Assembly: GCF_025231485.1 (NCBI RefSeq)
Contig: NZ_CP104003.1
Location: 3,921,960-3,985,959, forward strand
Reading direction: 5' to 3'
Source: Salinirubellus salinus
GTDB lineage: Archaea; Halobacteriota; Halobacteria; Halobacteriales; Haloarculaceae
DNA: 64,000 nt
Within the stretch, counting starts at the first letter, position 1. Every line of letters begins with the position of its first letter. This document shows, piece by piece, positions 1-64,000 of the stretch. The position numbers were made by a program, and so were the translations under genes. The notes beneath the pieces were generated by a model. The model did no database searches, was not told the origin of the DNA, and saw only the letters and a list, made by a program, of their open reading frames with translations.

Positions 1-1095
1 AAACTCAACATGGAGGCGATGGCGTTCGGTGGCAGCGGTGGACTCTCCGACTTCGGCCCGGTGCGGAACCCTCACGACCCGGCGTACCTCAGTGGCGGGT
101 CGTCGAGCGGCTGTGCCGCAGCGGTCGTCTCGGGCGCGGTCGACGTCGCCATCGGCACCGACGCCGGCGGGTCGATACGGCGGCCGGCGGCGTGGTGTGG
201 CTGTGTCGGCCTCAAGCCGACCTTCGGGCTCGTCCCCTACACAGGTATCGTCGGGCAGGCGTACACCGTCGACCACGCGGGGCCGATGGCGCGGACGGTC
301 CGCGACTGCGCGCTGGTGCTCGACGTCGTCGCCGGGGCGGACGGCCGCGACCCGCGACAGTGCGCGGTCGAGGTCGGCGCGTACGCCGCCGCGGTCGAGA
401 CCGCGACGCCCGATGACGTGACCGTCGCCGTCGTCGAGGAGGGGTTCGGCCAGAACTCGGACGGGGTGGCCGTCGACGCCGCGATCCGCGACTCGCTGGC
501 CGGGTTCGCGGCGGCCGGTGCGACCGTCGGTGACTGCTCGGTCCCACTCCACGAGGACGCCGGGGCCATCTGGACGGCCATCAACCTGGAGGAGATGACG
601 GCGATGGTTCGCGCCGAAGGCGTCGGCCACTTCGTCACCGGGTCGTTCGACGCCGAGTACGCCGCGGCGTTCGCCGAGGCGCGTCGTGGACGGGCCGACG
701 AGTTCCCCCCGACGCTCAAACTCACGCTCGTGACGGGACAGTACCTCGCCGACGCCTACCGCGGCCAGTACTACGTGGCGGGGAAGAACCTCCGACGGCG
801 GCTCGTCGACGCGTACGACACTGCACTCGCGGACGCCGACGTGCTCGCGATGCCGACCATCTCCGAACTGCCGTACCGGGTGCGTGAGGGGCTCTCCGAC
901 GCCGAACAGATCGACCGCGCGCTGGGCCTCCTCCAGAACCGCGCCCCGTTCAACGCGAGCGGCCACCCCGTCGTCTCCGTTCCCGCAGGGGCCGTCGACG
1001 GGTTCCCCGTGGGTGTGAGCTTCGTCGGGCGTCGGGGCGACGACGAGACGGTACTCCGTGTCGCCGCCGCCTTCGAGCGGACCGTCGAGTCGTGA
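1..1095 (+). CDS. Amidase-signature family hydrolase, C-terminal part (5' end outside the window)
   Basis: The reading frame is open from the first base, so the start and the N-terminal catalytic lysine region lie upstream; 364 residues are visible. The amidase signature is clear: SGGSSSG at visible residues 31-37 and GTDAGGSIR at 52-60, whose Ser58 is the expected nucleophile of the Ser-cisSer-Lys triad. The family hydrolyses a carboxamide to acid and ammonia (amidases, GatA-like enzymes, allophanate hydrolase). No GatB or GatC neighbour is visible, and the surrounding catabolic genes favour a degradative amidase over tRNA amidation. It converges on the next gene, whose stop codon begins two bases after this one ends. 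The exact substrate cannot be read from the sequence. Confidence 0.9.
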   Translation, partial: KLNMEAMAFGGSGGLSDFGPVRNPHDPAYLSGGSSSGCAAAVVSGAVDVAIGTDAGGSIRRPAAWCGCVGLKPTFGLVPYTGIVGQAYTVDHAGPMARTVRDCALVLDVVAGADGRDPRQCAVEVGAYAAAVETATPDDVTVAVVEEGFGQNSDGVAVDAAIRDSLAGFAAAGATVGDCSVPLHEDAGAIWTAINLEEMTAMVRAEGVGHFVTGSFDAEYAAAFAEARRGRADEFPPTLKLTLVTGQYLADAYRGQYYVAGKNLRRRLVDAYDTALADADVLAMPTISELPYRVREGLSDAEQIDRALGLLQNRAPFNASGHPVVSVPAGAVDGFPVGVSFVGRRGDDETVLRVAAAFERTVES

Positions 1096-1096
1096 G

Positions 1097-2521
1097 CTAC
1101 CGTTCGACCGCCGTTCGCGCTTGCACCCCTGCGATGTGGCCCAGTCCGAACGCGGCCATCAGGCCGTTGCCGGGGAGATAGCCGGACGGCCCGGTCCCAC
1201 TCAGGCCCATCGCGGAGCCCCCGGCGGCGTACAGCCCCTCGACCGCAGACCCGTCGGCGCGGAGGACTCGTGCCTCCGTGTCGACGACCAGCCCACCCTG
1301 CGTCTGCATCAGCACCGCTTTGGTCTTGGTACCGTAGAACGGCGCCTCGAGGGTGTGTCGGTACTCCGCTCGGCCGACGGCGTCCGGCTCGCCCGTCGCG
1401 ATGGCCTCGTTGTACGCGTCGACCGACCGGCGTGCGCCTTCGGGGTCACAGCCCAGTTCCGCGGCCAGCTCCTCGACGGTGTCGGCTCTGGTGTACGCAC
1501 CGAGCGCGACGGCCTCGTCGAAGTCGCCGAAGCCGGCGGCCTCGGTCTTCTCGTAGATGCGCTCGTCGAAGAGCTCGTACGTCGCGTCCTGTTCGACCAC
1601 GTGGACGGAGAAGTCGGCCGGGCCGAGCCCCTCGTTGCCGAACCGCTCGCCGTCGCCGTTCACGATGATACCACCGTAGAGGACGATGGCGTACGGCGAG
1701 ACGGCGCCCACCTCCGCGAGCGTCGCGTGCGCCTGATAGGAGTCCATACAGCCGAGTTCGCCGCCGAGTTCGGCACCGAACCGGATGCCGTCGCCCGTGT
1801 TCCCCTCCGCGCCGTAGTGGGGGGCGTCCTTGATGGCACCGCACCACTCGTCGAGCATCCGCTTGTTCGCGCCGAAGCCGTCCGTCGCGAGCACGACAGC
1901 GTCGCTCCTGATGGCCTCCTCGCTCTCGCCCGCGACGACACCGACGACCGCACCGTCCTCGGCGACGAGTTTTCGAACCGGCGTGTTCGTCAGCAGCTCG
2001 ACGTTCGGGACCGCCTCCACCCGCTCGAGGAGTTCCGCCACGACGTTCGACCCGTGTTGCCCCTCGACTGAGTGCATCCGTGCCTCGGACTGACTCGGGT
2101 ACTTGAAATCCTCGACGTAGATACAGGGGACGTCCCAGTCGTCCATGAGCCAGTGGACGACCCGTGGCATCTCCTCGGCGAGACGTCTGACGACGGCCTC
2201 GTCGGCCTCGTAGTCACAGCCTTCGAGGACGTCGGTCGCGAGGGCCTCGGGTGCGTCGTCGACCCCCGCGGCCTCTTGGAGCCGCGTTCCGGCCGCGGGG
2301 ATGAGCCCCGTCGACAGTCTCGTGTTCCCGCCGGCCTCGGGTTCTTTCTCCAGTACCGTCACCGTGAGGTCGGTCGCTTGTGAAGCCGCGAGAGCGGCGG
2401 TGAGTCCTGCCCCACCGCCTCCCGCGACGACGACGTCGGTCTCGACGTCCCACGACACCTCCGAGACGTCACACACCTCCGAGGCTCCGTCTTGCACCGT
2501 CCCCTGGTGGAACTCGTCCAT
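1097..2521 (-). CDS. FAD-dependent dehydrogenase/reductase of the fumarate-reductase flavoprotein type
   Basis: The 474-residue protein has an N-terminal FAD-binding dinucleotide motif (VVAGGGGAGL, residues 31-40) and the glycine-rich C-terminal FAD segment (SGTGPSGYLPGNGLMAAFGLG) of the FAD_binding_2 family. Members include soluble fumarate reductases, urocanate reductase and 3-ketosteroid dehydrogenases, which add or remove hydrogen across an activated C=C bond. It closely resembles the product at 16462-17898, with the same WDVETDV lead-in to the FAD motif at the same position. The ATG start is supported by a 15-bp element directly before it and a TATA-like aatatt 25-30 nt upstream. Substrate unknown; reductase or dehydrogenase direction cannot be told. 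Confidence 0.85.
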   Translation of the reverse strand: MDEFHQGTVQDGASEVCDVSEVSWDVETDVVVAGGGGAGLTAALAASQATDLTVTVLEKEPEAGGNTRLSTGLIPAAGTRLQEAAGVDDAPEALATDVLEGCDYEADEAVVRRLAEEMPRVVHWLMDDWDVPCIYVEDFKYPSQSEARMHSVEGQHGSNVVAELLERVEAVPNVELLTNTPVRKLVAEDGAVVGVVAGESEEAIRSDAVVLATDGFGANKRMLDEWCGAIKDAPHYGAEGNTGDGIRFGAELGGELGCMDSYQAHATLAEVGAVSPYAIVLYGGIIVNGDGERFGNEGLGPADFSVHVVEQDATYELFDERIYEKTEAAGFGDFDEAVALGAYTRADTVEELAAELGCDPEGARRSVDAYNEAIATGEPDAVGRAEYRHTLEAPFYGTKTKAVLMQTQGGLVVDTEARVLRADGSAVEGLYAAGGSAMGLSGTGPSGYLPGNGLMAAFGLGHIAGVQARTAVER

Positions 2522-2536
2522 GCGTGTAGTTCACAC
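2522..2536 (-). promoter_or_regulatory. Start-abutting element, copy 1 (before the FAD gene at 2521)
   Basis: In coding sense this reads gtgtgaactacacgc, immediately followed by the ATG. It matches the elements before the starts at 13877, 16356, 19941 and 26655/26656 in length, position and outer bases. A TATA-like aatatt at 2546-2551 lies 25-30 nt before the ATG, so the element sits between the TATA box and a probably leaderless start, where a repressor would act. This is the least symmetrical copy. Confidence 0.5.
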
Positions 2537-2627
2537 TGGTCGTGTAATATTCCTTAGCATCGGTCCGTCGGCCGTCACGTCACCGTGTCGACCGGTCGAC
2601 CGCGAGGAACCGGTCGCTGGCTCTCCG

Positions 2628-3479
2628 TCAGCCCCTCGATTCGGGCGGTGCCGTCCACTCGCCCCCGTCGTCACGTGGTTCGTACCCGATGGTCTCGCGG
2701 GCGTACGCCAGGTCGTCGAGCCAGCGACGGTCGTTCGCGCTGACGCCGTAGAAGTGGTCCCAGTCGACGGTGTCGTCCCGAAGGCAGCACTCGACCAGAT
2801 GCGCGAGGTCGCGCCGGGATTGCCAGAGCGCCTTCATCCGTGCGACCTGTTCGGCGTACGCCGAACTGTCCCGTTCCCACCGTCCCGCCTCCCACCCTCG
2901 TTCGGCGTCGCCGTAGGGGTGGTCGAACCGGGACGAACGAACCGCACCGATTCTGAGCGCGTAGAACCGGATTCCGTGTGCTTCCGCCGCGAGACGGCCG
3001 AGGTCCTCCCCGTACGCTTTCGACAGTCCGTAGCGGGAGTCCGGTCGGTGCGGTTCGTCGTGTCCGGCGACGACGTCGGTGCCGTGATACACCGCTGGTG
3101 CGTTCTGCACCTCGACCATCCCGACCACGTGGTTCGAGGACGCGAACAGCAGCGAGTCGACCCCGGCGTCGACCGCCGCCTGGTAGACGTTGTTGATCCC
3201 GCGGAGGTTCGACTGGAGACTGTCGGACCAGCCGAGTCCCCGGTCGTCACCCCGGAACGCGTCGTCGGCCTCACGAATCAGCGCGAGGTGGACGACCGCA
3301 TCCTGCCCCTCGAAGTACGGCCGGATCGCCTCGTACTCGCGTACGTCGGCCTCGACCGTCTCCCCGGGCCCGTCGTGTGCCACGACGTCGAGGAGCGTGA
3401 AATCGTACTGATCAGCCGAGAGGTGGTCCGTTATCGCCGTTCCGACACGGCCGGCTGCACCCGTGACGAGTACGTCCAT
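2628..3479 (-). CDS. NAD(P)-dependent epimerase/dehydratase-family oxidoreductase (extended short-chain dehydrogenase)
   Basis: The 283-residue protein starts with MDVLVTGAAGRVG, the Rossmann GxxGxxG motif of extended short-chain dehydrogenases. It has an active-site Tyr150-x3-Lys154 (YGLSK) and a preceding Ser114/115. Length and layout fit the NAD-dependent epimerase/dehydratase group that includes uronate dehydrogenase and the haloarchaeal NAD(P) sugar dehydrogenases; I infer oxidation of a sugar or sugar acid, but cannot name it. The frame extends 39 residues further upstream, but that part is Arg-rich and unlike the family, so the ATG at 3479 is preferred. It is divergent from the hydrolase at 3628 across a 148-bp spacer. 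Confidence 0.85.
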   Translation of the reverse strand: MDVLVTGAAGRVGTAITDHLSADQYDFTLLDVVAHDGPGETVEADVREYEAIRPYFEGQDAVVHLALIREADDAFRGDDRGLGWSDSLQSNLRGINNVYQAAVDAGVDSLLFASSNHVVGMVEVQNAPAVYHGTDVVAGHDEPHRPDSRYGLSKAYGEDLGRLAAEAHGIRFYALRIGAVRSSRFDHPYGDAERGWEAGRWERDSSAYAEQVARMKALWQSRRDLAHLVECCLRDDTVDWDHFYGVSANDRRWLDDLAYARETIGYEPRDDGGEWTAPPESRG

Positions 3480-3627
3480 AGCGTTCCGACCGATGGGCGG
3501 ACGAGGGCTTAGCTGTACCCGCTCTGTGTCCCCACAGCCTCCCGTGGAGCGCCGGCGGAGTCTCTCGGTCGGCGCACCGGCGCACCGACGGGGCAACAGT
3601 TATCGAGGCCTCCCCGAATCACCGAAC

Positions 3628-4380
3628 ATGGACCTGACCTGGTACGGCCACGGCACGTGGCACGTCGAGCTCGGCGGACGGACGTTCCTCGTCGACCCGT
3701 ACTTCGACCCCGCGTACACGGATGCGGTTCCGGCGGACCTCGACCCCGACTACGTGCTCCTGACCCACGCACACCGGACCCGACGACACGACCTCGACGC
3801 GTTCTCCGAGGCGACGGTCGTCGCCAACACGGAGCTCGTCAACTTCCTGCCGACGGCACACGACCTGGGTCCGTTGCACCCGCTGAACCTCGGCGGTATC
3901 CTCGATGCCGACGGCGCGTACGTCCTGATGGTCGGCGCCGAACACGCGCACGGACTGCGGCGGAGTTCGTACCTCGCGCCCGACCTCGCGTACGAGCCCA
4001 ACGAGATCAACGTCGGCCCCGCAGTGGGCTACGTCTTCACCGACACCGAACCCACGCACACGCGCCCGGTGGACGCGTCGACGTTCTACTACACCGGCGA
4101 GACGCAACTGCGCTCGGAGATGCGCGACGTCGTGGGGGCCTACCTCCGCCCCGACGTGGTGGCGACGCCCATCGCGGAGGTGCCGGGGATGGAAGGCCGG
4201 TCGACGATGGGGCCCTGGCAGGCAGCCATCGCCGTCGACTGGCTCGCCCCGGCGGTGGTGCTCCCGATGGTCGCGCCGTCCGAAGACGCCTCACGAGCGC
4301 GGTTCGAAGCAGAGCTGGCCGCGCTGGGCTGTGACTCGGCGTCGGTGTTCCTCGCGCCGGGCGAGACGTTCAGCGCGTGA
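3628..4380 (+). CDS. UPF0173-type metallo-beta-lactamase-fold hydrolase with a degenerate metal motif
   Basis: The 250-residue protein begins MDLTWYGHGTWHVELGGRTFLVDP and carries ATVVANTELVNFL, both typical of the UPF0173 metal-dependent hydrolase family. The usual HxHxDH zinc motif reads H47-A-H49-R-T51-R52, so the Asp and third His are missing; a His-Asp pair follows at 54-55. Either a changed metal site or loss of activity is possible. A TATA-like agttatc at 3598-3604 lies about 29 nt before the ATG, which supports this start over longer upstream frames. It converges on the decarboxylase gene at 4388, seven bases away. Confidence 0.8.
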   Translation: MDLTWYGHGTWHVELGGRTFLVDPYFDPAYTDAVPADLDPDYVLLTHAHRTRRHDLDAFSEATVVANTELVNFLPTAHDLGPLHPLNLGGILDADGAYVLMVGAEHAHGLRRSSYLAPDLAYEPNEINVGPAVGYVFTDTEPTHTRPVDASTFYYTGETQLRSEMRDVVGAYLRPDVVATPIAEVPGMEGRSTMGPWQAAIAVDWLAPAVVLPMVAPSEDASRARFEAELAALGCDSASVFLAPGETFSA

Positions 4381-4387
4381 CCGAGAC

Positions 4388-4960
4388 TCACTCGGACGGA
4401 GCGACGGCGTCGCGGAACCGCCACTTGATGTGCGCGAAGTCGAACGGTGGCCGCTCGTCCGGGTCGACCGGCTCCACGTCGCAGACGACGACCGTGGCCT
4501 CGTCGGAGGCGACCGCATCCGCGTACGCCGCCTCGAAGTCGTCTGTGGTCGAGACGTGGGTGGCGGCCAGCCCCACGTCGCGAGCGACGGCGGCGAAGTC
4601 GACCGTCCGTGACGCGGAGGGCTGGCCACCGGTCGTCCCGTACTGGCCGTTGTCCCAGACGACGACTGTGAGGTTCGGGGGGTTCTGGTCGGCGACCGTC
4701 GCCAGCGCGCCGAGCGACATGACCATCGAGCCGTCGCCGTCGAGGACGGTCACCGGGTCGTCGAGCGCGAGTGCGAGCCCCAGCCCGATGGGCGTCGTCG
4801 AACCCATGCTCCCCCACTGGTAGAAGTTCCGAGCGCGGTCCTCGACGCCCGCGAGGACGTAGGAGGCGACGCCGAGGTTCGAGACGATGGCGGCGTCGGG
4901 AGTGATGGAGAGGAGGCGGGCGGTACACTCGTACTGGTCGGCAGGGGTGTCAGTATTCAT
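4388..4960 (-). CDS. Thiamine-diphosphate decarboxylase, C-terminal (TPP-binding) subunit, ComE-like
   Basis: The 190-residue protein is a stand-alone TPP-binding domain. The cofactor and magnesium motif begins LDGDGSMVM at about residue 73 and ends with WDNGQYG about 30 residues later. Together with the upstream gene it forms a split 2-oxo acid decarboxylase like sulfopyruvate decarboxylase (ComDE) or phosphonopyruvate decarboxylase, where the alpha subunit carries the pyrimidine-binding half. Its start overlaps the end of the partner gene by 11 bases, so the two are translationally coupled. No other coenzyme M or phosphonate genes are nearby, so a catabolic 2-oxo acid is the likelier substrate; this is inference. 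Confidence 0.85.
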   Translation of the reverse strand: MNTDTPADQYECTARLLSITPDAAIVSNLGVASYVLAGVEDRARNFYQWGSMGSTTPIGLGLALALDDPVTVLDGDGSMVMSLGALATVADQNPPNLTVVVWDNGQYGTTGGQPSASRTVDFAAVARDVGLAATHVSTTDDFEAAYADAVASDEATVVVCDVEPVDPDERPPFDFAHIKWRFRDAVAPSE

Positions 4961-5459
4961 CTTTGGCTCCGATGAGGGTGGACTCGAGCATCACAACGTA
5001 CGGCTCCTCGGTCGAGAACGCCGACTTGGCGGCCATGTCGACGTCGCGAGCGACGGTGTCGGTCTCTGCGAGGCTGTGGTTGCGGATACCCATCGTGTCG
5101 AGCAGCGCGGGCATGTTGTAGCCGAACGGTACCTGCGCGAGGTTGAACTCGCCGAGGTCGCCACGCCGCGAGACGAGCCCGAGGAAGGGGATGCGCGCGG
5201 GTTTGCTCAGTGAGCCGATGGCGTTCAGCGTGTTCGCGAGCCCGCTCGACTGGACCAGCAGTGCCCCGCGCTGGTGGCCGAGCCACCCGCCCGAGAGCAC
5301 GCCGATCGCTTCCTCCTCGCGGGCGACGTTCACCGCGGTGAACCAGTCGTCGTCCTCGACCGCCTCGATGATACCCCCGAGCGCCGTGTCGGGGAGGTAC
5401 ACCACCAGTGAGATGGAGTTCTCTTTCAGTACCGATAGCACATCCGCTTCCCATGCCAT
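4950..5459 (-). CDS. Thiamine-diphosphate decarboxylase, N-terminal (pyrimidine-binding) subunit, ComD-like
   Basis: The 169-residue protein matches the N-terminal domain of TPP enzymes. It has VYLPDTALGGIIEAV followed by the REEEAIGVLSGGWLG segment, whose glutamate activates the thiamine pyrimidine ring in this family. Length is normal for a ComD-type alpha subunit. It is first in a two-gene operon with the TPP-binding subunit at 4388-4960. A TATA-like gttaa at about 5484-5492 lies 25-33 nt before the ATG. A heteromeric 2-oxo acid decarboxylase is very likely; its substrate is not evident. Confidence 0.85.
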   Translation of the reverse strand: MAWEADVLSVLKENSISLVVYLPDTALGGIIEAVEDDDWFTAVNVAREEEAIGVLSGGWLGHQRGALLVQSSGLANTLNAIGSLSKPARIPFLGLVSRRGDLGEFNLAQVPFGYNMPALLDTMGIRNHSLAETDTVARDVDMAAKSAFSTEEPYVVMLESTLIGAKDEY

Positions 5460-5532
5460 ACTCGGTGCAACCCGAGCGACGGCTTAACTGTTTCTGCCGT
5501 GTCCCCCGGTCGCACGACGCGTCGGCGTCGGT

Positions 5533-6723
5533 TCAGATGACGCCGGCACCCCGGAGCTCGTCGATCTCTCCCGCAGAGAGCCCGAGCACCCGCGCGAGCA
5601 CGTCGGCCGAGTCTTCGCCGACGCGCGGCGAGTCGGTGACGGGGACGTCCTCGCTCCCGGCGAACTTGATCGGCATCCCCGGGACGGGGATCTCCGGGCG
5701 ACCACCGCCCTTGTTCGGGACGCGATTGAGCATCCCACGGGCCTCCAGCTGTGGGTCCACGAGCAACTCCTCGAGCGTCTTGACCGGGGCACAGGGGATG
5801 TTCGCCGCACGGAGCTGTTCGACGGCCTCCTCCTTCGTCTGCCCGTCGCACCACTCCTCGACCATCCCGTCGATCTCGTCGGTGTAGTCCGTCCGGCTGG
5901 CGAGCGTCGTGAAGCGCTCGTCGTCGAGCAGCTCGGGACGGTCCATCAGTTCGACGAGCCGTTCCCACGCCCTGTCGGTCATACAGGCGATCGTGACGTA
6001 GCCGTCGTCGACTGCGTAGGCGCTGTACGGTGCGACGGCGAGCCCAGAGTGCCGGTTGCCGGTGCGCGGTGGCGCGCCCTCCTCGCGGATGTGCGAGGCG
6101 ATGGGGGAGGTGAGCGTCGGGTAGACGCAGTCGAACATCCCGACCTCGACGTAGTCGCCCTCGCCGGTCCGCTCGCGCCGATAGAGCGCGGCCACGATCC
6201 CCGCCGCGAGGTGGATGCCACCGAGGAAGTCACAGACGGCCGGGCCCGCCTTCACCGGGGGGCACTCGGGGTAGCCGGTCGTGTGCATCACTCCCCCCAT
6301 CGCCTGGATGGTGAGGTCCATCGCCGGATAGTGCTTGTACGCGCCGGTGTTGCCGAACCCCGACCCGTAGCCGTAGACGAGTCGCGGATTGACCTCGGAG
6401 AGCACGTCGTACCCGACGCCGAGTTCGTCCATCTTCCCCGGCGAGAAGTTCTCGACGACCACGTCGGTCTCCACGACGAGGTCCTTCAGGAGCGCCTTCC
6501 CCTCCTCGGTCTTGAGGTTCAGTACGAGGCCGGCTTTGTTCGAGTTGAGGAACTGCACCTCTGGCGTCTCGCCGTCGGCGCTCCGCGCACGGACCGCCTC
6601 GCCACCCGGTGGCTCGACTTTGACGACGTCCGCGCCGAGGAACGACAGGATGAGCCCGCAGTACGGTCCCTGATAGACGTGTCCCAGGTCGAGGACACGC
6701 ACGTCTTCGAGTGGCCGCTGCAT
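5533..6723 (-). CDS. Family III CoA-transferase (CaiB/BaiF type), copy 1 of 5
   Basis: The 396-residue protein has the family III CoA-transferase opening (DVRVLDLGHVYQGPYCGLIL) and LGADVVKVE, with the catalytic Asp expected at D165 in GPAVCDFLGG. These enzymes move CoA between a carboxylic acid and an acyl-CoA through aspartyl anhydride and thioester intermediates. The frame is open 41 residues further upstream, but that stretch is low-complexity and overlaps the DUF35 gene, so the ATG at 6723 is used. An AT-rich ctatttgac 23-32 nt upstream fits a promoter. It is followed downstream by the TPP decarboxylase operon on the same strand. Confidence 0.9.
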   Translation of the reverse strand: MQRPLEDVRVLDLGHVYQGPYCGLILSFLGADVVKVEPPGGEAVRARSADGETPEVQFLNSNKAGLVLNLKTEEGKALLKDLVVETDVVVENFSPGKMDELGVGYDVLSEVNPRLVYGYGSGFGNTGAYKHYPAMDLTIQAMGGVMHTTGYPECPPVKAGPAVCDFLGGIHLAAGIVAALYRRERTGEGDYVEVGMFDCVYPTLTSPIASHIREEGAPPRTGNRHSGLAVAPYSAYAVDDGYVTIACMTDRAWERLVELMDRPELLDDERFTTLASRTDYTDEIDGMVEEWCDGQTKEEAVEQLRAANIPCAPVKTLEELLVDPQLEARGMLNRVPNKGGGRPEIPVPGMPIKFAGSEDVPVTDSPRVGEDSADVLARVLGLSAGEIDELRGAGVI

Positions 6724-6772
6724 GCCGGGTAGACCCGGTGGGTCGTCAAATAGGTGCCGGTGGGGTGGGTCG

Positions 6773-7180
6773 TTACACCGGCGTGAAGACGGGGACGGCG
6801 AACGCCCCGTCTTCGGACGGTTCGAAGCGGACCTCGACCGAGACACCGACGGCCACGTCCGCCGGGTCGCAGTCGACGAGGTTCGTCATCAGTCGTGGCC
6901 CCTCGTCGAGCTCGACGTAGGCGTTGACCAGCGGCAGTTCCGCCTCGGGCCAGCCGGCGACCTGATGGGCGACCGTGTAGGAGTAGACGGTGCCCCGCCC
7001 GGACGCCACGAACCACTCGACGCCGTCGCCGAGACAGTCCGGACAGTGCGCCCGAGGGTAGACGTAGACCAGGTCGCAGTCACGACACCGCTGGATGCGT
7101 AGCTCCCCGTCCAGCCCCCCAGTCCAGTACGGTTCGTTCTCCGGGGTGACGACGGGACTCGGACGCGGCTCCCACGTCAT
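6773..7180 (-). CDS. DUF35 OB-fold/zinc-ribbon acyl-CoA-associated protein
   Basis: The 135-residue protein has a rubredoxin-like zinc ribbon, Cys32-x2-Cys35 and Cys46-x2-Cys49, followed by an OB-fold (RGTVYSYTVAHQ onward). That is the DUF35 architecture. DUF35 proteins pair with archaeal thiolases and bridge acyl-CoA enzymes in complexes. Here its start overlaps the stop of the thiolase-like gene by four bases (ATGA), the expected partner arrangement. It has no catalytic function of its own that I can see; a scaffold or CoA-channel role is known for homologues in archaeal acetoacetyl-CoA thiolase/HMG-CoA synthase complexes. Confidence 0.9.
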   Translation of the reverse strand: MTWEPRPSPVVTPENEPYWTGGLDGELRIQRCRDCDLVYVYPRAHCPDCLGDGVEWFVASGRGTVYSYTVAHQVAGWPEAELPLVNAYVELDEGPRLMTNLVDCDPADVAVGVSVEVRFEPSEDGAFAVPVFTPV

Positions 7181-8358
7181 CGGTCTTCACCCCCGAGGAC
7201 GAGCGTGACGGAGCCGTGTCGCGTGGCGATGCTCCCTCCCGTCCCGTGCGCGACGCCCACGTCGGCGTCGACCTGCACCTCCGGGTTCGCCTCGCCTCGG
7301 AGCTGTCGGACACACTCGATTATCTTGGTCATCCCGCCGCGGTTCGGGTGGTTCGAACAGAGGCCCCCACCGTCGGTGTTGAACGGCAGGTCGCCGTCGG
7401 GCGCCTGCAGCGTCCCGCCCTCGACGAACGTGCCGCCCTCGCCCTTCTCGCAGAAGCCGAGGTCCTCCAGCGTCTCGACGACGGTGATGGTGAACGAGTC
7501 GTAGATGGAGGCGTAGTCGACGTCGTCGGGGCCGAGACCGGCCTCGGCGAACGCCCGGCGGCCCGAGTCGACGGCGCCGGTTCGGGTGAGGTCGATGCGG
7601 CCGGCGTCGTGGTGGGCGATGGCCTCGCCGTGGCCCAGCACCTCGACACACTCCCGGTCGAGCTCGTCACGCACCGCGTCCGAGACGACGACGAGCGCCC
7701 CACCGCCGTCGGTGATGACACAGCAGTCCATCAGGTGGAGCGGGTCCGCGACCATCCGCGAGCCGACGACGTCCTCGATACTGACCGGGTCCCGGAACCG
7801 GGCGTGCTCGTTGTACTGCGCGTGGTGGGCCGCGGCGACCCGCACCTCGGCGAGTTGCTCGCTCGTGGTGCCGAACTCGGCCATGTGGCGCCGGGCGGCC
7901 ATCGCGTAGTGCGCGAGCGTCGTCGCGCCGTAGAGCCGTTCGTAGGTGTCCTGCACGGCCGTCAGTGCACGGACACCCGTCCCCGTCGCCTGCTGGGCCG
8001 ACCGGGGACGGCCGGCGAGCGTCACGAGCGCCACGTCGCACTTGCCGTCGCGGATGGCGCTGACCGCGTGGCCGACGTGGCTCATGTACGCCGAGCCGCC
8101 GAAGTCCGTCGAGTCGGCGAACGCGACGTCGAGCCCGAGGTAGTCGGCCATGATGAGCGGCGTGAGCGACGGGAGGCCGTCCTCGTGTTCGGGGACGCCG
8201 GCGGTGAGGTAGCCGTCGACGTCGGCCTTCGAGAGGCCGGCGTCCTGGAGGGCCCCCCGAGCGACCTCCGCGTGGAGCTGTTCGGTCGACTTGTCCGGGG
8301 CGTTGCGGGTCGGATGCTCGTACGCGCCAGCGATGTACACTGGCTCTGCGGTATCCAT
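7177..8358 (-). CDS. Thiolase-superfamily protein (SCP-x/archaeal type) lacking the usual nucleophilic cysteine
   Basis: The 393-residue protein has the thiolase fold: an SxxD-rich N-terminal half, a GGGLCSNHPNRGG motif carrying the active-site His, and a C-terminal HGTGG loop. Around residues 80-95, where thiolases carry the acyl-accepting Cys, it reads DFGGSAYMSH with no cysteine, and the C-terminal catalytic Cys is also not evident. Such proteins are common in archaea and pair with DUF35, as here. It may bind or condense acyl-CoA by another route, or be a structural partner. The ATG at 8358 is favoured by a TATA-like cctttacg 24-32 nt upstream; the longer frame from 8478 is rejected. Confidence 0.85.
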   Translation of the reverse strand: MDTAEPVYIAGAYEHPTRNAPDKSTEQLHAEVARGALQDAGLSKADVDGYLTAGVPEHEDGLPSLTPLIMADYLGLDVAFADSTDFGGSAYMSHVGHAVSAIRDGKCDVALVTLAGRPRSAQQATGTGVRALTAVQDTYERLYGATTLAHYAMAARRHMAEFGTTSEQLAEVRVAAAHHAQYNEHARFRDPVSIEDVVGSRMVADPLHLMDCCVITDGGGALVVVSDAVRDELDRECVEVLGHGEAIAHHDAGRIDLTRTGAVDSGRRAFAEAGLGPDDVDYASIYDSFTITVVETLEDLGFCEKGEGGTFVEGGTLQAPDGDLPFNTDGGGLCSNHPNRGGMTKIIECVRQLRGEANPEVQVDADVGVAHGTGGSIATRHGSVTLVLGGEDR

Positions 8359-8459
8359 GGGCGTGGTGACCCTCGCCGGTACGTAAAGGTTTGCTACCGA
8401 GGGCCACAGCGCGGCACGGCGTCGTCCCGGTGTGGCTCTCGCTCGCACGCTGCATAGAG

Positions 8460-8465
8460 TTATAA
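8460..8465 (+). promoter_or_regulatory. TATA box for the acyl-CoA dehydrogenase operon
   Basis: An AT-rich ttataa stands out in GC-rich surroundings, 26-31 nt before the ATG at 8491. This is the spacing of a leaderless haloarchaeal transcript. It lies in the 132-bp divergent region shared with the thiolase gene. Confidence 0.6.
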
Positions 8466-8490
8466 CCCCGTCCTCCATACCGACAGAGCG

Positions 8491-9693
8491 ATGGAGGCCG
8501 TAACGGACACCGTAGAGCTATCGGCACAGCAACGGCTCGTTCGCGAGAGTATCCGTGATATCTGTGACGGCTACGACGACGAGTACTGGCGACAGAAGGA
8601 CATCAATCAGGAGTATCCGCAGGAGTTCGTCGACGACCTCGGCGCCCACGGCTGGTTCGGCATCCTCGTCCCCGAAGCGTACGGCGGCGCGGGCATGGGC
8701 ACGCCGGAGTCTGTCGTCATGATGGAGGAGATCGCCGCCAGTGGCGGCGGCTTCGCCGGCGCACAGGCGGTCCACGGGGGTATCTACAACTCGGTCCCGA
8801 TCGTCCGCTACGGCAGCGAGGCGCTGAAGGAGGACCTCCTGCCGCGGGTCGCCGCAGGCGAGGCAGCCATCCAGTCGCTCGGCCTGACGGAGCCGAACGC
8901 CGGCTCGGACTCGACCTCGATCGAGACGCGTGCCGTACGTGACGGTGACGAGTACGTCGTCGACGGCCAGAAGATCTGGACTTCTCGAGTCGACGCGACC
9001 GACTACGTCGTGGTCGTCGCCCGGACGACGCCCAGAGCCGAGGTGGCGAAACCGACTCGCGGCATCTCGATGTTCCTCGTCGACCTCGACGCGGCCCTCG
9101 ACGCCGGTACGCTGGAGAAGCGAGCCATCCCGAAGACCGCGAGCAACGCGGTCCACGCGTTCGAGCTCTGGTTCGAGGAACTCCGGGTCCCCGAGGCGAA
9201 TCTCATCGGCGAGGAGGGACGAGGGTTCTACCAGCTGCTCGACGGCCTCAACGAGGAGCGCATCGTCATCGCGGCGGAGTGCCTCGGGCTGGGCGAACTG
9301 GCCATCGACCGTGGCGTCCGCTACGCCCGCGACAGGGAGGTGTTCGGACGACCGATCGGGCAGAATCAGGCGATCCAGCACCCACTGGCCGAGGCGTACG
9401 CACGCGTCCAGGCCGCGAAGGCGATGACGTATCAGGCGGCGGACGCAGTCGAAGGGGGCGACAGTCGAGAGGTGGGCGCTCGTGCGAACGTGTCGAAGTT
9501 CCTCGCAGCCGACGCGGCGTTCCAGGCGGCCGACGCTGCCGTCCAGACGCACGGCGGCTTCGGCGTCGCCCGCGAGTACGACGTGGAGCGCTACTTCCGG
9601 GAGGCTCGACTCACGCGGCTGGTCCCCATCACGCAGGAGCTGGTGCTCAACTACGTCGGCGAGAAGGTGCTCGACCTCCCGAAATCGTACTGA
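8491..9693 (+). CDS. Acyl-CoA dehydrogenase
   Basis: The 400-residue protein has the three-domain acyl-CoA dehydrogenase layout. An N-terminal helical domain comes first. The signature SLGLTEPNAGSDST (about residues 130-143) contacts substrate and FAD. The C-terminal domain includes DREVFGRPIGQNQAIQHPLA and QTHGGFGVAREYDVERYFREARLTR. It introduces an alpha-beta double bond into an acyl-CoA and passes electrons to ETF. It heads an operon with a MaoC hydratase (19-bp gap) and a CoA-transferase. That order fits activation, dehydrogenation and hydration of one acyl group. Chain specificity cannot be inferred. Confidence 0.93.
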   Translation: MEAVTDTVELSAQQRLVRESIRDICDGYDDEYWRQKDINQEYPQEFVDDLGAHGWFGILVPEAYGGAGMGTPESVVMMEEIAASGGGFAGAQAVHGGIYNSVPIVRYGSEALKEDLLPRVAAGEAAIQSLGLTEPNAGSDSTSIETRAVRDGDEYVVDGQKIWTSRVDATDYVVVVARTTPRAEVAKPTRGISMFLVDLDAALDAGTLEKRAIPKTASNAVHAFELWFEELRVPEANLIGEEGRGFYQLLDGLNEERIVIAAECLGLGELAIDRGVRYARDREVFGRPIGQNQAIQHPLAEAYARVQAAKAMTYQAADAVEGGDSREVGARANVSKFLAADAAFQAADAAVQTHGGFGVAREYDVERYFREARLTRLVPITQELVLNYVGEKVLDLPKSY

Positions 9694-9700
9694 GATAGTT

Positions 9701-9715
9701 ATGACACGGACATGA
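9701..9715 (+). CDS. Four-codon leader ORF coupled to the MaoC gene (tentative)
   Basis: ATG-ACA-CGG-ACA-TGA begins eight bases after the dehydrogenase stop and ends in an ATGA overlap with the MaoC start at 9712. It could be chance; it is listed because similar tiny coupled ORFs precede other genes in this window. Confidence 0.2.
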   Translation: MTRT

Positions 9716-10272
9716 ACGACGAAGCTACGAACGACGACGAACGACGCGTGATCGCCGGCTGGCAGGGTCGGTACTTCGAGGACTTCACCGTCGGCGACGT
9801 GTACAAACACCCGTTCGGCCGGACCCTCACCGAGACCGACGACGTCTGGCTGACGAACATCACGATGAACGTGAACCCGATGCACTTCAACGAGGTGTAC
9901 GCCGCCGAGACGGAGTTCGGTGAACGGCTCGTCAACGGCCTCGTCGTCATCGCGCTCGCCGTCGGCATGAGCGTCATCGACGTGTCGATGAACGCGACGG
10001 CGAACCTCGGCTACGACGACGTGCGTCACGAGGGGCCGGTGTTCCACGGCGACACCCTCTTCGCCGAGAGCGAGGTCATCGAGACGAGAGAGAGCAGTTC
10101 CCGCGAGCACGTCGGTATCGTGACGACAGAACTCCGGGCGTACAATCAGGACGGCGACCGGGTGCTCTCGCTCACCCGGACGCCGATGGTGCTCAAACGC
10201 GAGTACACGGCGCCGACGCCCGAGCAGCCTCCCGGGTGGCCCGAGGGCATCGGCGTCCAGCGAGGTGAGTGA
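9712..10272 (+). CDS. MaoC-like (hot-dog) enoyl-CoA hydratase
   Basis: The 186-residue protein has the hydratase-2 motif MNVNPMHFNEVYA (about residues 52-64), with Asn55 and His58 in catalytic-type positions, inside a hot-dog fold segment. The family adds water to enoyl-CoA; relatives include mesaconyl-CoA and itaconyl-CoA hydratases. Many members carry Asp in the motif where this one has Asn, so the catalytic pair may be altered. It follows the acyl-CoA dehydrogenase and precedes a CoA-transferase by six bases, so hydration of the dehydrogenase product is the natural role. Confidence 0.85.
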   Translation: MNDEATNDDERRVIAGWQGRYFEDFTVGDVYKHPFGRTLTETDDVWLTNITMNVNPMHFNEVYAAETEFGERLVNGLVVIALAVGMSVIDVSMNATANLGYDDVRHEGPVFHGDTLFAESEVIETRESSSREHVGIVTTELRAYNQDGDRVLSLTRTPMVLKREYTAPTPEQPPGWPEGIGVQRGE

Positions 10273-10278
10273 GCCGCC

Positions 10279-11715
10279 GTGTCCCGGGTGACCGAACGAC
10301 TCGAGGGTGACGTGCCCGTGCAGTCGGCGACCACCGCGGCGTCCCTCGTCCGGGAGACGGCGACGCTGGCGGTCAGTGGCTTCGGTCGCGTCGGCTACCC
10401 GAAGGCGGTCCCACTGGCGCTCGCCGAGAGCGGCCGTGACCTGTCGCTGACGGTGGTGAGCGGTGGGAGCGTCGGCGAGGAGATCGACACCGAACTGCTC
10501 GCAGCCGACGCCATCGAGCGGCGGTTCCCGTACCAGGCGACGCCCGAGGCGCGTGAGGCCGCCAACCGGGGCACCGTCGCCTATCAGGACCGACACATCG
10601 AGGCGTTCGGCGACGAGGTCCGACAGGGCCACTACGGGGCCGTCGACGTGGCTGTCGTCGAGGCGGTGGCCGTCGGCGAGGACTGGCTCATCCCGTCGAC
10701 CTCGCTCGGTCACACCCCGGCGTGTGTCGAGGCAGCCGAACGCCTCGTCGTGGAGGTCAACGAGGTGCAGCCGCTGGCGCTACAGGCACTCCACGACGTC
10801 TACGTGCCCGACCCGGTTCCACACCGCGAACCGGTCCCGCTGACCAGTCCGGGTGAACGTATCGGTGGCCCCCGGATCGAGTTCGACCCCGCCAAACTGT
10901 CGGCCGTGGTGCTCACCGACCGGCCGGACTCCCCGTACTCGTTCCGGGAGCCGACGCGAGAGGACGAGGCTATCGCGGTGAACCTGGCGACGTTCCTCTC
11001 TGCAGAACTCGAACGGAACCCGACGTTCGCGGAGTCGGTTCGGCTCCAGTTCGGTGTCGGGAGCCTCGGGAACGCACTGATGGGCGAACTCGGACGGATC
11101 GAGTTCGGCGACCGGGACGTCGCCTACTACGGCGAAGTGGTGCAGGACGGGCTGCTGGACCTCGTGGACGACGGGTCGCTCTCTGCCGTGAGCGCCACCT
11201 CCCTCGCGCTCTCGGAGACCGGGCAGCGACGACTCTTCGAGCGCGTCGAACGGTACGCCGAGCGGGTCGTCCTCCGGCCGGCCGAGATCACGAACGGTGC
11301 GGAACTCGTCAACCGACTCGGGGTGGTCGCCGTCAACAGCGCGCTCGAGGTGGACCTGTACGGACACGTGAACTCCACACACGTCGATGGGACGCACGTG
11401 ATGAACGGCATCGGTGGGAGTGCGGACTTCTTCCGGAACAGCCCACTCTCGATCGTAACGCTGGCCTCCACGGCGCGGGACGGCGCGCTCAACCGCATCG
11501 TGCCACGGGTCGGCCACGTCGACCACACCGAACACGACGTCGACGTCGTCGTCACCGACCAGGGTGTGGCTGACCTGCGCGGAAGCGCTCCACGCGAGCG
11601 TGCCACGTTACTGGTCGAGAACTGTGCGCATCCGTCGTTCCAGTCGTCGCTCGAGGACTACGTCGACCGGGCGAACACGGCGGGGGGTCACGAACCGCAC
11701 GAGACCGACCGATAG
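10279..11715 (+). CDS. Acetyl-CoA hydrolase/4-hydroxybutyrate CoA-transferase family (Cat1 type)
   Basis: The 478-residue protein starts with GTG six bases after the hydratase stop. It has both halves of the family I CoA-transferase fold. The catalytic glutamate is most likely Glu357 in ALEVDLYGHVNST, followed by the family's GIGGSADF motif. Homologues exchange CoA between acetyl-, propionyl-, succinyl- or 4-hydroxybutyryl groups through a glutamyl-CoA thioester. As last gene of the operon it could activate the free acid substrate using acetyl- or succinyl-CoA. This is a different CoA-transferase family from the five CaiB-type genes in this window. Confidence 0.88.
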   Translation: MSRVTERLEGDVPVQSATTAASLVRETATLAVSGFGRVGYPKAVPLALAESGRDLSLTVVSGGSVGEEIDTELLAADAIERRFPYQATPEAREAANRGTVAYQDRHIEAFGDEVRQGHYGAVDVAVVEAVAVGEDWLIPSTSLGHTPACVEAAERLVVEVNEVQPLALQALHDVYVPDPVPHREPVPLTSPGERIGGPRIEFDPAKLSAVVLTDRPDSPYSFREPTREDEAIAVNLATFLSAELERNPTFAESVRLQFGVGSLGNALMGELGRIEFGDRDVAYYGEVVQDGLLDLVDDGSLSAVSATSLALSETGQRRLFERVERYAERVVLRPAEITNGAELVNRLGVVAVNSALEVDLYGHVNSTHVDGTHVMNGIGGSADFFRNSPLSIVTLASTARDGALNRIVPRVGHVDHTEHDVDVVVTDQGVADLRGSAPRERATLLVENCAHPSFQSSLEDYVDRANTAGGHEPHETDR

Positions 11716-11786
11716 ACTCGCCGTTTCACCGACGAAGTCGGAACAGTCGTCGCCGCAACCGCCCCGTCTGAGAGGTCGGAACGCCC

Positions 11787-11810
11787 GTTCTGCTCGGCGG
11801 AACCTTATAG
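11787..11810 (+). promoter_or_regulatory. Promoter of IclR regulator 1 with an upstream palindrome (element A-like)
   Basis: TATA-like cttatag at 11804-11810 lies 29-35 nt before the ATG at 11839. Directly upstream, 11787-11803 reads GTTCTGCTCGGCGGAAC, an inverted repeat resembling the stronger copies at 12684, 13908 and 14112. A site touching the upstream side of a TATA box is where archaeal activators commonly bind. Confidence 0.4.
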
Positions 11811-11838
11811 TAGTAGTACGGCCAATCCGTGCCAACAG

Positions 11839-12609
11839 ATGACGAACGAACACCCGACTCCTCGAACCGTCAAGACGACGGATACGGCGTTCACCATCCT
11901 CGAGGAACTGCTGGAGGCCGACGGTGCGACCATCACGCAACTGGCCAACGAACTCGGGATCGCCAAGAGCACGGTCCACCGCCACCTCCGGACGCTCTAC
12001 AACCGGGAGTACGTCGTCCGTGACGGCGACACCTACCACGTCAGCCTCCGGTTCCTCGAGTTCGGCGAGCACGCGCGGACTCGAAACAAGGGGTACCGGC
12101 TGGTCAAGGAGAAGGTCGAACAACTCGCCGAGGAGACCGAAGAGCGCGTCCAGTTCATCGTCGAGGAGCACGGCTACGGCGTGTACGTCTACCGGGTGAC
12201 CGGGAACCGGGGCGTCCAGACCGACCCGGGAATCGGGAAACGGATACCACTGCACGCGATCGCCGCCGGGAAGGCGATCCTCGCCTACCTGCCGGCGGAG
12301 CAGGTCGACGCCATCCTCGAACAGCGTGGCCTGTCTGGAATCACGCCGAACACGAAGACCGACCGCGACGTGCTGTTTCGGGACCTCGAAGCCGTCCGTC
12401 GCGAGGGGTTCAGTGTCAACAACCAGGAGAACGTCGAGGGCCTGCGCGCCGTCGGTGTGCCGATCAGAGACAAGGACGGCAGCGTGCTCGGCGCGTTGAG
12501 TGTCTCCGGGCCGACTCACCGCATGAAAGGCGAGTGGTTCGAGCACGAGCTGCCGAACCTCCTCCTCGGGACAGCGAACGAACTGGAACTGAACATCACG
12601 TACGCGTGA
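11839..12609 (+). CDS. IclR-family transcriptional regulator 1
   Basis: The 256-residue protein has an N-terminal winged helix-turn-helix (residues about 31-60, ITQLANELGIAKSTVHRHL) and a C-terminal IclR effector domain (about 80-250, with HAIAAGKAILAYLP and the GALSVSGPTHRMKGEW segment). Family members bind a small metabolite and control adjacent catabolic operons. It follows the acyl-CoA dehydrogenase operon by 123 bp but has its own promoter. Its recognition helix nearly matches that of IclR regulator 2 (both have KSTVHRHL), so the two may bind related sites or have diverged from one duplication. Confidence 0.93.
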   Translation: MTNEHPTPRTVKTTDTAFTILEELLEADGATITQLANELGIAKSTVHRHLRTLYNREYVVRDGDTYHVSLRFLEFGEHARTRNKGYRLVKEKVEQLAEETEERVQFIVEEHGYGVYVYRVTGNRGVQTDPGIGKRIPLHAIAAGKAILAYLPAEQVDAILEQRGLSGITPNTKTDRDVLFRDLEAVRREGFSVNNQENVEGLRAVGVPIRDKDGSVLGALSVSGPTHRMKGEWFEHELPNLLLGTANELELNITYA

Positions 12610-12679
12610 CCGCGTTCCCGCGCAGTCAACATCCTGGCGGGTGCCGTCCCCCGGGTCGACCGTGCGTGGTGTTCGCACG

Positions 12680-12704
12680 GGCCGTTCCGCGATACCGAAC
12701 GGCC
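12680..12704. promoter_or_regulatory. Element A palindrome, copy downstream of IclR regulator 1
   Basis: Perfect 8-bp arms GGCCGTTC and GAACGGCC are separated by nine bases. Bases 12684-12702 read GTTCCGC-N6-GAACGG, the same outer sequence and spacing as the copies at 13908 and 14112 upstream of IclR regulator 2. No gene starts here, so its target is unclear. Confidence 0.45.
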
Positions 12705-12972
12705 GATACGAAGCGATGTAACCTGCCGTCGCGGGCGGGCGGTGGAATCGCGGGCGGACGGCGTCCGTCAGCGCCCCGTGGCGTCCGCGACCGTCGTCGC
12801 GGCTGTCCGGGAACGAGAGCGACTGTACGCGGGAATCGTGCGGTCATCCGAGGCTGTGACCGGTACACTCCCGTCGGTGAACTCCGGTCCCGGTGTCTCT
12901 ATCCGGTGCTTGCTGTCCCACGTCACCACGGGTCGTGTGGCAGAATACCGCACGATCTGCGTTCTGCATAAC

Positions 12973-12986
12973 GGAACGGCCGTTCC
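12973..12986. promoter_or_regulatory. 14-bp perfect palindrome GGAACGGCCGTTCC
   Basis: A perfect palindrome built from the same GGAAC and GTTCC half-sites as element A but with no spacer and inverted arm order. It lies in the middle of the region between the iclR genes, far from any start codon. It may be a binding site or chance in GC-rich DNA. Confidence 0.3.
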
Positions 12987-13043
12987 ACCCACTCTGTCCG
13001 GTGGTCGAGAGACGACGGGGATGGTGGACGCCCGGCCGCTCAA

Positions 13044-13070
13044 AATAACAATAGTACGTTTGTTATTGTT
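13044..13070 (-). terminator. Probable AT-rich stem-loop terminator after IclR regulator 2
   Basis: AACAATA (13047-13053) and TATTGTT (13064-13070) can pair around a 10-base loop, 22 bases beyond the stop codon of the gene ending at 13092. On the minus strand it continues into a T-rich run, as expected for archaeal termination. This is one of the most AT-rich spots in the window. Confidence 0.45.
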
Positions 13071-13091
13071 TGTGGGCGGTGTCGGTCGGGC

Positions 13092-13877
13092 TCACGTGCT
13101 CGACTCCGGTGCGTACTTGAGGTTGAGCTCGAGCTCGTTGGCCGACCCGAGCAGGAGGTCGGGGATCCCGTCCTCGAGCCACTCGCCCTTGATCCGATGT
13201 GCCGGCCCCGAGACGCTGAGTGCACCCACGACGGTCCCGTCAGGGGCGAGGACCGGCGTGGCGACAGCCTGGAGCCCCTCGATGCACTCCTCGCGGTTGA
13301 ACGCGACACCGCACTCGCGGATGCGCTCGAGTTCGGTGGCGAGCTGCTCGCGATCGGTGATCGTCGACTGCGTCTCCGGGGGCAGTCCCCACCGGTCGAC
13401 GATCTCGTCCACGCGCTTCGCTGGGAGGTGAGCGAGGATGGCCTTGCCCCCGGCGATCGTGTGGAGGTAGCGTCGGGTTCCAGTGGTCGAGTTGGTACGA
13501 ACCCCGTGTGTACCCACGCTGCGGTAGAGGTACACTGCACGACCGTGCTCCTCGGTCATGAACAGTGCCCGCTCCTCGGTCTCCTCGGCGAGTTGGTCGA
13601 CGACGGGGCGGGCCATCGCGTAGGTGCGGTTTCGCTCACGGACGTACTCGCCCAGTCCGAGCAGCCGCAGGCCAAGGTGGTACTCGTCGGCCTCCTTCAC
13701 GACGTAATCGTGCGCCTGGAGTGTCGAGAGGTGCCGGTGAACGGTGCTCTTGCCGATATCGAGGTGGTCGGCGAGTTCGGTCACCCCCCCTCCGTCGAGC
13801 TCCCGGATGGCTTCGACGACGGAGAGGAGCGTCGCCGCCGATTTCACCGTCCCCGAGGCGGAGTCTGTTTCGTCCAT
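13092..13877 (-). CDS. IclR-family transcriptional regulator 2
   Basis: The 261-residue protein has a winged helix-turn-helix (about 31-60, VTELADHLDIGKSTVHRHL) and an IclR effector domain with HTIAGGKAILAHLP and GALSVSGPAHRIKGEW. An ATG at 13892 would add five residues, but 13877 lies right after a 15-bp palindromic element shared with amidase genes in this window, so 13877 is preferred. Its own upstream region has a TATA-like ctaatac at 13899-13905 and three element A copies. It is the best candidate regulator of the amide/imide cluster that follows, because the start-abutting element occurs before its own start and before all three amidase genes. Confidence 0.93.
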   Translation of the reverse strand: MDETDSASGTVKSAATLLSVVEAIRELDGGGVTELADHLDIGKSTVHRHLSTLQAHDYVVKEADEYHLGLRLLGLGEYVRERNRTYAMARPVVDQLAEETEERALFMTEEHGRAVYLYRSVGTHGVRTNSTTGTRRYLHTIAGGKAILAHLPAKRVDEIVDRWGLPPETQSTITDREQLATELERIRECGVAFNREECIEGLQAVATPVLAPDGTVVGALSVSGPAHRIKGEWLEDGIPDLLLGSANELELNLKYAPESST

Positions 13878-13892
13878 GTGTGGTAGTACCAC
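13878..13892 (-). promoter_or_regulatory. Start-abutting element, copy 2 (before IclR regulator 2)
   Basis: In coding sense this reads gtggtactaccacac, directly followed by the ATG at 13877. GTGGTA and TACCAC are perfect arms around one base. It shares 12 of 15 bases with the element before 26656. Position between the TATA-like ctaatac (13899-13905) and the start suggests negative autoregulation. Confidence 0.55.
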
Positions 13893-13907
13893 GCTCCGGT
13901 ATTAGTT

Positions 13908-13926
13908 GTTCCGCATCGAGGAACGG
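13908..13926. promoter_or_regulatory. Element A, copy next to the TATA box of IclR regulator 2
   Basis: GTTCCGCATCGAGGAACGG; arms GTTCC and GGAAC around seven bases. It ends two bases from the TATA-like ctaatac on its upstream side with respect to the minus-strand gene, the usual place for an archaeal activator. Confidence 0.5.
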
Positions 13927-13997
13927 CCGACTCGCGGACGGAGTGCCGTCTAGGTTCACACCAGAACGTGTTCCGGGCGGTTCCCACGAATCGGGGC

Positions 13998-14014
13998 ATT
14001 CCGCATCGAGGAAG
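13998..14014. promoter_or_regulatory. Element A, imperfect middle copy
   Basis: ATTCCGCATCGAGGAAG keeps the central CCGCATCGAGGAA of the copy at 13908 but has lost the outermost base of each arm. It lies 90 bp from that copy. Confidence 0.4.
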
Positions 14015-14111
14015 CGACGCCAGAACGAGTGTCGAAACGGCGGGCTCAACCAGCAACATCTTCCCGTTCGTGGGGGTGTCGAGCACGCGAACCCCCGCAG
14101 GTATGGCCGGT

Positions 14112-14130
14112 GTTCCGCACCGAGGAACGG
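14112..14130. promoter_or_regulatory. Element A, distal copy
   Basis: GTTCCGCACCGAGGAACGG differs from the copy at 13908 by one base (T to C). Near-identity over 19 bp at 204-bp distance argues for a maintained binding site or a small repeat. Confidence 0.5.
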
Positions 14131-14287
14131 AGCCGTGAGGGGTAGCCTCTGGGCCACGTGACGCCGAACGTCTCCCGAGCAGTCGCGTTCGCGACGGCGG
14201 TACCGCTCCCAGACGCGACCCCGGGCGTCGACGACGTCACTCTCGGATCCCCGACGAGGGGAGACGACGGGGGACCGACCGCCGCCC

Positions 14288-15688
14288 TCAGATGGGGCGG
14301 TCGATGTGTGTGCCGTACCCCTTCTCCCCGACGACCTCGCCCTCGGCGTACGCCAGCCGACCGCGGACGATGGTGTGGGTCGGCCAGCCGGTGACCTCGC
14401 GGCCGTCGTACGGTGAGTAGTCGGCCGCCCCCTGCAGGAGTTCGGGCGTGACGGTCTTCGTCTCGTCGAGGTCGACGACCACGAGGTCGGCGTCGCTGCC
14501 CACGCGGATGGTCCCCTTCTTCGGGTAGAGGTTCCACGCCTTCGCCGTGTTCGTGCTCGTCACCGCGACCGCCCGCTCCAGCGAGATACGGCCCTCGTTC
14601 ACCCCTTCCGAGAGGACGAGCGGGAGCATGACGGGGGTGCTCGGGAAGCCGAGGGCGCTGTCGCGGATGCCCTCACCGAACTTCGTCTCCGAGACGTTCG
14701 CACAGTGGTCGGTCCCGATACAGGAGATGGTGCCGTCGGCGAGGCGCTCCCAGAGGACGTCCTGGTCGTGTTGCGACCTGACCGGGGGGTTCACCTTCAT
14801 CCGCTCGTCGCACTCCTCCGTGGTCAAGCAGAGGTAGTGGGGGCAGGTCTCGCCCCAGTGGTCGTAGCCGGCCGCCCGGAGCGCGGCGAGTTCGTTCGCC
14901 GTTTTCGCCGAGGAGATGTGGACGGCGTAGAAGCTCTCGTCGTAGTCGTGGAGCTTCGCGAGCGACGCGCCCGCGACCATGCTCTGCGTCTCGGCGTACC
15001 CGGGGAACTCCTCGACCATCACCTCGTACCCCTCGTCGGGGTCCGCCTCCGTGTCGTCGCTCTCGGAGGTGACGTAGACGTTGCCGCCGGCGAGGCCGTT
15101 CGTGATCTCGACGTTCTCGGAGTGGTAACCGAGCGTCGTCGGCGCGTCCTGCTCGGCGAGCTTCTGGATGAACGCGTCGCCGTAGTCGTCGAGCATGTCG
15201 CAGTCGACGCCGAACTTCTCCCCGGCGGCGTACTTGTAGTTCATGTACCACTTGAACGTCGTGATGCCGAGTTCCTCTACGAGGTAGGGTATCTCCTCGA
15301 TGTGCTCGAACGAGAGCAGGCCGAGCGAGAAGAAGTAGTCGTGGTAGTAGTTGGGTTCTGCCTCCTCGAAGTAGCCGGGCATGACCTCCTCGTAGGAGGC
15401 ACCCCGCCGGAAGTAGTTCCCGATGGTCGTCACGCCGCCGACGAGGTCCGAACGCGACTCGCTCTCGGCGTCCTCGTCCAGCCCGCGGTAGATCCCGTGG
15501 TGGGTGTGTGGGTCGATGGCCCCCGGAAGGACGTGCTTGCCGGTGGCGTCGACGACCTCGTCGCCGTCGAGCGCCCCCGGACGGGCGATGGCCGAGACGA
15601 CGCCGTCGTCGGCCGCCACGTCCGCCTCGAACGTGCCGTGCTCCACCGAGACGACCGTCCCGTTCCGGATCACGAGGTCGTAGGTCAT
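14288..15688 (-). CDS. Hydantoinase/dihydropyrimidinase-like cyclic amidohydrolase, copy 1
   Basis: The 466-residue protein is a full cyclic amidohydrolase. It has metal-binding His61-x-His63, the lysine expected to be carboxylated at Lys146 (ITTFKWYMN), His189, His257 (VHISSA) and Asp327 (IGTDHC). The family opens cyclic amides such as hydantoins, dihydropyrimidines, cyclic imides and allantoin. Its start overlaps the stop of the isochorismatase-type gene by four bases (ATGA), so the two proteins are co-made and should act in sequence: ring opening, then amide or carbamoyl hydrolysis. Three long blocks are identical in DNA to copy 2 at 17924. Substrate not determined. Confidence 0.9.
   Translation of the reverse strand: MTYDLVIRNGTVVSVEHGTFEADVAADDGVVSAIARPGALDGDEVVDATGKHVLPGAIDPHTHHGIYRGLDEDAESESRSDLVGGVTTIGNYFRRGASYEEVMPGYFEEAEPNYYHDYFFSLGLLSFEHIEEIPYLVEELGITTFKWYMNYKYAAGEKFGVDCDMLDDYGDAFIQKLAEQDAPTTLGYHSENVEITNGLAGGNVYVTSESDDTEADPDEGYEVMVEEFPGYAETQSMVAGASLAKLHDYDESFYAVHISSAKTANELAALRAAGYDHWGETCPHYLCLTTEECDERMKVNPPVRSQHDQDVLWERLADGTISCIGTDHCANVSETKFGEGIRDSALGFPSTPVMLPLVLSEGVNEGRISLERAVAVTSTNTAKAWNLYPKKGTIRVGSDADLVVVDLDETKTVTPELLQGAADYSPYDGREVTGWPTHTIVRGRLAYAEGEVVGEKGYGTHIDRPI
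14454..14630. repeat. 177-bp segment identical to 18090-18266
   Basis: Within the 3' half of hydantoinase copy 1, this stretch matches copy 2 at every base, including synonymous sites, while flanking coding sequence differs. Two shorter identical blocks occur at 14927-15005 (79 bp) and 15528-15625 (98 bp), matching 18563-18641 and 19128-19225. The pattern points to recent gene conversion. Confidence 0.85.
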
Positions 15689-16356
15689 GCCAACACCCCC
15701 ATCTCGTCGAGGTACGACTTCACTTCCTCGACCTCCAGGACCTCGGCGTACTTCATCCAGAGGTCGAGCAGGCCGATCTTGTGCGACGCTTCGATGCGGT
15801 CGAAGATGCACTCCTGCGGGAGCACGACGTTGAACCCGTTGGACTGCGCGTCGACGGCGGTTGCACGGACGCAGCCCGACGTCGAGTTCCCGACGATGAC
15901 GACGGTGTCGACGTCCGCGCGGATGAGCCGCGAGACGAGGTCGGTCCCGTAGAACGCGCTCGCGTACGACTTGTCGATGACCGTGTCGCCCTCCTCCGGG
16001 GCGACCGGGTCGACGATGGCGAGGTCCGGGTGGTCGGGGTCGTCGTAGCTCGACGGCACCACCCGGGTGTACGTGATGGGGATGTCGTGCTCGCGGACGA
16101 ACTCGAGGAACGGTTCCATGTGGTCGATGGCCCGCCACGCGATCTCGCCCATCGCGGTCCGGTACTGCTCGACGGCGTCGAGGATCGGCTCGTCGTCGCC
16201 GACGATGAGTTGCTGCATGTCGATGACCAGTACCATCGGATTCTCACCGAGGCCACGGGACTCCCACGACGACGCCCCCTCCTTGTCGTACCCTGCCTTC
16301 GTGATGACCTGCTTGTCCTGCTCGGAGAGCAGGTCCTCCCAGATTCGCTCAGTCAT
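15685..16356 (-). CDS. Isochorismatase-superfamily amidase (N-carbamoylsarcosine amidase/maleamate amidase type), copy 1
   Basis: The 223-residue protein has the cysteine-hydrolase triad Asp46 (LVIDMQQ), Lys129 (VIDKSYASAFYGTDL) and Cys162 (STSGCVRATAVDA). The SGCVRAT context is that of N-carbamoylsarcosine amidohydrolase, maleamate amidase and ureidoacrylate amidase, which remove ammonia from a terminal amide or carbamoyl group. It is first in an operon with hydantoinase copy 1. The start-abutting 15-bp element precedes the ATG, and a TATA-like ttttata lies near 16393-16399. The natural substrate would be the ring-opened product of the partner enzyme. Confidence 0.9.
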   Translation of the reverse strand: MTERIWEDLLSEQDKQVITKAGYDKEGASSWESRGLGENPMVLVIDMQQLIVGDDEPILDAVEQYRTAMGEIAWRAIDHMEPFLEFVREHDIPITYTRVVPSSYDDPDHPDLAIVDPVAPEEGDTVIDKSYASAFYGTDLVSRLIRADVDTVVIVGNSTSGCVRATAVDAQSNGFNVVLPQECIFDRIEASHKIGLLDLWMKYAEVLEVEEVKSYLDEMGVLA

Positions 16357-16371
16357 GTGTAAGATTCACAC
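16357..16371 (-). promoter_or_regulatory. Start-abutting element, copy 3 (before amidase copy 1)
   Basis: In coding sense this reads gtgtgaatcttacac, immediately followed by the ATG at 16356. GTGT and ACAC are the outer arms. The TATA-like box on the same strand is 37-43 nt before the ATG, so the element would cover the expected transcription start. Confidence 0.55.
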
Positions 16372-16428
16372 CCGGACTCTGACGGCAGCCAGTATAAAAT
16401 TTCGTGCCGGGGCCGTCCTCCATGCGAT

Positions 16429-16437
16429 ACGTTTACA
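16429..16437 (+). promoter_or_regulatory. TATA box for the second FAD-dehydrogenase gene
   Basis: An AT-rich gtttaca core lies 25-31 nt before the ATG at 16462, consistent with a leaderless transcript, and supports that ATG over the in-frame GTG at 16453. It shares a 105-bp divergent region with the minus-strand amidase operon. Confidence 0.5.
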
Positions 16438-16461
16438 ACCGCCGGACACGCCGTGAGAGAC

Positions 16462-17898
16462 ATGAGTGAGTCCGAGCAACCGACGCTCAGCGACGACCGG
16501 CAGGAAGTGCTCGACGCGGCGGACGTGGCGTGGGACGTGGAGACGGACGTCCTGGTCGCCGGCGCCGGGGGGACGGGGCTCGTCGCCGCACTCGCGGCCT
16601 GTGAGAACCCCGACCTCACGGTGACCGTCCTGGAGAAGGCACCCGAACCGGGCGGCAACACCTCGCTCTCCACGGGGATGATCCCGGCAGCGGGGACGCA
16701 CCTCCAGGAGGAGAAGGGCATCGAGGAGACGCCCGCGGACATGGCCCGCGACATCCTCGAGAAGAACCACTACGAGGCGGACGAGGAGCTAGTCCACCAC
16801 CTCGCCCGCGAGAGCGTGAACCTCATCCACTGGCTCGTCGACGACTGGGGGGTCAACCTCCACCTCGTGGACGACTTCAAGTACCCGAAACACTCGGAGT
16901 TCCGGATGCACGCCCCCGTGGGGAACAACGGGGCGAACCTCGTCGCCGAGCTGGTCGAACTCCTGGAGGCGCGCGAGAACGTCGAGTTGCTGACGAACGC
17001 GCCGGTCACCAAGCTCGTCGCCGAGGACGGGGCCGTCGCCGGGGTCGTCGCCGGCGACCGCCGCGAGGAGTACATCGCCGCGGCGAAGGTCATCCTCGCG
17101 ACCGACGGCTTCGGCGGCAACCGACGGATGATCCGTGAGTACTGCGACGAGGAGATCGAGGAGGCGCTCTACTTCGGGTCGGACGGCAACACCGGTGACG
17201 GCATCCGGTTCGGCGCGGATCTCGGCGGCGACCTCGCCTACATGGACTCCTACCAGGGTCACGCGACGGTCGCGCGGGACACGGGGGCGCTCTCGACGTA
17301 CGCCATCGTGATGAACGGCGGCATCCTCGTCAACGAGGACGGCGAGCGGTTCGGCGACGAGTCGGCGGGCTACTCGGAGTTCGCGGTGGACGTGCTCCGG
17401 CAGCCCGGCGGCGTCGCCTACGAGATCTTCGACGAACGCATCTTCGAGAAACTGACCGGGCAGTTCGACGACTTCGACGAGGCCGTCGAACTCGGTGCGT
17501 ACACCGAGGCCGAGACGGTTGCAGAGCTGTGTGCGGTGTTCGACGTCGACGCCGACAGGGCCGAGGCGTCGCTGGAGGCGTACAACGCCGCCGTCGAAGC
17601 CGGCGAGCCGGACGAGGTCGGCCGCGAGGACGGCGTCCACACCCTCTCGCCTCCGTACTACGGGACGCGCGTGACGGGTGCGCTGTTCCACACACAGGGC
17701 GGACTCGTGGTGGACGAGGACGCCCGCGTGCTCCGGGAGGACGGGAGCGCGGTCGAGAACCTCTACGCGGGCGGTGGGGTAGCCAACGGGGTCAGCGGCC
17801 ACGGTGCGGGTGGGTACCTCTCGGGCAACGGGCTCACCGCCGCACTCGGCTTCGGCCGGCTGGCGGGCATCCACGCCCGCGAGTCGCTGACCGAGTGA
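16462..17898 (+). CDS. FAD-dependent dehydrogenase/reductase of the fumarate-reductase flavoprotein type, copy 2
   Basis: The 478-residue protein carries the FAD dinucleotide motif LVAGAGGTGL (residues 31-40) and the C-terminal SGHGAGGYLSGNGLTAALGFG segment. It is a close relative of the protein at 1097-2521, sharing WDVETDV, the GNT-S-LSTGMIPAAGT stretch and the HTQGGLVVD region. It is divergent from amidase/hydantoinase operon 1 and convergent with operon 2, so it sits between two copies of the ring-opening pair. A role in saturating or desaturating the ring or the freed dicarboxylate is plausible. The family also includes 3-ketosteroid dehydrogenases and fumarate or urocanate reductases. 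Confidence 0.85.
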   Translation: MSESEQPTLSDDRQEVLDAADVAWDVETDVLVAGAGGTGLVAALAACENPDLTVTVLEKAPEPGGNTSLSTGMIPAAGTHLQEEKGIEETPADMARDILEKNHYEADEELVHHLARESVNLIHWLVDDWGVNLHLVDDFKYPKHSEFRMHAPVGNNGANLVAELVELLEARENVELLTNAPVTKLVAEDGAVAGVVAGDRREEYIAAAKVILATDGFGGNRRMIREYCDEEIEEALYFGSDGNTGDGIRFGADLGGDLAYMDSYQGHATVARDTGALSTYAIVMNGGILVNEDGERFGDESAGYSEFAVDVLRQPGGVAYEIFDERIFEKLTGQFDDFDEAVELGAYTEAETVAELCAVFDVDADRAEASLEAYNAAVEAGEPDEVGREDGVHTLSPPYYGTRVTGALFHTQGGLVVDEDARVLREDGSAVENLYAGGGVANGVSGHGAGGYLSGNGLTAALGFGRLAGIHARESLTE

Positions 17899-17923
17899 CC
17901 GAGGAGCCGTCCCGTCGTCGGTA

Positions 17924-19288
17924 TCAGACCGGCCGGTCGACGTGCGTCCCGTACCCCTTCTCGCCCGTGACCTCGCCCTCCTCGAACACCACGCGACCGC
18001 GGACGATGGTGTGGGTCGGCCAGCCGGTGACCGCCATCCCCTCGTAGATGGAGTAGTCCGACCCGGCCTGCAGGAGTTCGGGCGTGACAGTCTTCGTCTC
18101 GTCGAGGTCGACGACCACGAGGTCGGCGTCGCTGCCCACGCGGATGGTCCCCTTCTTCGGGTAGAGGTTCCACGCCTTCGCCGTGTTCGTGCTCGTCACC
18201 GCGACCGCCCGCTCCAGCGAGATACGGCCCTCGTTCACCCCTTCCGAGAGGACGAGCGGGAGCATGGTCTGGGTGCCCGAGAACGCGAGGCCGGTCTCCC
18301 AGAGGTCGTCACCCAGCTTCTCGTCGAGCGTGTTGCAGACGTGGTCGGTGCCGATACACGAGAGCGTGCCGTCGGCGAGCCGTCTCCAGAGGGTCTCGCG
18401 GTCCGTCGCGTCGCGCATCGGTGGCGTCACCTTCATCCGCGCGTCGCAGTCGTCGGCCGTGTAGACGAGGTACTGCGGGCAGGTCTCGCCCCAGAGGTCG
18501 TAGCCGGCCGCCCGGAGCGCGGCGATCTCGTCCGCCGTCCCGGCCGAGGAGATGTGGACCGTGTAGAAGCTCTCGTCGTAGTCGTGGAGCTTCGCGAGCG
18601 ACGCGCCCGCGACCATGCTCTGCGTCTCGGCGTACCCGGGGTAGCGCTCGCGGAAGGCGTGGTAGTCGGCGTCCGGGTCGCCCGGCTCCAGGATGGACCG
18701 CGTGATCTCGACGTTCTCGGCGTGGTAGCCCAGCGTCGTCGGTGCGTCGACCCCCGCGAGCGCCTGGATCATCCCGTCGCCGACGTCGTCGGTCAGGTCG
18801 TTGTCCAGCCCGAACTTCGTCCGGGTCATGTACTTGTAGAGGTAGTACCACTTGAACGTGGTAATCCCGAGGTCCGCGACGATGTCGGGGATCTCGGCGA
18901 CGTGCTCCGGCGAGAGGATGCCCAGCGTGTAGAAGTAGTCGTGGTAGCTGTTGGCCTCGCTCTGCTCGAAGTAGCCGTCCATGATGTCGGTGTACGTTCC
19001 CGGCCGCCGGAAGATGTTCCCGACGGTCGTCACGCCGCCGACGAGGTCGCCGTGCGTCTCCGTCTCGTGGTCCGTCGCGTAATCGCGGTACAGCCCGTAG
19101 TGGACGTGCGGGTCGATGGCGCCGGGGAGGACGTGCTTGCCGGTGGCGTCGACGACCTCGTCGCCGTCGAGCGCCCCCGGACGGGCGATGGCCGAGACGA
19201 CGCCGTCGTCGGCCGCCACGTCCGCGCGGAAGGTGCCGTGTTCGACCGAGACGACCGTCCCGTTGCGGACGACGAGATCGTGGCTCAC
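17924..19288 (-). CDS. Hydantoinase/dihydropyrimidinase-like cyclic amidohydrolase, copy 2
   Basis: The 454-residue protein starts with GTG, whose GTGA overlaps the upstream stop. Metal ligands are intact: His61-x-His63 (DPHVHYG), Lys146 (ITTFKWYYL), the GYHAENVEI and VHISSAG histidines, and the IGTDHV aspartate. It is strongly similar to copy 1, but the middle region that shapes the pocket differs (an insertion after the VEI motif in copy 1 is missing here). The pair may therefore handle related but different rings. Three blocks of 177, 79 and 98 bp are identical in DNA to copy 1. It is second in an operon with amidase copy 2. Confidence 0.9.
   Translation of the reverse strand: MSHDLVVRNGTVVSVEHGTFRADVAADDGVVSAIARPGALDGDEVVDATGKHVLPGAIDPHVHYGLYRDYATDHETETHGDLVGGVTTVGNIFRRPGTYTDIMDGYFEQSEANSYHDYFYTLGILSPEHVAEIPDIVADLGITTFKWYYLYKYMTRTKFGLDNDLTDDVGDGMIQALAGVDAPTTLGYHAENVEITRSILEPGDPDADYHAFRERYPGYAETQSMVAGASLAKLHDYDESFYTVHISSAGTADEIAALRAAGYDLWGETCPQYLVYTADDCDARMKVTPPMRDATDRETLWRRLADGTLSCIGTDHVCNTLDEKLGDDLWETGLAFSGTQTMLPLVLSEGVNEGRISLERAVAVTSTNTAKAWNLYPKKGTIRVGSDADLVVVDLDETKTVTPELLQAGSDYSIYEGMAVTGWPTHTIVRGRVVFEEGEVTGEKGYGTHVDRPV
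18090..18266. repeat. 177-bp segment identical to 14454-14630
   Basis: Partner of the identical block in hydantoinase copy 1. It encodes the conserved region from the PLVLSEG segment to the DLDETKT segment. Confidence 0.85.
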
Positions 19289-19941
19289 GCCGCCGCCTCC
19301 CGGAGGTAGCTGGTCACGTCGTCCGCGTCCCGGACGTGGCCGTACCGCTCGTCGATGTCCAGCAGCGCGACCGCCGTCGAGGCCTGCACCCGGTCGAACA
19401 CGCACTCCCGGGGGACGAGGACGGCGAACCCGAGCTGGGCCGCGTCGAGTGCGGTCGACCGGACGCAGCCGCTCGCCGAGCAGCCGAGGACGACGACGGT
19501 GTCGACGTCCGCACGGACGAGTCGCGCGGTGAGGTCGGTGCCGTAGAACGCACTCGAGTACGATTTGTCGAGCACGAGGTCGTCGTCGCGGACCGCCAGG
19601 CCGTCGGTGAGGCCGATGTCGTCGGGACCGAGTCCGCTCCTCGCCCCGGGGACGACGCGGGTGTAGACGACCGGGATATCGGCGTCGTGAGCGGCCGCCA
19701 GCAGGGGTTCGATGTGTTCGAGCGCCCGATACGCGACCGCCCCCATCGAGGTCCGGTAGCCCTCGACGGACTGCTCGATGGGGACGTCGTCGCCGAACAG
19801 GTGTCGCTGGAGGTCGATCGCCAGCACGACCGGATGCCGGCCTGACTCGCACCGTGGAGTCAGCCCCGGCAACGGCTTCTCGTCGGTCGCGGCGAGCACC
19901 TCGCGGTCGCTCGCCCCGAGTATCGTGTCTCGCTCGGTCAT
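19285..19941 (-). CDS. Isochorismatase-superfamily amidase, copy 2
   Basis: The 218-residue protein keeps the catalytic triad Asp43 (LAIDLQ), Lys126 (VLDKSYSSAFYGTDL) and Cys159 (SASGCVRSTALDA). Its N-terminal part differs more from copies 1 and 3 than the rest, and the region after VVPG is changed, so specificity may differ. It is first in an operon with hydantoinase copy 2 and is preceded by the 15-bp start-abutting element. A TATA-like ttattac lies 34-40 nt before the ATG. Confidence 0.9.
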   Translation of the reverse strand: MTERDTILGASDREVLAATDEKPLPGLTPRCESGRHPVVLAIDLQRHLFGDDVPIEQSVEGYRTSMGAVAYRALEHIEPLLAAAHDADIPVVYTRVVPGARSGLGPDDIGLTDGLAVRDDDLVLDKSYSSAFYGTDLTARLVRADVDTVVVLGCSASGCVRSTALDAAQLGFAVLVPRECVFDRVQASTAVALLDIDERYGHVRDADDVTSYLREAAA

Positions 19942-19956
19942 GTGGACTACTCACAC
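19942..19956 (-). promoter_or_regulatory. Start-abutting element, copy 4 (before amidase copy 2)
   Basis: In coding sense this reads gtgtgagtagtccac and abuts the ATG at 19941. It shares GTGTGA and a terminal CAC with copies 1, 3 and 5. The arms are imperfect, but length and position are the same as at the other starts. Confidence 0.5.
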
Positions 19957-19994
19957 GATGCTTTCCGTGTCGGTGTAATAAGTGTATCTGCGGG

Positions 19995-20858
19995 TCAGTG
20001 GTCGGCGGCGGCGATGGCGTCGGCCCGGGCGACGAGCCGGCGGTAGCGCTCGACCAGCGCCTCGTCGAGGAACGTGCCCTCGTGGACGAACGCGCCTCGG
20101 TCGGACGCGTCGTAGGCCTCGACGTGCGTGCGGGCCGTCGCCACCGCCTCCGGGTCGGGCGTGAACACCTCGTTGACGACGGGGACCTGTCGCGGGTGGA
20201 TGACCGACTGGCCGACGAAGCCGACCTCGGCGGCTCGAGCCGCGACCTCGCGCAGTGCGTCGAGGTCGGTCGGGTCCGGGTACACGGACGAGACCGGCTG
20301 GAGCCGGCCGATGGCCGCGAACCCGACGATTCGGTGGCTCAGGAACTCCCGGACGCGAGTGGAGGTCGGCTCGCCGCCGGTCGCCCGCGCGTAGTCGCCG
20401 ACGCCGAACGAGAGCCCGGTCACCCGTGGTAATCCCGCCGCCGCCTCGGCGATCTCGCGTCCGGCGAACACGCCTGCCGGGGATTCGAGCAACAGCACCA
20501 GCTCCGGCGGGTCGTCCGTCAGGTCGTCGAGCGCCGCGACCGTCTCCTCGACCGCTCGCGGCGTCTCGACCATCGGGAGCGTCACCGTGTCGACGCCGGC
20601 GGCGACCGCGGCGTCGAGGTCCGCCGTCCAGTGGTCGGTCCCGAACTCGTTCACCCGCACGGACAGCTCCGTCTCGCCGAAGTCGGCCGTCTCGCGGACC
20701 GCCCGGAGGTTCTCGCGGGCCTGCGGCTTGTCCTCGGGCCGGACCGCGTCCTCGAGGTCGACCGTGACGGCGTCGGCCCCAGCGTCGGCGGCCTTCGCCA
20801 TCATCTCCGGCGAGTCACCGGGCGTGTAGAGGAAACTGCGTCGCAGCCGCTCAACCAA
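19995..20858 (-). CDS. CitE-like C-C lyase (citrate lyase beta/malyl-CoA or citramalyl-CoA lyase family)
   Basis: The 287-residue protein has the HpcH/HpaI/CitE TIM-barrel motifs: SFLYTPGDSPEMM, DLEDAV at 34-39, Arg68, metal-binding Glu125 (LLLESPAGV) and Asp155 (FGVGDYA). Family members cleave citryl-, malyl-, methylmalyl- or citramalyl-CoA. There is no ATG; the likely start is a TTG at 20858, overlapping the end of the CoA-transferase gene by eight bases. With that CoA-transferase upstream, an acid could be loaded with CoA and then split, as in itaconate use through (S)-citramalyl-CoA. The actual acyl-CoA is unknown. Confidence 0.85.
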   Translation of the reverse strand: MVERLRRSFLYTPGDSPEMMAKAADAGADAVTVDLEDAVRPEDKPQARENLRAVRETADFGETELSVRVNEFGTDHWTADLDAAVAAGVDTVTLPMVETPRAVEETVAALDDLTDDPPELVLLLESPAGVFAGREIAEAAAGLPRVTGLSFGVGDYARATGGEPTSTRVREFLSHRIVGFAAIGRLQPVSSVYPDPTDLDALREVAARAAEVGFVGQSVIHPRQVPVVNEVFTPDPEAVATARTHVEAYDASDRGAFVHEGTFLDEALVERYRRLVARADAIAAADH

Positions 20859-22050
20859 GCCGCACCACCCCTCGGGCTTCGAGTTCGTGGACGTCCGCCT
20901 CCGACAGGCCGGCCCGCTCGGTGAGCACGGCCATCGTGTCGGCCCCGAGGTCGCGCCCCGCGTGGTCGATGCGGCCCGGGGTCGCCGAGAGGTGAGGGAC
21001 GACCCCCGGCATCACGAGGTCGGGGTGCTCGTCGTCGTCGACCCGTTCGAGCGCGCCGCGCTCCCAGAAGTAGTCGTCGTCGAAGATGTCGGCGGTGTCG
21101 TAGACGGGACCGATGGCCGCCTCGTGTTCCTCGAACACGCGGAGGATCTCCTCACGGTCGCGCTCGGCCATCCAGTCGGCGATGATGGCGTCGAGTTCGT
21201 CGCCGTGATCGAGTCGCTTCGAGGCCGTGGCGAACCGCGGGTCCTCGGCCAGTTCCTCTCCACCGACCGCGCGCAGGATGCGCTTGGCGACGCTCTCGGC
21301 GCTCCCGGAGATGGCGACCCAGCGGCCGTCCTTCGTCTCGTAGGTGTTCCGGGGCGCGGAGTAGGCACTCCGGTTGCCCGTGCGGGTCTTGACGGTGCCG
21401 TTGACGCTGTAGTCGACGGTGAGTCGCCCCATGATGGAGAACAGCGGCTCGACGAGGCTGGTGTCGACGACCTGTCCCTCGCCGCCGTTCACGTCGCGGT
21501 GGTAGAGCGCGAACGTCGCGGCCCACGTCGAGTAACAGGCGGCGATGGCGTCCGCGAGCCCCAGCGACGGGAGCGTCGGTGGCTTGTCCGGGAACCCCGT
21601 CACCTCGGCGAAGCCGCTCATCGCCTCCGCGAGCGTGCCGAACCCCGGCCGTTCGCGGTAGCGGCCGGTCTGCCCGAAGCCGCTCGTGCGGACGAAGACG
21701 AGTCCGGGGTTCACCTCGCGGAGCGTCTCCCACCCGAGGCCCCATCGCTCCATCGTCCCGGGGCGGAACCCCTCGATGACCACGTCGGCGTCGGCGACGA
21801 GATTCTTGAACGTCTCCGCGCCGTCGGGGTCGCTCAGGTCGAGTCCGACGCTCCGCTTGTTCCGACCCAGCCACTTCCACGAGAGCGCCTGCCCCTCCCG
21901 GCCGAAGTTCCGTATCGAGTCGCCGACCGCGGGGTGTTCGACCTTGATGACCTCCGCGCCGAAGTCGGCCATGAACGTCGCGGCCATCGGTCCGGCGATG
22001 AGCGTCGAGCAGTCTATCACCGTCAGGTCGGACAGCGGCCTGTCTGGCAT
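20851..22050 (-). CDS. Family III CoA-transferase (CaiB/BaiF type), copy 2 of 5
   Basis: The 399-residue protein has DLTVIDCSTLIAGPMAATFM, FGAEVIKVEHP and the probable catalytic Asp167 in LGLADAIAACY. It is most similar in motif detail to copy 4 at 45147 (both have RPGFGTLAEAMSGFA). It overlaps the CitE-like gene downstream, so activation of a dicarboxylate or hydroxy-acid followed by C-C cleavage is the likely pair of steps. A TATA-like cacttatc lies 24-32 nt before the ATG, and a GTGGTACCAC palindrome lies just upstream of that box. The frame continues 17 residues upstream to 22101, but family alignment favours 22050. Confidence 0.9.
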   Translation of the reverse strand: MPDRPLSDLTVIDCSTLIAGPMAATFMADFGAEVIKVEHPAVGDSIRNFGREGQALSWKWLGRNKRSVGLDLSDPDGAETFKNLVADADVVIEGFRPGTMERWGLGWETLREVNPGLVFVRTSGFGQTGRYRERPGFGTLAEAMSGFAEVTGFPDKPPTLPSLGLADAIAACYSTWAATFALYHRDVNGGEGQVVDTSLVEPLFSIMGRLTVDYSVNGTVKTRTGNRSAYSAPRNTYETKDGRWVAISGSAESVAKRILRAVGGEELAEDPRFATASKRLDHGDELDAIIADWMAERDREEILRVFEEHEAAIGPVYDTADIFDDDYFWERGALERVDDDEHPDLVMPGVVPHLSATPGRIDHAGRDLGADTMAVLTERAGLSEADVHELEARGVVRLG

Positions 22051-22091
22051 CGTCGAGGGTTCCTCGCCGGGTGGGATAAGTGGTTCGTCCC

Positions 22092-22101
22092 GTGGTACCA
22101 C
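22092..22101. promoter_or_regulatory. GTGGTACCAC palindrome between divergent promoters
   Basis: A perfect 10-bp palindrome sits about 10-20 bp from each of the two TATA-like boxes, cacttatc for the minus-strand CoA-transferase and cttttgc (22120-22126) for the plus-strand SnoaL operon. It has the same GTGGTA/TACCAC half-sites as the element before IclR regulator 2, with one base less in the centre. It could co-regulate both operons. Confidence 0.4.
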
Positions 22102-22152
22102 GACACACCAGAGACAACGCTTTTGCTACCCCGCCGCCCAGCCACAGTTCGG

Positions 22153-22527
22153 ATGCCAGCTACTCCCACACCACGGGCAGTGGCGGAGGAGTTCTTCGCC
22201 CGCATGGAAGACGAACGGCGCGAGACGGTCGGTGAACTGTTCGCCGACGACGCGGTCATCACGCTCCCCGATGCGAGGTTCGAGGGGCCGGACGCCGCGA
22301 GCGAGTTCCTCGCCCACCTCGCGCCGCGCTACGAGTGGGCCGCGAAGGAGTTCGACCGCTGGCTCGAGACGGAGACGGCGGTCGTGAGCATCGGCACGCT
22401 CTACGGCGTCGACAACGACGGCGAGGCGTTCGAGGGCGTCCGCTACGTCGACGTCTACGAGGTCGAAGACGGGCGCATCCAGCGCGTCGACATCTGGAAC
22501 GACCTCGCTGTCGACGGGGTCGTATGA
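22153..22527 (+). CDS. SnoaL-like/NTF2-fold small protein
   Basis: The 124-residue protein fits the NTF2-like superfamily: an N-terminal helix pair with FFARMEDERRETVGELFADDAVITLPD, a beta-sheet core and a final VDVYEVEDGRIQRVDIWND strand typical of SnoaL-type polyketide cyclase and limonene-epoxide-hydrolase relatives. These are small hydrolases, isomerases or ligand-binding proteins; no catalytic residues can be assigned. Its stop overlaps the ATG of the LLM oxidoreductase (ATGA), so it belongs to a four-gene coupled operon. Confidence 0.75.
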   Translation: MPATPTPRAVAEEFFARMEDERRETVGELFADDAVITLPDARFEGPDAASEFLAHLAPRYEWAAKEFDRWLETETAVVSIGTLYGVDNDGEAFEGVRYVDVYEVEDGRIQRVDIWNDLAVDGVV

Positions 22528-23504
22528 CTCGCACCGGCGTGCTGTTCGCGCTCACCGACGACCTCGACCTCGTCCAGCGGGCAGAGGAACTTGGCTACGA
22601 GAGCGTCTGGGCCGCGGAGGGGCAGGGCAAGACCGCGTTCGGGAAACTGGAGCGGTGGGCGACCGTCACGGAGGACGTCGGGCTCGCGACCGGCATCGTC
22701 AACGTGTTCTCCCGTACGCCCGCCGCGCTCGCGCAGGCGACGGCGACGCTCGACGCGCACTCGGACGGCCGGGCGATCCTGGGGCTGGGCGTGGCGCACC
22801 CGGGCGTCGTCGAGGGCTTCCACGGCGCGGCGTTCGACCGCCCGCTCCGTCGCCTCCACGAGTACGTCGAACTGGTCCGGCGCTACCTCCGCGGCGACGC
22901 GTCCTCGTTCGAGGGTGAGTTCTTCACGCCGGCGCGGACGAGTTTCTGGGAGGCGTTCGAGCCGGTGCGTGCGGACGTTCCCATCTACAACGCAGCGCTC
23001 GGGCCGGGCAACGTCCGGCTGACGGGACAGGTCGCCGACGGCTGGCTCCCGAACCTGTTCCCGATGGACGGGTTCGAGACGGCGCTCGGGTGGCTCGAGA
23101 CCGGGGCCGAACGGGCCGGTCGGTCGGTCGACGACGTGGACGTCGCGATGTACGTCCTCACGGTGCCGGACGAGGACCCCGACGCGGCCCGACGACGGGC
23201 CGCCGAGCACATCGCGTACTACATCCGGGACATCCCCGGCTACTACGACCGCCCGGCCGAGGAGGCGGGTTTCGCCGACGAGGTCGCCGCCGTCAAGGAC
23301 GCCGACTCGACGCCCGAGGGCGCCGCGAGCATCAGCGACGCGTTCGTCGACACGCTGGCCGTCGCCGGGACCCCCGACGCGTGCCGGGCACGTATCGACG
23401 AGCTGCGCGAGGCGGGCGTCGACCTCCCTATCGTCCGCGCCCCGACGGGCGCGAGCCCCGAACTCGAACGGCGGGTCCTGGAGACGTTCGGACCCGAACG
23501 ATGA
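22524..23504 (+). CDS. LLM-class flavin/F420-dependent oxidoreductase, copy 1
   Basis: The 326-residue protein is a luciferase-like monooxygenase family member. Features include GYESVWAAEGQGKTAFGKLE near the N-terminus, LGLGVAHPGVVEGFHG, a YNAALGPGNVRLTG strand and a C-terminal AGTPDACRARIDELREAGVDLP segment like methylene-tetrahydromethanopterin reductase and F420-dependent enzymes. Haloarchaea have F420, so either FMN or F420 is possible. It is coupled on both sides by ATGA overlaps. It is a close paralogue of the product at 30838, with 42 identical bases around the GQGKTAFGKLE motif (22623-22664). A monooxygenase or hydride-transfer step on the pathway compound is likely. Confidence 0.87.
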   Translation: MTRTGVLFALTDDLDLVQRAEELGYESVWAAEGQGKTAFGKLERWATVTEDVGLATGIVNVFSRTPAALAQATATLDAHSDGRAILGLGVAHPGVVEGFHGAAFDRPLRRLHEYVELVRRYLRGDASSFEGEFFTPARTSFWEAFEPVRADVPIYNAALGPGNVRLTGQVADGWLPNLFPMDGFETALGWLETGAERAGRSVDDVDVAMYVLTVPDEDPDAARRRAAEHIAYYIRDIPGYYDRPAEEAGFADEVAAVKDADSTPEGAASISDAFVDTLAVAGTPDACRARIDELREAGVDLPIVRAPTGASPELERRVLETFGPER

Positions 23505-24868
23505 CCCTCCGCTGTCTCTCGCTGAACGGGCTGATGCACGGCAACGGCTTCCCGACCGAATCGCTGGTGCGTGGACTGGCGCACGACCCCGCCTTCGTCG
23601 GCGTCGACGCCGGCTCGACCGACGGCGGCCCGCACTTCCTCGGCTCCGGCGAGAACATGCACTCCTCGCGTCGCGCGGTGAAGGGGGTCTACCGGGTCCT
23701 CCTGACCCACTGCCTCGCCGCCGACGTCCCGCTGCTCGTCGGGTCGGCCGCGACGGCCGGTGCGGACACGCACGTCGAGTGGACCGTCGACCTCGTGGCG
23801 GAACTCGCCCGAGAGGAGGGGCTGGACTTCGACCTGGGCGTCGTCTGGAGCGAGCAGTCGACCGACGCCGTCCGCGACGCCATCGACGCCGGCCGCGTGA
23901 CGCCGCTCGACGAGTCGCCCGAACTGGACGCCGCGACCGTCGAGTCCAGCGAACGCGTGGTGGCGATGGCCGGCCCGGAGGTGTTCGTCGAGGCGCTCGA
24001 CCGCGGCGCGGACGTGGTCGTCGCCGGCCGGTGTTCGGACGTGGCCATCTACAAGGCCGTGCCGCTGCGCGAGGGCTACCACGAGGGGCTGGCGACCCAT
24101 CTCGCGAAGACCATCGAGTGCGGCGCGCTCATCGCCGAACCGCGGGGCGGCGACTGCATCCTCGGGACACTCACGGACGAGTCGTTCACCGTGACCCCGA
24201 CCAACCCCGAGAAGCGGACGGACCCGCTCACGGTCGCCTCGCACCTGTTGTACGAGACGGCCGACCCGACCCGGTTCGTCGAGCCGCGGGGCGTCCTCGA
24301 CACCAGTGCGGCGAGCTACGACGCCGTCGACGACCGCACCGTCCGCGTCTCGGGCTCGCGGTTCACCCGTGCCGAGAACTACACCGTGAAACTGGAGGGG
24401 GCGCGATGGGTCGGCCACCGGGGCGTCGCGGCCGCGGGAATCCGGGACCCGACCGCCATCCGGCAGCTCGACGACCTGCTCGCCACGGCGCGAACGAAGA
24501 CCGAACGGAAGGCCGAGCGGCTGGATGTCGACGCGTTCTCGCTCGACGTCCGCGTCTACGGGCGGGACGGCGTGATGGGCGAGCGAGAACCGACGCCCGA
24601 CCCCGGCCACGAGGTCGGGCTGTTCGTCGAGGCGGTCGGACCGGACGCCGAGACGGTCGACGACCTGCTGGAGGAGTTCACGTACACGCTGTTCGTGAGT
24701 GACTTCCCGGGGCGACAGACCACGGCCGGGAACGCCGCGTTCCCGACCTCGCCGGCACACGCGCCCGTGAGCCCGGCCTACGAGTTCTCCATCTGGCACC
24801 GGCTCGAGGTCGACGACCCGCTCGACCCGTTCCGCGTCGAGGTCCGGCCCGTGGAGGGGAGCGGATGA
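23501..24868 (+). CDS. AtuA-like (DUF1446) acyclic-terpene-utilization family protein
   Basis: The 455-residue protein begins MTLRCLSLNGLMHGNGFP and carries the VGVDAGSTDGGPHFLGSG signature, typical of the AtuA/DUF1446 family. AtuA is required for citronellol and geraniol breakdown in Pseudomonas, but its chemistry is not established. The next gene encodes the DUF4387 partner that follows AtuA in many genomes, so the two probably act as one enzyme or complex. Overlaps of four bases on both sides put it in one translation unit with the LLM oxidoreductase. I do not assign a reaction. Confidence 0.85.
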   Translation: MTLRCLSLNGLMHGNGFPTESLVRGLAHDPAFVGVDAGSTDGGPHFLGSGENMHSSRRAVKGVYRVLLTHCLAADVPLLVGSAATAGADTHVEWTVDLVAELAREEGLDFDLGVVWSEQSTDAVRDAIDAGRVTPLDESPELDAATVESSERVVAMAGPEVFVEALDRGADVVVAGRCSDVAIYKAVPLREGYHEGLATHLAKTIECGALIAEPRGGDCILGTLTDESFTVTPTNPEKRTDPLTVASHLLYETADPTRFVEPRGVLDTSAASYDAVDDRTVRVSGSRFTRAENYTVKLEGARWVGHRGVAAAGIRDPTAIRQLDDLLATARTKTERKAERLDVDAFSLDVRVYGRDGVMGEREPTPDPGHEVGLFVEAVGPDAETVDDLLEEFTYTLFVSDFPGRQTTAGNAAFPTSPAHAPVSPAYEFSIWHRLEVDDPLDPFRVEVRPVEGSG

Positions 24869-25188
24869 GACTCGGCGACCTCGCCGACGTGGTCCGCAGC
24901 AAGAACGCCGGCGTCCACTACGTCACCGTCGACGTCCTGTTCCACGACTACGCGACGTTCGAGGCCGTCCGCGACGCGGAGGTGCTCTCGGCGGCGACCG
25001 TCGCCGACCGCTACGGGCTCCCGGTAGAGGACGTGCGCTTCTTCGTCTACGAGCCGGGACTGGCGTTCAAGGCGACGTTCCCCCGCGAGCACGTCGCGGG
25101 GGGCCCGGGCGACCCCGACCTCTACGGCGCGCAGCAGCACGCGCCCTTGCTGGCCGTCGAGGTGCCCGTCGACACGGCCGACCCGTAG
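24865..25188 (+). CDS. DUF4387 (AtuA-associated small domain) protein
   Basis: The 107-residue protein has the MRLGDLADVVRSKNAGVHYVTVDVLF opening and QHAPLLAVEVP ending of DUF4387. This domain is found fused to or beside AtuA-type proteins. Its ATG overlaps the AtuA-like stop (ATGA). It is the last gene of the SnoaL-LLM-AtuA-DUF4387 operon. No catalytic residues can be named, although the R-S-K-N-A-G segment is highly conserved in the family. Confidence 0.85.
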   Translation: MRLGDLADVVRSKNAGVHYVTVDVLFHDYATFEAVRDAEVLSAATVADRYGLPVEDVRFFVYEPGLAFKATFPREHVAGGPGDPDLYGAQQHAPLLAVEVPVDTADP

Positions 25189-25218
25189 TCTTTTGTCGGC
25201 TGCCGGTGGATAGCAACC

Positions 25219-26613
25219 ATGCCAACGAGTACCGTAGACCTCGTCGTGCGCAACGCACGGGTCGTCACGCCCTCCGGCACTATCCACGGCGGGGTCGCCT
25301 GTGACGACGGCGTCGTCGTAGCCGTGGGTGCCGACGCGACCCTCCCCGAGGGCGACACCGACGTCGACGCCGGGGGGAACTTCTGTCTCCCGGGGCTCGT
25401 CGACCCACACGTCCACCTCGGCCGGCGGGACCTGGGCTATCCCGAACAGCTCGAGATCGACTTCGAGACCGAGACCCGCGGTGCCATCCACGGCGGCGTC
25501 ACGACCCTGTTCAACTTCGTCGAGCAGGAGGGTCACTACGTTCCCGACCTCGACCACTACCGCGAACTGGGTGAGGCGAACTCGTACACGGACTTCGGCT
25601 TCCACATGGTGATGAGCCACGCCCACCACATCGACGAGGTCCGTGACCTCGCGGCGGCGGGCGTCACCTCGTTCAAGATGTTCTACAACATGTACAAGTA
25701 CACGGATATCGACATCGAGCCGTGCGAGGCCGACCGCGTCTCTCGCGTGCTCTCGCAGGTGTCTGACATCCCGGGTGCCGTCGGCATGTTCCACGCGGAG
25801 AACGCGGAGTTACAGCGGGAGTGTGAGCGCGACGCGAAGGCGTCCGGCAGCCACGACCTGCGGGCGTGGGCCGACGCCTCGCCACCGGCGGCCGAGGCGA
25901 TGCAGATCGACCAGATCGGCCACCTCACCCGGTTCACGGACGCCGACGCCTACGTCGTCCACATCTCCAGCGCGGAGGGCGTCGAGGCGACCGAGCGCTG
26001 GCAGGAGAAGGGCGTCCGCGTGAGCGGTGAGACGCTCGTCACGTTCCTCGCGAACACCGTCGAGGACGACCTCGGCGTCTGGGGGAAGGTGTCGCCCCCG
26101 CTGCGCGAACCCCACCACCAGGAGGCGCTCTGGGCCGCCATCCGCCGTGGTGTCGTCGACCACGTCGGCACCGACCACATCGCCACCAGCGTCGAGGAAC
26201 ACGAGATGGGCGAGGGCCAGCACGGGCCGCACCTCTGGGACGCCCCGCCGGGTATCCAGCCCGGGCTGGAGTTCCTCCTCCCGATGATGCTCACCGAGGG
26301 CTACAACCAGAACCGCATCTCGATGGAGCGGCTAGTCGAGGTGTGTTCCACCAACAACGCGAAGCGGTTCGGCATCTACCCGCAGAAGGGCGCCATCGCG
26401 GTGGGGTCCGACGCCGACCTCGTCGTCGTCGACACCGAGGCCACCGCCACCGTCGACGACGACTTCTTCCACACCCGCGAGCCGCGGTGGTCGTCGGTCC
26501 ACGGCCGCGAGGTACAGGGGCTCGCGACACACACGGTCGTCGGCGGCGAACTCGCCGTCAGGGAGGGCGAACTGCTCGTCGAGAAGGGTGGCGGTTCGTT
26601 CCTCGCCCGCTGA
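25219..26613 (+). CDS. Hydantoinase/dihydropyrimidinase-like cyclic amidohydrolase, copy 3
   Basis: The 464-residue protein keeps His64-x-His66 (DPHVHLG), the lysine ligand Lys153 (VTSFKMFYNMYKY), the VHISSAEG histidine and VGTDHI aspartate. It is more distant from copies 1 and 2 than they are from each other; it has no DNA-identical blocks and the order of partner genes is reversed (amidohydrolase first, amidase second). A TTTT-type AT-rich spot at 25190-25197, about 22-29 nt before the ATG, suggests its own promoter. It may act on a different ring, or in the same pathway under different control. Confidence 0.9.
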   Translation: MPTSTVDLVVRNARVVTPSGTIHGGVACDDGVVVAVGADATLPEGDTDVDAGGNFCLPGLVDPHVHLGRRDLGYPEQLEIDFETETRGAIHGGVTTLFNFVEQEGHYVPDLDHYRELGEANSYTDFGFHMVMSHAHHIDEVRDLAAAGVTSFKMFYNMYKYTDIDIEPCEADRVSRVLSQVSDIPGAVGMFHAENAELQRECERDAKASGSHDLRAWADASPPAAEAMQIDQIGHLTRFTDADAYVVHISSAEGVEATERWQEKGVRVSGETLVTFLANTVEDDLGVWGKVSPPLREPHHQEALWAAIRRGVVDHVGTDHIATSVEEHEMGEGQHGPHLWDAPPGIQPGLEFLLPMMLTEGYNQNRISMERLVEVCSTNNAKRFGIYPQKGAIAVGSDADLVVVDTEATATVDDDFFHTREPRWSSVHGREVQGLATHTVVGGELAVREGELLVEKGGGSFLAR

Positions 26614-26640
26614 CCGCAACGGTAAGGTAGTCGGCCGCGA

Positions 26641-26655
26641 GTGTGACTGCCACAC
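26641..26655 (+). promoter_or_regulatory. Start-abutting element, copy 5 (before amidase copy 3)
   Basis: gtgtgactgccacac is directly followed by the ATG at 26656. Arms GTGTG and CACAC are perfect around five bases, the cleanest copy of the element. The gap between the hydantoinase stop and this ATG is 42 bp and the element takes up the last 15 of them, so amidase copy 3 may be separately controlled. Confidence 0.6.
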
Positions 26656-27315
26656 ATGCCCGAACGACCGTGGGACAGCCTGCTGTCCGACCGGGACCGC
26701 GAGGTCATCGAAGCGGCCGGCTACGACGAGGCGGGGGCGTCGAACTGGGACACTCGCGGCGTCGGCGACCGCCCGATGCTGCTGGTCGTCGACGTCCAGC
26801 GTGTCACCGTCGGCGCGGACGTCCCCATCACCGAGGCCGTCGAGGAGTCGCGTATCGCCATGGGCGAGGTCGCCCACCGGGCGCTCGAACACCTCGTCCC
26901 GTTCGTCGAGTTCGTCCGCGAGCAGGGGATTCCAGTCGCTCACACCCGGGTCGTCCCCCCGGCGTACGACCCCGACGACCCCGAGGTACAGATCGTCGAC
27001 GCACTCGCCCCGCTGGACGACGAACCCGTCGTCGACAAGCGGTACGCGAGTGCGTTCTTCGGGACGGACCTCGTCTCGCGCCTCGTGCGCGCCGACGTCG
27101 ACACGCTCGTCGTCGTCGGGGACACCACGAGCGGCTGTCTGCGCGCCACGGTCGTCGACGCCCAGCAGTTCGGGTTCAAGGTGGTCGTCCCCGAGGAGTG
27201 CGTGTTCGACCGCGTCGACCTCTCGCACCGGGCGAGCCTGCTCGACATGTGGATGAAGTACGCCGACGTCCGGCCGACGAGCGAGGTCCGCGAGCTGCTC
27301 GCGGGGGAGTCGTGA
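26656..27315 (+). CDS. Isochorismatase-superfamily amidase, copy 3
   Basis: The 219-residue protein is very like copy 1. It shares the N-terminal EAAGYDEAGASNWDTRG region, Asp46 (LVVDVQ), Lys128 (VVDKRYASAFFGTDL), Cys161 (TTSGCLRATVVDA) and the C-terminal LLDMWMKYADV segment. A carbamoyl- or maleamate-type amidase is the family reading. It follows hydantoinase copy 3 on the same strand by 42 bp and precedes the aconitase-type hydratase genes. Its start is fixed by the abutting 15-bp element. Confidence 0.9.
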   Translation: MPERPWDSLLSDRDREVIEAAGYDEAGASNWDTRGVGDRPMLLVVDVQRVTVGADVPITEAVEESRIAMGEVAHRALEHLVPFVEFVREQGIPVAHTRVVPPAYDPDDPEVQIVDALAPLDDEPVVDKRYASAFFGTDLVSRLVRADVDTLVVVGDTTSGCLRATVVDAQQFGFKVVVPEECVFDRVDLSHRASLLDMWMKYADVRPTSEVRELLAGES

Positions 27316-27333
27316 CCCCGCGAGCCGGGAAAC

Positions 27334-27340
27334 GGTTATC
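27334..27340 (+). promoter_or_regulatory. TATA box for hydratase operon 1
   Basis: An AT-rich ggttatc lies 25-31 nt before the ATG at 27365, the spacing of a leaderless transcript. It favours that ATG over the in-frame ATG at 27380. Confidence 0.45.
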
Positions 27341-27364
27341 CTACCCCCCGTTGGACTAGCGGGT

Positions 27365-28621
27365 ATGGCTGCTGGTACCATGGCCCAGCAGATACTGGCG
27401 TCGCACACGGACGCAACGTCGGTATCACCGGGCGAACACGTCACCGTCGAGCCCGACTGGGTGCTCGCACACGACCTCTCGACCTACCCCGTCAAGGGGC
27501 GGATGGCACAGCTCGGGTACGACCGGGTCGCCCACCCCGAGAACGTCGTCATCGTCTTCGACCACCACGTCCCCTCCGCGAGCGAGGTCATCTCCGACCA
27601 CATGAACGAGGTGGAGGCGTGGGTCCGCGAGCAGGGCATCGAGCACTTCCACCCCGCCGGGTCGGGCATCTGTCACAACGTGCTGGTCGAGGAGGGGTAC
27701 TCGGTCCCCGGTGCGCTCATGCTCGGCGCGGACTCCCACACGACGAGCCACGGCGCCTACGGGGCGTACGCCACGGGCATCGGCCACACCGACTGCGCCG
27801 AGGTGCTCGGCTCGGGTGAACTCTGGTTGCGCGTCCCCGAGACCAAGAAGCTCGTCGTCGAGAACACCCTGCCCGAGGGGACCACCGCGAAGGACCTCGG
27901 CCTCGCCATCATGGGCCGGCTGACGGCGAAGGGGGCCATCTACGACGCGATCGAGTACCACGGCGAGGGCGTCGAGGCGCTGGCGATGTACGAGCGTCGC
28001 ACGCTCTCGAACCTCGCGGTCGAACTCGGTGCGGTGACGGGGATGGTCCCCCCGGACGACACCACCGAGGCGTACCTCGAGGGTCGGGCCCTGCTCGACT
28101 ACGAGCCGGTCGTCCCCCGCGAGGACGCCGAGTACGCCGCCGAGGTCCACCTCGACGCGAGCGAGGTCGTGCCGCTGCTGGCGACGCCGTCGCAGGTCGA
28201 CAACATCAGCACCGTCGAGTCGAACGCCGGCGTCCACGTCGACCAGGTGTTCGTCGGCAGCTGCAACAACAGCTCCTACGAGGACCTCGCGGCGTTCGCC
28301 GGCCTCCTGGCCGGCGAGCAGGTCGCCCCCGGTACCGACCTCGTCGTCGTCCCCGGGAGCAAGCAGGCACTCCTCCGGCTGAACGAGGAGGGGCTGTCCA
28401 ACGACATTGTCGAGGCGGGCGGCATCATCTCGCCGCCCGGCTGTGGTCCCTGTTTCGGCGCCCACGGCGGCATCCTCGGCGAGGGCGACGTCTGCCTCGG
28501 GACGATGAACCGGAACTTCCCCGGCCGGATGGGGCCCGGAGAGATCTACCTCGGGAGCCCGGAGACGGCCGCCGCGACGGCCATCTACGGCGAGATCACC
28601 GACCCCCGAGAGGTACGATGA
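27365..28621 (+). CDS. Aconitase-superfamily hydratase, large subunit (LeuC/DmdA-like), set 1
   Basis: The 418-residue protein has the [4Fe-4S] cysteines in VGSCNNSSYED and PPGCGPCFGAHGG, and the DHHVPSAS and GADSHTTSHGAYGAYATGIGHTD motifs of isopropylmalate dehydratase-type large subunits. The ATG of the small-subunit gene overlaps its stop. No leucine-biosynthesis genes are nearby. The lyase at 29129 suggests a dimethylmaleate- or methylmaleate-type hydratase, as DmdAB is paired with dimethylmalate lyase in nicotinate fermentation. That substrate assignment is inference; homoaconitase or citramalate dehydratase are alternatives. Confidence 0.88.
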   Translation: MAAGTMAQQILASHTDATSVSPGEHVTVEPDWVLAHDLSTYPVKGRMAQLGYDRVAHPENVVIVFDHHVPSASEVISDHMNEVEAWVREQGIEHFHPAGSGICHNVLVEEGYSVPGALMLGADSHTTSHGAYGAYATGIGHTDCAEVLGSGELWLRVPETKKLVVENTLPEGTTAKDLGLAIMGRLTAKGAIYDAIEYHGEGVEALAMYERRTLSNLAVELGAVTGMVPPDDTTEAYLEGRALLDYEPVVPREDAEYAAEVHLDASEVVPLLATPSQVDNISTVESNAGVHVDQVFVGSCNNSSYEDLAAFAGLLAGEQVAPGTDLVVVPGSKQALLRLNEEGLSNDIVEAGGIISPPGCGPCFGAHGGILGEGDVCLGTMNRNFPGRMGPGEIYLGSPETAAATAIYGEITDPREVR

Positions 28622-29121
28622 TGGAGCGAACGGGCCGCGTCCACGTCCTCCCGGCCGACGTGGACACCGACCAGATCATCCCCGGCGAGTACCTGACGAC
28701 CGTCCCCGACGAGGAACTCGGAGAGTACGCCCTGCGCGGCTACGACCCCGAGTTCGCCGAGCGCGTCGAACCGGGCGACGTCATCGTCGCAGGTGGCAAC
28801 TTCGGGCTCGGCTCCTCGCGGGAGTCCGCGGCCGTGGCGCTGAAGAACGCCGGTATCGGGGCCGTCGTCGCCGAGTCGTTCGCCCGCATCTTCTACCGCA
28901 ACGCCGTCAACGTCGGCCTCCCCATCGCCACGGTCCCCGGCATCACCGACCACGTCTCGGCGGGCGACACGCTCCGCGTCGACGTCGCCGAGGGCGAGGT
29001 CGAGAACGTCACGACCGGCGAGACGTTCACGTTCAGTCCCCTCCCTCCCGACCTGCTCGAGATCCTCGACGCGGGCGGACTGGTCGCGCTCCGACAGCGC
29101 CAGAACCGGTCGGACTCGTGA
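28618..29121 (+). CDS. Aconitase-superfamily hydratase, small subunit (LeuD/DmdB-like), set 1
   Basis: The 167-residue swivel domain has DVDTDQIIPGEYL and NFGLGSSRESAAVAL, typical of LeuD-like small subunits, where the SSRE region binds substrate carboxylates. It is coupled to the large subunit by an ATGA overlap. It converges on the lyase gene at 29129, seven bases away. Together they should form a heterodimer that adds or removes water from a hydroxy-dicarboxylate. Confidence 0.88.
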   Translation: MMERTGRVHVLPADVDTDQIIPGEYLTTVPDEELGEYALRGYDPEFAERVEPGDVIVAGGNFGLGSSRESAAVALKNAGIGAVVAESFARIFYRNAVNVGLPIATVPGITDHVSAGDTLRVDVAEGEVENVTTGETFTFSPLPPDLLEILDAGGLVALRQRQNRSDS

Positions 29122-29128
29122 CTCGCCC

Positions 29129-30019
29129 TCAGTCCAGTTTCGCGTACCGCTCCGCGTACGCGTCCTCGCGCTCGTCGGCCGCTCGTTCGAAGGCGGTCCA
29201 CTCGTGGAGCAGCGTGATGTCGTCACGCTCGCCCCACTCGACCATCTCGTCCAACACCGACGCCTGACTCCCCTCCGAGATCACGGTCTCGTAGACGTGC
29301 CGGATGGTGTGGAGCGCGGCCTTGAACGCGTCCGACGGGTAGATGGCCACGTCGTAGCCCGCCCCGGTGAGTTCCTCGCGGGACAGCGGCGGCGTCTTCC
29401 CCTTCGCCGCCATGTTCGCGAGGTGTGGCCCCTCGACCGCGGTGGTGACCTCGCGCATCGTCTCGACGTCGGTCGGGGCCTCCACGAACAGCACGTCCGC
29501 GCCCGCCTCCCGGTAGAGTCGAGCGCGGCGGATGGCCTCCTCGACGCCGTGGACCGCGAGGGCGTCGGTGCGGGCGACGACGAGGAACTCGTCGCTCTCC
29601 CGCGCCTCGGTGGCGGCCTCGACCTTCGCGGCGAACTCCGGGGCCTCGACCACGCGTTTCCCCTCGAAGTGCCCGCACTTCTTGGGGAAGTCCTGGTCCT
29701 CCAGCTGGATGGCCGAGACGCCCGCTCGCTCGTACTCCCGTACCGTGCGCCGGACGTTCAGGGCGTTGCCGTAGCCGGTGTCGCCGTCCGCCACCAGCGG
29801 CACGTCGATGGCCCCGGCCATCTGTCGGGCGCGTCGCGCCATCTCGGTCATCGTCGTCAGCCCGATGTCGGGCCCTCCGTGTGTCGAGGAGGAGACACAC
29901 GAACCGGACATGTAGACGGCCTCCGCCCCGGCCTGCTCGGCCATCCGCGCGGTGAGCGCGTCCCAGGCGCCGTGTACCATCAGTAGCTCGTCGTCCGCGA
30001 TGCGGTCTGCGAGTCGCAT
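29129..30019 (-). CDS. Isocitrate lyase/PEP-mutase superfamily C-C lyase (methylisocitrate or dimethylmalate lyase type)
   Basis: The 296-residue TIM-barrel protein has MSGSCVSSSTHGGPDIG, VADGDTGYGNALNVRRTV and QLEDQDFPKKCGH; the KKCGH motif (Cys115) marks true lyases of this superfamily. Relatives include methylisocitrate lyase (PrpB), 2,3-dimethylmalate lyase and oxaloacetate decarboxylase. It converges with the aconitase-type operon. Hydration of an alkylmaleate followed by cleavage to pyruvate plus propionate (or succinate) fits both. A TATA-like ctttgtac is 22-31 nt before the ATG. Confidence 0.88.
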   Translation of the reverse strand: MRLADRIADDELLMVHGAWDALTARMAEQAGAEAVYMSGSCVSSSTHGGPDIGLTTMTEMARRARQMAGAIDVPLVADGDTGYGNALNVRRTVREYERAGVSAIQLEDQDFPKKCGHFEGKRVVEAPEFAAKVEAATEARESDEFLVVARTDALAVHGVEEAIRRARLYREAGADVLFVEAPTDVETMREVTTAVEGPHLANMAAKGKTPPLSREELTGAGYDVAIYPSDAFKAALHTIRHVYETVISEGSQASVLDEMVEWGERDDITLLHEWTAFERAADEREDAYAERYAKLD

Positions 30020-30076
30020 GGCACCCGTGCGAGACGGGGGTACAAAGCGCCTGTGCCACCTCTCAGCCGGGCGAGA

Positions 30077-30841
30077 CTATCCGGTCGTGTGGATGCCGCC
30101 GTCGACCACCAGCGAGTGGCCGGTGACGTACGCCGACCGGTCGCTGGCGAGGTAGACGGCCGCCTCGGCGACGTCCTCGGGCTGTCCGAACCGTCTGAGC
30201 GGGATGCGTTCCTCGAAGGCGTCGCCCCGCGCGGTGCCGATGACCTTCGAGTCCGACCGCGTCATCTCGGACTCGACGACGCCGGGGTGGATGGCGTTCA
30301 CCCTGACGGCCGGACCGAGCGCGTCGGCCATCGCGTACGTCATCAGCCGGACCGCGCCCTTCGACGCGCAGTACGCGACGTAGTCGCCGACGCCGTACAG
30401 GCCGGCGGTACTGGAGAGGTTGATGACACTCCCCTCGTCCATGCGTCTGGCCGCGGCCTGTGCGCCGAAGAACGCCCCCTTCGCGTTCACGTCCATCGCC
30501 CGGTCGAACTCCGCCTCGGTCGTCTCGAGGAAGTCGGCGAGGACGAACACGCCGGCGTTGTTGACCATCACGTCGACGCCGCCAAACTCGTCGGCCGTGC
30601 CGACGGCGGTATCGAGCGCCTCGGGGTCGGTGACGTCGCACTCGACGAACGCCGCGGCCGCGTCGGTCTCGTCGGCGAGCCGTTCGTCCGTCGGCGAGCC
30701 ACCCTCGCGGGGGGCGCGCTGGCGGTCGGCGACGACCACCGCGCTCGCACCTTCGCGGGCGAACGCGAGACAGATATCCCGGCCGATGCCGCTCGCCCCG
30801 CCGGTGACGACCGCGACCCTGCCGTCGAGGTCGCCCGTCAT
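30077..30841 (-). CDS. Short-chain dehydrogenase/reductase, copy 1
   Basis: The 254-residue protein is a classical SDR: VTGGASGIG cofactor motif, NNAG at the fourth strand, and active-site Tyr-x3-Lys in YCASK, ending with the YVTGHSLVVDGG segment. It oxidises or reduces a hydroxyl/keto group with NAD(P). Its ATG overlaps the stop of the LLM oxidoreductase gene, so the two form an operon. It could interconvert a hydroxy-acid or alcohol formed by that enzyme. Confidence 0.9.
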   Translation of the reverse strand: MTGDLDGRVAVVTGGASGIGRDICLAFAREGASAVVVADRQRAPREGGSPTDERLADETDAAAAFVECDVTDPEALDTAVGTADEFGGVDVMVNNAGVFVLADFLETTEAEFDRAMDVNAKGAFFGAQAAARRMDEGSVINLSSTAGLYGVGDYVAYCASKGAVRLMTYAMADALGPAVRVNAIHPGVVESEMTRSDSKVIGTARGDAFEERIPLRRFGQPEDVAEAAVYLASDRSAYVTGHSLVVDGGIHTTG

Positions 30842-31827
30842 GACCCCTCCGGCGCGAGCGCGGCCATCGTGTCCCGCAGGCCGTCCTCGTCGGCGCTCAT
30901 CGGGGCGCGGACGATGGGGAGGTCGAGTCCCGCGTCCCGGAGCTCGTCGAGCTGGGCCCGGACGTCGTCGGGGGTCCCCACGACGCCGACGCTCTCGACG
31001 AATCCCTCGGAGAGCTCGTCCACGGCGTCGGCGTCGGTGTCGGCGGCCTGTGCGGCGTCCACCTCGTCGTCGTAGCCCGCCTCGCGGGCGATGCCCTCGT
31101 AGTAGCCGGGGATGTGCCGGAGGTACTGGACGACGTGGTGGGCCGCGGCACGATAGGCCGCGTCGGCGTCCTCGTCGACCGACGTGAGCAGGTACATCGC
31201 CACGTCCACGTCGTCGACCGACCGGCCGGCCCGCTCGGCACCCTCGCGGAGCCACCCCATCGCCTCGCGGAAGCGGTCGACGGGGTAGAGGTACGGGAGC
31301 CAGCCATCGGCGTACTCGCCCGTCAGGCGGACGTTGCCCGGGCCGAGCGCGGCGTTGTAGATGGGGACCGTCGAGCGGACCGGCTCGAACGCCTCCCAGA
31401 ACCTCGTCCGCTCGGGCGAGAAGAACTCGCCCTCGAACGGTTCGTCCACGCCGGCTAGGTACCGGCGGACGAGCCCGATGTACTCGGCCATCCGGGGGAG
31501 GGGTCGCTCGAACGGGACGCCGTGGAAGCCCTCGACGACACCCGGGTGCGCCACGCCGAGCCCGAGGCTGGCCCGGCCGTCGGAGTGCGCATCGAGCGTC
31601 GCCGTCGCCTGCGCGAGCACGGCGGGCGTCCGGGAGTAGACGTTCACGATGGACGCACCGAGGCCGATCTCGTCGGTGGCGGTCGCCCACCGCTCCAGTT
31701 TCCCGAACGCGGTCTTGCCCTGTCCTTCGCCGGTCCAGATGCTCTCGTAGCCGAGCCGCTCTGCCTCACGGACGACTCCGAGGTCGTCCAGCAGCCCGAT
31801 AGAGAGCGCGGTGCGTTCACTGGTCAC
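30838..31827 (-). CDS. LLM-class flavin/F420-dependent oxidoreductase, copy 2
   Basis: The 329-residue protein parallels the one at 22524 throughout (GYESIWTGEGQGKTAFGKLE, LGLGVAHPGVVEGFHG, YNAALGPGNVRLTG). It starts with GTG; 31827 is chosen, with another in-frame GTG at 31836 as the alternative. Bases 31681-31722 are identical to part of copy 1. A GTGTGA half-site occurs just before the start, but without its matching arm. Its operon partner is a short-chain dehydrogenase. Two LLM paralogues with different partners suggest two related oxidations. Confidence 0.85.
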   Translation of the reverse strand: MTSERTALSIGLLDDLGVVREAERLGYESIWTGEGQGKTAFGKLERWATATDEIGLGASIVNVYSRTPAVLAQATATLDAHSDGRASLGLGVAHPGVVEGFHGVPFERPLPRMAEYIGLVRRYLAGVDEPFEGEFFSPERTRFWEAFEPVRSTVPIYNAALGPGNVRLTGEYADGWLPYLYPVDRFREAMGWLREGAERAGRSVDDVDVAMYLLTSVDEDADAAYRAAAHHVVQYLRHIPGYYEGIAREAGYDDEVDAAQAADTDADAVDELSEGFVESVGVVGTPDDVRAQLDELRDAGLDLPIVRAPMSADEDGLRDTMAALAPEGS

Positions 31828-31841
31828 GGGTCTCACACCCG

Positions 31842-31873
31842 CCGTTTCCCGGCGGCGGGGAAAACGGTTCCCC
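31842..31873. promoter_or_regulatory. Nested palindromes between LLM copy 2 and the ABC ATPase gene
   Basis: GGGGAA and TTCCCC pair around five bases at 31857-31873, overlapping a second inverted repeat (CCGTTT at 31842 with AAACGG at 31861-31867). They lie upstream of a TATA-like cttaata at 31906-31912 for the ABC ATPase gene. A similar GGGAAC-G-GTTCCC palindrome occurs at 51747. Confidence 0.35.
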
Positions 31874-31905
31874 TCGACCGAGCGACGGATCGACCGAGAC
31901 AAACG

Positions 31906-31912
31906 CTTAATA
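31906..31912 (+). promoter_or_regulatory. TATA box for the ABC ATPase pair
   Basis: cttaata lies 27-33 nt before the ATG at 31939 and stands out against GC-rich flanks. It supports transcription starting at or just before the ATG. Confidence 0.5.
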
Positions 31913-31938
31913 CCGGCGCACGAAGTGTAACACGACAG

Positions 31939-32688
31939 ATGGCACCACTCCTCGATGTCGACGGGCTCACCAAACGGTTCGGTGCGCTCGTCGCCAACGA
32001 CGGCGTCTCCCTCTCGGTGGCCGACGGCGAGGTCAGAGGCATCATCGGCCCCAACGGGAGCGGGAAGTCGACGTTCTTCAACACGCTCACCGGGTTCTAC
32101 CGCTCCGACGGCGGCACCGTCACCTTCGACGGCACCGACATCAGCGGCTGGAAACCCTACCGCATCGCCCAGCAGGGGCTCGCGCGTACGTTCCAGATCG
32201 TCTCCCCGTTCGAGGACCTCACCGTCCGCGAGAACCTGCTCGCGGTCCACACCCCCGGCCTGCGCGTCACCAAGGAGAAGGGGAAGCGGGCCGACGAGGT
32301 CCTCGAGTTCCTCGAGATCGACCACATCGCGGACAACGAGGCGTCCGAGATGAGCGGCGGGCAGCAGAAGTTGCTCGAGCTCGCACGGGTGCTGATGCTC
32401 GACCCGAAGTGCATCCTGCTGGACGAGCCGACCGCGGGCGTCAACCCCGCGCTCCAGGACCGCATCCTCGACCGGCTGGAGGAGATGAACGAGCGCGGGA
32501 CCACCTTCGTCATCGTCGAGCACGACATGTCCCTCATCCAGCGGTTCGCCGACAGCGTCACCGTGTTCGACCAGGGCCAGGTCATCGCCGAGGGCGACTT
32601 CGACGAGGTGACCCGCGAGACCCGGGTCCGGGAGGCGTACCTCGGGACGGACGCCGACGCCGAGACCACGGAGGACCTCCTCACATGA
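31939..32688 (+). CDS. livG: Branched-chain-type ABC transporter ATPase 1 (LivG-like)
   Basis: The 249-residue ATPase has Walker A GPNGSGKST, the Q-loop in ARTFQIV, signature MSGGQQKLLELARVLM, Walker B CILLDEPTAG and the switch His in VIVEHDM. The GVNPAL segment and AEG-DFDEVT ending are typical of the LivG class in branched-chain amino acid/amide/urea importers. Its stop overlaps the livF-like ATG (ATGA). The cognate binding protein and permeases are at 35901-39269, separated by genes for a MmgE/PrpD protein and an EamA transporter. Confidence 0.92.
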   Translation: MAPLLDVDGLTKRFGALVANDGVSLSVADGEVRGIIGPNGSGKSTFFNTLTGFYRSDGGTVTFDGTDISGWKPYRIAQQGLARTFQIVSPFEDLTVRENLLAVHTPGLRVTKEKGKRADEVLEFLEIDHIADNEASEMSGGQQKLLELARVLMLDPKCILLDEPTAGVNPALQDRILDRLEEMNERGTTFVIVEHDMSLIQRFADSVTVFDQGQVIAEGDFDEVTRETRVREAYLGTDADAETTEDLLT

Positions 32689-33437
32689 CCGCGAGCGAGT
32701 CGTCCGAGTCGGTCGACCGGCCCGAACCCGACCGCCTGGTCGCCGAGAACGTCGTCACGGGGTACGGCAGCTCCGAGATACTCCACGGCGTCTCGGTGCG
32801 GAGTCACGACGGCGTCACCTGCATCTTCGGCCCCAACGGGAGCGGGAAGTCGACGCTCATCAAGGCGCTCAACGGCATCGTCCCCATCTGGGAGGGGTCC
32901 GTCCAGTACGGCGACACCGACCTGACGGAGTACAACGCGAACCAGGTCGTCGAGAGCGGCATCATCACCCTCCCGCAGGACGGCGGGCTGTTCCCGAACC
33001 TCACCGTCCGGGAGAACCTCGAGATGGGTGGCTACACGGTCTCCGACAAGACCGCCGTCGACGACCGTATCGAGGCGTCGCTGACCGCGTTCCCGGCGCT
33101 CCGCGACAAGCTCCAGAGCAGGGCGAAGTCGCTGTCCGGCGGCCAGCAGATGATGCTCAGTTTCGCCCGGGCGATGGTCTCCGACTCCGACGTCTACCTG
33201 CTCGACGAGCCGAGCGCGGGACTCGCCCCGGCGCTCGTCGACAACGTCATCGACCAGGTGCGGACGCTCGTCGACCACGGCGCACAGATCATGCTCGTCG
33301 AGCAGAACGTCAGGGCCGCGCTCCGCATCGCGGACCACGTCTACATCCTCGCGCAGGGGGAGAAGCATTTCGACGGCCCACCGTCGGAGCTGAGTGAGGA
33401 GGACGAGCTCATTGAGCTGTACCTCGGGCTCGGGTAG
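32685..33437 (+). CDS. livF: Branched-chain-type ABC transporter ATPase 2 (LivF-like)
   Basis: The 250-residue ATPase has Walker A GPNGSGKST, LPQDGGLFPNLTVRENLEMG (the LivF-typical Q-loop region), signature LSGGQQMMLSFARAM, Walker B VYLLDEPSAG and MLVEQNVRAAL. It forms the ATPase heterodimer with LivG. Its TAG stop is followed immediately, with no spacer, by the stop of the minus-strand MmgE/PrpD gene. Confidence 0.92.
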   Translation: MTASESSESVDRPEPDRLVAENVVTGYGSSEILHGVSVRSHDGVTCIFGPNGSGKSTLIKALNGIVPIWEGSVQYGDTDLTEYNANQVVESGIITLPQDGGLFPNLTVRENLEMGGYTVSDKTAVDDRIEASLTAFPALRDKLQSRAKSLSGGQQMMLSFARAMVSDSDVYLLDEPSAGLAPALVDNVIDQVRTLVDHGAQIMLVEQNVRAALRIADHVYILAQGEKHFDGPPSELSEEDELIELYLGLG

Positions 33438-34772
33438 CTACCGTCGAGCGGTCGCACAGAGGGTGGCGGGGGCCGCCTCCCCGCTCCGGGCCGCGTCCCA
33501 CAGGGTCCTCGTCGGCTCGTCACCGAGGAGGGGCACGACGAGCTCGTCGAACTTCTCCCGGAGCTCCGGCTCCCGCCACGGACGCTCGGCCCCACCGCGG
33601 GCGTGTTCGACCTCGGCGGTGCGCTCGCTGCCGTCGGTGAACCGGACGGTGACCCGGCTGCTGCGTGTGTCCGGGAGCCGCGCCGCGATGTCGTCGGCGA
33701 CGACGACCTCGACGCGCTCGGCGAGGTCGAACGTCTCCTCGGAGAGCGACTCGTCGGCGAACGACTCCCGTCCGGAGGTACCGTGCAGGAGTCGGGTGGC
33801 GACGGCGTACGGCACGGAGAACTTCGCCTGCAGCGCGTTCGTCGGGCGAGTGGGTGTGAGTCCGGCGGCCGTCGGGTAGGTCTCGACCAACACCGACGCG
33901 ACGGCCTCGGGGTCGATGGGAGCATCGGCAGTCAGGTCGTCGAGCGCGTCGAGTGTCGGATGGGTGTACCGGCAGGCGGCGTGGCGCTTGAAGTAGCCGC
34001 CGAGCACGTCCCACCGCTCGCCGAGCCCGTCGGCGAGTTCGGCGCTGTCGAACCCCTCACCCGTGGTGCGCGCGAGGTGGCGGGCGACGCCGTCGTCGAG
34101 TCCGGTGAACCCGGCCCGCGCGAGGTCGACCGCGAGTACGCCGTCGAGGTTCGCCTTCCCCGCGTAGCTGTTCCGGACGGTCGCCCCCTCGGTGGCGGTG
34201 GCCATCAGCGTCTGCTGGGCGCTGTTCGCGGCGATGCGCATGGCCGTGAGCGTCGTCTCGGCGTCACAGCCACGGAGTCGGGCGACGCCGGCGGCCGCAC
34301 CGACCGCACCCCAGATGCCGTGTGGGTGGTAGCCGTCGGCCAGTGGGTAGCTGGCGCGAGCGACGCGGGCACAGACCTCGTAGCCGGCGACGAACGCCGC
34401 CACGAACTCGTCGGCGCTCGCATCGCGGGTCTCCCCGACGGCCAGCACCGCGGGGAGGACGTGGATGGCCGGGTGGCCGGCGGCGTACTTGTGGCCCTCG
34501 TCGAGTTCGAGTACGGTCCCCCCGGTTCCGTTGACGAGCGCGGCGAACCGAGGTTCGAGTCGGTGGGCCGTCCCGAGCACCGTCGCTTCACCGGGGGTCT
34601 CCGCGGCGAACCGGTCGGCCAGCGCGGCCGTGTCGGGGTCGGTCGACCCACCCACGATGGCCCCGACGGTGTCCGCGAGGACCAGTCCGACGTGGTCCCG
34701 GACCGCGGACGGGAGGTCGGCCGCCTCGAGGTCGGCCGCGAACGCCGCCGCCGTGCGCTCGTACTCGCTCAT
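33438..34772 (-). CDS. MmgE/PrpD-family protein, copy 1
   Basis: The 444-residue protein has the MmgE/PrpD two-domain pattern: a helical N-terminal domain with DTVGAIVGG, TGGTVLELDEGHKYAAGHPA and YHPHGIWGAVGAAA, then a C-terminal lid domain with KRHAACRYTHPTLDAL. The family includes 2-methylcitrate dehydratase, cis-aconitate decarboxylase and iminodisuccinate epimerase, all acting on branched or amino-dicarboxylates. Placement between ABC transporter blocks suggests it processes the imported compound. It is convergent with livF with no gap. Reaction not assignable. Confidence 0.85.
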   Translation of the reverse strand: MSEYERTAAAFAADLEAADLPSAVRDHVGLVLADTVGAIVGGSTDPDTAALADRFAAETPGEATVLGTAHRLEPRFAALVNGTGGTVLELDEGHKYAAGHPAIHVLPAVLAVGETRDASADEFVAAFVAGYEVCARVARASYPLADGYHPHGIWGAVGAAAGVARLRGCDAETTLTAMRIAANSAQQTLMATATEGATVRNSYAGKANLDGVLAVDLARAGFTGLDDGVARHLARTTGEGFDSAELADGLGERWDVLGGYFKRHAACRYTHPTLDALDDLTADAPIDPEAVASVLVETYPTAAGLTPTRPTNALQAKFSVPYAVATRLLHGTSGRESFADESLSEETFDLAERVEVVVADDIAARLPDTRSSRVTVRFTDGSERTAEVEHARGGAERPWREPELREKFDELVVPLLGDEPTRTLWDAARSGEAAPATLCATARR

Positions 34773-34920
34773 GCTGGCTCACCGCCCGCTGTGGGACGAA
34801 GTCGCATATCGGCACTAGGTGGAGCCAGTGTCGACTTAGCTGTTACCCGTGACTGGGCAGCCGCGAGCGGTGCGCTATCGTCGGAAACACCTTGTACCCG
34901 GTCTGCCTGCATCCGGGCAG

Positions 34921-34947
34921 ATGCGACCCGAGGAAGCCGGCCGATGA
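34921..34947 (+). CDS. Eight-residue leader ORF coupled to the EamA gene (tentative)
   Basis: ATG CGA CCC GAG GAA GCC GGC CGA TGA ends in an ATGA overlap with the EamA start at 34944. No clear TATA box precedes it. It is one of several tiny coupled ORFs in this window; it could be chance. Confidence 0.25.
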   Translation: MRPEEAGR

Positions 34948-35819
34948 CCACCGTCGGAATCGCCCTCGCCCTGCTGTTCGCGGCGCTGATGGGGACCGCG
35001 AGTATCTTCTCCCGCCGCGGGCTCGAGCACGCCCGGCCCGCGTTCCTGCTGCTGACGTCGCTCACGGTCGCGGCCCCCGTGTTCCTCGCGCTGGCGGTGG
35101 TCACGACCGACGTGGCGGCTGCAGACCCCGGCCTCGTGGCGCTCGTGGCGCTCAGCGGCGTCGTTGGGAGCGTCCTCGCCCGCGGGCTCTACTTCCTCTC
35201 CATCGAGGTCGTCGGTCCGGGGAAGGCACTGTCGCTGGTGGCGGTCTCGCCGCTGTTCGTCGCCGTGCTCTCCGCGCTGTTCCTCGGTGAACCGGTCACG
35301 CTCGCGGTCGCGGGCGGGACCGGCGTCATCGTCCTCGGGGTCGCGGGGCTCTCGCGAGACTCGCGGGCGGAGGTCGAACGCCGGAACCGCTCGCCGCTCG
35401 TCCTCCTGACACCCGTTGGGGCGGCGCTGCTCATCGCCGTCGCGGTCGTCATCCGGAAAGCGGCGCTCAACGGCGGTATCGACCCCATACTCGCGGGTGC
35501 CGTCAACATGAGCGCGGCGTGGCTGGTCGTCGCGCCGGTCGTCGTCGGCCGGTGGCACGCCGACCTCCTGACCATCGACCGACGAGGCCTCCGGCAGTTC
35601 ACGATCGCCAGCGTCCTCATGGCGCTCGGCTTCGTCTGCTACTTCGTCGGGCTCCAGCGGACGCCGGCGAGCGTCTTCTTCCCACTCGTCCAGACACAGC
35701 CCGTGTTCGCCGTGGGCCTCTCGGCGCTGTTCCTCGGCGGCCTCGAACTCGTCTCCAGACGGTCGGCCCTCGCGGCGGTCGTCATCGTCGTCGGTGCGGT
35801 ACTCGTGACGCTCGGGTAG
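34944..35819 (+). CDS. EamA-family (DMT superfamily) membrane transporter
   Basis: The 291-residue protein has about ten hydrophobic segments in two EamA repeats: GIALALLFAALMGTASIF onward, and a second half from about residue 150 (LTPVGAALLIAVAVVI). PASVFFPLVQTQPVFAVGLSALFLGG is a typical repeat ending. DMT transporters export or import small metabolites such as amino acids or nucleosides. It is divergent from the MmgE/PrpD gene and precedes the ABC binding protein. Direction and substrate are unknown. Confidence 0.87.
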   Translation: MTTVGIALALLFAALMGTASIFSRRGLEHARPAFLLLTSLTVAAPVFLALAVVTTDVAAADPGLVALVALSGVVGSVLARGLYFLSIEVVGPGKALSLVAVSPLFVAVLSALFLGEPVTLAVAGGTGVIVLGVAGLSRDSRAEVERRNRSPLVLLTPVGAALLIAVAVVIRKAALNGGIDPILAGAVNMSAAWLVVAPVVVGRWHADLLTIDRRGLRQFTIASVLMALGFVCYFVGLQRTPASVFFPLVQTQPVFAVGLSALFLGGLELVSRRSALAAVVIVVGAVLVTLG

Positions 35820-35860
35820 CCGCCACGTACCAGCCCGTGGCTCGCTGGGCCGCACGAAAT

Positions 35861-35895
35861 TATAAATATCACCGGGGTCAACCGGATATCACCGG
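35861..35895 (+). promoter_or_regulatory. Promoter of the ABC binding-protein gene with three phased ACCGG motifs
   Basis: TATA-like tataaat at 35861-35867 lies 34-40 nt before the ATG at 35901. ACCGG occurs at 35871, 35881 and 35891, exactly one helical turn apart; a 10-bp atatcaccgg is repeated at 35866-35875 and 35886-35895. Sites stacked on one DNA face between TATA and start suggest a repressor or multimeric regulator. Confidence 0.5.
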
Positions 35896-35900
35896 TATGC

Positions 35901-37229
35901 ATGAGTAAAGATAGCAACCCCCGAATCGGGAGTCGTCGGACCTACCTGAAAGCGATCGGTGTCGGCGTCACTGCGGGCCTTGCCGGGTGTACGAGCAACG
36001 ACGGCAACGACGGGAACGGTGGAACGGACGGGAACGGTGACTCCGGTGGAGATGGCGGCGACGGTGGTGGCGGCACGGCGACCGGCACCCCCGGTGGGAA
36101 CACGGTCGAAGAGGTCGTCATCGGCGCGAACCACCCGTTGAGCGGGTTCCTCGGTGCGGCCGGGCAGGCGATGACGAACGCGGGCAAACTCGCGACGATG
36201 CACGTCAACGAGGAGGGCGGCATCGAGTCGCTCGGCGGTGCCCAACTCACGTTCGTCAGCCGCGACAACAAGGGGACACAGGAGGAGGGTGGCCCCGTCG
36301 AACAACAGCTCATCGAGGAGGACGGCGCGCACGTCGTCACGGGCTGTTACTCCTCACCGGTGACGCTCGCGGCCACACAGGTCGCCGAACGGGCCGGCGT
36401 CCCCCACATCATCGACGTCTCTGTCGCGAACAGCATCCTGCAGGGGCGTGGGCTGAACTACGCCTACCGCATCCAGACGCCGGCCAGCGGGATGGCGGGT
36501 GACTACGCACGGTTCATGCCGGAACTCGCGCGGGCAAACGACGTCACGATGGACACCGCCTCGATCGTCTACCTCGACAACGCGTTCGGGCAGTCCATCC
36601 GCGACACGCTCATGTCGGCGCTCCCGGAGCAGAACGTCGAGGTCCTCGAGGACTCGGCGTACACGTTCGGGCAGGAGTCGATGGACACGGAGGCGACCCG
36701 CGTGAAGCAGGCGGACGCCGACGCGTTCATCTTCGTCGGCTACGGTGGCGGCGGTATCCGGATGATGCAGTCGCTGCAGAACGTCGACTACCGCCCGCCG
36801 CTGCTCACGGGCACGTCGACGCCGACGTTCACCGACAACGACATCATCAAGCAGATCGGGAAGTTCGCGAACGGTGGGTTCGGGAACAACTACCAGTTCG
36901 ACTTCAACAAGGAGCAGACGAACAAGATTTTCGCCGACTACCGCCGCGAGTTCGGGCGTGAACTCGGCGTCACGCACGCCGCGATGACCTACTCGGTGGT
37001 GAAGGTGGTACAGGCGGCGCTGGAGGAGGCGGGCTCGGCCGACCCCGAGGACATCAACGAGACGCTGAAGACCATCACCGTCGAGGACCACCCGGCCGCG
37101 ATGCCGCCGATCGAGTTCCAGGAGAACGGTGAGAACGCGAACGCGCTCTCGCCGATGTTCCAGGTCCAGAACCTCGAGGGACTCGTCGTCTGGCCGGAGC
37201 GGTACGCGCAGAGCGAGGCACAGTTCTGA
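35901..37229 (+). CDS. livK: ABC transporter substrate-binding lipoprotein (branched-chain amino acid/amide type, LivK-like)
   Basis: The 442-residue protein has a twin-arginine motif (SRRTYLKAIG, residues 11-20) and a lipobox LAGC with the lipidated Cys30, then a Gly/Asp/Asn-rich haloarchaeal linker to about residue 70. The mature domain starts EEVVIGANHPLSGFLGAAG, typical of periplasmic-binding fold type I proteins of the Liv/amide/urea group. It should be exported folded and anchored outside the membrane. It is followed by permease genes at 37277 and 38211. Its strong promoter region differs from the other genes, suggesting separate control. Confidence 0.93.
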   Translation: MSKDSNPRIGSRRTYLKAIGVGVTAGLAGCTSNDGNDGNGGTDGNGDSGGDGGDGGGGTATGTPGGNTVEEVVIGANHPLSGFLGAAGQAMTNAGKLATMHVNEEGGIESLGGAQLTFVSRDNKGTQEEGGPVEQQLIEEDGAHVVTGCYSSPVTLAATQVAERAGVPHIIDVSVANSILQGRGLNYAYRIQTPASGMAGDYARFMPELARANDVTMDTASIVYLDNAFGQSIRDTLMSALPEQNVEVLEDSAYTFGQESMDTEATRVKQADADAFIFVGYGGGGIRMMQSLQNVDYRPPLLTGTSTPTFTDNDIIKQIGKFANGGFGNNYQFDFNKEQTNKIFADYRREFGRELGVTHAAMTYSVVKVVQAALEEAGSADPEDINETLKTITVEDHPAAMPPIEFQENGENANALSPMFQVQNLEGLVVWPERYAQSEAQF

Positions 37230-37276
37230 CCCGGCACGAGAACAATCTTTAACAACCCGTTCACCCACCTTCGCAC

Positions 37277-38209
37277 ATGCTCATCCCCCTCATTATCGAC
37301 GACATCGTCAGTGCCGTCAGCGAGTTCGCTGGCGACGTCGTCTCGCTCGACCCAGTACTGTTGCAACTCACCATCTTCGCGCTCCTGCTCGGCGGGGTGT
37401 TCGCGCTGGCCGCACTCGGCCTGACGATGATATTCGGCGTGATGGACGTCGTGAACTTCGCCCACGGCATGCTCATCGTGGCCGGGATGTACACCGTCTA
37501 CTTCGTCACGACGACGGTCGGCATCAATCCGCTCGCGGCCCTGCCCATCGCGGTGGTCGCACTGTTCGCGCTGGGCGTCGTCATCAGCGTCACGGCCATC
37601 GAACCCATCATCGAGGCGCCCGAGGAGAACCAGTTCATCGTCACGCTCGGCATCTCGTTCATCCTGCTCGCGGCCGTGCAGATCTTCTTCACACCGGACC
37701 CACGGTCCATCGTGATGGACCTCGGCCGCTACCAGCTGTTCGGCGCCCAGATTCCGAAGGGGCAGGCGTACGCCCTGGCCATCGCGATCGTCGCCATGGC
37801 CGCGCTGTGGGTGTTCCTCCAGCGGACGGAGCTGGGGACGGCCATCCGCGCGACCGCAGACAACCGCGAGGGTGCCTGGTACGTCGGCATCGACGTGCCG
37901 AACATCGACCACATCACGGTCGGCATCGGGAGCGCGCTGGCCGGGCTGGCGGGCGCGGCTATCGTCATCTTCTCGCCGTTCGACCCGTTCATCGGCGAGA
38001 GCTACCTCGTGAAGGCGTTCGTCATCGTCGTGCTCGGCGGGCTCGGCTCGCTGCCCGGCGCGTTCGTCGGCGGGCTCATCGTCGGTGCGATTCAGGTGTT
38101 CGGCGGGTTCTACCTGCCGGGGACGACCAACGAGATCGTCATCTTCCTGCTGTTCGTCCTCCTGCTGTACCTGAAGCCGACCGGCCTGTTCGGCGAGCGG
38201 AGGGCCTGA
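37277..38209 (+). CDS. livH: Branched-chain-type ABC transporter permease 1 (LivH-like)
   Basis: The 310-residue membrane protein has about eight hydrophobic helices, the early ALAALGLTMIFGVMDVVNFAHG segment and the GSALAGLAGAAIV and VLGGLGSLPGAFVGGLIVGA motifs of LivH permeases. It lies 47 bp after the binding-protein gene; the short AT-rich ctttaaca upstream may be an internal promoter or processing site. It is separated from the LivM-like gene by a single base. Confidence 0.92.
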   Translation: MLIPLIIDDIVSAVSEFAGDVVSLDPVLLQLTIFALLLGGVFALAALGLTMIFGVMDVVNFAHGMLIVAGMYTVYFVTTTVGINPLAALPIAVVALFALGVVISVTAIEPIIEAPEENQFIVTLGISFILLAAVQIFFTPDPRSIVMDLGRYQLFGAQIPKGQAYALAIAIVAMAALWVFLQRTELGTAIRATADNREGAWYVGIDVPNIDHITVGIGSALAGLAGAAIVIFSPFDPFIGESYLVKAFVIVVLGGLGSLPGAFVGGLIVGAIQVFGGFYLPGTTNEIVIFLLFVLLLYLKPTGLFGERRA

Positions 38210-38210
38210 G

Positions 38211-39269
38211 ATGGCGGACAGCACCTCCACCGAGACCGACGTCGGCGGGGTTCTGACCCGCCTCGACGAGCACGAGTACAGCGCCTACATCAAGGCGGTG
38301 CTCGGGTTCGGCCTACTCGCGGCGCTCCCGTACCTCATCGAGATCGAGATGGCGGGACTCAGTCTCGGTAGCGTCCTCACGCTGAAGATCCTCATCGTCA
38401 CGCTCGTGTTCGCGTTCTCGAGTCAGGCGTGGAACCTCATCTCCGGGTTCACCGGCTACTTCTCCTTCGGCCACGCTGCGTTCTTCGGCATCGGCGCGTA
38501 CGCCACCCAGAAGCTCGCTATCGACTTCGGCATCAACCCGTGGTTCGGGATGCTCGTCGGCGGCGGCGTCGCCGTGTTGCTCGCGCTGCTCATCGGCTTC
38601 CTGAACTTCCGGTACGAGCTCAAGGGCCACTACTTCGCGCTGGCGACGTTCGCGTTCGCCATGCTGATGGGTGTCGTCGTCCGGAACACGAAGGAACTCG
38701 GCGGCGCCATCGGCTACTACCGGCCGTTCCCCCGCGACTACGGCGCGGAGTACGGGCTGGCCGCGTTCCAGTTCCAGAGCGACCTGCCGTACTACTACGT
38801 CATCTTCGGGTTCCTCGTCATCGTGACGGCCGTCGCGTACGCGCTGAAGGAGTCACAGCTCGGGCTGTACCTGTTCGCCATCCGTGAGAACGAGGACGCC
38901 GCCGCCAGCGTCGGCATCCCCACGTTCCGCTACAAGATGCTCGCCATCAGCCTCTCGGCGTTCTTCACGGCGTGGGCGGGCGCGTTCTGGAGCATGTACT
39001 TCGAGATCATCCGTCCGGAGACGGTGTTCGGCCTCTCGAAGAACGTCGAGGTGCTGCTGCCGGCGGTCGTCGGGGGTCTCGGTACCATCCCTGGCGCCAT
39101 CATCGGCGCGCTCTTCGTGTTCCCGCTCGCGGAGTTCTTCCGCGCGAACGTCGACCAGATCATCGGCCTCGACGACGTGGTCTACGGTGTCGCACTCGTA
39201 CTCATCGCGCTCGTGTTGCCGAACGGCCTCATCTCGATCCGCAAGCGCATCAGGGAGTGGCGGGACTGA
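38211..39269 (+). CDS. livM: Branched-chain-type ABC transporter permease 2 (LivM-like)
   Basis: The 352-residue membrane protein has the LivM signatures LISGFTGYFSFGHAAFFGIGAY and VVGGLGTIPGAIIGALF, with about ten hydrophobic segments. It pairs with LivH to form the channel. One base separates its stop from the next gene, a short-chain dehydrogenase, so that enzyme is probably made with the importer and may act on the imported compound. Confidence 0.92.
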   Translation: MADSTSTETDVGGVLTRLDEHEYSAYIKAVLGFGLLAALPYLIEIEMAGLSLGSVLTLKILIVTLVFAFSSQAWNLISGFTGYFSFGHAAFFGIGAYATQKLAIDFGINPWFGMLVGGGVAVLLALLIGFLNFRYELKGHYFALATFAFAMLMGVVVRNTKELGGAIGYYRPFPRDYGAEYGLAAFQFQSDLPYYYVIFGFLVIVTAVAYALKESQLGLYLFAIRENEDAAASVGIPTFRYKMLAISLSAFFTAWAGAFWSMYFEIIRPETVFGLSKNVEVLLPAVVGGLGTIPGAIIGALFVFPLAEFFRANVDQIIGLDDVVYGVALVLIALVLPNGLISIRKRIREWRD

Positions 39270-39270
39270 G

Positions 39271-40038
39271 ATGCACGTCGACCTCTCCAATCGGACGGCC
39301 ATCGTCACGGGTGCGAGTTCGGGCATCGGTCGTGGTATCGCGCTCGCGCTCGCCGACGCGGGTGCCCGGGTCGTCGTCGCGGACCTCGAGGAGACGCCAC
39401 CCAGCGACGCCGACCGGACGACCGCCGAACGTGTCGACGACCTGGGCGGGACGGCCGCGTTCGTCGAGTGCGACGTGACCGACGACGACGCCGTCGCCGC
39501 GCTGGTCGACGCGACCGTCGAACGGTTCGGCGGCCTCGACATCCTCGTCAACAACGCCGGCATCTCGCACGCGGGGACGGTCGAGGAGACCACGCCCGAG
39601 GAGTGGCACCGCGTGCTGGACGTGAACCTCACGGGCGTCTACCACGGTGCCCGGCACGCGATGCCGTACCTGAAAGAGAGCGACGCGCCGCGCATCGTCA
39701 ACGTCGCGTCCCAGCTCGCGTTCGTCGCCCAGCCGGAGAAGCCGGCGTACCTCGCGTCGAAGGGGGGCGTCGTCTCGCTCACCCGGTCGCTAGCGGTCGA
39801 CTACGCCGACGTGCCGGTGCTCGTCAACGCGGTCTGCCCGGGCGTCGTCGAGACCGAACTGACGAGAGACTCGCTCGCCGACCCGGAGCGTCGAGCCGAG
39901 TTCGAGCGACAGACCCTGCTCCCGTATCTCGGCCAACCCGAGGACGTCGGCGCGATGGCGGCGTTCCTCGCCTCGGACCACGCGCGGTTCGTCACCGGTC
40001 AGAGCTTCGTCGTCGACGGCGGCTACACCGCCCAGTGA
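39271..40038 (+). CDS. Short-chain dehydrogenase/reductase, copy 2
   Basis: The 255-residue classical SDR has VTGASSGIG, NNAG, Tyr-x3-Lys in YLASK and a C-terminal FVTGQSFVVDGG. It ends the livK-livH-livM operon with a one-base spacer to livM, so it is likely co-expressed with uptake. An NAD(P)-dependent hydroxyl oxidation of an imported hydroxy-acid is plausible. Its stop abuts the convergent MmgE/PrpD gene, forming TGATCA. Confidence 0.9.
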   Translation: MHVDLSNRTAIVTGASSGIGRGIALALADAGARVVVADLEETPPSDADRTTAERVDDLGGTAAFVECDVTDDDAVAALVDATVERFGGLDILVNNAGISHAGTVEETTPEEWHRVLDVNLTGVYHGARHAMPYLKESDAPRIVNVASQLAFVAQPEKPAYLASKGGVVSLTRSLAVDYADVPVLVNAVCPGVVETELTRDSLADPERRAEFERQTLLPYLGQPEDVGAMAAFLASDHARFVTGQSFVVDGGYTAQ

Positions 40039-41403
40039 TCACGGCCTGAGCGTGGCTCCCACGGCTCGGACCTGACTGTCACGCACGCCGAGCAGCGCGT
40101 CCAGCGCCCCGGGTGCCTGCTCGGGGCCGAGCCGCGACGCGAGCAGGCGGTCGAACTTCGCGACGAGCCTGGCCTCCCCGGGGAAGTTCCGGTAGTCGCC
40201 GGGAGCGTCGATGCACTCGCTCTCGACGGTCCTGCCGTCGGTGTGGGTCACCTCGACCCGCGCGCTCCAGTGCTCGGGGAACAGCTCCTCGTACTGCTCG
40301 TCGTGGTGGAGCTGGACGCGCTCGGCGAGCGCCCGGGTCTCGGAGTCCTCGAGTGCGTCGCCGGTGAAGTCGTCGAGCCAGAGGTCACGGCCCCCGACGG
40401 CGAGGTAACGGCCGAGGACGTAGGGGATCGAGAACTTCGCGCTCGTCATCGTCGTGTAGTCGGTGTAATCGAGGTCGCAGGCGTTGCGGTAGGCGTACAC
40501 GTCGACGGACTCGACGTCGTCGACCCGCACGTCGTCGACGACTCGTTCGAGCGCCCCGAGCGGCGCGTGGGTGTACCGGCACGACGGCGTGAACTTGTAG
40601 TAGTTCTCCAGTATCGTCCACTCGTCCCCGAGGGCGGCGAAGGACTCGTCGAACGCCTCACCCTTCATCTCCCGGAGAGGGTCGTACACCTCGGTCATTG
40701 CCGACCGGGACCCGTCGAGTCCGGCCACCGCCGCGAGCGCGGCGTTGACGCCGGCCTGTGCGGAGAATCCCGCGGTGAAGTTCCGGGCGGGCGTGCCCTC
40801 CTCGTAGGGGTCGTGCATCGAGACGACCGCGAGGTTCGCCCCGAGCCGGAAGGCCTCGGCGACGGTCTCCTCGTCGGCCCCCATCGCGATGGCCCCCGCC
40901 ACGGCCGGGCCGATTGTCGTCCACGTCGAGTGGGGGTCACGGAGGAGCCACGGCAGTGCCTCGTTCATCCGGTCTTTCATCAGGAAGATGGCGTTCTCGA
41001 TACGGGTGCACAGCTCGTACGCCCTCACGACGCCCTCGAGGAACGCCTCGCCGTCGGCGTCGTGGGCTTCGGCGAGCGCGAACCCGCCGACGACGATGCT
41101 CGCGCCGACGTGCCCGCCGGTGTTGTGGCCCTCCTCGACCTCGGGGGTGATGGCCGCGGTCGCGTTCAGGAGCGCGGCGCTCCCCGGGTCGGTCGTCCGG
41201 GTGGTCCCGACGACGCTCGCGTCGCCCGGCGGGAGCGACATCCCGGTCGCGACCCGTTCGTTCGCGTCGGTGTCCACGCCGGCGACCGCCGCCGACAGGA
41301 CGTCCGCGACGACGTGCGTCCCGCGCGTCATGGCTTCGTCGGGCACCGGTGCCGAGAGGAACGCCACCGCGTCCTCTATCCACGCTCTGTCTTCGCTTCC
41401 CAT
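40039..41403 (-). CDS. MmgE/PrpD-family protein, copy 2
   Basis: The 454-residue protein has the family pattern: AALLNATAAITPEVEEGHNTGGHVGA, DPHSTWTTIGPAVAGAIAMGA and a C-terminal FTPSCRYTHAPLGALERV segment equivalent to KRHAACRYTHP in copy 1. It is clearly a distant paralogue of the protein at 33438. A TATA-like cgttatctc is 25-33 nt before the ATG. It is convergent with the dehydrogenase gene with no spacer. Candidate reactions are dehydration, decarboxylation or epimerisation of a dicarboxylate; none can be picked. Confidence 0.83.
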   Translation of the reverse strand: MGSEDRAWIEDAVAFLSAPVPDEAMTRGTHVVADVLSAAVAGVDTDANERVATGMSLPPGDASVVGTTRTTDPGSAALLNATAAITPEVEEGHNTGGHVGASIVVGGFALAEAHDADGEAFLEGVVRAYELCTRIENAIFLMKDRMNEALPWLLRDPHSTWTTIGPAVAGAIAMGADEETVAEAFRLGANLAVVSMHDPYEEGTPARNFTAGFSAQAGVNAALAAVAGLDGSRSAMTEVYDPLREMKGEAFDESFAALGDEWTILENYYKFTPSCRYTHAPLGALERVVDDVRVDDVESVDVYAYRNACDLDYTDYTTMTSAKFSIPYVLGRYLAVGGRDLWLDDFTGDALEDSETRALAERVQLHHDEQYEELFPEHWSARVEVTHTDGRTVESECIDAPGDYRNFPGEARLVAKFDRLLASRLGPEQAPGALDALLGVRDSQVRAVGATLRP

Positions 41404-41457
41404 GCCAACTCCTCCTGGGCGAGCGAGATAACGTTTCGCCCGCCTGTCGTCGGGGTG

Positions 41458-41865
41458 TCAGTCGCTGGCACGCACGTCCGGCACCGCGAGCACCGGTCGG
41501 TCGGCGCCGAGCAGCACCTGCTGGGTCGTGCTCCCGAAGACGGCCTTGCCGGTGGGCGAGCGTTGCCGCGAGCCGATGCAGATACAGTCGACCTCGAGGT
41601 CGGCGGCGACCTCGACGACCGCGGCGGCGGGGTCGCCGCTCGACTCGGCGAGGGTCACGTCGAAGCCGGCGTCGGTGAGTGCCTCGCGGGCGCGGCGCAC
41701 CGAGGCCACCTGGTCGACGTACGCTCCCTCGGGGTTGTCGGTGAAGTCGTGGTGCACGACGACCGCGGTGTCCTCGGGGTCGAACAGGTCCGTGACGGCC
41801 TGGGCCTGCCGCCGGGCCCGCCCCTCGTCCTCGCCGACCGCGAGCAGTATCCGTCGGGTTGCCAT
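41458..41865 (-). CDS. UspA-family universal stress protein
   Basis: The 135-residue protein has the UspA fold with an N-terminal RRILLAVGEDE strand and the nucleotide-binding GSRQRSPTGKAVFGSTTQQVL segment followed by PVLAVP. Such proteins bind ATP and modulate stress responses or partner enzymes; in haloarchaea they often sit near transporter genes. It has its own TATA-like gaatatgc 23-31 nt upstream and is divergent from the CoA-transferase unit at 41959. Confidence 0.88.
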   Translation of the reverse strand: MATRRILLAVGEDEGRARRQAQAVTDLFDPEDTAVVVHHDFTDNPEGAYVDQVASVRRAREALTDAGFDVTLAESSGDPAAAVVEVAADLEVDCICIGSRQRSPTGKAVFGSTTQQVLLGADRPVLAVPDVRASD

Positions 41866-41930
41866 ACCCGCCGGTCGCCCGACTACCGCATATTCCTGTC
41901 TATCAGGGGAGTGATACGTCGGGGGAGACG

Positions 41931-41937
41931 TTATTAC
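41931..41937 (+). promoter_or_regulatory. TATA box placed for a leaderless start at the mini-ORF 41959
   Basis: ttattac is 22-28 nt before the ATG at 41959 but 90-96 nt before the CoA-transferase ATG at 42027. Standard spacing would start the transcript on the mini-ORF. Confidence 0.5.
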
Positions 41938-41958
41938 GGCCGGTGCCGACCCGCAGGT

Positions 41959-42027
41959 ATGCCAGCAGCTAGCGACCGACGGTACCCGGCCGACGACGGA
42001 CGCGACCGCTCGACGGAGGCCCGGTGA
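41959..42027 (+). CDS. 22-residue leader ORF coupled to CoA-transferase copy 3
   Basis: The frame encodes a 22-residue peptide rich in Arg and Asp (opening MPAASDRRYPADDGRD). Its TGA shares one base with the ATG at 42027 (TGATG), and its ATG sits at the expected transcription start. Translation would run straight into the CoA-transferase gene. It has no recognisable domain; a coupling or attenuation role is possible. Confidence 0.4.
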   Translation: MPAASDRRYPADDGRDRSTEAR

Positions 42028-43253
42028 TGGTCGGGGAGGCCGAACACCCCGACGGCGACACTGGTCCGCTCGACGGTGTGACGGTGCTCGACGCCTCACG
42101 CGTGCTCGCGGGACCGTTCTGTACGATGCAACTGGGTGACCTCGGCGCGGACGTCGTCAAGATCGAACGGCGGGACGGTGGCGACCAGACCCGCGGCTGG
42201 CACCCGCCGACGTACGGCGACAGCGACGAGAGCGCCTACTACCTCTCTATCAACCGGAACAAGCGGTCGGTGACGCTGAACCTCGCCAGCGACGAGGGGC
42301 GAGCGGTGTTCCGCGACCTCGCGAGCGAGGCCGACGTCCTCGTCGAGAACTTCCGCGTCGGGAAGATGGCCGAGTGGGGGCTCGACTACGCGGACCTCCA
42401 CGAGGAGAACCCGGGGCTCGTCTACTGCTCGCTGTCCGGCTACGGCGAGTGGGGTCCCGACCGCGACCGCGCGGCGTACGACATCGTGATGCAGGCCGAG
42501 GCCGGGATGATGAGTATCACCGGGGTCGAGGACGGCCCGCCGGTCCGCGTCGGCGTCGCCATCGCCGACATCGGCGCGGGGATGTACTGCACGCAGGCCA
42601 TCCTCGCGGCGCTGTTCGCCCGCGAGTTCGGCGACGGGACGGGCCAGAAGATCGACGTCAGCCTGTTCGACGGGCAGGTGGCGTGGATGACGTACATGGC
42701 GTCGAACTACTTCGCCACCGGCGACCCGCCGGGGCGGATGGGGAGCAAGCACCCGACCATCGCGCCGTATCAGGCGTTCGCCACGCGGGACGGCTACGTG
42801 GTCGTCGCCGTCTCCTCCGAACACATGTGGCCTCGGTTCTGCCGTGCGATCGACCGCGAGGACCTCGTCGACGACCCCCGGTTCGAGGTCAACGCGAAGC
42901 GCGTCGAGAACCGCGAGACGCTCGACGCCCTGCTGGACGAGGAACTGGCCGACTACACCACCGACGAGCTGATGACCCGGCTCGACGAGACCGGCGTCCC
43001 CGCCAGTCCCGTCCAGTCGCTCGACGAGGTGTTCGACCGCGAGCAGGTCCGTGCCCGAGGGATGCGGCAGTCGGTCGAGCACCCCACCGCCGGCTCGGTG
43101 GAGATGCCGGGGAGCCCGATGTTCTTCTCGTCGACGCCCGCGACCATCCGACGGCACCCGCCGCTCCACGGCGAACACACGGACGAGGTGCTGACCGAGT
43201 ACGGCTACACCGAGGCCGACATCGAGCGGCTACGCGAGGGAGAGATCGTCTGA
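42027..43253 (+). CDS. Family III CoA-transferase (CaiB/BaiF type), copy 3 of 5
   Basis: The 408-residue protein has GVTVLDASRVLAGPFCTMQL, LGADVVKIE, RNKRSVTLNL and the probable catalytic Asp181 in VAIADIGAGMY. ATG 42027 is used; GTG 42024 is in frame directly before. A SnoaL-like gene follows 43 bp downstream on the same strand, each with its own AT-rich start region. The family spans formyl-, succinyl-, carnitine- and mesaconyl-CoA transferases; substrate unknown. Confidence 0.9.
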   Translation: MVGEAEHPDGDTGPLDGVTVLDASRVLAGPFCTMQLGDLGADVVKIERRDGGDQTRGWHPPTYGDSDESAYYLSINRNKRSVTLNLASDEGRAVFRDLASEADVLVENFRVGKMAEWGLDYADLHEENPGLVYCSLSGYGEWGPDRDRAAYDIVMQAEAGMMSITGVEDGPPVRVGVAIADIGAGMYCTQAILAALFAREFGDGTGQKIDVSLFDGQVAWMTYMASNYFATGDPPGRMGSKHPTIAPYQAFATRDGYVVVAVSSEHMWPRFCRAIDREDLVDDPRFEVNAKRVENRETLDALLDEELADYTTDELMTRLDETGVPASPVQSLDEVFDREQVRARGMRQSVEHPTAGSVEMPGSPMFFSSTPATIRRHPPLHGEHTDEVLTEYGYTEADIERLREGEIV

Positions 43254-43296
43254 GGCGGGGGCGAACGGCTAAGCGCCCCTCCGACGAACCCGCGGC

Positions 43297-43755
43297 ATGG
43301 CTCCCACCGACACCGCGGTACAGGAACTGCTGGACGCCCGCGCCATCGAGACGCTCCGGTACCGCTACTGCCAGCACGTCGACCGCCACGAGTACCGCGA
43401 GTGGGCGTCGCTGTTCGCCCCCGACGGGACGTTCACGTCGGACCTCCCGAACCGGGACGTCTACACCGGCCCCGACGAGATCTACCAGTTCGCCCGCGAC
43501 GTGCTCGACAACCCCGACGCACCCAACGCGGGCTACCTCTACTCGACACACGTCGCGGTGAACCCGGTGATCGAGGTGACGGACGACGCGGCGACCGGCC
43601 ACTGGTACTTCTTCCTCCGCTACGCGCTGGCGAACGGGACGAGCGGCTTCAAACACGGCCACTACGACGAGACGTACCGGCGGGTCGAGGACGAGTGGAA
43701 GTTCGCGTCCGTCCGGGTGGGGTTCGACTCGGCGGGGACGTTCGAGCCGGTCTAG
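43297..43755 (+). CDS. SnoaL-like/NTF2-fold protein
   Basis: The 152-residue protein opens with AVQELLDARAIETLRYRYCQHVDRHEYREWASLFAPDGTF, the usual start of the SnoaL-like domain (SnoaL_4 type), and ends with the WKFASVRVGFDS strand. Related proteins include small hydratases, isomerases and the beta subunit fold of ring-hydroxylating dioxygenases. TATA-like ggctaag is about 24-32 nt upstream. Its TAG stop overlaps the minus-strand stop of the DUF3179 gene by three bases. Confidence 0.8.
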   Translation: MAPTDTAVQELLDARAIETLRYRYCQHVDRHEYREWASLFAPDGTFTSDLPNRDVYTGPDEIYQFARDVLDNPDAPNAGYLYSTHVAVNPVIEVTDDAATGHWYFFLRYALANGTSGFKHGHYDETYRRVEDEWKFASVRVGFDSAGTFEPV

Positions 43756-44960
43756 TCCCGAGAGAAGGTGTAGTCCCCGTACACGGTCGTGTCGGGGTTG
43801 AAGTCCCGCCACGTCTCCCAGAACAGCTGTGGGACGTCCGTCGCCCGGACGAGCCGCTCCCCCTCGAACGGGCCGTCGACGGCCAGGCCGGTGAGCCGGC
43901 GCCAGCGCGAGCCCCCCGCCCGGAGGTGTCTGTCGTCCCACGCCTCGAAGGTGAGCGTCCGGCCCCGGACGCGCCGTTCGTACGCGACCAGCGAGGTGCC
44001 GGGCGCGACGGTGACGACGACGGGTACCCCGCCGACGACGTCGTTGACGACACGCTCCTCGACCACGACCGGGAGGGGATACGCACGGGCCGCCACACCG
44101 TACTCGACGCCGAGGACGTGTGTGAACTGCCCGCGGTCGAAGTCGGCTGCCTCGGGGCTCCCCGGGGCGCGCGTCGCGGGCTGGAGGTAGGTGCCGGTCG
44201 CGTTCATGCCGGGCTGGCCGTAGTAGAGCGGCTTCGAGAGCGGTGGTGGCAACAGCACCGCCGTGTCGGGGAACTCCTCACGCCACGCCCCCCACTTCGT
44301 CAGCGTCGACGGGACGAGCTCGAGGCGTTCGCCCGTCAGCTCACCGTTGATGGCGACCATCTCCGCCTGTGTCCAGAGACTCCTCGTCTCGCGGTCGTAC
44401 ATCACGAGGTTGAGCTTCCAGAGCAGTCCGCTCACGCCGAACGTCGCCTCCTCTCCGCGGACCTCTCGGACGGCGACGATGCTCGAGGCACACACCGGAC
44501 AGTAGGTGACGAGCAGCGGCCCGTGGAACTCGTCGTTCACGACCTCGTGGCCGGCGAGGACCCGCAGTGGGTACGCGCGGGCCTCGCCCTCGCGGACGAC
44601 CCCGACGACCGTGTCGTGGTCGGTGAGCCGCGGCTCGGTCTGGAACTCCCGCTCGGTCCCCGGAAAGTGCGTTATCGTGAGGTCGGCCCAGTCGGGCCCG
44701 AACGCCGGCTCCGTGATGGATCGGATGGCGTCCTTCGGGAGGCCGTTCAACATGTCCGCGACGGGGATGGGCAGCGCTTCGTCCGCGACGCGGCCGTAGT
44801 CGGCGGGGTCGCCCCGAGCAGCAGGCGGCTCCGTCTCGGCCGGCGTCGACGTGGGTGACGGAGCCTCGTCGTCGCGGCGGGGGGTGAACGCGGCGTAGCC
44901 CAACGCCCCGGCCGCGGTGCCGACGCCAGCGAGTCCGAGGAGGAGCTGTCGGCGGTGCAT
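43752..44960 (-). CDS. DUF3179-domain exported protein
   Basis: The 402-residue protein has an N-terminal MHRRQLLLGLAGVGTAAGALGYAA signal-like segment with a twin-Arg start, followed by a Pro/Thr/Glu linker to about residue 50. The body has the DUF3179 pattern, including GPLLVTYCPVCASSIVA (a CPxC motif) and WTQAEMVAINGELTG. Function is unknown; the CPxC could be redox-active or bind metal. It is likely exported. It overlaps the end of the SnoaL-like gene and appears unrelated to the catabolic operons. Confidence 0.85.
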   Translation of the reverse strand: MHRRQLLLGLAGVGTAAGALGYAAFTPRRDDEAPSPTSTPAETEPPAARGDPADYGRVADEALPIPVADMLNGLPKDAIRSITEPAFGPDWADLTITHFPGTEREFQTEPRLTDHDTVVGVVREGEARAYPLRVLAGHEVVNDEFHGPLLVTYCPVCASSIVAVREVRGEEATFGVSGLLWKLNLVMYDRETRSLWTQAEMVAINGELTGERLELVPSTLTKWGAWREEFPDTAVLLPPPLSKPLYYGQPGMNATGTYLQPATRAPGSPEAADFDRGQFTHVLGVEYGVAARAYPLPVVVEERVVNDVVGGVPVVVTVAPGTSLVAYERRVRGRTLTFEAWDDRHLRAGGSRWRRLTGLAVDGPFEGERLVRATDVPQLFWETWRDFNPDTTVYGDYTFSRD

Positions 44961-45052
44961 CGACGACGGTACGCGCAGGTCCGGTGAAAGCGCTATCGCG
45001 GTCTGGCGCCCCGTGCACAAGCCACAGTCGCGTACCGTAGGAGGCAACAGGG

Positions 45053-45059
45053 TTTATAC
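45053..45059 (+). promoter_or_regulatory. TATA box upstream of the CoA-transferase/HMGL-like operon
   Basis: tttatac stands out at 45053-45059 but is about 90 nt from the ATG at 45147, so a leader of about 60 nt is expected, unusual here. A GTG at 45094 opens a 31-codon frame overlapping the gene, but evidence for its use is weak. Confidence 0.4.
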
Positions 45060-45146
45060 CCGCTGCCACTAAACCGGGTAGCAACGTCGCCACGTGACCG
45101 TCCGGCTGCCAGCCGACCGACACGGGCGAGTATCGCACCACTACAC

Positions 45147-46358
45147 ATGTCAGAACCACACGAGGCCGTGGGACCGCTCGACGGGTTGACCGTCATCGAG
45201 GCCGGGTCGATGATCTCCGGTCCGACCGTCGGGCGACTCATGGCCGACTTCGGCGCAGACGTCATCAAGATCGAACACCCCGAGTTCGGCGACCACCTGC
45301 GGAACTTCGGCCCAAAGAAGAACGGGGCCGGGCTCTGGTGGAAGTACCTCGGCCGGAACAAACGGTCGGTCACCCTGAACCTCGGGAGCGAACGCGGGCA
45401 GGTCGTCTTCGAGGACCTCGTGAGCGAGGCCGACGTGCTCGTCGAGAACTTCCGCCCGGGCACCTTCGAGAAGTGGAACCTCGGCTACGACCGCCTGCGT
45501 GAGCTGAACCCCGACCTCGTGATGCTTCGCCTCTCGGGGTTCGGGCAGGACGGCCCGTACGCCGAGCGGCCGGGGTTCGGCACGCTCGCGGAGGCGATGT
45601 CCGGGTTCGCGTATCTCAACGGCTTCCCCGATCGGCCGCCGCTGTTGCCGCCGACGGGGCTCGCCGACGGCATCGCCGCCCTCTACTCGACGTTCGCCGT
45701 GATGTTCGCGCTCTACCACCGCGACGTGAACGGCGGGTCGGGACAGGTCATCGACACCAGCCTCATCGAGCCCATCTTCTCGCTGCTCGGTCCACAGCCG
45801 CTCCGCTACGACCAGCTGGGCGAGATCGAGTCCCGGTCCGGGAACCAGTCGACCAGCAGCGCGCCGCGGAACGTCTACCAGACGGGCGACGACCGGTACG
45901 TCGCCATCTCGGCCAGCGCCCAACCCATCGCGATGCGGGTGTTCGACGCCATCGACCGCCCCGACCTGAAGGACGACCCGCGGTTCGAGACGAACGCGAG
46001 ACGGCTGGCGAACGTCGACGAACTCGACGCCATCATCGAGGGGTGGATGGACGAGCACACCCGGGCGGAGGTGCTGGAGGCGTTCGAGGCGGCGGACGCG
46101 ACCATCGCCCCCATCTACAACGTCGAGGACATCCTCGCCGACGAGCACTACCAGGCCCGCGACGCCGTGGTCGGTATCGCGGACGAACAGCTCGGGGAGG
46201 CGCGCGTGCAGGACGCGTTCCCGCGGTTCTCCGAGACGCCCGGCCGCGTCGAGTATCTCGGTCCCGAACTCGGTGCCCACAACGACGCGGTGTACGGCGG
46301 CCGGCTCGGCTACGACGACGACACGCTCGCGGAACTCGAATCCGAGGGGGTCATCTGA
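45147..46358 (+). CDS. Family III CoA-transferase (CaiB/BaiF type), copy 4 of 5
   Basis: The 403-residue protein has GLTVIEAGSMISGPTVGRLM, FGADVIKIEHPEFGDHLRNFG and the probable catalytic Asp174 in TGLADGIAALY. It leads a five-gene operon: CoA-transferase, HMG-CoA-lyase-like, aconitase-type large and small subunits, with an acyl-CoA dehydrogenase close behind. Its TGA shares a base with the next ATG. It likely makes the CoA ester that the lyase-like enzyme cleaves. It is most like copy 2 at 20851, which is also paired with a C-C lyase. Confidence 0.9.
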   Translation: MSEPHEAVGPLDGLTVIEAGSMISGPTVGRLMADFGADVIKIEHPEFGDHLRNFGPKKNGAGLWWKYLGRNKRSVTLNLGSERGQVVFEDLVSEADVLVENFRPGTFEKWNLGYDRLRELNPDLVMLRLSGFGQDGPYAERPGFGTLAEAMSGFAYLNGFPDRPPLLPPTGLADGIAALYSTFAVMFALYHRDVNGGSGQVIDTSLIEPIFSLLGPQPLRYDQLGEIESRSGNQSTSSAPRNVYQTGDDRYVAISASAQPIAMRVFDAIDRPDLKDDPRFETNARRLANVDELDAIIEGWMDEHTRAEVLEAFEAADATIAPIYNVEDILADEHYQARDAVVGIADEQLGEARVQDAFPRFSETPGRVEYLGPELGAHNDAVYGGRLGYDDDTLAELESEGVI

Positions 46359-47308
46359 TGCGGCTCCCCGACGCGGTCCACGTCGTCGAGATGCTCCCGC
46401 GCGACGGCTTCCAGCGACTGGACGAGTTCGTCCCGACCGACGAGAAGGTCGCCATCATCGACCGACTGAGCGAGACGGGCGTCGACGAGATCGAGATCTC
46501 GTCGTTCACCCACCCGAAGGCCGTCCCCACGCTCAGAGACGCGGACGAGGTGGCGAAGCGGATCGAACGACGTGACGACGTGGCGTACCGTGCGCTCGTC
46601 CCGAACCTCCGGGGGATGGAGCGGGCGGTCGACGCCGAGGTCGACAAGGTGAACGCACTCGTCACCGTCAGCGAGACGTACACGGAGAAGAACGTCAACA
46701 GCACCCGCGAGGCGGTGCTCGCGGGGATGGACGACATCGTCGAACTGGCCCACGACCACGGCATCGAGGTGGAGTGTGGGATGGGGACGAGCTTCTACTG
46801 CCCGTACGAGGGTCGGATCGACCCCGAGGAGACGCTCGGGGTGGTCGACCGCGTCGTCGAGGCCGGCGTCGACGAGGTGACGCTGGCGACGACGATGGGG
46901 CTCGCCAACCCCGTCGAGGTCTCCGAGATGTTCTCGGCCGTGTTCGAGCGCCACCCCGACCTCGACGTGGGACTCCACCTCCACGACACCAACGGGATGA
47001 GTCTCGCCAACACGCTCGCGGCGATGGACTGCGGCGTCGACCGGTTCGACGCCTCCGTCTGCGGGCTCGGCGGCGGCGTCGTCCTCGCCGAGGGACTGTC
47101 GGGCGTCGGCAACACCCCCACCGAGGACCTCGTCCACATGCTCTCGCGGATGGGCGTCGACACCCGCGCCGACTTCGCCACCGTCGAGACCGTGGCCGAC
47201 GAGGTGCGCGAGCGACTGGGGCTCGGCGCGACGAGCCACGTCCTCATGGGCGGCACCGTCGAGAACGTGCTCCGTACGATGGGGAGCGACGACGGAGGGA
47301 CGGCATGA
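46358..47308 (+). CDS. HMG-CoA lyase-like protein with altered lid cysteine
   Basis: The 316-residue DRE-TIM-type barrel has Arg15-Asp16 (LPRDGFQ), metal-binding His207/His209 (HLHDTNG) and Asn252 (VGNTPTED), as in HMG-CoA lyase. The active-site lid motif, normally GLGGC, reads C235-G-L-G-G-G240, so the catalytic Cys is replaced by Gly while a Cys appears four residues earlier. It could cleave a different hydroxyacyl-CoA or work with a moved Cys. It is coupled to genes on both sides (TGATG and ATGA). Neighbouring aconitase-type genes suggest a citramalyl- or alkyl-malyl-type substrate rather than leucine breakdown. Confidence 0.83.
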   Translation: MRLPDAVHVVEMLPRDGFQRLDEFVPTDEKVAIIDRLSETGVDEIEISSFTHPKAVPTLRDADEVAKRIERRDDVAYRALVPNLRGMERAVDAEVDKVNALVTVSETYTEKNVNSTREAVLAGMDDIVELAHDHGIEVECGMGTSFYCPYEGRIDPEETLGVVDRVVEAGVDEVTLATTMGLANPVEVSEMFSAVFERHPDLDVGLHLHDTNGMSLANTLAAMDCGVDRFDASVCGLGGGVVLAEGLSGVGNTPTEDLVHMLSRMGVDTRADFATVETVADEVRERLGLGATSHVLMGGTVENVLRTMGSDDGGTA

Positions 47309-48627
47309 CGGGCAAGACGCTCGCCGAGAAGCTCCTCTCGGCGAAGGCCGGCGAGGACGTCCGTGCGGGCGACTACATCGAAGCGCAGGTGGACGTGGCG
47401 ATGGCACACGACATCACCGGTCCGCTCGCGTTCCAGACGTTCGAGGAGGTGACCGGCGGTGAGGGTGACCTGTTCGCGCCAGGCCGCACCATCTTGACCA
47501 TCGACCACCACGCGCCCGCCGACGGGGTGCAGGCGGCGAACAACCACAACGCCATCCGCGAGTTCGCGGCCGAACACGGCGCGCACCAGTACGACGTCGG
47601 CGACGGCATCTGCCACCAGGTGCTCATCGAGGAGGGCCACGTCGCCCCGGGTGACCTCGTCATCGGTGCGGACTCGCACTCGACGACGTACGGCGGCATC
47701 GGCGCGTTCGGGACGGGTGTCGGCTCCTCGGACCTCGGCACGGCGCTCGCCACGGGCGAACTCTGGTTCCGTGTCCCCGAGACGCTGCGGTTCGTCGTGG
47801 AGGGAGACCTCCCCGAGGGCGTCTACGCGAAGGACCTCATCCTCCGGTTCATCGGGGACGTGGGGTTCGCGGGCTGTACGTACATGGCCGCGGAGTACGT
47901 CGGATCGACCGTCGAATCGCTCCCCGTCCACCAGCGACTCGTCCTCACCAACATGGCCATCGAGATGGGCGGGAAGACCGGACTCGTGCCCGCCGACGAC
48001 CGCGTGGCTCGCTTCCTCGAGGCCGAGACCGGGCAGGCAGTCGAGTTGCCCGCCCCCGAGGACCGCCGCTCGGACGACGACGCCGAGTTCGCCAGCGTCC
48101 ACGAGTACCGCGCCGAGGAGCTAGCGCCGCAGGTGTCGAAACCGTCGAACCCCGAGAACGCCGTCGACGTGGGCGAGGTCGCGGGGACGGACGTCGACCA
48201 GCTGTTCGTCGGCACCTGCACCAACGGGCGATACGAGGACATCTCGCTGGTCGCCTCGGTGCTGGAGGGCGAGACGCTCGCGTCCGGCACCCGGATGGTC
48301 GTGGTGCCGGCGTCGGGGTCCGTGTACCGCAAGCTCCTCGCGACCGGCGAGATGGCGACGCTCGTCGACGCCGGCGCCGTCGTCCAGGCGGCCGGCTGTG
48401 GCCCCTGTGCCGGCTACCACCAGGGCGTGCTCGGCGACGGCGACGTCTGTCTCGCCACCGCCAACCGGAACTTCCCCGGCCGTGAAGGCTCGATGGAGTC
48501 GTCGGTGTACCTGGCGAGCCCCGCGACCGTCGCGGTGTCGGCGCTGTACGGCGAGATCACCGACCCACGCGAGTACGACGGGCTGCCACGGTTCGACGAC
48601 CACGCGCTCGCGGAGGTGGAGGCGTGA
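47305..48627 (+). CDS. Aconitase-superfamily hydratase, large subunit, set 2
   Basis: The 440-residue protein has the cluster cysteines in VGTCTNGRYED and AAGCGPCAGYHQG, and GADSHSTTYGGIGAFGTGVGSSD. It is a paralogue of the product at 27365 but not a close copy. It starts inside the stop of the HMGL-like gene and is followed by its small subunit with GTGA overlap. LeuC-like homoaconitase, citramalate isomerase and dimethylmaleate hydratase are the alternatives; the absence of other leucine genes argues against isopropylmalate isomerase. Confidence 0.88.
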   Translation: MTGKTLAEKLLSAKAGEDVRAGDYIEAQVDVAMAHDITGPLAFQTFEEVTGGEGDLFAPGRTILTIDHHAPADGVQAANNHNAIREFAAEHGAHQYDVGDGICHQVLIEEGHVAPGDLVIGADSHSTTYGGIGAFGTGVGSSDLGTALATGELWFRVPETLRFVVEGDLPEGVYAKDLILRFIGDVGFAGCTYMAAEYVGSTVESLPVHQRLVLTNMAIEMGGKTGLVPADDRVARFLEAETGQAVELPAPEDRRSDDDAEFASVHEYRAEELAPQVSKPSNPENAVDVGEVAGTDVDQLFVGTCTNGRYEDISLVASVLEGETLASGTRMVVVPASGSVYRKLLATGEMATLVDAGAVVQAAGCGPCAGYHQGVLGDGDVCLATANRNFPGREGSMESSVYLASPATVAVSALYGEITDPREYDGLPRFDDHALAEVEA

Positions 48628-49133
48628 CCGACCCGAGCACACCTGCGAGAGCGTGGGTGTTCGGCGACGACGTCGACACCGACCAGATCGCCCCCTCGCG
48701 GTTCATCGTCTCCTCGGACCCCGAGGAACTCGCCGAGCACGCGTTCAACGACCTCCGACCCGAGTTCGCCGCCGAGGTCGAGGCGGGCGAGTTCGTCGTG
48801 GCGGGGACGAACTTCGGGAGCGGCTCCTCGCGCGAGCAGGCCCCACTCGCGCTCGCGGGGGCCGGGGTGGCGGGCATCGTCGCCCAGTCGTTCGCCCGCA
48901 TCTTCTTCCGGAACTGCATCAACCTCGGGCTCCCGGTGCTCATCTGCCCCGAGGTGGGGAACGTCTCCGACGGCGACGAGATCAGCATGGACCTCGACGC
49001 GGGTCTCGTCGAGAACCACACGACGGGCGAGCAGTACGATGCCGAGCCACTGCCCCCGTTCCTGCAGGAACTCGTCGACGTGGGCGGGCTGAAGGCGTAC
49101 ACGAAGGCCAAGCTCGCTGCCGACCGGGAGTGA
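48624..49133 (+). CDS. Aconitase-superfamily hydratase, small subunit, set 2
   Basis: The 169-residue swivel-domain protein has DVDTDQIAPSRFI and NFGSGSSREQAPLAL. It starts with GTG overlapping the large-subunit stop. A length near 170 residues is normal for LeuD-type archaeal subunits. It completes a heterodimeric hydratase made together with the HMGL-like lyase. Confidence 0.88.
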   Translation: MTDPSTPARAWVFGDDVDTDQIAPSRFIVSSDPEELAEHAFNDLRPEFAAEVEAGEFVVAGTNFGSGSSREQAPLALAGAGVAGIVAQSFARIFFRNCINLGLPVLICPEVGNVSDGDEISMDLDAGLVENHTTGEQYDAEPLPPFLQELVDVGGLKAYTKAKLAADRE

Positions 49134-49177
49134 CCCGCGTGACGAACGTTCAAGACGTGACGGCCGGAAGGTGGCGT

Positions 49178-49273
49178 ATGCCTGCACGCACCCCTCCGGC
49201 CGCGCCCCGGTGCTCGTCGCTCGCCCGCGTCTGTCGGTCCGCTCCGCTCGACACTCCCGACGGTGGTCGCTGA
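49178..49273 (+). CDS. 31-residue leader ORF coupled to the acyl-CoA dehydrogenase at 49273 (tentative)
   Basis: An ATG at 49178 opens a Pro/Arg-rich 31-codon frame whose TGA shares one base with the dehydrogenase ATG (TGATG). The only TATA-like candidate, cgttcaaga about 25-33 nt upstream, is weak. The dehydrogenase frame itself is open upstream to 49171, but that extension is unlike the family. Confidence 0.3.
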   Translation: MPARTPPAAPRCSSLARVCRSAPLDTPDGGR

Positions 49274-50439
49274 TGGACGCCTTCGAGACCGACATCGCCG
49301 ACGGCGTCCTCTCCGACGAGCACCGGATGCTCCGGGCCGAGACCCGGAGGTTCGTGACCAACGAGGTGCTCCCGGAGGCGCGCGAGCGCGACCCCGAGAA
49401 GGCGAACATGTCGGCCGAACTCGTCGACCAGCTCGCCGAGATGGGCTTCTTCGGCATCCTCGTCGACGAGGCGTACGACGGCCTCGGCCTCGACCTGAAG
49501 GCCTACGCCGTCATCGCGGAGGAGTTGTCGAGAGGCTGGCTCAGCGTCGGCAGCATCATCGCTCGCGGGCAGAGCCTCGCGGGTGCGACCGAGGCACAGC
49601 GCGAGTACTACCTCCCGAAGATGGCCCGTGGCGAACTGCTCAAGGCCATCGCCATCTCCGAACCGGGCGCGGGCTCGGACGTGGCGAACATGCGCACGCG
49701 AGCGGAGCGCGACGGTGACGAGTACGTGCTGAACGGGCAGAAGATGTGGACCACGTTCGCGAAGGGTGCCGACTTCATCCTGACGTACGCGGTCACCGAC
49801 CCGGACGCGGAGCCGGCGTACACCGGTATCTCGGGGTTCATCGTCGAGAAGCCCGCGGGCACCTTCGACCGCGAGGGACTGAGCGGGCAGCGCGTGAACA
49901 AGATCGGCTACCACGGCTGGGACACCTGGATGGTGAACTTCGACGACGTGCGCGTCCCCGCCGACACGCTCGTGGGCGAGGCGGAGGGGAAGGGGTTCTA
50001 CCAGATCGTGGAGTTCTTCGAGGAGGGGCGGGTCCACACCGCGGCGCGAGCGGTCGGACTGGCACGGGCCGCGCTGGAGGACTCGCTGTCGTACAGCCGG
50101 GAGCGCGAGCAGTTCGGCCAACCCATCGGCGAGTTCCAGGCGACCCGATTCAAGTTGGCCGAGATGGCGACGAAGGTCGAGGCCGCGCGGGCGCTGACGC
50201 TGCTCGTCGCGGAGGCCGTCGACCGTGGCGAGCGGGCCGACGCGCAGGCCGCGATGGCGAAACTGTTCGCCACGGACGTCGCCGAGGAGGTGACGAGCGA
50301 GGGTATCCAGATCCACGGCGGCTACGGCTACACCACCGACTTCGACGTCGAGCGCCACTGGCGCGACGCCCGGCTCACACGCATCTTCGAGGGGACCAAC
50401 GAGATCCAGAAGCGCATCATCGCCGACCGGCTGTTCTGA
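49273..50439 (+). CDS. Acyl-CoA dehydrogenase
   Basis: The 388-residue protein has AIAISEPGAGSDVANMRT, DTWMVNFDDVRVPADTLVG, EREQFGQPIGEFQATRFKLAEMA and a C-terminal IQIHGGYGYTTDFDVERHWRDARLTRIFEGTNEIQ typical of short/branched-chain acyl-CoA dehydrogenases. ATG 49273 is chosen because MDAFETDI starts the family's first helix; the 34-residue upstream extension is Arg/Ser-rich. It lies 139 bp beyond the hydratase genes and is convergent with CoA-transferase copy 5. Confidence 0.92.
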   Translation: MDAFETDIADGVLSDEHRMLRAETRRFVTNEVLPEARERDPEKANMSAELVDQLAEMGFFGILVDEAYDGLGLDLKAYAVIAEELSRGWLSVGSIIARGQSLAGATEAQREYYLPKMARGELLKAIAISEPGAGSDVANMRTRAERDGDEYVLNGQKMWTTFAKGADFILTYAVTDPDAEPAYTGISGFIVEKPAGTFDREGLSGQRVNKIGYHGWDTWMVNFDDVRVPADTLVGEAEGKGFYQIVEFFEEGRVHTAARAVGLARAALEDSLSYSREREQFGQPIGEFQATRFKLAEMATKVEAARALTLLVAEAVDRGERADAQAAMAKLFATDVAEEVTSEGIQIHGGYGYTTDFDVERHWRDARLTRIFEGTNEIQKRIIADRLF

Positions 50440-50451
50440 GGCCCCGCGACC

Positions 50452-51666
50452 TCACGCCTCGTCCAGTTCGCCGACGACGCCCGCCGCCACCAGCCGCTCG
50501 ATTGCCGTGTCGTCGAGCCCGACCTCCTCGAGGACGGCCCGTGAGTGTTCACCGAGTCGGGGGGGATGTCGGTCGACACTCGGTTCGGCACGCTCGTACT
50601 TGACCGGGAAGCCCAGCGTCTCCACCTCGCCGGCCGTCGGGTGGTCGAGCGTGCGACGCATCTGGCGGGCCTCGACCTGCGGGTCGTCCCAGACCGAGAC
50701 GGTGTCGTTGATGGGCGCGGCCGGAACGCCGGCCTCGCGGAGCGCCGCCACGAGGTCGCTCGCGTCCCACCGCTCCAGCACGGCCGTCAGTTCCGCTTCG
50801 AGCGCCTCCCGGTTCGCCACCCGTTCGTTCACCTCCGCGAACCGCTCGTCGGCGGCCAGTGCCGGGGCATCGACCGCCTCGCAGAACGCCCGCCAGTGGC
50901 GGTCGGTGACGACCGACAGCTGGACGGCGCCGTCGGCGACCTCGTAGACCCCCTCGGGCGCGAAGTAGTTGTGTCGACGGCCGAAGGGTGGGTACGGCTC
51001 GCCCGTGGCGAAACTGTACGTCGCGCGCGTGGTGAGCCCGGCCAGCCCGGCGTCGAGCAGCGAGACGTCGACGAACTCGCCCTCGCCCGTCCGGTCGCGG
51101 GCGTACAGCGCGGTGAGGATGCCCTGGACGGCGTACAGCGCGGCGAACACGTCGTTCATCGGGACGCCCGAGCGCATCGGGCCGGAGTCCCCGTCGCGTG
51201 TCATCGACATCGCGCCGCCGAGCGCCTGCACCGTCGTGTCGATGCCCGGGAACTCCCGATAGGGTCCCGTCTCGCCGTACGCGGAGATGGAACAGTAGAC
51301 GATCTGCTCGTTGTGTTCGCGGGCGGTCTCGTAGCCGATGTCGTACCGGTCGGTGAACGTCGGCGGGAAGTTCTCCAGCACCACGTCCGCGGCCTCGACG
51401 AGCTCCAGGAACAGCTCGCGTCCCTCGTCGGTCGTGACGTCGAGCGCGAGACTCCGCTTGTTCCGGTTCGCGGTCAGGTAGTAGAAGCTCTCGCCCGCCG
51501 CACCGCCGACCCGCGGTTCGAGGCTCCGGGCGAGTTCACCGGTCTCCGGGCGCTCCAGTTTCACCACGTCGGCACCGAGGTCGCCGAGCAACTGACCGGC
51601 GTACGGGCCGGCGATCATGGTCGAGAGTTCGAGGACGGAGACGTCCGCGAGTGGCTTCGTCGTCAT
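50452..51666 (-). CDS. Family III CoA-transferase (CaiB/BaiF type), copy 5 of 5
   Basis: The 404-residue protein has DVSVLELSTMIAGPYAGQLL, LGADVVKLERPETGE, ANRNKRSLALDV and the probable catalytic Asp172 in GVPMNDVFAALY. It converges on the acyl-CoA dehydrogenase gene with a 12-bp gap, so it is not co-transcribed with it. The frame is open upstream to 51849, but the family start is at MTTKPLADVSVLE. A GGGAAC-G-GTTCCC palindrome lies about 80 bp upstream. Confidence 0.9.
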   Translation of the reverse strand: MTTKPLADVSVLELSTMIAGPYAGQLLGDLGADVVKLERPETGELARSLEPRVGGAAGESFYYLTANRNKRSLALDVTTDEGRELFLELVEAADVVLENFPPTFTDRYDIGYETAREHNEQIVYCSISAYGETGPYREFPGIDTTVQALGGAMSMTRDGDSGPMRSGVPMNDVFAALYAVQGILTALYARDRTGEGEFVDVSLLDAGLAGLTTRATYSFATGEPYPPFGRRHNYFAPEGVYEVADGAVQLSVVTDRHWRAFCEAVDAPALAADERFAEVNERVANREALEAELTAVLERWDASDLVAALREAGVPAAPINDTVSVWDDPQVEARQMRRTLDHPTAGEVETLGFPVKYERAEPSVDRHPPRLGEHSRAVLEEVGLDDTAIERLVAAGVVGELDEA

Positions 51667-51746
51667 CTGTCTGTACGCCACTGGCGCCGACGCCAGCATC
51701 ACGCTTTGGGTCCGTCCGGGGCGGGGAACGCACCCGCTCCTCCGGG

Positions 51747-51759
51747 GGGAACGGTTCCC
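51747..51759. promoter_or_regulatory. GGGAAC-G-GTTCCC palindrome
   Basis: A perfect 13-bp odd palindrome lies in the 315-bp divergent region between CoA-transferase copy 5 and the acyl-CoA dehydrogenase unit. It uses the same half-site type as the palindrome at 31857 and the A-type sites near the iclR genes. Confidence 0.35.
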
Positions 51760-51851
51760 ACGAGCGACGATGCGGATGGGGCGGGTGGACGCCGGCACTG
51801 GGTGACCTGTCTGACGTCGTGTGGAACGGCCGCCGTGGGGCAGTCTCAATC

Positions 51852-51860
51852 TATAAATAA
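51852..51860 (+). promoter_or_regulatory. Strong TATA box upstream of the mini-ORF 51882
   Basis: tataaataa is among the best TATA boxes here. It lies 22-30 nt before the ATG at 51882, but more than 120 nt before the dehydrogenase ATG at 51982, so transcription should start at the mini-ORF. Confidence 0.6.
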
Positions 51861-51881
51861 CTGAGTTACCACCGGTGAAGT

Positions 51882-51977
51882 ATGCGACCGAGCCACACGC
51901 ACCCTGCCGAGCGCCGGGACTCGATGGAGACCCGGACGACCGACCCCATCACCACCCGGCAGCGGCGGGGGCGGTGA
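51882..51977 (+). CDS. 31-residue leader ORF before the acyl-CoA dehydrogenase at 51982
   Basis: The frame opens MRPSHTHPAERRDSMETRT and is Arg/Thr-rich with no Lys. Its TGA ends four bases before the dehydrogenase ATG. Because its ATG coincides with the start expected from the TATA box, a leaderless mRNA would translate this peptide first. No domain is recognised. It is the best-supported member of a group of small coupled ORFs. Confidence 0.45.
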   Translation: MRPSHTHPAERRDSMETRTTDPITTRQRRGR

Positions 51978-51981
51978 GTCG

Positions 51982-53112
51982 ATGGAGTTCCAGCTCACCG
52001 ACGAACAGCGACTCGTCAAGCGCACCGCGAGCGAACTCGCCGAGTCACAGTTCGCAGACGCGGCGTTCACGTGGGATGGCGACATCCCGTGGCCGAACGT
52101 CGAGACGCTCGCCGACCAGGGGTTGCTCGGCATCTCGCTGCCCGAGGCCTACGGCGGCGGGGGGTACGAGGTGCTCGACGTCCTGCTCGCACAGGAGGCC
52201 GTCGGGCGGGTCTGTCCCGACACCGCACACGTCCTCTCGCGGTCCTCGATGGGCGTGCCGCGCGTCATCGCCGAGCTCGGGTCGGACTACCTGAAGGAGC
52301 GGTACCTCCCGCCCGTCACGGCTGGGGAGTCCATCCTCTCCATCGCCATCTCCGAGTCGGAGGCCGGCTCCGACGCCGGCGCGATGCAGACCACGGCGCG
52401 CGAGGAGGGCGACGAGGTTGTGCTGGACGGCCACAAGATGTGGGTGTCGAAGGGGACCCACGCCGACGCCTTCCTCGTCTACGCGCGGTTCGCGGAGACC
52501 GACCGCATCGGCGCGGTCGTCGTCGATGCCGACGCGCCCGGACTCACGGTAGAGGACGGCTACGTCAACATGGCCGACCACCGGCAGAACGTCCTCCGGT
52601 TCGACGACTGCCGGATTCCGGTCGAGCACGAACTCGCCGTCGGTGCGGACGCGTTCAAGGAGCTCCTCGCGGAGTTCAACGTCGAGCGGTGTCACAACGC
52701 GATGATGTGCGTCGCCTGCGGGCTGAACGCCTTCGACACGGCTCGCGAGCACGCCGCCGACCGCGAGCAGTTCGGCCAGCCCATCGGCGAGTTCCAGGCC
52801 ATCGAGCACAAGCTCGCGGACATGGCCATCAACCTCGACGCCGCCCGCCTCCTCGTCTACCGGACGGCCGCGAACGCCCGCGGTGGAACGGCCTCGCGGA
52901 TGGAGGCCTCCATCGCGAAGGTGTTCGCCAACGAGGCCGGTCAGGAGGTCGTCGACCAGGCGATGCAGATCTGCGGTGCGATGGGCTACTCGAAGGACAG
53001 CCCCCTCGAGTACCTCTACCGGTGGGTCCGCGGCTGGCGCATCGCGGGCGGTACCGTCGAGATCCACCGCAACGGCATCGCCGAGCAGCTGCGGAAGTAC
53101 GGGTTCGAGTGA
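51982..53112 (+). CDS. Acyl-CoA dehydrogenase
   Basis: The 376-residue protein has AISESEAGSDAGAMQTT, a DREQFGQPIGEFQAIEHKLADMAIN segment and a C-terminal QICGAMGYSKDSPLEYLYRWVRGWRIAGGTVEIHRN. It has the full FAD-dependent dehydrogenase length. One base separates its stop from the ADP-forming acyl-CoA synthetase gene, so acid activation and dehydrogenation are coupled. Substrate class cannot be told. Confidence 0.92.
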   Translation: MEFQLTDEQRLVKRTASELAESQFADAAFTWDGDIPWPNVETLADQGLLGISLPEAYGGGGYEVLDVLLAQEAVGRVCPDTAHVLSRSSMGVPRVIAELGSDYLKERYLPPVTAGESILSIAISESEAGSDAGAMQTTAREEGDEVVLDGHKMWVSKGTHADAFLVYARFAETDRIGAVVVDADAPGLTVEDGYVNMADHRQNVLRFDDCRIPVEHELAVGADAFKELLAEFNVERCHNAMMCVACGLNAFDTAREHAADREQFGQPIGEFQAIEHKLADMAINLDAARLLVYRTAANARGGTASRMEASIAKVFANEAGQEVVDQAMQICGAMGYSKDSPLEYLYRWVRGWRIAGGTVEIHRNGIAEQLRKYGFE

Positions 53113-53113
53113 T

Positions 53114-55177
53114 ATGGACCGGCTGTTCACCCCCGCGTCCATCGCGCTCGTCGGCGCCTCGGCGGACCCCGAGAAACTGTCGGGGCGGCCGTACCGCTAC
53201 CTGCAGCGCCACGGGTACGAGGGGGAACTGTTCCTCGTCAACCCGAGCCACGACACCATCGATGGCCGGCGGTGTTACGATTCGGTGACCGAGCTTCCGA
53301 GGACGGTCGACCTCGCGATGGCGCTCGTGCCCGCACGACTGACCCCGCAGGTCGTCACCGAGTGTGGCGCGGCGGGCATCCCGTACGTGCTGGTCATCGC
53401 GTCGGGGTTCTCCGAGACGAGCGAGGGAGCGGCGCTGGAGGCGGAGCTCCTCGACGCCGCCCGCGAGGCCGGTGTCCGGCTCGTCGGCCCGAACTCCGAG
53501 GGGCTGGTGAACGTCCCCAGGAGGGTGGGGGCGTCGTTCTCCTCCATCCTCAAACGCGAGTCACTCGTCCCCGGTGGCCTGAGCGTGGTCACCCAGAGTG
53601 GGGCGTTCGGCGGCGCGCTGTTCCAGCTGTCCCAGGACCGGAACGTCGGCGGCAACGTCTGGCTCTCGACGGGCAACGAGGCCGACCTGACGACCGTCGA
53701 CTTCCTCCGACACCTCGTCGAGGACGCCGGAACCGACGTGCTCGTCAGTTACGTCGAGTCGCTGACCCGTGGTGGGGAACTGCTCGACGTCGGCCGCCGC
53801 GCCGCCGAGACCGACACGGACCTGGTGGCGATCCGCGTCGGTGAGTCGCCAGCGGGCCGGGAGGCCGCGGCCTCGCACACGGGGAGCATCGCGTCCGACG
53901 ACGCCGTCTACGAGGCCGTGTTCGAGCAGGCCGGCGTCACGACCGTGTGGGGCGTCGACGAGTACGTCGACCTCGTCACGGCGCTCTCGACGGTGCCCGC
54001 GGCCGCGTACCCCGACGTGGACGCCGAGGCGGGCCGCGGCATCGGCGTCCTGAGCGTCTCGGGCGGCGCCGCGGTACTTATCGCCGACACCTGCCACCGA
54101 GTAGGACTGCCCCTCGCCCGCTTCGCCGACGAGACCGTCGCCGCCATCGAGGCCGAGATTCCGGCGTACGGCTCGGCGACGAACCCCGTCGACGTGACCG
54201 GCGGCATCATCAGCCAGCCGGAGCTGTTCGAGCGCTGTATGCGGAGCGTCGCGACCGACGGGGCGGTCGAGGGCGTCGTCCTCCAGTTCGGGAACTCGGG
54301 CGGCGAGACCGTCGAGACCTGCAAGGCCGAACTGCTCGACATCCAGGCCGAGAGCGACCGCCCCATCGCCGTCGTGTTCACCGGCGGCCAGCCGAGCCCC
54401 GAGACCGCCACCGAACTCCGCGAGGCCGGCGTCCTCCTGTTCGAGGACCCGGTCCGTGCGGTCCGGACGCTCAAGACGCTCGCGGACCGGCGGACCGCCC
54501 GTGGGCGTACGGCGCGACTCCCCGACCGCGTCGACTACGCGGACCGCCGGCCGTTGCCCGGCGACGGCTCGTGGGCGACGGTGGCCGACGCGCTCGCCGA
54601 GGTCGGTGTCTCGTTCGCCCGGACGGTTCGGGTCGAGCGCGCCGACGCAGCCGTCGACGCAGCCGAGCGGATCGGCTATCCGGTCGCGATGAAACTGGAC
54701 CCGCTCGTCGTCGACCACAAGTCGGAGGTCGGGGGCATCCGGGTCGGACTCGACGACGCGGCGGCTGTCGGTGACGCCTACGAGGCACTCGCCGCGCTCG
54801 GCGACGGAGTCCTCGTCCAGGAGCAGGTCGAGGGGGTCGAGGCGGTCGTGGGTGTCGTCGACGACCCGGACTTCGGGCCGGTGATGCTGGTCGGGCCGGG
54901 CGGCGTGTTCGTCGAGCTGTTCGACGACTTCGCGTATCGGGCGCTACCCGTCACCGAGTCGATGGCCCGCGAGATGGTCGCGGAGACCGCACTCGGCGAC
55001 CTGCTCGACGGCTACCGGGGCGCCCCACCCGGCGACGTGGACGCGCTCGTCTCGCTCCTGGTCGCGGTCTCGGACGCCTACGCGACGTACGACCTCGCGG
55101 AACTGGAGTGCAACCCAGTGATCGTCACGGCCGACGACGCGCTCGCGGTCGACCTGCTCGTCTCGGCGGGGGAGTGA
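53114..55177 (+). CDS. ADP-forming acyl-CoA synthetase, fused alpha-beta (acetate-CoA ligase type)
   Basis: The 687-residue protein fuses an N-terminal CoA-binding domain (IALVGASADPEKLSG), a ligase-CoA domain with the phosphorylated His255 (AAASHTGSIASDDA) and a C-terminal ATP-grasp domain from about residue 480 (GYPVAMKLDP, SEVGGIRVGL, ECNPVIV). It interconverts acyl-CoA, ADP and phosphate with acid, ATP and CoA. Archaea use such enzymes for ATP gain or acid activation. It follows the acyl-CoA dehydrogenase by one base. Whether it activates a substrate or harvests energy cannot be told. Confidence 0.9.
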   Translation: MDRLFTPASIALVGASADPEKLSGRPYRYLQRHGYEGELFLVNPSHDTIDGRRCYDSVTELPRTVDLAMALVPARLTPQVVTECGAAGIPYVLVIASGFSETSEGAALEAELLDAAREAGVRLVGPNSEGLVNVPRRVGASFSSILKRESLVPGGLSVVTQSGAFGGALFQLSQDRNVGGNVWLSTGNEADLTTVDFLRHLVEDAGTDVLVSYVESLTRGGELLDVGRRAAETDTDLVAIRVGESPAGREAAASHTGSIASDDAVYEAVFEQAGVTTVWGVDEYVDLVTALSTVPAAAYPDVDAEAGRGIGVLSVSGGAAVLIADTCHRVGLPLARFADETVAAIEAEIPAYGSATNPVDVTGGIISQPELFERCMRSVATDGAVEGVVLQFGNSGGETVETCKAELLDIQAESDRPIAVVFTGGQPSPETATELREAGVLLFEDPVRAVRTLKTLADRRTARGRTARLPDRVDYADRRPLPGDGSWATVADALAEVGVSFARTVRVERADAAVDAAERIGYPVAMKLDPLVVDHKSEVGGIRVGLDDAAAVGDAYEALAALGDGVLVQEQVEGVEAVVGVVDDPDFGPVMLVGPGGVFVELFDDFAYRALPVTESMAREMVAETALGDLLDGYRGAPPGDVDALVSLLVAVSDAYATYDLAELECNPVIVTADDALAVDLLVSAGE

Positions 55178-55543
55178 GCAACGGCACGCACGTCGGGCTC
55201 CCCCGGCCAGTCCTGCACGGTGTGTATCGAACGACGCCGTACGCTCGAGGCGCCGACTCGGAGCCGGCGGCTTCCGGGCCGAACTCGGTCGAAATTCACG
55301 AGTCATCCACCGTGAAGCGGGCACGAGTACAACCGTGAGCGGGTGTGGGAGCTGGAGTCCGAGAGGTACCGCTCGTGGCGCCCGGTCGCCGACCCCGGCC
55401 CACCTATCGCGTGGAGAATACTTCGATTTCGGTGGCAGAACCGAACTGCTCCCGCTTGTGGAACTCGAGTCACATAATATCTTGTGATTCCATGCGATAA
55501 ATCTTGGATTACGCTTATGTGTTCGCAGTACGAGGTCCGGGCC
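55178..55543. other. 366-bp region before the small unknown gene
   Basis: No other gene is seen. Its last 80 bases are AT-rich and include the TCACA...TGTGA palindrome around a TATA-like box. The rest shows no clear motif. If the small protein starts at 55517, the region is 339 bp. Confidence 0.5.
55470..55487 (+). promoter_or_regulatory. TCACA-N8-TGTGA palindrome enclosing a TATA-like box
   Basis: Perfect 5-bp arms at 55470-55474 and 55483-55487 flank taatatct. A bound protein would mask the TATA box. It lies 30-47 nt before the ATG at 55517 and 57-74 nt before the one at 55544. Confidence 0.45.
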
Positions 55544-55903
55544 ATGCGCTACGAGACCTTGCTCGAACGACGTGTCGACGAGTGGGAGGACGGCTACGGT
55601 GTCGTCCAGATCGTCAGCCCCGACTCGGCCGACGAGAACGAACTCCGGTTCTGTTACTACAAGAACGGCGAGTTCGTCAACCGGCCGCTCACCATCGCCC
55701 CCACGGCGGAGGCGGCCGAACGGACCGCCGAGGTCGTCGAGACGATGGCCAGTCTGGCCCGGACGTTCACCCCCGACGAGATATCGGCACTCGTCGCGGA
55801 ACTCGGCGAGGACCGCATCCTCGAACTGGCCGTCCTCATCGAGGAACTCGGACGGGGTCGCTTGCTCGAGATACTGCAGGCACAGCAGGAAGGGGACGAC
55901 TGA
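55544..55903 (+). CDS. Small conserved-looking protein of unknown function
   Basis: The 119-residue soluble protein (MRYETLLERRVDEWEDGYGVV...) has an N-terminal mixed alpha/beta part with NELRFCYYKNGEFVNRPLTIAPT and a helical C-terminal half from about residue 50 (ETMASLARTFTPDEISALVAELGEDRILELAVLIEELGRGRLLEIL) that could form a helical hairpin or coiled coil. It is highly acidic. I do not recognise the family. ATG 55517 would add nine residues; 55544 looks more natural. Its AT-rich promoter with an inner palindrome suggests specific control. Nothing in its context shows a role in catabolism. Confidence 0.7.
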   Translation: MRYETLLERRVDEWEDGYGVVQIVSPDSADENELRFCYYKNGEFVNRPLTIAPTAEAAERTAEVVETMASLARTFTPDEISALVAELGEDRILELAVLIEELGRGRLLEILQAQQEGDD

Positions 55904-55999
55904 CGCCCCTCGTGGCCGACCGTACCGCCGGGGGCCGGTCGGGGACCCGAGAATCGCTCGGGGGGAACGCTTAATGGACGTTTCTCGCTATCACGTCGC

Positions 56000-57598
56000 A
56001 TGCACCTCGACGAGGTCACGGGCGACGCCCGTGGCGGGAACGTCGCACGGTTGTTCGACGAGACGGTCCGGAACCACGGTGGGGAACTCGCCGTCGAGGG
56101 GCCGGGACGTGAACTCACGCACGCCGAACTCGCCCACGAGACGGCGTCGTTCGCGGGCGGCCTGCGCGAGCGTGGGTTCGACCCGGGTGACAGGCTGTTG
56201 TGCTACCTGCCGAACTCCCCGCAGTACCTCGTCGCCGCGCTCGGCGCCTTCCGCGCGGGCGTGGTCGTCTCGCCCGTCAACCCGCAGTACAAGCGGCGCG
56301 AGCTCGGCTACCAACTCGAGGACACCGACGCGTCGGTCGTCGTCACGCACCCCGACCTGCGGCCGGTCGTGACCGAGACGCTCGCCGAGTCCGACCGAGA
56401 CCCGACCGTCGTCTCGGTGGGTGACCCCGACCAGCATCACCCCGACGACGTGGCGTTCGACGCGGTGCGTGGCGACCCGGTGACGGTCGACCGTGACCCG
56501 GAGGACGTCGCGCTCCTCCCGTACACCTCGGGGACGACGGGCCAGCCCAAGGGGGTGCGACTCACCCACCGGAACTTCGCGGCACAGCTCGTCTCGTACC
56601 TCGCCAGCCGGGACGACGAGGTGGCCGACACCGACGTCCGGTCGCTCTGTTACCTGCCGCTGTACCACATCACGGGGTTCACCCACGTCGCCATGCAGCC
56701 GCTGGTCCGTGGTGGCGCACTCTACCTCCGCAACCCGAGCGACTGGTCGGCCGAGACGGCGATGGAGACCATCGAGTCCGAGGGTATCACCCACTTCGTC
56801 GGCGTCACGGCGATGTACGTCGACATGGTGGGGAGCGGGTCGTTCGGCGAGCACGACCTCTCCTCGCTCGTCCGGGTCAGCGAGGGGGGTGCGAAGATGT
56901 CCGTCGCCGTCCAGGAGCGCTTCGAGGCGGTGGCGGACGTCTCGCTGACCGAGGGGTACGGCATGACCGAGACGACCGGCGCGACCCACTCGCAACGGGG
57001 ATCGGCGTTCGGCCCACGCCACGGCAGTATCGGCCAGCCGCTGCGCCACACCGACTGCAAGGTGGTCGACGCCTCGGGCGAGGAGGTGCAGCCGGGCGAG
57101 GAGGGCGAACTCCTCGTCCGTGGCCCGCAGGTGATGGCCGGCTACCACGGGATGCCCGAGGCCACGGCGGACGCGTTCACCGAGACGGGCTACCTCCGGA
57201 CGGGCGACGTGGCACGGCGTGACGCCGACAACTACTACGAGATCGTCGACCGCAAGAAGCACGTCATCGTCACCGCCGGGTACAACGTCTACCCGAGCGA
57301 GGTGGAGGAGTTGCTGCGCGAACACGAGGCCGTCGCGGACGCCGCCGTCGTCGGCCGCGACGACGACCGTCGCAACGAGGTCCCCGTCGCCTACGTCGTG
57401 GCGGCACCCGATACCGAACCCACCGGGCCCCTCGCCGAGACGGTCCGCCAGTTCGTCCTCGACCGGGTGGCCGAGTACAAGCACCCGCGCGAGGTCCACT
57501 TCGTCGACGCGCTCCCCCGGACGGCCAGTGGGAAGGTCCAGAAGTACGAGCTGGAGCGGCGCGCGGACGAGGCCGGAGGGGCGACGAGCGAGTCCTGA
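56000..57598 (+). CDS. AMP-forming acyl-CoA synthetase (ANL superfamily)
   Basis: The 532-residue protein has the AMP-binding motif PYTSGTTGQPKGV, the GYGMTET segment, YLRTGDVARRD and the catalytic C-terminal lysine motif PRTASGKVQKYEL. This is the standard layout of fatty-acid or aromatic acyl-CoA ligases. A TATA-like cttaat is about 26-31 nt before the ATG. It activates an acid with ATP to acyl-CoA and AMP. It converges on an acyl-CoA dehydrogenase gene 51 bp away. Confidence 0.92.
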   Translation: MHLDEVTGDARGGNVARLFDETVRNHGGELAVEGPGRELTHAELAHETASFAGGLRERGFDPGDRLLCYLPNSPQYLVAALGAFRAGVVVSPVNPQYKRRELGYQLEDTDASVVVTHPDLRPVVTETLAESDRDPTVVSVGDPDQHHPDDVAFDAVRGDPVTVDRDPEDVALLPYTSGTTGQPKGVRLTHRNFAAQLVSYLASRDDEVADTDVRSLCYLPLYHITGFTHVAMQPLVRGGALYLRNPSDWSAETAMETIESEGITHFVGVTAMYVDMVGSGSFGEHDLSSLVRVSEGGAKMSVAVQERFEAVADVSLTEGYGMTETTGATHSQRGSAFGPRHGSIGQPLRHTDCKVVDASGEEVQPGEEGELLVRGPQVMAGYHGMPEATADAFTETGYLRTGDVARRDADNYYEIVDRKKHVIVTAGYNVYPSEVEELLREHEAVADAAVVGRDDDRRNEVPVAYVVAAPDTEPTGPLAETVRQFVLDRVAEYKHPREVHFVDALPRTASGKVQKYELERRADEAGGATSES

Positions 57599-57649
57599 CC
57601 TGACCGTCTCGTCGGCCGGTGACGACGGCCCGACCGGCCGCGCGGCCGC

Positions 57650-58846
57650 TCAGATGAGCTCGCGCGCGATGGTCCGGCGCTGTATCTCGTCGGTCCCCTC
57701 GAAGATACGGAGGACCCGGGTCCCCCTGTAGCGCCGCTCTATCGGCTGGTCCTTCATGAACCCGGCACCGCCGTACACCTGCATCGCCACGTCGGCCGCC
57801 TGGTTCGCGAGCTCGGCACCACGGAGCTTCGCCATCGACTCCTCCTTGCGGGCGCGTTCGCCGTTCTGTATCTTCCACGCCGCGTAGCGGTAGAGCCAGC
57901 GGACCTGTTCGACCTCGGTGGCGAGGTCGGCGAGCTGGAAGGAGACGCCCTGCCGGTGTCCGATGGGCTTGCCGAACGTCTCGCGGTCGCGGGCGTAGTC
58001 GACCGCGAGGTCGAGGAGGTGCTGTGCCGTGCCGACCGCGTTCGCGGCGATCTTGATGCGCCCGCCGCCGATCCAGTTCATCGCGGTCTGGAACCCCTGG
58101 TCCACCTCCCCGAGGACCTTGTCCTCGCCCACGCGGACGCCGTCGAACCGGAGTTCACACTGCCCACCGGGCGTCAGCCCCATCGTCCGGTGGACGTGCT
58201 CGACGCTGTAGCCCTCCTTGTCGGCGTCGACGAGGAAGCAGGTGATGCCGCCGTACTCACCCTTCTCGCCCGAGGTGCGGGCGAACACCATCGCGAAGTC
58301 GGCGTACGGCCCGTTCGTGATCCAGTACTTGTTGCCGTCGATGACCCACTCGTCCCCGTCCTTCTCGGCGGTGGCGTCCATGTACTGGGGGTCGCTCCCG
58401 TGGTCCGGTTCGGTCAGCGCGAAGCAGGTGGTTATCTCGCCCTCCATCAGCGGGTCGAGGTACTCCTCGCGCTGTTCCTCGGTACACGCCAGCAGGATGG
58501 CCGTCGGGCCGCCGGCCCCGCCCATGATGGCGTCGTGGAACCCGGGCGGCCGGTTCGCGAGGTGCTCGGTGACGATGGCGCTCGTCAGCAGGTCCACGCC
58601 GCCGCCGCCCACCTCCTCCGGCATGTCCATCCCGTAGAAGCCCGCCTCGACCGACTTCTGGCGGATGGTCTCGACCACCTCCCGGTACTCGGGGACCTGG
58701 AAGTGGTCCTCGTCGACGATGTGTCGCTCGTAGTCCTCGCCGAGGAACTCGGGGTGTTCGTTCTCCAGCGGGACGACCTCCTGCTCGATGAACTCGTCCA
58801 GCGCCTTCTTGATCTGGGTCGCCTCGGCCGGTTCGCTGAAATCCAT
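57650..58846 (-). CDS. Acyl-CoA dehydrogenase
   Basis: The 398-residue protein has CFALTEPDHGSDPQ, DRETFGKPIGHRQGVSFQLADLATEV and QVYGGAGFMKDQPIERRYRGTRVLRIFEGTDEIQRR, all family signatures. The DHGSD variant and RRYRGTRVLRI tail separate it from the other three dehydrogenases in the window. AT-rich sequence (atttgtta) lies just upstream of the ATG. Products of the ligase at 56000 are candidate substrates because of proximity only. Confidence 0.92.
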   Translation of the reverse strand: MDFSEPAEATQIKKALDEFIEQEVVPLENEHPEFLGEDYERHIVDEDHFQVPEYREVVETIRQKSVEAGFYGMDMPEEVGGGGVDLLTSAIVTEHLANRPPGFHDAIMGGAGGPTAILLACTEEQREEYLDPLMEGEITTCFALTEPDHGSDPQYMDATAEKDGDEWVIDGNKYWITNGPYADFAMVFARTSGEKGEYGGITCFLVDADKEGYSVEHVHRTMGLTPGGQCELRFDGVRVGEDKVLGEVDQGFQTAMNWIGGGRIKIAANAVGTAQHLLDLAVDYARDRETFGKPIGHRQGVSFQLADLATEVEQVRWLYRYAAWKIQNGERARKEESMAKLRGAELANQAADVAMQVYGGAGFMKDQPIERRYRGTRVLRIFEGTDEIQRRTIARELI

Positions 58847-58917
58847 GTCGTGTGCTGGCAAAGCACTAACAAATAGGTTCGGGTGGCGGCCCCCTCCGTC
58901 GGGGCGGGTCGGACGGC

Positions 58918-59700
58918 CTACTCGTCGGGGTCGCCGGCCTCGGCCACGGCCTCCCGATACGCCCCCCGCGCCGCCTCGCCCCCCTCGGCGAGGTACTGGA
59001 GGTCGTACCCGACGGCCATGAAGTCCACCCCCCGCTCGACCCAGCCGTCGATGCCGTCCGTACTGGTCGCGAGCGTCCCGACCGGGACACCGGCGTCGTG
59101 GGCAGCCGCGACCACCGACGCCACCGCCTCCTCGAACCGGTCCTCGCCGGGTGCCGACCCGAGGGACGCGCCGAGGTCCGCCGGCCCGACGAACAGCGCG
59201 TCCAACCCGTCGAGGGCAGCGATGTCGCCCGCGTTCTCGACGCCCCGCTCGGTCTCCACCTGGGCGATGGCGACGACGGACTCGTTCGCGGTCTCGACGT
59301 ACTCGGCGAACCGCGCGCCGTAGCCCGAGGCACGCGCGGCGGCCATCCCCCGGACCCCCTCGGGCGGGTAGCGCGTCGCCTCGACGAACGCCTCGGCCGC
59401 CTCGCGCGTCTCGACCATCGGCACCATCACGCCCGTCGGGCCGGTGTCGAGGGCGCGCTTGATGCGGACGGGGTCGTTCCACGGCACGCGGACGACGCTC
59501 GCGGCCGCGCCGTCGCTCCCGGCGTCGACGGCCCGCACCAGCGACTCGACGGTCTCGACGCTCGCCGGGGTGTGTTCGGCGTCGAGGAAGACGCAGTCGA
59601 AGCCCTGTTCGGCGGCGAGTTCGGCGACGGCCGGATGCGGCACCGACACCCACGTCGCCTCGACCGGGTCGCGCTCCGCCAGCGCACGCTTCAGGTCCAT
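58918..59700 (-). CDS. HpcH/HpaI-type class II aldolase
   Basis: The 260-residue TIM-barrel protein has active-site His43 (FLDAEHTP), Arg71 (VVRVPWND), metal ligands Glu149 (AQVETERGVEN) and Asp175 (VGPADLGASLG), and VMVPMVET. It fits 2-dehydro-3-deoxyglucarate or 4-hydroxy-2-oxoheptanedioate aldolases, which release pyruvate from a hydroxy-oxo-acid. It belongs to the same superfamily as the CitE-like lyase at 19995, in the aldolase rather than the CoA-lyase branch. A TATA-like cccttttgc is 26-35 nt before the ATG. Confidence 0.88.
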   Translation of the reverse strand: MDLKRALAERDPVEATWVSVPHPAVAELAAEQGFDCVFLDAEHTPASVETVESLVRAVDAGSDGAAASVVRVPWNDPVRIKRALDTGPTGVMVPMVETREAAEAFVEATRYPPEGVRGMAAARASGYGARFAEYVETANESVVAIAQVETERGVENAGDIAALDGLDALFVGPADLGASLGSAPGEDRFEEAVASVVAAAHDAGVPVGTLATSTDGIDGWVERGVDFMAVGYDLQYLAEGGEAARGAYREAVAEAGDPDE

Positions 59701-60037
59701 GCGGTGTCGACCCGCGGCGGCAGCAAAAGGGTTGTCCGCCGCACCGGGCGCGTGCGGCCCTGGCGTTCGCCGTCGCCCAGTCGTCACACACTCTCGCCGT
59801 TGCCCGGTCGTCCCACACTCCCGTGTCGGTTGCCGCCGCCGGCGGGTCCTCCGCCCCGTCCGTGGAACCGCGGTAGGAGGTCCCGAGCCGTGGACGACCG
59901 GCACTTTACTCCAAACGTGTGGGATGCGTAAAGTGTGTGTATGTGGCCCAATAGTGCCACTGTCGGCCGAATTCGGTTCTGAATCGCGGGTGAAGATTTA
60001 TGTGTGTCTGTCTGGAGGGTGAACGTAAGTTCAGCAG
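59701..60037. other. 337-bp boundary region between catabolic island and pilin-like operon
   Basis: No gene is evident. It contains an 8-bp perfect inverted repeat (59902-59909 with 59928-59935) and a TATA-like atttatg at 59996-60002 for the following operon. The first 170 bases are GC-rich without a clear signal. Confidence 0.5.
59902..59935. promoter_or_regulatory. CACTTTAC...GTAAAGTG inverted repeat
   Basis: Perfect 8-bp arms are separated by 18 bases. It lies about 60 bp upstream of the TATA-like atttatg of the VWA-protein operon. It could be an operator pair for two bound dimers or a hairpin ending the upstream region. Confidence 0.4.
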
Positions 60038-62206
60038 ATGACGGGTGGGGACAGTCGGACCGACCGGGCAGCGACGAACACCCTCGGGTACGTCCTCCTC
60101 CTCGGTCTCGTCGTCACCTCTGCGTCCGTGCTGTTCGTGGTCGGCGGCGACGCCATCCAGCGCATCGAGACGGAGTCACGCGGAGAGACGGGTGAGCTGC
60201 TCGTCCAGGAGGTAGACGCGAAACTCGGGTCGGTGGCGAGCGCGCCCGGCGACGCCGCCACGTCGGTCGAGATCGGCGACAAGCGGCCCTCGCAGGTGAC
60301 CGTCGTGGGGAACGGCACTCTCGAGATACGAGTCAACGGGGGTGCGTGCACGCGGACGTTCGACCTCGGCGGTATCACGGTCGAGAGCGAGACGGGCGAG
60401 ACGGTCGCGTACCAGGCCGGCGGGGTCTGGCGACTCGCCCCCGACGGCGGGTCGGTGATGGTCGCGCCGCCGGACATCACGTTCCAGAACCGCTCGCTCA
60501 ACGTCCGACTCGTGAACTTCACGGGCGCGGTCAACGGCGACCGCTTCCGGACGGTCAAGAACGAGTCGAAGTCGGTTGCGACCACGACGAGCGCCCGCGA
60601 GACGCTACTGAGCGGCAGTTGTGCCCGGCCCCGGAACGTGACCGTCCGGGTCACGAGCGCCTACCACGAGGCGTGGGCGGACTACCTGAGCCAGGAGGTT
60701 GACACGTCCGTCACGGAGACCGGGTCCACGGTGTCGTTCACGCTGAACCAGAGTGACCTGCCGCGGGCGGTCGACGACTCGCGCAACCGGGTGGTGAACC
60801 TCTCGGACGCCTCGGTGGTCGACCCGGACCCGGTGAACGGTCGGTTGCCCGGCTCCTCGTTCACCATCGACAAGTCCGCTGGCAACCGGTACTTCGTCTC
60901 GGGCAGCATCGTTCCCGGCGGCGCGGGGGTGTCGGACATCGAGACGTTCGACGGCGGCGCGATACTCAGACGCCCCGTCGACGTGGTCGTCGTGATGGAC
61001 GAGTCGGGGTCGATGTCGGGCACGAAGAACCGGAACGCGGAGGACGCCGCCCAGGAGTTCGTCGGGCTGATAGACGTCGCCCGCGACCGGGTCGCCTTCG
61101 TCGGGTACACCACGGAGTCGCGCTACATCCTCGTCGACGGCGACCGGTACTTCGGGCCTCGGACCGACGTGCTCGACGACGACACCGCGAGGGACGAACT
61201 CAACGACACCATCGACCGGTACGTGGCCAGCGGAGGGACCGCCATCAACCGTGGACTGAACGCCTCGCTCGACGTCCACGACGTGAAGTCGAACGCCTCG
61301 CGCGACCGGCACGTCATCCTGCTCTCGGACGGGCAGAACAGTCCCGGGTACGGCGAGTGCGACGCGGCCGGCTTCAGCGGGGAGAACGCCGCGTGCCGGG
61401 CGCAGTTCGACGAGTGGACCCTGGCGGGCGCTCGCGAGGCCGCCGACCAGGACATCACCGTCCACACCATCGCGTTCGGCTCCTCGCCGGACGAACAGCT
61501 GATGAAGGACGTCGCGAACGCGACGGGCGGGACCTACTCGCGGGCGACCACTGGCGCCGAACTGGAGGCGGTGTTCGAGAGCATCTTCCAGGAGATAACG
61601 GAGAGCGAGCAGATTGTCAACTACCCCGTCTCGACGGAGATGACCATCGACGGGACGACGTTCTACCCGACGGCGCCCGGCAACACCAGCGGGGTGGCGG
61701 GCGTCGGCGACTACACGAACCTCAACGACCCTTCGTTCACCGGGGAGTTCACCTACGCCACGGAGACCGGTGACGGCGCGCTGATGGAGGTGAGCGCGGT
61801 CCGGCTGAGCTGCGAGGACTGGGCGCTGACTCCCATCGAGCAGTACGACAACGCGACCGACGAGACGTACAACGAGGTCCGGTGTACGAACGCGACCGCG
61901 GTGAACTCGACGCTCCCGCCGAGCAACGTCACCGTCCTGCTCGACGGGGCGGACGTGAGCGGGTACCGGAGCAGTCCGGACACGTGGTGGCAACCCGACT
62001 TCTACAACGACACGCTGGCGCCGTACCGTGACGGCGACGAACTGGACCTCGAGAGCAACGAGGCGCTCGTCGTCTACGAGTTCGCCGACCCGCGGGCCGC
62101 GACCGGCTCGAACCGGCTGGTGATGCGCTACAGGTTCGGCCTGCCCGAGTCCGCACAGGCCGCGTCGGTCGTCGACGTGACCGTGACGGAGGTGAGCATC
62201 GAGTGA
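60038..62206 (+). CDS. Membrane-anchored VWA-domain protein with pilin-like N-terminus
   Basis: The 722-residue protein has a short charged N-terminus, one hydrophobic segment (residues about 17-38, GYVLLLGLVVTSASVLFVVGG) like archaeal pilins, then an extended extracellular region. A von Willebrand A domain spans about 314-530 with the metal-binding DESGS at 321-325. Many N-x-S/T sites suggest a glycosylated surface protein. It leads a coupled operon with three smaller pilin-like proteins. It may be a surface adhesin or a tip component; haloarchaeal DUF7289-type proteins are the closest match I can suggest, without certainty. Confidence 0.8.
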   Translation: MTGGDSRTDRAATNTLGYVLLLGLVVTSASVLFVVGGDAIQRIETESRGETGELLVQEVDAKLGSVASAPGDAATSVEIGDKRPSQVTVVGNGTLEIRVNGGACTRTFDLGGITVESETGETVAYQAGGVWRLAPDGGSVMVAPPDITFQNRSLNVRLVNFTGAVNGDRFRTVKNESKSVATTTSARETLLSGSCARPRNVTVRVTSAYHEAWADYLSQEVDTSVTETGSTVSFTLNQSDLPRAVDDSRNRVVNLSDASVVDPDPVNGRLPGSSFTIDKSAGNRYFVSGSIVPGGAGVSDIETFDGGAILRRPVDVVVVMDESGSMSGTKNRNAEDAAQEFVGLIDVARDRVAFVGYTTESRYILVDGDRYFGPRTDVLDDDTARDELNDTIDRYVASGGTAINRGLNASLDVHDVKSNASRDRHVILLSDGQNSPGYGECDAAGFSGENAACRAQFDEWTLAGAREAADQDITVHTIAFGSSPDEQLMKDVANATGGTYSRATTGAELEAVFESIFQEITESEQIVNYPVSTEMTIDGTTFYPTAPGNTSGVAGVGDYTNLNDPSFTGEFTYATETGDGALMEVSAVRLSCEDWALTPIEQYDNATDETYNEVRCTNATAVNSTLPPSNVTVLLDGADVSGYRSSPDTWWQPDFYNDTLAPYRDGDELDLESNEALVVYEFADPRAATGSNRLVMRYRFGLPESAQAASVVDVTVTEVSIE

Positions 62207-62706
62207 GCCCCGACGAGCGCTCGGGCCGCGCCGCGTGGGGCCGGACGGACGCCGCCGAGGACGGCGGTCGCTCGCGCGCGCAGACGACGCAGGACTTCGC
62301 GTTCGGCATCAGCATCTTCGTCCTCGCGGCCGTGTTCGTCGTCACCTTCGTCCCCGACGTGACCACGCCGTTCGCGACGGGCATCACCGAGGTCGAACAG
62401 GAGCGTTCGCAGACCGCCTCGCGCCTGCTCGTGGGGAACGTCTCGGACGACGGGACGCCCGAACTGAACACCTCGCGGACCGACGCGTTCTTCGACCGCT
62501 CGTGGGCCGACGGTGAGCTGGAGCGGGCGCTCGGGCTCCCACGGACCGCCAGCGTGAACGTCACGATGCGGACCGCCGACCCGCCGGGTGACATCGTGAT
62601 GGACCACGCCATCGGCGACGCCTACCGCCAGCAGGCGGGGGCGACCTCGGTCCGCATCGTCTCGTACGACGACACCGTCTACCGACTGGAGGTGCGTGTC
62701 TGGTGA
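62203..62706 (+). CDS. Pilin-like small membrane protein 1 (DUF7287-like, tentative)
   Basis: The 167-residue protein starts with GTG overlapping the VWA stop (GTGA). After 26 residues comes RAQTTQDFAFG leading into a hydrophobic segment (ISIFVLAAVFVVTFVP), resembling archaeal prepilin signals. The outer part ends with YRLEVRVW. The family label is from memory of haloarchaeal operons of this order and is not certain. Probable role in a surface structure assembled with the VWA protein. Confidence 0.7.
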   Translation: MSPDERSGRAAWGRTDAAEDGGRSRAQTTQDFAFGISIFVLAAVFVVTFVPDVTTPFATGITEVEQERSQTASRLLVGNVSDDGTPELNTSRTDAFFDRSWADGELERALGLPRTASVNVTMRTADPPGDIVMDHAIGDAYRQQAGATSVRIVSYDDTVYRLEVRVW

Positions 62707-63341
62707 TGCGTGATGGCGACGGTGAGCGCGGACAGGCGTTCACCATCGAGGGCATCACCGCGGCGGTGGTGTTGCTGACGGCGGTGCTACTGGCGGTGCA
62801 GGCGGTCGTGGTGACGCCGACGACCCGCGGGACCGTCGACGAGGACGTACGGACCGAACTGCGCCAGCAGACCGAGGACGTGCTCTGGCTCTCCAGCGCG
62901 GGAGCCGACCCCGGGGAGGACCTCTCGACGCTGGTCCGCTACTGGGAGCCGAACGGACAGACGTTCGCCGGCGCGACCAACCCGACGGTGGGCTACGGCC
63001 GGGACGCCCCACCCACCCGGTTCGGGACGCTGCTGAACCAGACGTTCACGCAGCGGGGCTACCTCTACAACGTCGAGTTGCGGTACCGGACCCGCACGGC
63101 CGGCGAGTCGAAGCCGCTGACCCTCGTCTCTCGTGGGGTCCCCGACGAGAACGCCGTCGTCGCCTCGTGGACCGTGACGCTGTACGACGACGACACGCTG
63201 ACCGGGCCGGGTGCGGGCGGCGCCGAACTCTCGGAGTACGACACCGACCCCGCCGACGGCGACGACGGCTACTACCCCGTCCCGGACGCCGTCGACGGGC
63301 CGGTGTACAACGTCGTCGAGGTACGGGTGGTGGTGTGGTGA
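62706..63341 (+). CDS. Pilin-like small membrane protein 2 (DUF7288-like, tentative)
   Basis: The 211-residue protein has ERGQAFTIEGITAAVVLLTAVLLAVQAVV near the N-terminus: an RGQ motif, a Glu five residues into the hydrophobic part and a long hydrophobic helix, as in type IV pilin-like proteins. The ATG shares a base with the previous TGA; GTG 62703 is an alternative. The C-terminal VYNVVEVRVVVW ends like protein 1. Coupling suggests assembly in fixed ratio. Confidence 0.7.
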   Translation: MRDGDGERGQAFTIEGITAAVVLLTAVLLAVQAVVVTPTTRGTVDEDVRTELRQQTEDVLWLSSAGADPGEDLSTLVRYWEPNGQTFAGATNPTVGYGRDAPPTRFGTLLNQTFTQRGYLYNVELRYRTRTAGESKPLTLVSRGVPDENAVVASWTVTLYDDDTLTGPGAGGAELSEYDTDPADGDDGYYPVPDAVDGPVYNVVEVRVVVW

Positions 63342-64000
63342 GCCGCCGTGCGGGGCGGTGCGACTGGCCGCCCCGCCGCCGCGAGGCGCGCGGGCAGGTG
63401 CTGCTCGTCGGGGCAATCGTCCTCGCGTTCATCGTCCTCGCACTGGTCCCGGTGTTCAACGGCGTGTTCGCGCCGGACAGCGCCGGCAGCAACGAGCCAC
63501 CGGAGGTCGGCGAGGGTCCGGCGACGCTCCGGGCCGAACAGCAGTCGGCGGCCCGCGAACTCGCAGTCCGCATCGGCCACGGCGACACGCACGCGAGCCC
63601 AGCCCCGGTGGTGGACGAACTGTCGTCGGCGCTGGCGAACTACACGCGCGTCTCGGCCGAGTCGGCCGCCGAACAGCGCGGCTGGTTCGTCGAGACGCGA
63701 CTGAACACGTCGTCGCCCGGCACCGTCAACGGAACGCGCGTCGTCCAGCGCGAGCAGGCTCGACTGGTCCTGCCGAACGGCGACGCACGGACCTGGCAGA
63801 TGTTTCCCCCGGGCCAGCGGACGGAACTGGGCTGGTTCGTCCTCCGGCTCGACACCTCGAACCTGAGCGACGAGGACCCACTGGTGGTCGAGGTCGGTAA
63901 CGCGCCGACGGACGCGATGACGGTCGAGATCGAGAAACAGGAGAACTCGCGCGGCGTCGAACTCAGCGTCGGCGGCGCGTTCGAGACGACCGACGAGCCC
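63338..64000 (+). CDS. Pilin-like membrane protein 3, cut by the window end
   Basis: A GTG overlaps the previous stop (GTGA) and the frame stays open to the last base, giving 221 visible residues. The N-terminus has EARGQVLLVGAIVLAFIVLALVPVF, again an RGQ motif before a hydrophobic helix. The outer part has several N-x-T/S sites. It is probably a further surface component of the same operon; the C-terminus is not visible. Confidence 0.7.
   Translation, partial: MSRRAGRCDWPPRRREARGQVLLVGAIVLAFIVLALVPVFNGVFAPDSAGSNEPPEVGEGPATLRAEQQSAARELAVRIGHGDTHASPAPVVDELSSALANYTRVSAESAAEQRGWFVETRLNTSSPGTVNGTRVVQREQARLVLPNGDARTWQMFPPGQRTELGWFVLRLDTSNLSDEDPLVVEVGNAPTDAMTVEIEKQENSRGVELSVGGAFETTDEP

Follow-up and report, generated by a model that had tools for sequence, protein, structure and literature searches.

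A four-gene operon of the haloarchaeon Salinirubellus salinus ends in genes for an AtuA-family protein and a DUF4387 protein that are homologous to the two subunits of a solved citramalate lyase. Our favoured reading, to which we give a probability of about 0.6, is that this pair is a citramalate-lyase-type carbon–carbon (C–C) lyase acting as a late step of a cyclic-amide catabolic cluster. The operon lies in the window (the whole stretch of 64 000 nucleotides that was analysed), within a 26-kb block that also holds three hydantoinase–isochorismatase pairs, LeuCD, a lyase of isocitrate lyase (ICL)/PEP-mutase type, CaiB–CitE, a flavoprotein and a Liv transporter.

The four genes lie on the forward strand and encode, in order, a SnoaL-like (NTF2-fold) protein of 124 aa (22153..22527; PF12680, 48.5 bits), an F420/Mer-like LLM-class oxidoreductase of 326 aa, here LLM1 (22524..23504; PF00296, 222 bits; TIGR04024, 219.9 bits against a cut-off of 345.4), the AtuA-family protein of 455 aa, of citramalate lyase subunit A (CmlA) type (23501..24868; PF07287, 81 bits against a cut-off of 22.8), and the DUF4387 protein of 107 aa, of citramalate lyase subunit B (CmlB) type (24865..25188; PF14330, 103.4 bits against a cut-off of 27). 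Neighbouring genes overlap by four bases, ATGA, at all three junctions, and the coupled operon proposed in the preliminary description is thus borne out by gene calls, Pfam families and junction sequences. The same gene order and 4-base overlaps are found in the two other same-family genomes in which DUF4387 was found, G067 (ATGA at each junction) and G055 (ATGA, ATGA and GTGA), both of which retain the SnoaL-like gene. The G067 copy of AtuA is frameshifted. Because other gene pairs of the block overlap likewise (ISO_A/HYD_A, ISO_B/HYD_B, LeuC/LeuD and LivG/LivF), the overlaps are taken to indicate coupling rather than a self-contained four-gene system.

The chemistry of AtuA and DUF4387 had been described as unresolved in any organism, which is out of date: a solved complex (PDB 9erq/9evf) pairs an AtuA-family chain with one of DUF4387, under the names citramalate lyase subunit A and subunit B, and entry 9evf, released on 2025-10-08, is entitled 'Citramalate lyase - ADP - pyruvate complex'. 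In phmmer searches the window AtuA matches 9erq_A over residues 4-447 (E 1.4e-95) and the window DUF4387 matches 9erq_B over residues 3-100 (E 1.7e-18). An AF2 model of the window AtuA (pLDDT 92.7) has 9evf_A as its sole Foldseek match at E<=0.001 (E 6.8e-57, TM 0.92), with a VIA Z of 48.6 where the next row reaches 9.6. No paper describing 9erq/9evf was found in a literature search (DUF4387, citramalate lyase, CmlA, AtuA) among the titles and abstracts of the matches listed, so the activity of the solved complex rests on its depositors' naming; the text of PMC12290011 mentions neither citramalate lyase nor AtuA nor DUF4387. DUF4387 was also considered as a detached form of PF23544, the C-terminal ferredoxin-like domain of classic AtuA; profile comparison with two haloarchaeal proteins carrying PF23544 returned a probability of 3% (E 0.014). 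Among 194 genomes sampled from the class, two matched PF23544. With both chains present in 9erq/9evf, AtuA and DUF4387 would be expected to form one complex here too. Given the homology, the pair is predicted to be a two-subunit, CoA-independent C–C lyase of CmlA–CmlB type in this organism, which would cleave a dicarboxylate bearing a 2-hydroxy and probably a 2-alkyl group, giving a short carboxylate and a 2-oxo acid, the latter being pyruvate if the substrate is citramalate.

Bacterial relatives were gathered by a contig scan that kept the best 80 of at least 480, so that the numbers of loci given here hold for the nearest relatives of haloarchaeal DUF4387 and not for the whole family; L006 was left out as the same record as G067. 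Genes in these loci were called as homology-supported open reading frames with the longest start rather than by a trained gene finder, contig ends truncate some of the loci, and each gene cluster took its family name from one or a few of its members. AtuA was found in 78 of the 79 listed bacterial DUF4387 loci, and methylaspartate ammonia-lyase precedes it in six, five of which also have glutamate mutase E. The AtuA tree and residue counts exclude four loci with no AtuA or one shorter than 381 aa (L050, L062, L065 and L081), as well as the second copy in L013 and the frameshifted one in G067. In this tree the 9erq chain falls in a 15-row clade (support 100/95) that holds all six methylaspartate-linked rows, and it groups with two of these. 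Haloarchaeal AtuA lies outside the clade on a long branch, its composition flagged by the program and its exact placement unsure. The window AtuA keeps 68 of 89 near-invariant positions and differs from the bacterial consensus at 21; in the PDB chain, 19 of these 21 agree with that consensus. As the solved enzyme's clade does not include the window protein and these conserved positions are changed, the substrate of the window AtuA–DUF4387 may differ from citramalate.

An aconitase-type Fe–S cluster is expected to involve three Cys. A role for AtuA as a hydratase of this kind (mesaconase) was considered and dropped, since C207 is the only Cys conserved in all 79 AtuA sequences compared and the solved complex is titled as a lyase. 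More broadly, AtuA–DUF4387 might be a mesaconase-like hydro-lyase or another non-cleaving enzyme that owes its PDB name to context and not to an assay. This improbable reading would suit the position of the pair after methylaspartate ammonia-lyase, the product of which undergoes hydration next (PMC8473912, in excerpt), and the 'citramalate hydro-lyase components' of C. tetanomorphum named in a title cited in the same excerpt (Blair & Barker 1966), but it sits poorly with the single invariant Cys and with the 9evf title, which pairs the lyase with ADP and with pyruvate, a citramalate cleavage product.

The block begins at a gene for an IclR-type regulator (13092..13892, reverse strand), which marks the edge of synteny. 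Upstream of the operon, three further reverse-strand groups surround a forward-strand flavoprotein gene (FAD_binding_2, flavocytochrome c/tricarballylate dehydrogenase-like, models below cut-offs; 16462..17898): HYD_A (14288-15688) with ISO_A (15685-16356; PF00857), HYD_B (17924-19288) with its partner ISO_B (19285-19941), and a CitE/HpcH-type lyase (19995..20858; best NCBIfam model RipC_Ccl, 'itaconate degradation C-C-lyase', 143.7 bits against a cut-off of 375) with a CaiB-type CoA-transferase (20851..22050, start inferred; PF02515, 388 bits) that is divergent from SnoaL. Downstream, on the forward strand, follow HYD_C (25219..26613), a hydantoinase/dihydropyrimidinase-like cyclic amidohydrolase (L-hydantoinase 1gkr, E 7.9e-63; best 25 models below cut-off), the isochorismatase-family amidase ISO_C (26656..27315; PF00857; N-carbamoylsarcosine amidohydrolase 26st, E 4.6e-24), and the large (LeuC-type, 27365..28621) and small (LeuD/DmdB-type, 28618..29121; TIGR02087, 190.7 bits, cut-off 108.95) subunits of a hydro-lyase. 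These are succeeded by reverse-strand genes for a PEP-mutase/isocitrate-lyase superfamily lyase with a KKCGH motif (29129..30019; PF13714; matches to petal death protein, methylisocitrate lyase and dimethylmalate lyase), an SDR oxidoreductase (30077..30841, start inferred) and LLM2, a paralogue of LLM1 (30838..31827). The ABC-transporter ATPases LivG and LivF (31939..33437, forward), named from sequence without a family scan, have orthologues in G067 and G055, and beyond them lie an MmgE/PrpD-family dehydratase (33438..34772, reverse; PF03972/PF19305) and the branched-chain-type transporter parts LivK, LivH and LivM (35901..39269, forward). The binuclear-metal ligand motifs of HYD_C align with 1gkr and across HYD_A, HYD_B and HYD_C; the metal ligands of cyclic amidohydrolases are four His, one Asp and one Lys (PMC9863593, in excerpt).

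These genes suggest an order of steps in which a cyclic amide (of imide, hydantoin or lactam type) would be taken up by the Liv-type transporter, its ring opened by the hydantoinase-like enzymes and its nitrogen then taken off by the isochorismatase-family amidases. The resulting unsaturated dicarboxylate could be hydrated by LeuCD, perhaps also by MmgE/PrpD, and hydroxy acids cleaved by AtuA–DUF4387, the PEP-mutase/ICL-type lyase and CaiB–CitE, whilst the F420-type LLM and SnoaL may act upstream on the ring or a side chain. The island might instead be merely shared, with a citramalate lyase proper that is fed by LeuCD hydration of citraconate or mesaconate, and with HYD and ISO genes that serve separate nitrogen scavenging. 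We regard this as rather unlikely: it draws on the homology to CmlAB, on LeuC/LeuD lying downstream after HYD_C and ISO_C, and on the best NCBIfam models for CaiB and CitE, which include dicarboxylate CoA-transferases and an itaconate-pathway lyase (below cut-off), but against it stand the 21 changed AtuA positions and the place outside the solved enzyme's clade, the interspersion of three HYD–ISO pairs in the same syntenic block, and the cyclic-amide hydrolases of some bacterial kits.

LLM1 is F420/Mer-like in type, judging from its sequence matches: its best NCBIfam models are F420-dependent (the best 25 of 29 all below cut-offs), and its PDB matches at E<=1e-15 comprise six distinct sequences, all Mer. 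Neither TIGR03860 (NtaA/DmoA FMN monooxygenases) nor RutA (pyrimidine oxygenase) appears among those best 25 of 29 models, and LLM2 matches them weakly (25 bits against a cut-off of 279.7, and 23.7 against 498.3, respectively). An LLM gene lies directly upstream of AtuA in 27 of the 79 listed bacterial loci, 14 of which have a flavin reductase too, and the bacterial LLM is, to judge from L033 as its sole representative, of NtaA/DmoA FMN type (485.7 bits against 279.7). The LLM coupling, put forward earlier as a new context, is therefore a recurrent link and not a unique one, albeit with another subfamily. A SnoaL gene near AtuA was found in one of the 79 listed bacterial loci (L050; phmmer E<=1e-3), and a profile from four sequences including L050 gained no further bacterial locus. 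DUF4387 was found in two other haloarchaea, G351 and G367, and the 35 kb fetched around each gave no match to SnoaL or to LLM (for LLM, phmmer E<=1e-8 and blastp E<=1e-10). The preliminary description had taken orthologous operons without LLM and SnoaL in most relatives as a sign of chance adjacency, and this pattern is half present: G351 and G367 lack matches to both and SnoaL is rare in bacteria, but G067 and G055 keep the order. That the four genes lie side by side by chance or through a recent single event, without joint action, seems very improbable to us; 4-base overlaps are indeed common in the block, but against this reading stand the order and overlaps shared by three genomes, the recurrence of LLM upstream of bacterial AtuA, and the colinearity of the surrounding block with G067 and G055, which represent two other genera of the family.

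If the favoured reading holds, annotations of 'acyclic terpene utilisation' and 'DUF4387' become a testable prediction of a two-subunit hydroxy-acid lyase, whose setting, a compact archaeal cluster, points to cyclic amides and branched dicarboxylates as a concrete class of substrates. Different lineages combine the same lyase with two LLM types and with three kinds of cyclic-amide hydrolase that are unrelated to one another, which hints at a catabolic role wider than glutamate fermentation. More tentatively, and with considerable doubt, the cluster may represent an undescribed pathway of a few haloarchaea, with a related form in some proteobacteria, that degrades alkylated cyclic imides or related amides by ring opening, nitrogen removal, hydration and CoA-free cleavage of a non-citramalate substrate by AtuA–DUF4387, an LLM for substrate preparation having been recruited independently in the two domains. 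Speculatively, a natural candidate substrate would be the alkylmaleimides that arise in tetrapyrrole breakdown.

Some bacterial AtuA–DUF4387 clusters are, by gene content, related kits with unrelated cyclic-amide hydrolases. HyuA-type genes occur in 5 of the 79 listed loci, and 71 have none of the three hydrolase kinds among their called flank genes. The polysaccharide-deacetylase family includes one cyclic imide hydrolase. The whole haloarchaeal kit was not seen in any bacterial locus examined. The G452 kit (L057) comprises Liv, SDR, DUF4387-AtuA, LeuC, LeuD, a flavoprotein, a PEP-mutase-type lyase, MmgE and a PuuE-like hydrolase, and that of G453 (L063) AtuA-DUF4387, a flavoprotein, a PuuE-like hydrolase, a PEP-mutase-type lyase, aconitase, isochorismatase, hydantoinase and MmgE. 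G452 also has a weak SnoaL match (46 bits) ~11 kb from DUF4387. Both resemble the window in AtuA–DUF4387 with a matching flavoprotein, PEP-mutase-type lyase, aconitase or LeuCD, MmgE and a cyclic-amide hydrolase, and differ in the PuuE-like hydrolase and the unmatched F420 LLM; in G452, moreover, DUF4387 precedes AtuA and hydantoinase matches lie on other contigs, whilst G453 has DctP/DctM transporter genes. Proteobacterial LLM(NtaA/DmoA)-[TctC]-AtuA-DUF4387 loci (e.g. L033 and L043) likewise place LLM immediately 5' of AtuA–DUF4387, but this LLM is of FMN type, unlike the F420/Mer-like enzyme of the window, and SnoaL is unmatched there. With the citramalate lyase CmlA–CmlB itself, the window pair shares homology of both chains over nearly their full length and the fold of subunit A, although the window AtuA is 37-38% identical to the 9erq/9evf chain and methylaspartate ammonia-lyase is absent among the annotated window genes. 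Ring opening of dihydropyrimidinase type, here predicted from genes, has its likeness in the cyclic-imide catabolism by a dihydropyrimidinase-like imidase named in a title (Ogawa 1997) cited in the excerpt of PMC9863593. The predicted steps run from such ring opening to the C–C lyase. In cyclic-imide catabolism, an amidase and the use of dicarboxylates form the later steps.

The genes SnoaL (22153-22527), LLM1 (22524-23504), AtuA (23501-24868) and DUF4387 (24865-25188), all on the forward strand, form a genuine, conserved operon. Gene calls, family matches and the junction sequences agree with the preliminary description, with ATGA at each junction; as four-base overlaps recur at no fewer than four further junctions in the surrounding block, they are a sign of coupling and not the mark of a special unit. 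The block is colinear, from its IclR gene (13.1 kb) to LivM (39.3 kb), in the window genome and in G067 (Halorarius litoreus), from another genus of the same family, and was followed in a second such relative, G055, as far as LivH, the end of the fetched stretch. Identity between block orthologues is 71-94%, a figure that excludes SnoaL and the isochorismatase-family genes ISO_A and ISO_B, whose orthologues were also matched; the G055 block holds additional genes, including two whose relatives in the window lie at 52-55 kb. In G067 a frameshift splits AtuA (L086:18629-19998), a candidate for either true decay or sequence error. Two other haloarchaea, G351 and G367, carry AtuA-DUF4387; in neither did the surrounding 35 kb that was retrieved give a hit to SnoaL or LLM.

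The chemistry of AtuA and DUF4387 had been described as unresolved in any organism, a statement that no longer holds: a PDB sequence search returned, for each of these supposedly unknown genes, a single clear relative in entries 9erq/9evf, whose chains are named ‘Citramalate lyase, subunit A (cmlA)’ and ‘subunit B (cmlB)’. Modelled with AF2 (pLDDT 92.7), the window AtuA matches 9evf_A with a TM-score of 0.92 and a Z-score of 48.6 over 447 residues, the next row having a Z-score of 9.6. Entry 9evf bears the title ‘Citramalate lyase - ADP - pyruvate complex’ (release date 2025-10-08); no paper describing the structures was found in the literature searched, so the activity is taken from the depositors’ naming. 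One review (PMC12016498) applies the name ‘AtuA-like lyase’ to two Thn proteins that act in the anaerobic breakdown of naphthalene. What is new here is the haloarchaeal variant of the pair and its cyclic-amide context.

Genome neighbourhoods lend support to the lyase assignment. A contig scan retained 80 loci from at least 480 DUF4387 relatives, and record titles mark 79 of the 80 as bacterial. AtuA is present in 78 of the 79 (the exception being L062), mostly directly 5' of DUF4387, with the order inverted in L050 and L057. Methylaspartate ammonia-lyase directly precedes AtuA in six loci (L021, L061, L066, L080, L083 and L085), five of which also hold glutamate mutase subunit E; as outlined in PMC8473912, these two enzymes belong to a glutamate-to-citramalate pathway whose last step converts citramalate to acetate and pyruvate. 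A tree built from 80 AtuA rows places the PDB chain with L021 and L061, within a 15-row clade containing all six methylaspartate-linked loci. A protein of about 300 residues is encoded directly 3' of DUF4387 in five of the six (L080:10314-11252, L061, L066, L083 and L085), the L021 contig ending at that point; the L080 and L066 copies have a Walker-A-like motif, and the L080 copy had no Pfam or NCBIfam match and a best PDB match of only E 0.57. Elsewhere, in five loci from gammaproteobacteria (L042, L053, L054, L072 and L073), the nearest gene upstream of AtuA encodes a ZnuA-like metal-binding protein that scores below the cut-off. L013 has two AtuA-DUF4387 pairs (176-1862 and 8561-10249), the longest ORF of a HyuB-type gene sharing a four-base overlap with the second DUF4387.

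Neither the window AtuA nor the G055 orthologue belongs to the 15-row clade; both lie on a long branch in the group that also contains the LLM-linked rows. The tree is midpoint-rooted and the program flagged the composition of both sequences, hence their exact place is unsure. A comparison with 75 other rows gave 89 near-invariant positions (90% or more); the window AtuA keeps 68 and differs at 21, including 63, 84-85, 399 and 419-420. At 66 of those kept and 19 of those changed, the PDB chain carries the bacterial residue. Judged from these sequences, a substrate other than citramalate is plausible for the window pair. DUF4387 is rare among haloarchaea, being found in 3/146 genomes searched of the family and 3/391 sampled of the class, five distinct genomes with the window genome common to both. 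The window AtuA as query matched at E<=0.001 in 14/391 class genomes, strongly only in its own, G351 and G367. In two other haloarchaeal loci (L130:149-1800 and L131:1468-3187), the partner of an AtuA-like protein of some 450 residues is a separately encoded AtuA_ferredoxin (PF23544) protein; in L130 the two genes share a four-base overlap.

The surrounding block contains three hydantoinase-isochorismatase pairs, in which the hydantoinase metal-ligand motifs and the amidase-family Lys and Cys motifs align; Lys and Cys belong to the catalytic triad of the amidases. It also encodes LeuC, LeuD, a PEP-mutase/ICL-type lyase with KKCGH, CaiB, a CitE-like protein, MmgE/PrpD, a TcuA-like flavoprotein, an SDR and a Liv transporter. 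Among the matches listed, NCBIfam scores for the hydantoinase-like HYD_B and HYD_C, CaiB, CitE and the flavoprotein were under the curated cut-offs, so these cannot be named more exactly. PMC9863593 places hydantoinases, alongside imidases, among the cyclic amidohydrolases. A second LeuC/LeuD-type pair lies at 46774-49133. It is accompanied (to 55177) by more CaiB CoA-transferases, by acyl-CoA dehydrogenases and by a CoA-ligase that carries an ATP-grasp domain. The gene identities, the synteny and the homology to the solved complex are demonstrated. In the proposed pathway, a substrate, presumably a cyclic amide, would be imported, its ring opened and nitrogen released; an unsaturated dicarboxylate would be hydrated, and a putative AtuA-DUF4387 complex would cleave the hydroxy acid, yielding a 2-oxo acid plus a carboxylate. 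The steps probably follow this order, and LLM1 and SnoaL may also take part.

An LLM cluster occurs in 28/79 bacterial loci, its representative being of NtaA/DmoA type (TIGR03860, 485.7 bits, cut-off 279.7). In 27/79 the gene shares the strand of AtuA and lies no more than 2.5 kb upstream of it: 13 adjoin AtuA, 12 have a TctC gene between and two another gene. This position is hardly due to chance, since the cluster makes up 29 of the 724 homology-supported genes. Flavin reductase is found in 14/79 loci, every one an LLM locus. By its best matches, window LLM1 is F420/Mer-like, unlike the bacterial type, and LLM thus appears to have been recruited next to AtuA from two different subfamilies. 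A close LLM1 paralogue, LLM2 (30838-31827), lies within the same conserved block.

Ring-opening amide hydrolases of unrelated kinds lie within 10 kb of the lyase in 8/79 bacterial loci, genes called in the other 71 including none; that such hydrolases accompany the same lyase is suggestive only. HyuA-type genes occur in L013, L027, L034, L040 and L064, with HyuB-type genes in four of the five. L050 has DUF4387, an AtuA cut by the contig end and a SnoaL match, together with a PuuE-like hydrolase and a PEP-mutase-type lyase. Scores of the PuuE-like proteins lie at 85-117 bits, the cut-off being 424.6. Like the window, the bacterial genome G452 (locus L057) combines Liv genes, an SDR, DUF4387-AtuA, LeuC, LeuD, a flavoprotein, a PEP-mutase-type lyase and MmgE, but its kit holds a PuuE-allantoinase-like hydrolase, its hydantoinase matches being on other contigs. 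A second bacterial kit, in G453 (locus L063, about 27 kb), shares with the window AtuA-DUF4387, the flavoprotein, the PEP-mutase-type lyase, an isochorismatase-family protein (a further match being weak), a hydantoinase and MmgE, and also holds a PuuE-like hydrolase and an aconitase.

Follow-up and report, generated by a model that had tools for sequence, protein, structure and literature searches.

Small, putatively leaderless reading frames ahead of enzyme genes in Salinirubellus salinus as candidate mini-cistrons for termination-reinitiation

Analysis of the window, i.e. the whole 64,000-nucleotide stretch of the Salinirubellus salinus genome under study (positions 3921960-3985959 of its contig), has drawn attention to three small open reading frames (ORFs) lying directly ahead of a CoA-transferase gene (site 1) and two acyl-CoA dehydrogenase genes (sites 2 and 3). 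Judging by their sequence, we consider it probable that these ORFs are leaderless mini-cistrons which feed the enzyme genes by termination-reinitiation, with a peptide that is disposable. This re-initiation reading is well supported for the class of such ORFs and for site 1, and likely for sites 2 and 3. In the mechanism that we envisage, transcription would begin, as the spacing of the promoter suggests, no more than a few bases from the mini-cistron ATG or right on it, so that a ribosome would initiate on a 5'-terminal AUG, translate the 22-31 codons and terminate on, or four bases before, the enzyme start codon; the terminating ribosome would then re-initiate at that codon, aided by a Shine-Dalgarno (SD) motif embedded in the mini-cistron. 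Selection would be expected to act on the frame, on where the stop lies and on the spacing between promoter and ATG, but not on the peptide, and the device would let a gene whose start is shaped for operon coupling be the first gene of a transcript, in organisms in which leaderless initiation predominates and SD motifs fail to recruit ribosomes at 5'-UTRs.

The original prediction described ORFs of 22 and 31 codons at 41959 and 51882, placed 28-30 nt past TATA boxes, together with a similar ORF at 49178 that ends as TGATG on an acyl-CoA dehydrogenase start; upon checking base by base, we found all three exactly as described (Table 1). At site 1, the box lies 28 nt 5' of the ATG, the encoded peptide is MPAASDRRYPADDGRDRSTEAR, and the stop codon (TGA, 42025-42027) overlaps the CoA-transferase ATG by 1 nt. 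The same 1-nt overlap is found at site 3, where the box, 29 nt 5' of the ATG, is weaker and the promoter context is good. At site 2, the box (TATAAATA) is positioned 30 nt 5' of the ATG and the TGA occupies 51975-51977. The SD match inside the mini-cistron comprises 5 bases at sites 1 and 2 and only 4 at site 3. As a separate observation, the stop of site 2 is followed by a 4-nt gap rather than overlapping the next start, which counts against the main reading. Two shorter ORFs, also named in the prediction as ending on the starts at 34944 and 9712, do exist but are weaker: the first (MRPEEAGR, ATGA overlap) is an undecided case with a promoter score of 3.7, while the second (9701-9715), comprising 4 codons (MTRT), has a score of -3.9, starts 7 nt past the stop of the preceding gene and was set aside as a chance ORF.

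Table 1. Predicted mini-cistrons of the window, with the associated promoter and Shine-Dalgarno elements and the genes that follow them
Feature	Position	Strand	Evidence
TATA element TTATTA, leaderless promoter of site 1	41931..41936	+	promoter score of ATG 41959, 10.7
Mini-cistron 1, 22 codons + TGA, TGATG overlap	41959..42027	+	ATG and TTAT core kept in Halorarius litoreus
Shine-Dalgarno motif GGAGG inside mini-cistron 1	42015..42019	+	motif scan
CoA-transferase family III gene behind mini-cistron 1	42027..43253	+	Pfam PF02515; own start (ATG 42027) scores -7.9
Weak TATA-like element TTCAAG, site 3	49149..49154	+	promoter score of ATG 49178, 11.4
Mini-cistron 3, 31 codons + TGA, TGATG overlap	49178..49273	+	sequence check
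Acyl-CoA dehydrogenase gene behind mini-cistron 3	49273..50439	+	Pfam; own start (ATG 49273) scores -13.8
TATA element TATAAATA, site 2	51852..51859	+	promoter score of ATG 51882, 9.4
Mini-cistron 2, 31 codons + TGA, 4 bases short of next start	51882..51977	+	sequence check
Shine-Dalgarno-like GGTGA overlapping mini-cistron 2 stop	51973..51977	+	motif scan
Acyl-CoA dehydrogenase gene behind mini-cistron 2	51982..53112	+	Pfam; own start (ATG 51982) scores -9.0; TAATG-coupled to preceding gene in H. litoreus
Stretch holding one gene for an acyl-CoA dehydrogenase and one, in reverse orientation, for a CoA-transferase, along with mini-cistrons 2 and 3	49134..51981		absent from H. litoreus locus
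8-codon ORF, ATGA overlap on 34944 (EamA-type transporter), undecided	34921..34947	+	promoter score 3.7

To score promoters, we derived a leaderless-promoter matrix from 664 ATG-started genes, called by our own codon-usage gene caller; the resulting profile features A at -34/-33, TTWW at -29 to -26, A at -10 and T at -1. The three mini-cistron ATGs rank among the best scores in 1.26 Mb of the organism's own genome, vs. negative scores for the ATGs of the three enzyme genes (Table 1), with each score being a consensus match to this self-derived matrix and gene starts taken from a self-written script.

A rival explanation is that these are chance ORFs in untranslated leaders, given a GC content of 69% and the rarity of stops, with an ATG that just happens to lie close to where transcription starts and with the enzymes read from a conventional 5'-UTR. 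We regard this as unlikely, in view, among other evidence, of a survey of 1.26 Mb of the own genome (69% GC, taken in stretches) and 0.4 Mb each of two further haloarchaeal genomes (G013 and G057) and a Halorubrum genome (G036), in which a leaderless promoter was defined by a score of at least 6 and an upstream ATG (uATG) was deemed coupled if its ORF ended between -12 and +13 of the next gene's start. Across these four haloarchaeal genomes, a leaderless promoter was found at 28 of 261 coupled uATGs vs. 17 of 750 other out-of-frame uATGs (OR 5.2, p = 1.4e-7), an approximately five-fold excess that the chance explanation does not account for. Exact overlap of stop and start was likewise seen for 22 of 45 leaderless uATGs vs. 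118 of 896 low-scoring uATGs (p = 2.8e-8), even though the latter figure also illustrates, in favor of chance, how commonly small ORFs that are out of frame happen to end at the start of a gene. At exactly coupled starts, a leaderless promoter accompanied 14.0% of ATGs vs. 0-3.4% for 17 pseudo-start trinucleotides, and the promoter signal at coupled ATGs was maximal at exactly the leaderless spacing. For GTG-initiated mini-cistrons, no excess was found in the survey genomes (8/389 coupled vs. 51/3035 other). Going by this survey, about 1 in 5 such hits would be expected by chance. By extrapolation from the shorter hits in the own genome, each genome may contain some tens of such loci. Among the 22 exact overlaps, two exceed 45 codons, may be real small proteins and constitute weak evidence for the class.

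The starts of the genes behind these ORFs also speak to how they are read. Of the 22 genes preceded by a leaderless ORF, 13 had an SD match of at least 5 nt just 5' of the main start vs. 17 of 118 chance-coupled genes (p = 2.4e-5), with comparison sets giving 30/795 for leaderless genes and 167/360 for genes located at most 6 nt from the preceding gene. Conversely, only 1 of the 22 main starts behind leaderless ORFs had a leaderless promoter of its own, vs. 41 of the 118 chance-coupled ones. With these two features combined, these first genes resemble coupled genes from the interior of an operon, a pattern at odds with a chance origin. Reading from a conventional 5'-UTR does have precedent, in that leaderless transcripts account for 72% of the mapped protein-coding transcripts in Haloferax volcanii and those with 5'-UTRs for the other 28%, according to Babski et al. 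2016 (PMC4983044).

At site 1, the arrangement was compared among relatives. The nearest syntenic relative that we found is Halorarius litoreus, with a CoA-transferase of 92% identity; the ATG and the TTAT core are kept in this species. There, a net length change of 4 nt puts the stop 10 nt inside the CoA-transferase gene instead of on its start, and we note this as an observation at variance with the main reading. Among 79 haloarchaeal orthologue loci, 39, in addition to that of the window, were scored as harboring a small leaderless ORF of 6-69 codons ending between -7 and +10 of the CoA-transferase start, while some of the remaining loci lie directly behind another gene and some are directly leaderless. 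The arrangement is distributed over about 10 genera (Halorubrum, Halobellus, Halopenitus, Halegenticoccus, Halogeometricum, Halospeciosus, Natribaculum, Halorussus, Halorarius and others), with a few marginal cases, e.g. Halorientalis. At the Halorubrum loci, the TATA-to-ATG spacing is fixed and the distance from this ATG to the main start is 40, 64, 79, 136 or 160 nt, in each case 1 mod 3. The extra length of the mini-cistron in H. amylolyticum is made up of 24-nt repeats, in frame. A frame kept through so many length changes argues against chance. On a quick protein tree, with the arrangement of each locus labeled by the analyst from inspection, there were nine changes of arrangement, five of which are forced by well supported branches.

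To avoid judging the class by the site 1 family alone, we picked further families from high-scoring hits in other genomes. In the second family, represented by a 565-residue Halorubrum protein, the leaderless ATG is kept in 30 of 30 species at distances of 80, 83, 92, 107, 116, 146 and 230 nt from the main start, all 2 mod 3; the ORF ends as ATGA in 28 of the 30, ends 12 nt early in one and runs into the gene in the other. The third family, from the genus of genome G013, exhibits two distances, 62 and 29 nt, that preserve the frame, and 3 of its 8 members lie behind another gene or are devoid of the feature. As a control, the distances between the same ATGs and the gene upstream did not follow the multiple-of-three rule.

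Might the encoded peptides be functional micro-proteins, co-produced with the enzyme from one operon? Some of the surveyed leaderless coupled ORFs above 45 codons do resemble real small proteins (zinc-ribbon-like, SecE-like), but as an explanation of the small ORFs we judge this very improbable. Variability at codon positions 1, 2 and 3 was 0.78/0.81/0.48 in the CoA-transferase family and 0.53/0.49/0.57 in the second family; as the first two positions are no less variable than the third, conservation does not lie in the peptide. In addition, peptides are unrelated between genera, their sequence and length vary freely among relatives, and in-frame repeat expansions are tolerated. With the position kept across many species while the peptide drifts, the mini-cistron probably serves to bring ribosomes to the enzyme start. 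The small frames are conserved in the site 1 family and the two further families in position and frame, but not in peptide, and no orthologous locus was found for sites 2 and 3.

It had also been proposed that these ORFs might constitute an attenuation device. We considered them as attenuation or sensing leader peptides, with a rate of translation, for instance at arginine codons, that would control the downstream gene. The arginine content of the peptides, as high as 7 out of 16 residues in certain orthologues from Halorubrum, would be in keeping with this, as would the cysteine-rich leaderless ORFs of mycobacteria, which are candidate attenuators (PMC4633059). However, TTTT occurred in none of the 22 leaders, the longest T run being 1 at site 1 and 2 at site 3, so there is no evident terminator; nor have the enzymes any evident link to arginine. 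The peptides are indeed rich in arginine and poor in lysine, but this mostly reflects base composition, as arginine makes up 19% and lysine 0.6% of residues in leaderless coupled ORFs vs. 15% and 1.4%, respectively, in ordinary small ORFs from these genomes. With arginine so close to background and with peptides so free to change in sequence and length between relatives, attenuation seems to us exceedingly improbable.

Sites 2 and 3 are both contained in 49134-51981, a segment whose two genes are missing from the H. litoreus locus, and their lack of comparative support is a point in favor of chance at these two sites. In H. litoreus, the acyl-CoA dehydrogenase gene follows that for the aconitase small subunit with a TAATG overlap, past a purine-rich stretch. 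In the window, the dehydrogenase of site 2 is apart from that coupling partner and lies behind the two additional genes, with a promoter and a mini-cistron of its own. This fits a scenario in which the mini-cistron substitutes for the lost upstream partner at site 2, by insertion here or by deletion in H. litoreus. That such ORFs would be a compact way to start internal genes, as the original prediction put it, agrees with a gene which is operon-internal and TAATG-coupled in the relative. The other part of the proposal, in which a small peptide is translated from a leaderless start and re-initiation ensues on the next gene, is, at the level of sequence, well supported by promoter position, frame conservation, SD content and the lack of a promoter at the main start.

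Beyond the three sites, we are inclined to believe, with somewhat less confidence, that there is a genome-wide haloarchaeal class of mini-cistrons, some tens per genome, that acts independently of the peptide and has evolved repeatedly to give coupling-dependent, formerly operon-internal genes a promoter of their own. If true, this class would be the archaeal counterpart of the coupled leaderless ORFs of mycobacteria and would account for initiation at some of the first genes that are not leaderless, although SD motifs fail at haloarchaeal 5'-UTRs. It would join leaderless initiation with termination-reinitiation, in that the "leader" would be a leaderless ORF from which the ribosome passes to the main gene. 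The class would also predict which unannotated small ORFs show ribosome footprints without a meaningful protein, besides yielding a rule by which gene starts can be checked and a model from nature for archaeal bicistronic expression cassettes.

Delivery by a short ORF has been named as a possible initiation route in a 2025 review, and the architecture is known in mycobacteria and as a synthetic cassette. Our literature search found no earlier archaeal report of this design, without proving its absence. In mycobacteria, Shell et al. 2015 (PMC4633059) described leaderless coupled small ORFs on the basis of mapped transcription starts and ribosome data, and proposed that these deliver ribosomes independently of the peptide. 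As in our study, the stop of the small ORF overlaps the next start above chance and the architecture is kept while the peptide drifts; theirs, however, are bacteria studied through such transcript and ribosome data, whereas ours are archaea examined by sequence, with TATA/BRE promoters and with frames kept across dozens of species. Within the same group of organisms, Huber et al. 2019 (PMC6728339) found that SD motifs are not functional at 5'-UTRs of Haloferax volcanii and that 9 of 9 overlapping gene pairs are strictly coupled; these pairs share with our loci the 1- or 4-nt overlap and the SD motif inside the upstream ORF, but their upstream partner is an annotated gene rather than a frame of 6-45 codons without a conserved product. 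Babski et al. 2016 (PMC4983044) reported 16 small ORFs in long 5'-UTRs of this haloarchaeon, which resemble ours in length (15-31 codons) and in their location upstream of normal genes, but reside in leaders of 150-250 nt, with start at the 5' end and stop coupling not being analysed in the section consulted. Finally, the leaderless bicistronic design of Corynebacterium glutamicum (PMC10367133) likewise combines a leaderless promoter with a short fore-cistron carrying an embedded SD, and expression of the target is dependent both on this SD and on the fore-cistron being translated; that design is engineered and bacterial, whereas the arrangement described here is natural and conserved in evolution.

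The set of enzymes encoded around the mini-cistrons (small ORFs with a predicted leaderless start and a stop at or near the next gene's start) looks like a catabolic CoA-ester pathway. Aconitase-type small subunit and acyl-CoA dehydrogenase genes flank a two-gene stretch in the window, whereas in Halorarius litoreus, the nearest syntenic relative found, these flanking genes overlap directly.

Features and their positions
Feature	Position	Content
Enzyme genes	window 42027-55177	two CoA-transferases, HMGL-like lyase, aconitase-type large and small subunits, acyl-CoA dehydrogenases, ADP-forming-type acyl-CoA ligase
Two-gene stretch	window 49134-51981	acyl-CoA dehydrogenase and CoA-transferase on the reverse strand
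Locus with SecE-like leaderless ORF	L247:18007-18444 (haloarchaeal genome G013)	ORF of 57 codons, ending two bases before a NusG/Spt5-like gene

The SecE-like ORF, with a matching locus in the S. salinus genome, is likely a genuine small protein picked up by our survey of coupled leaderless ORFs.

Tandem repeats have expanded within the mini-cistron, with the frame intact, upstream of 10001 in L136 (H. amylolyticum; 24-nt units) and upstream of 1501 in comparison locus L319. Among the CoA-transferase orthologues, the start codon following the mini-cistron is GTG in most Halorubrum (loci L125, L126, L129, L130, L132, L136-L138 and others) vs. ATG in most other genera.
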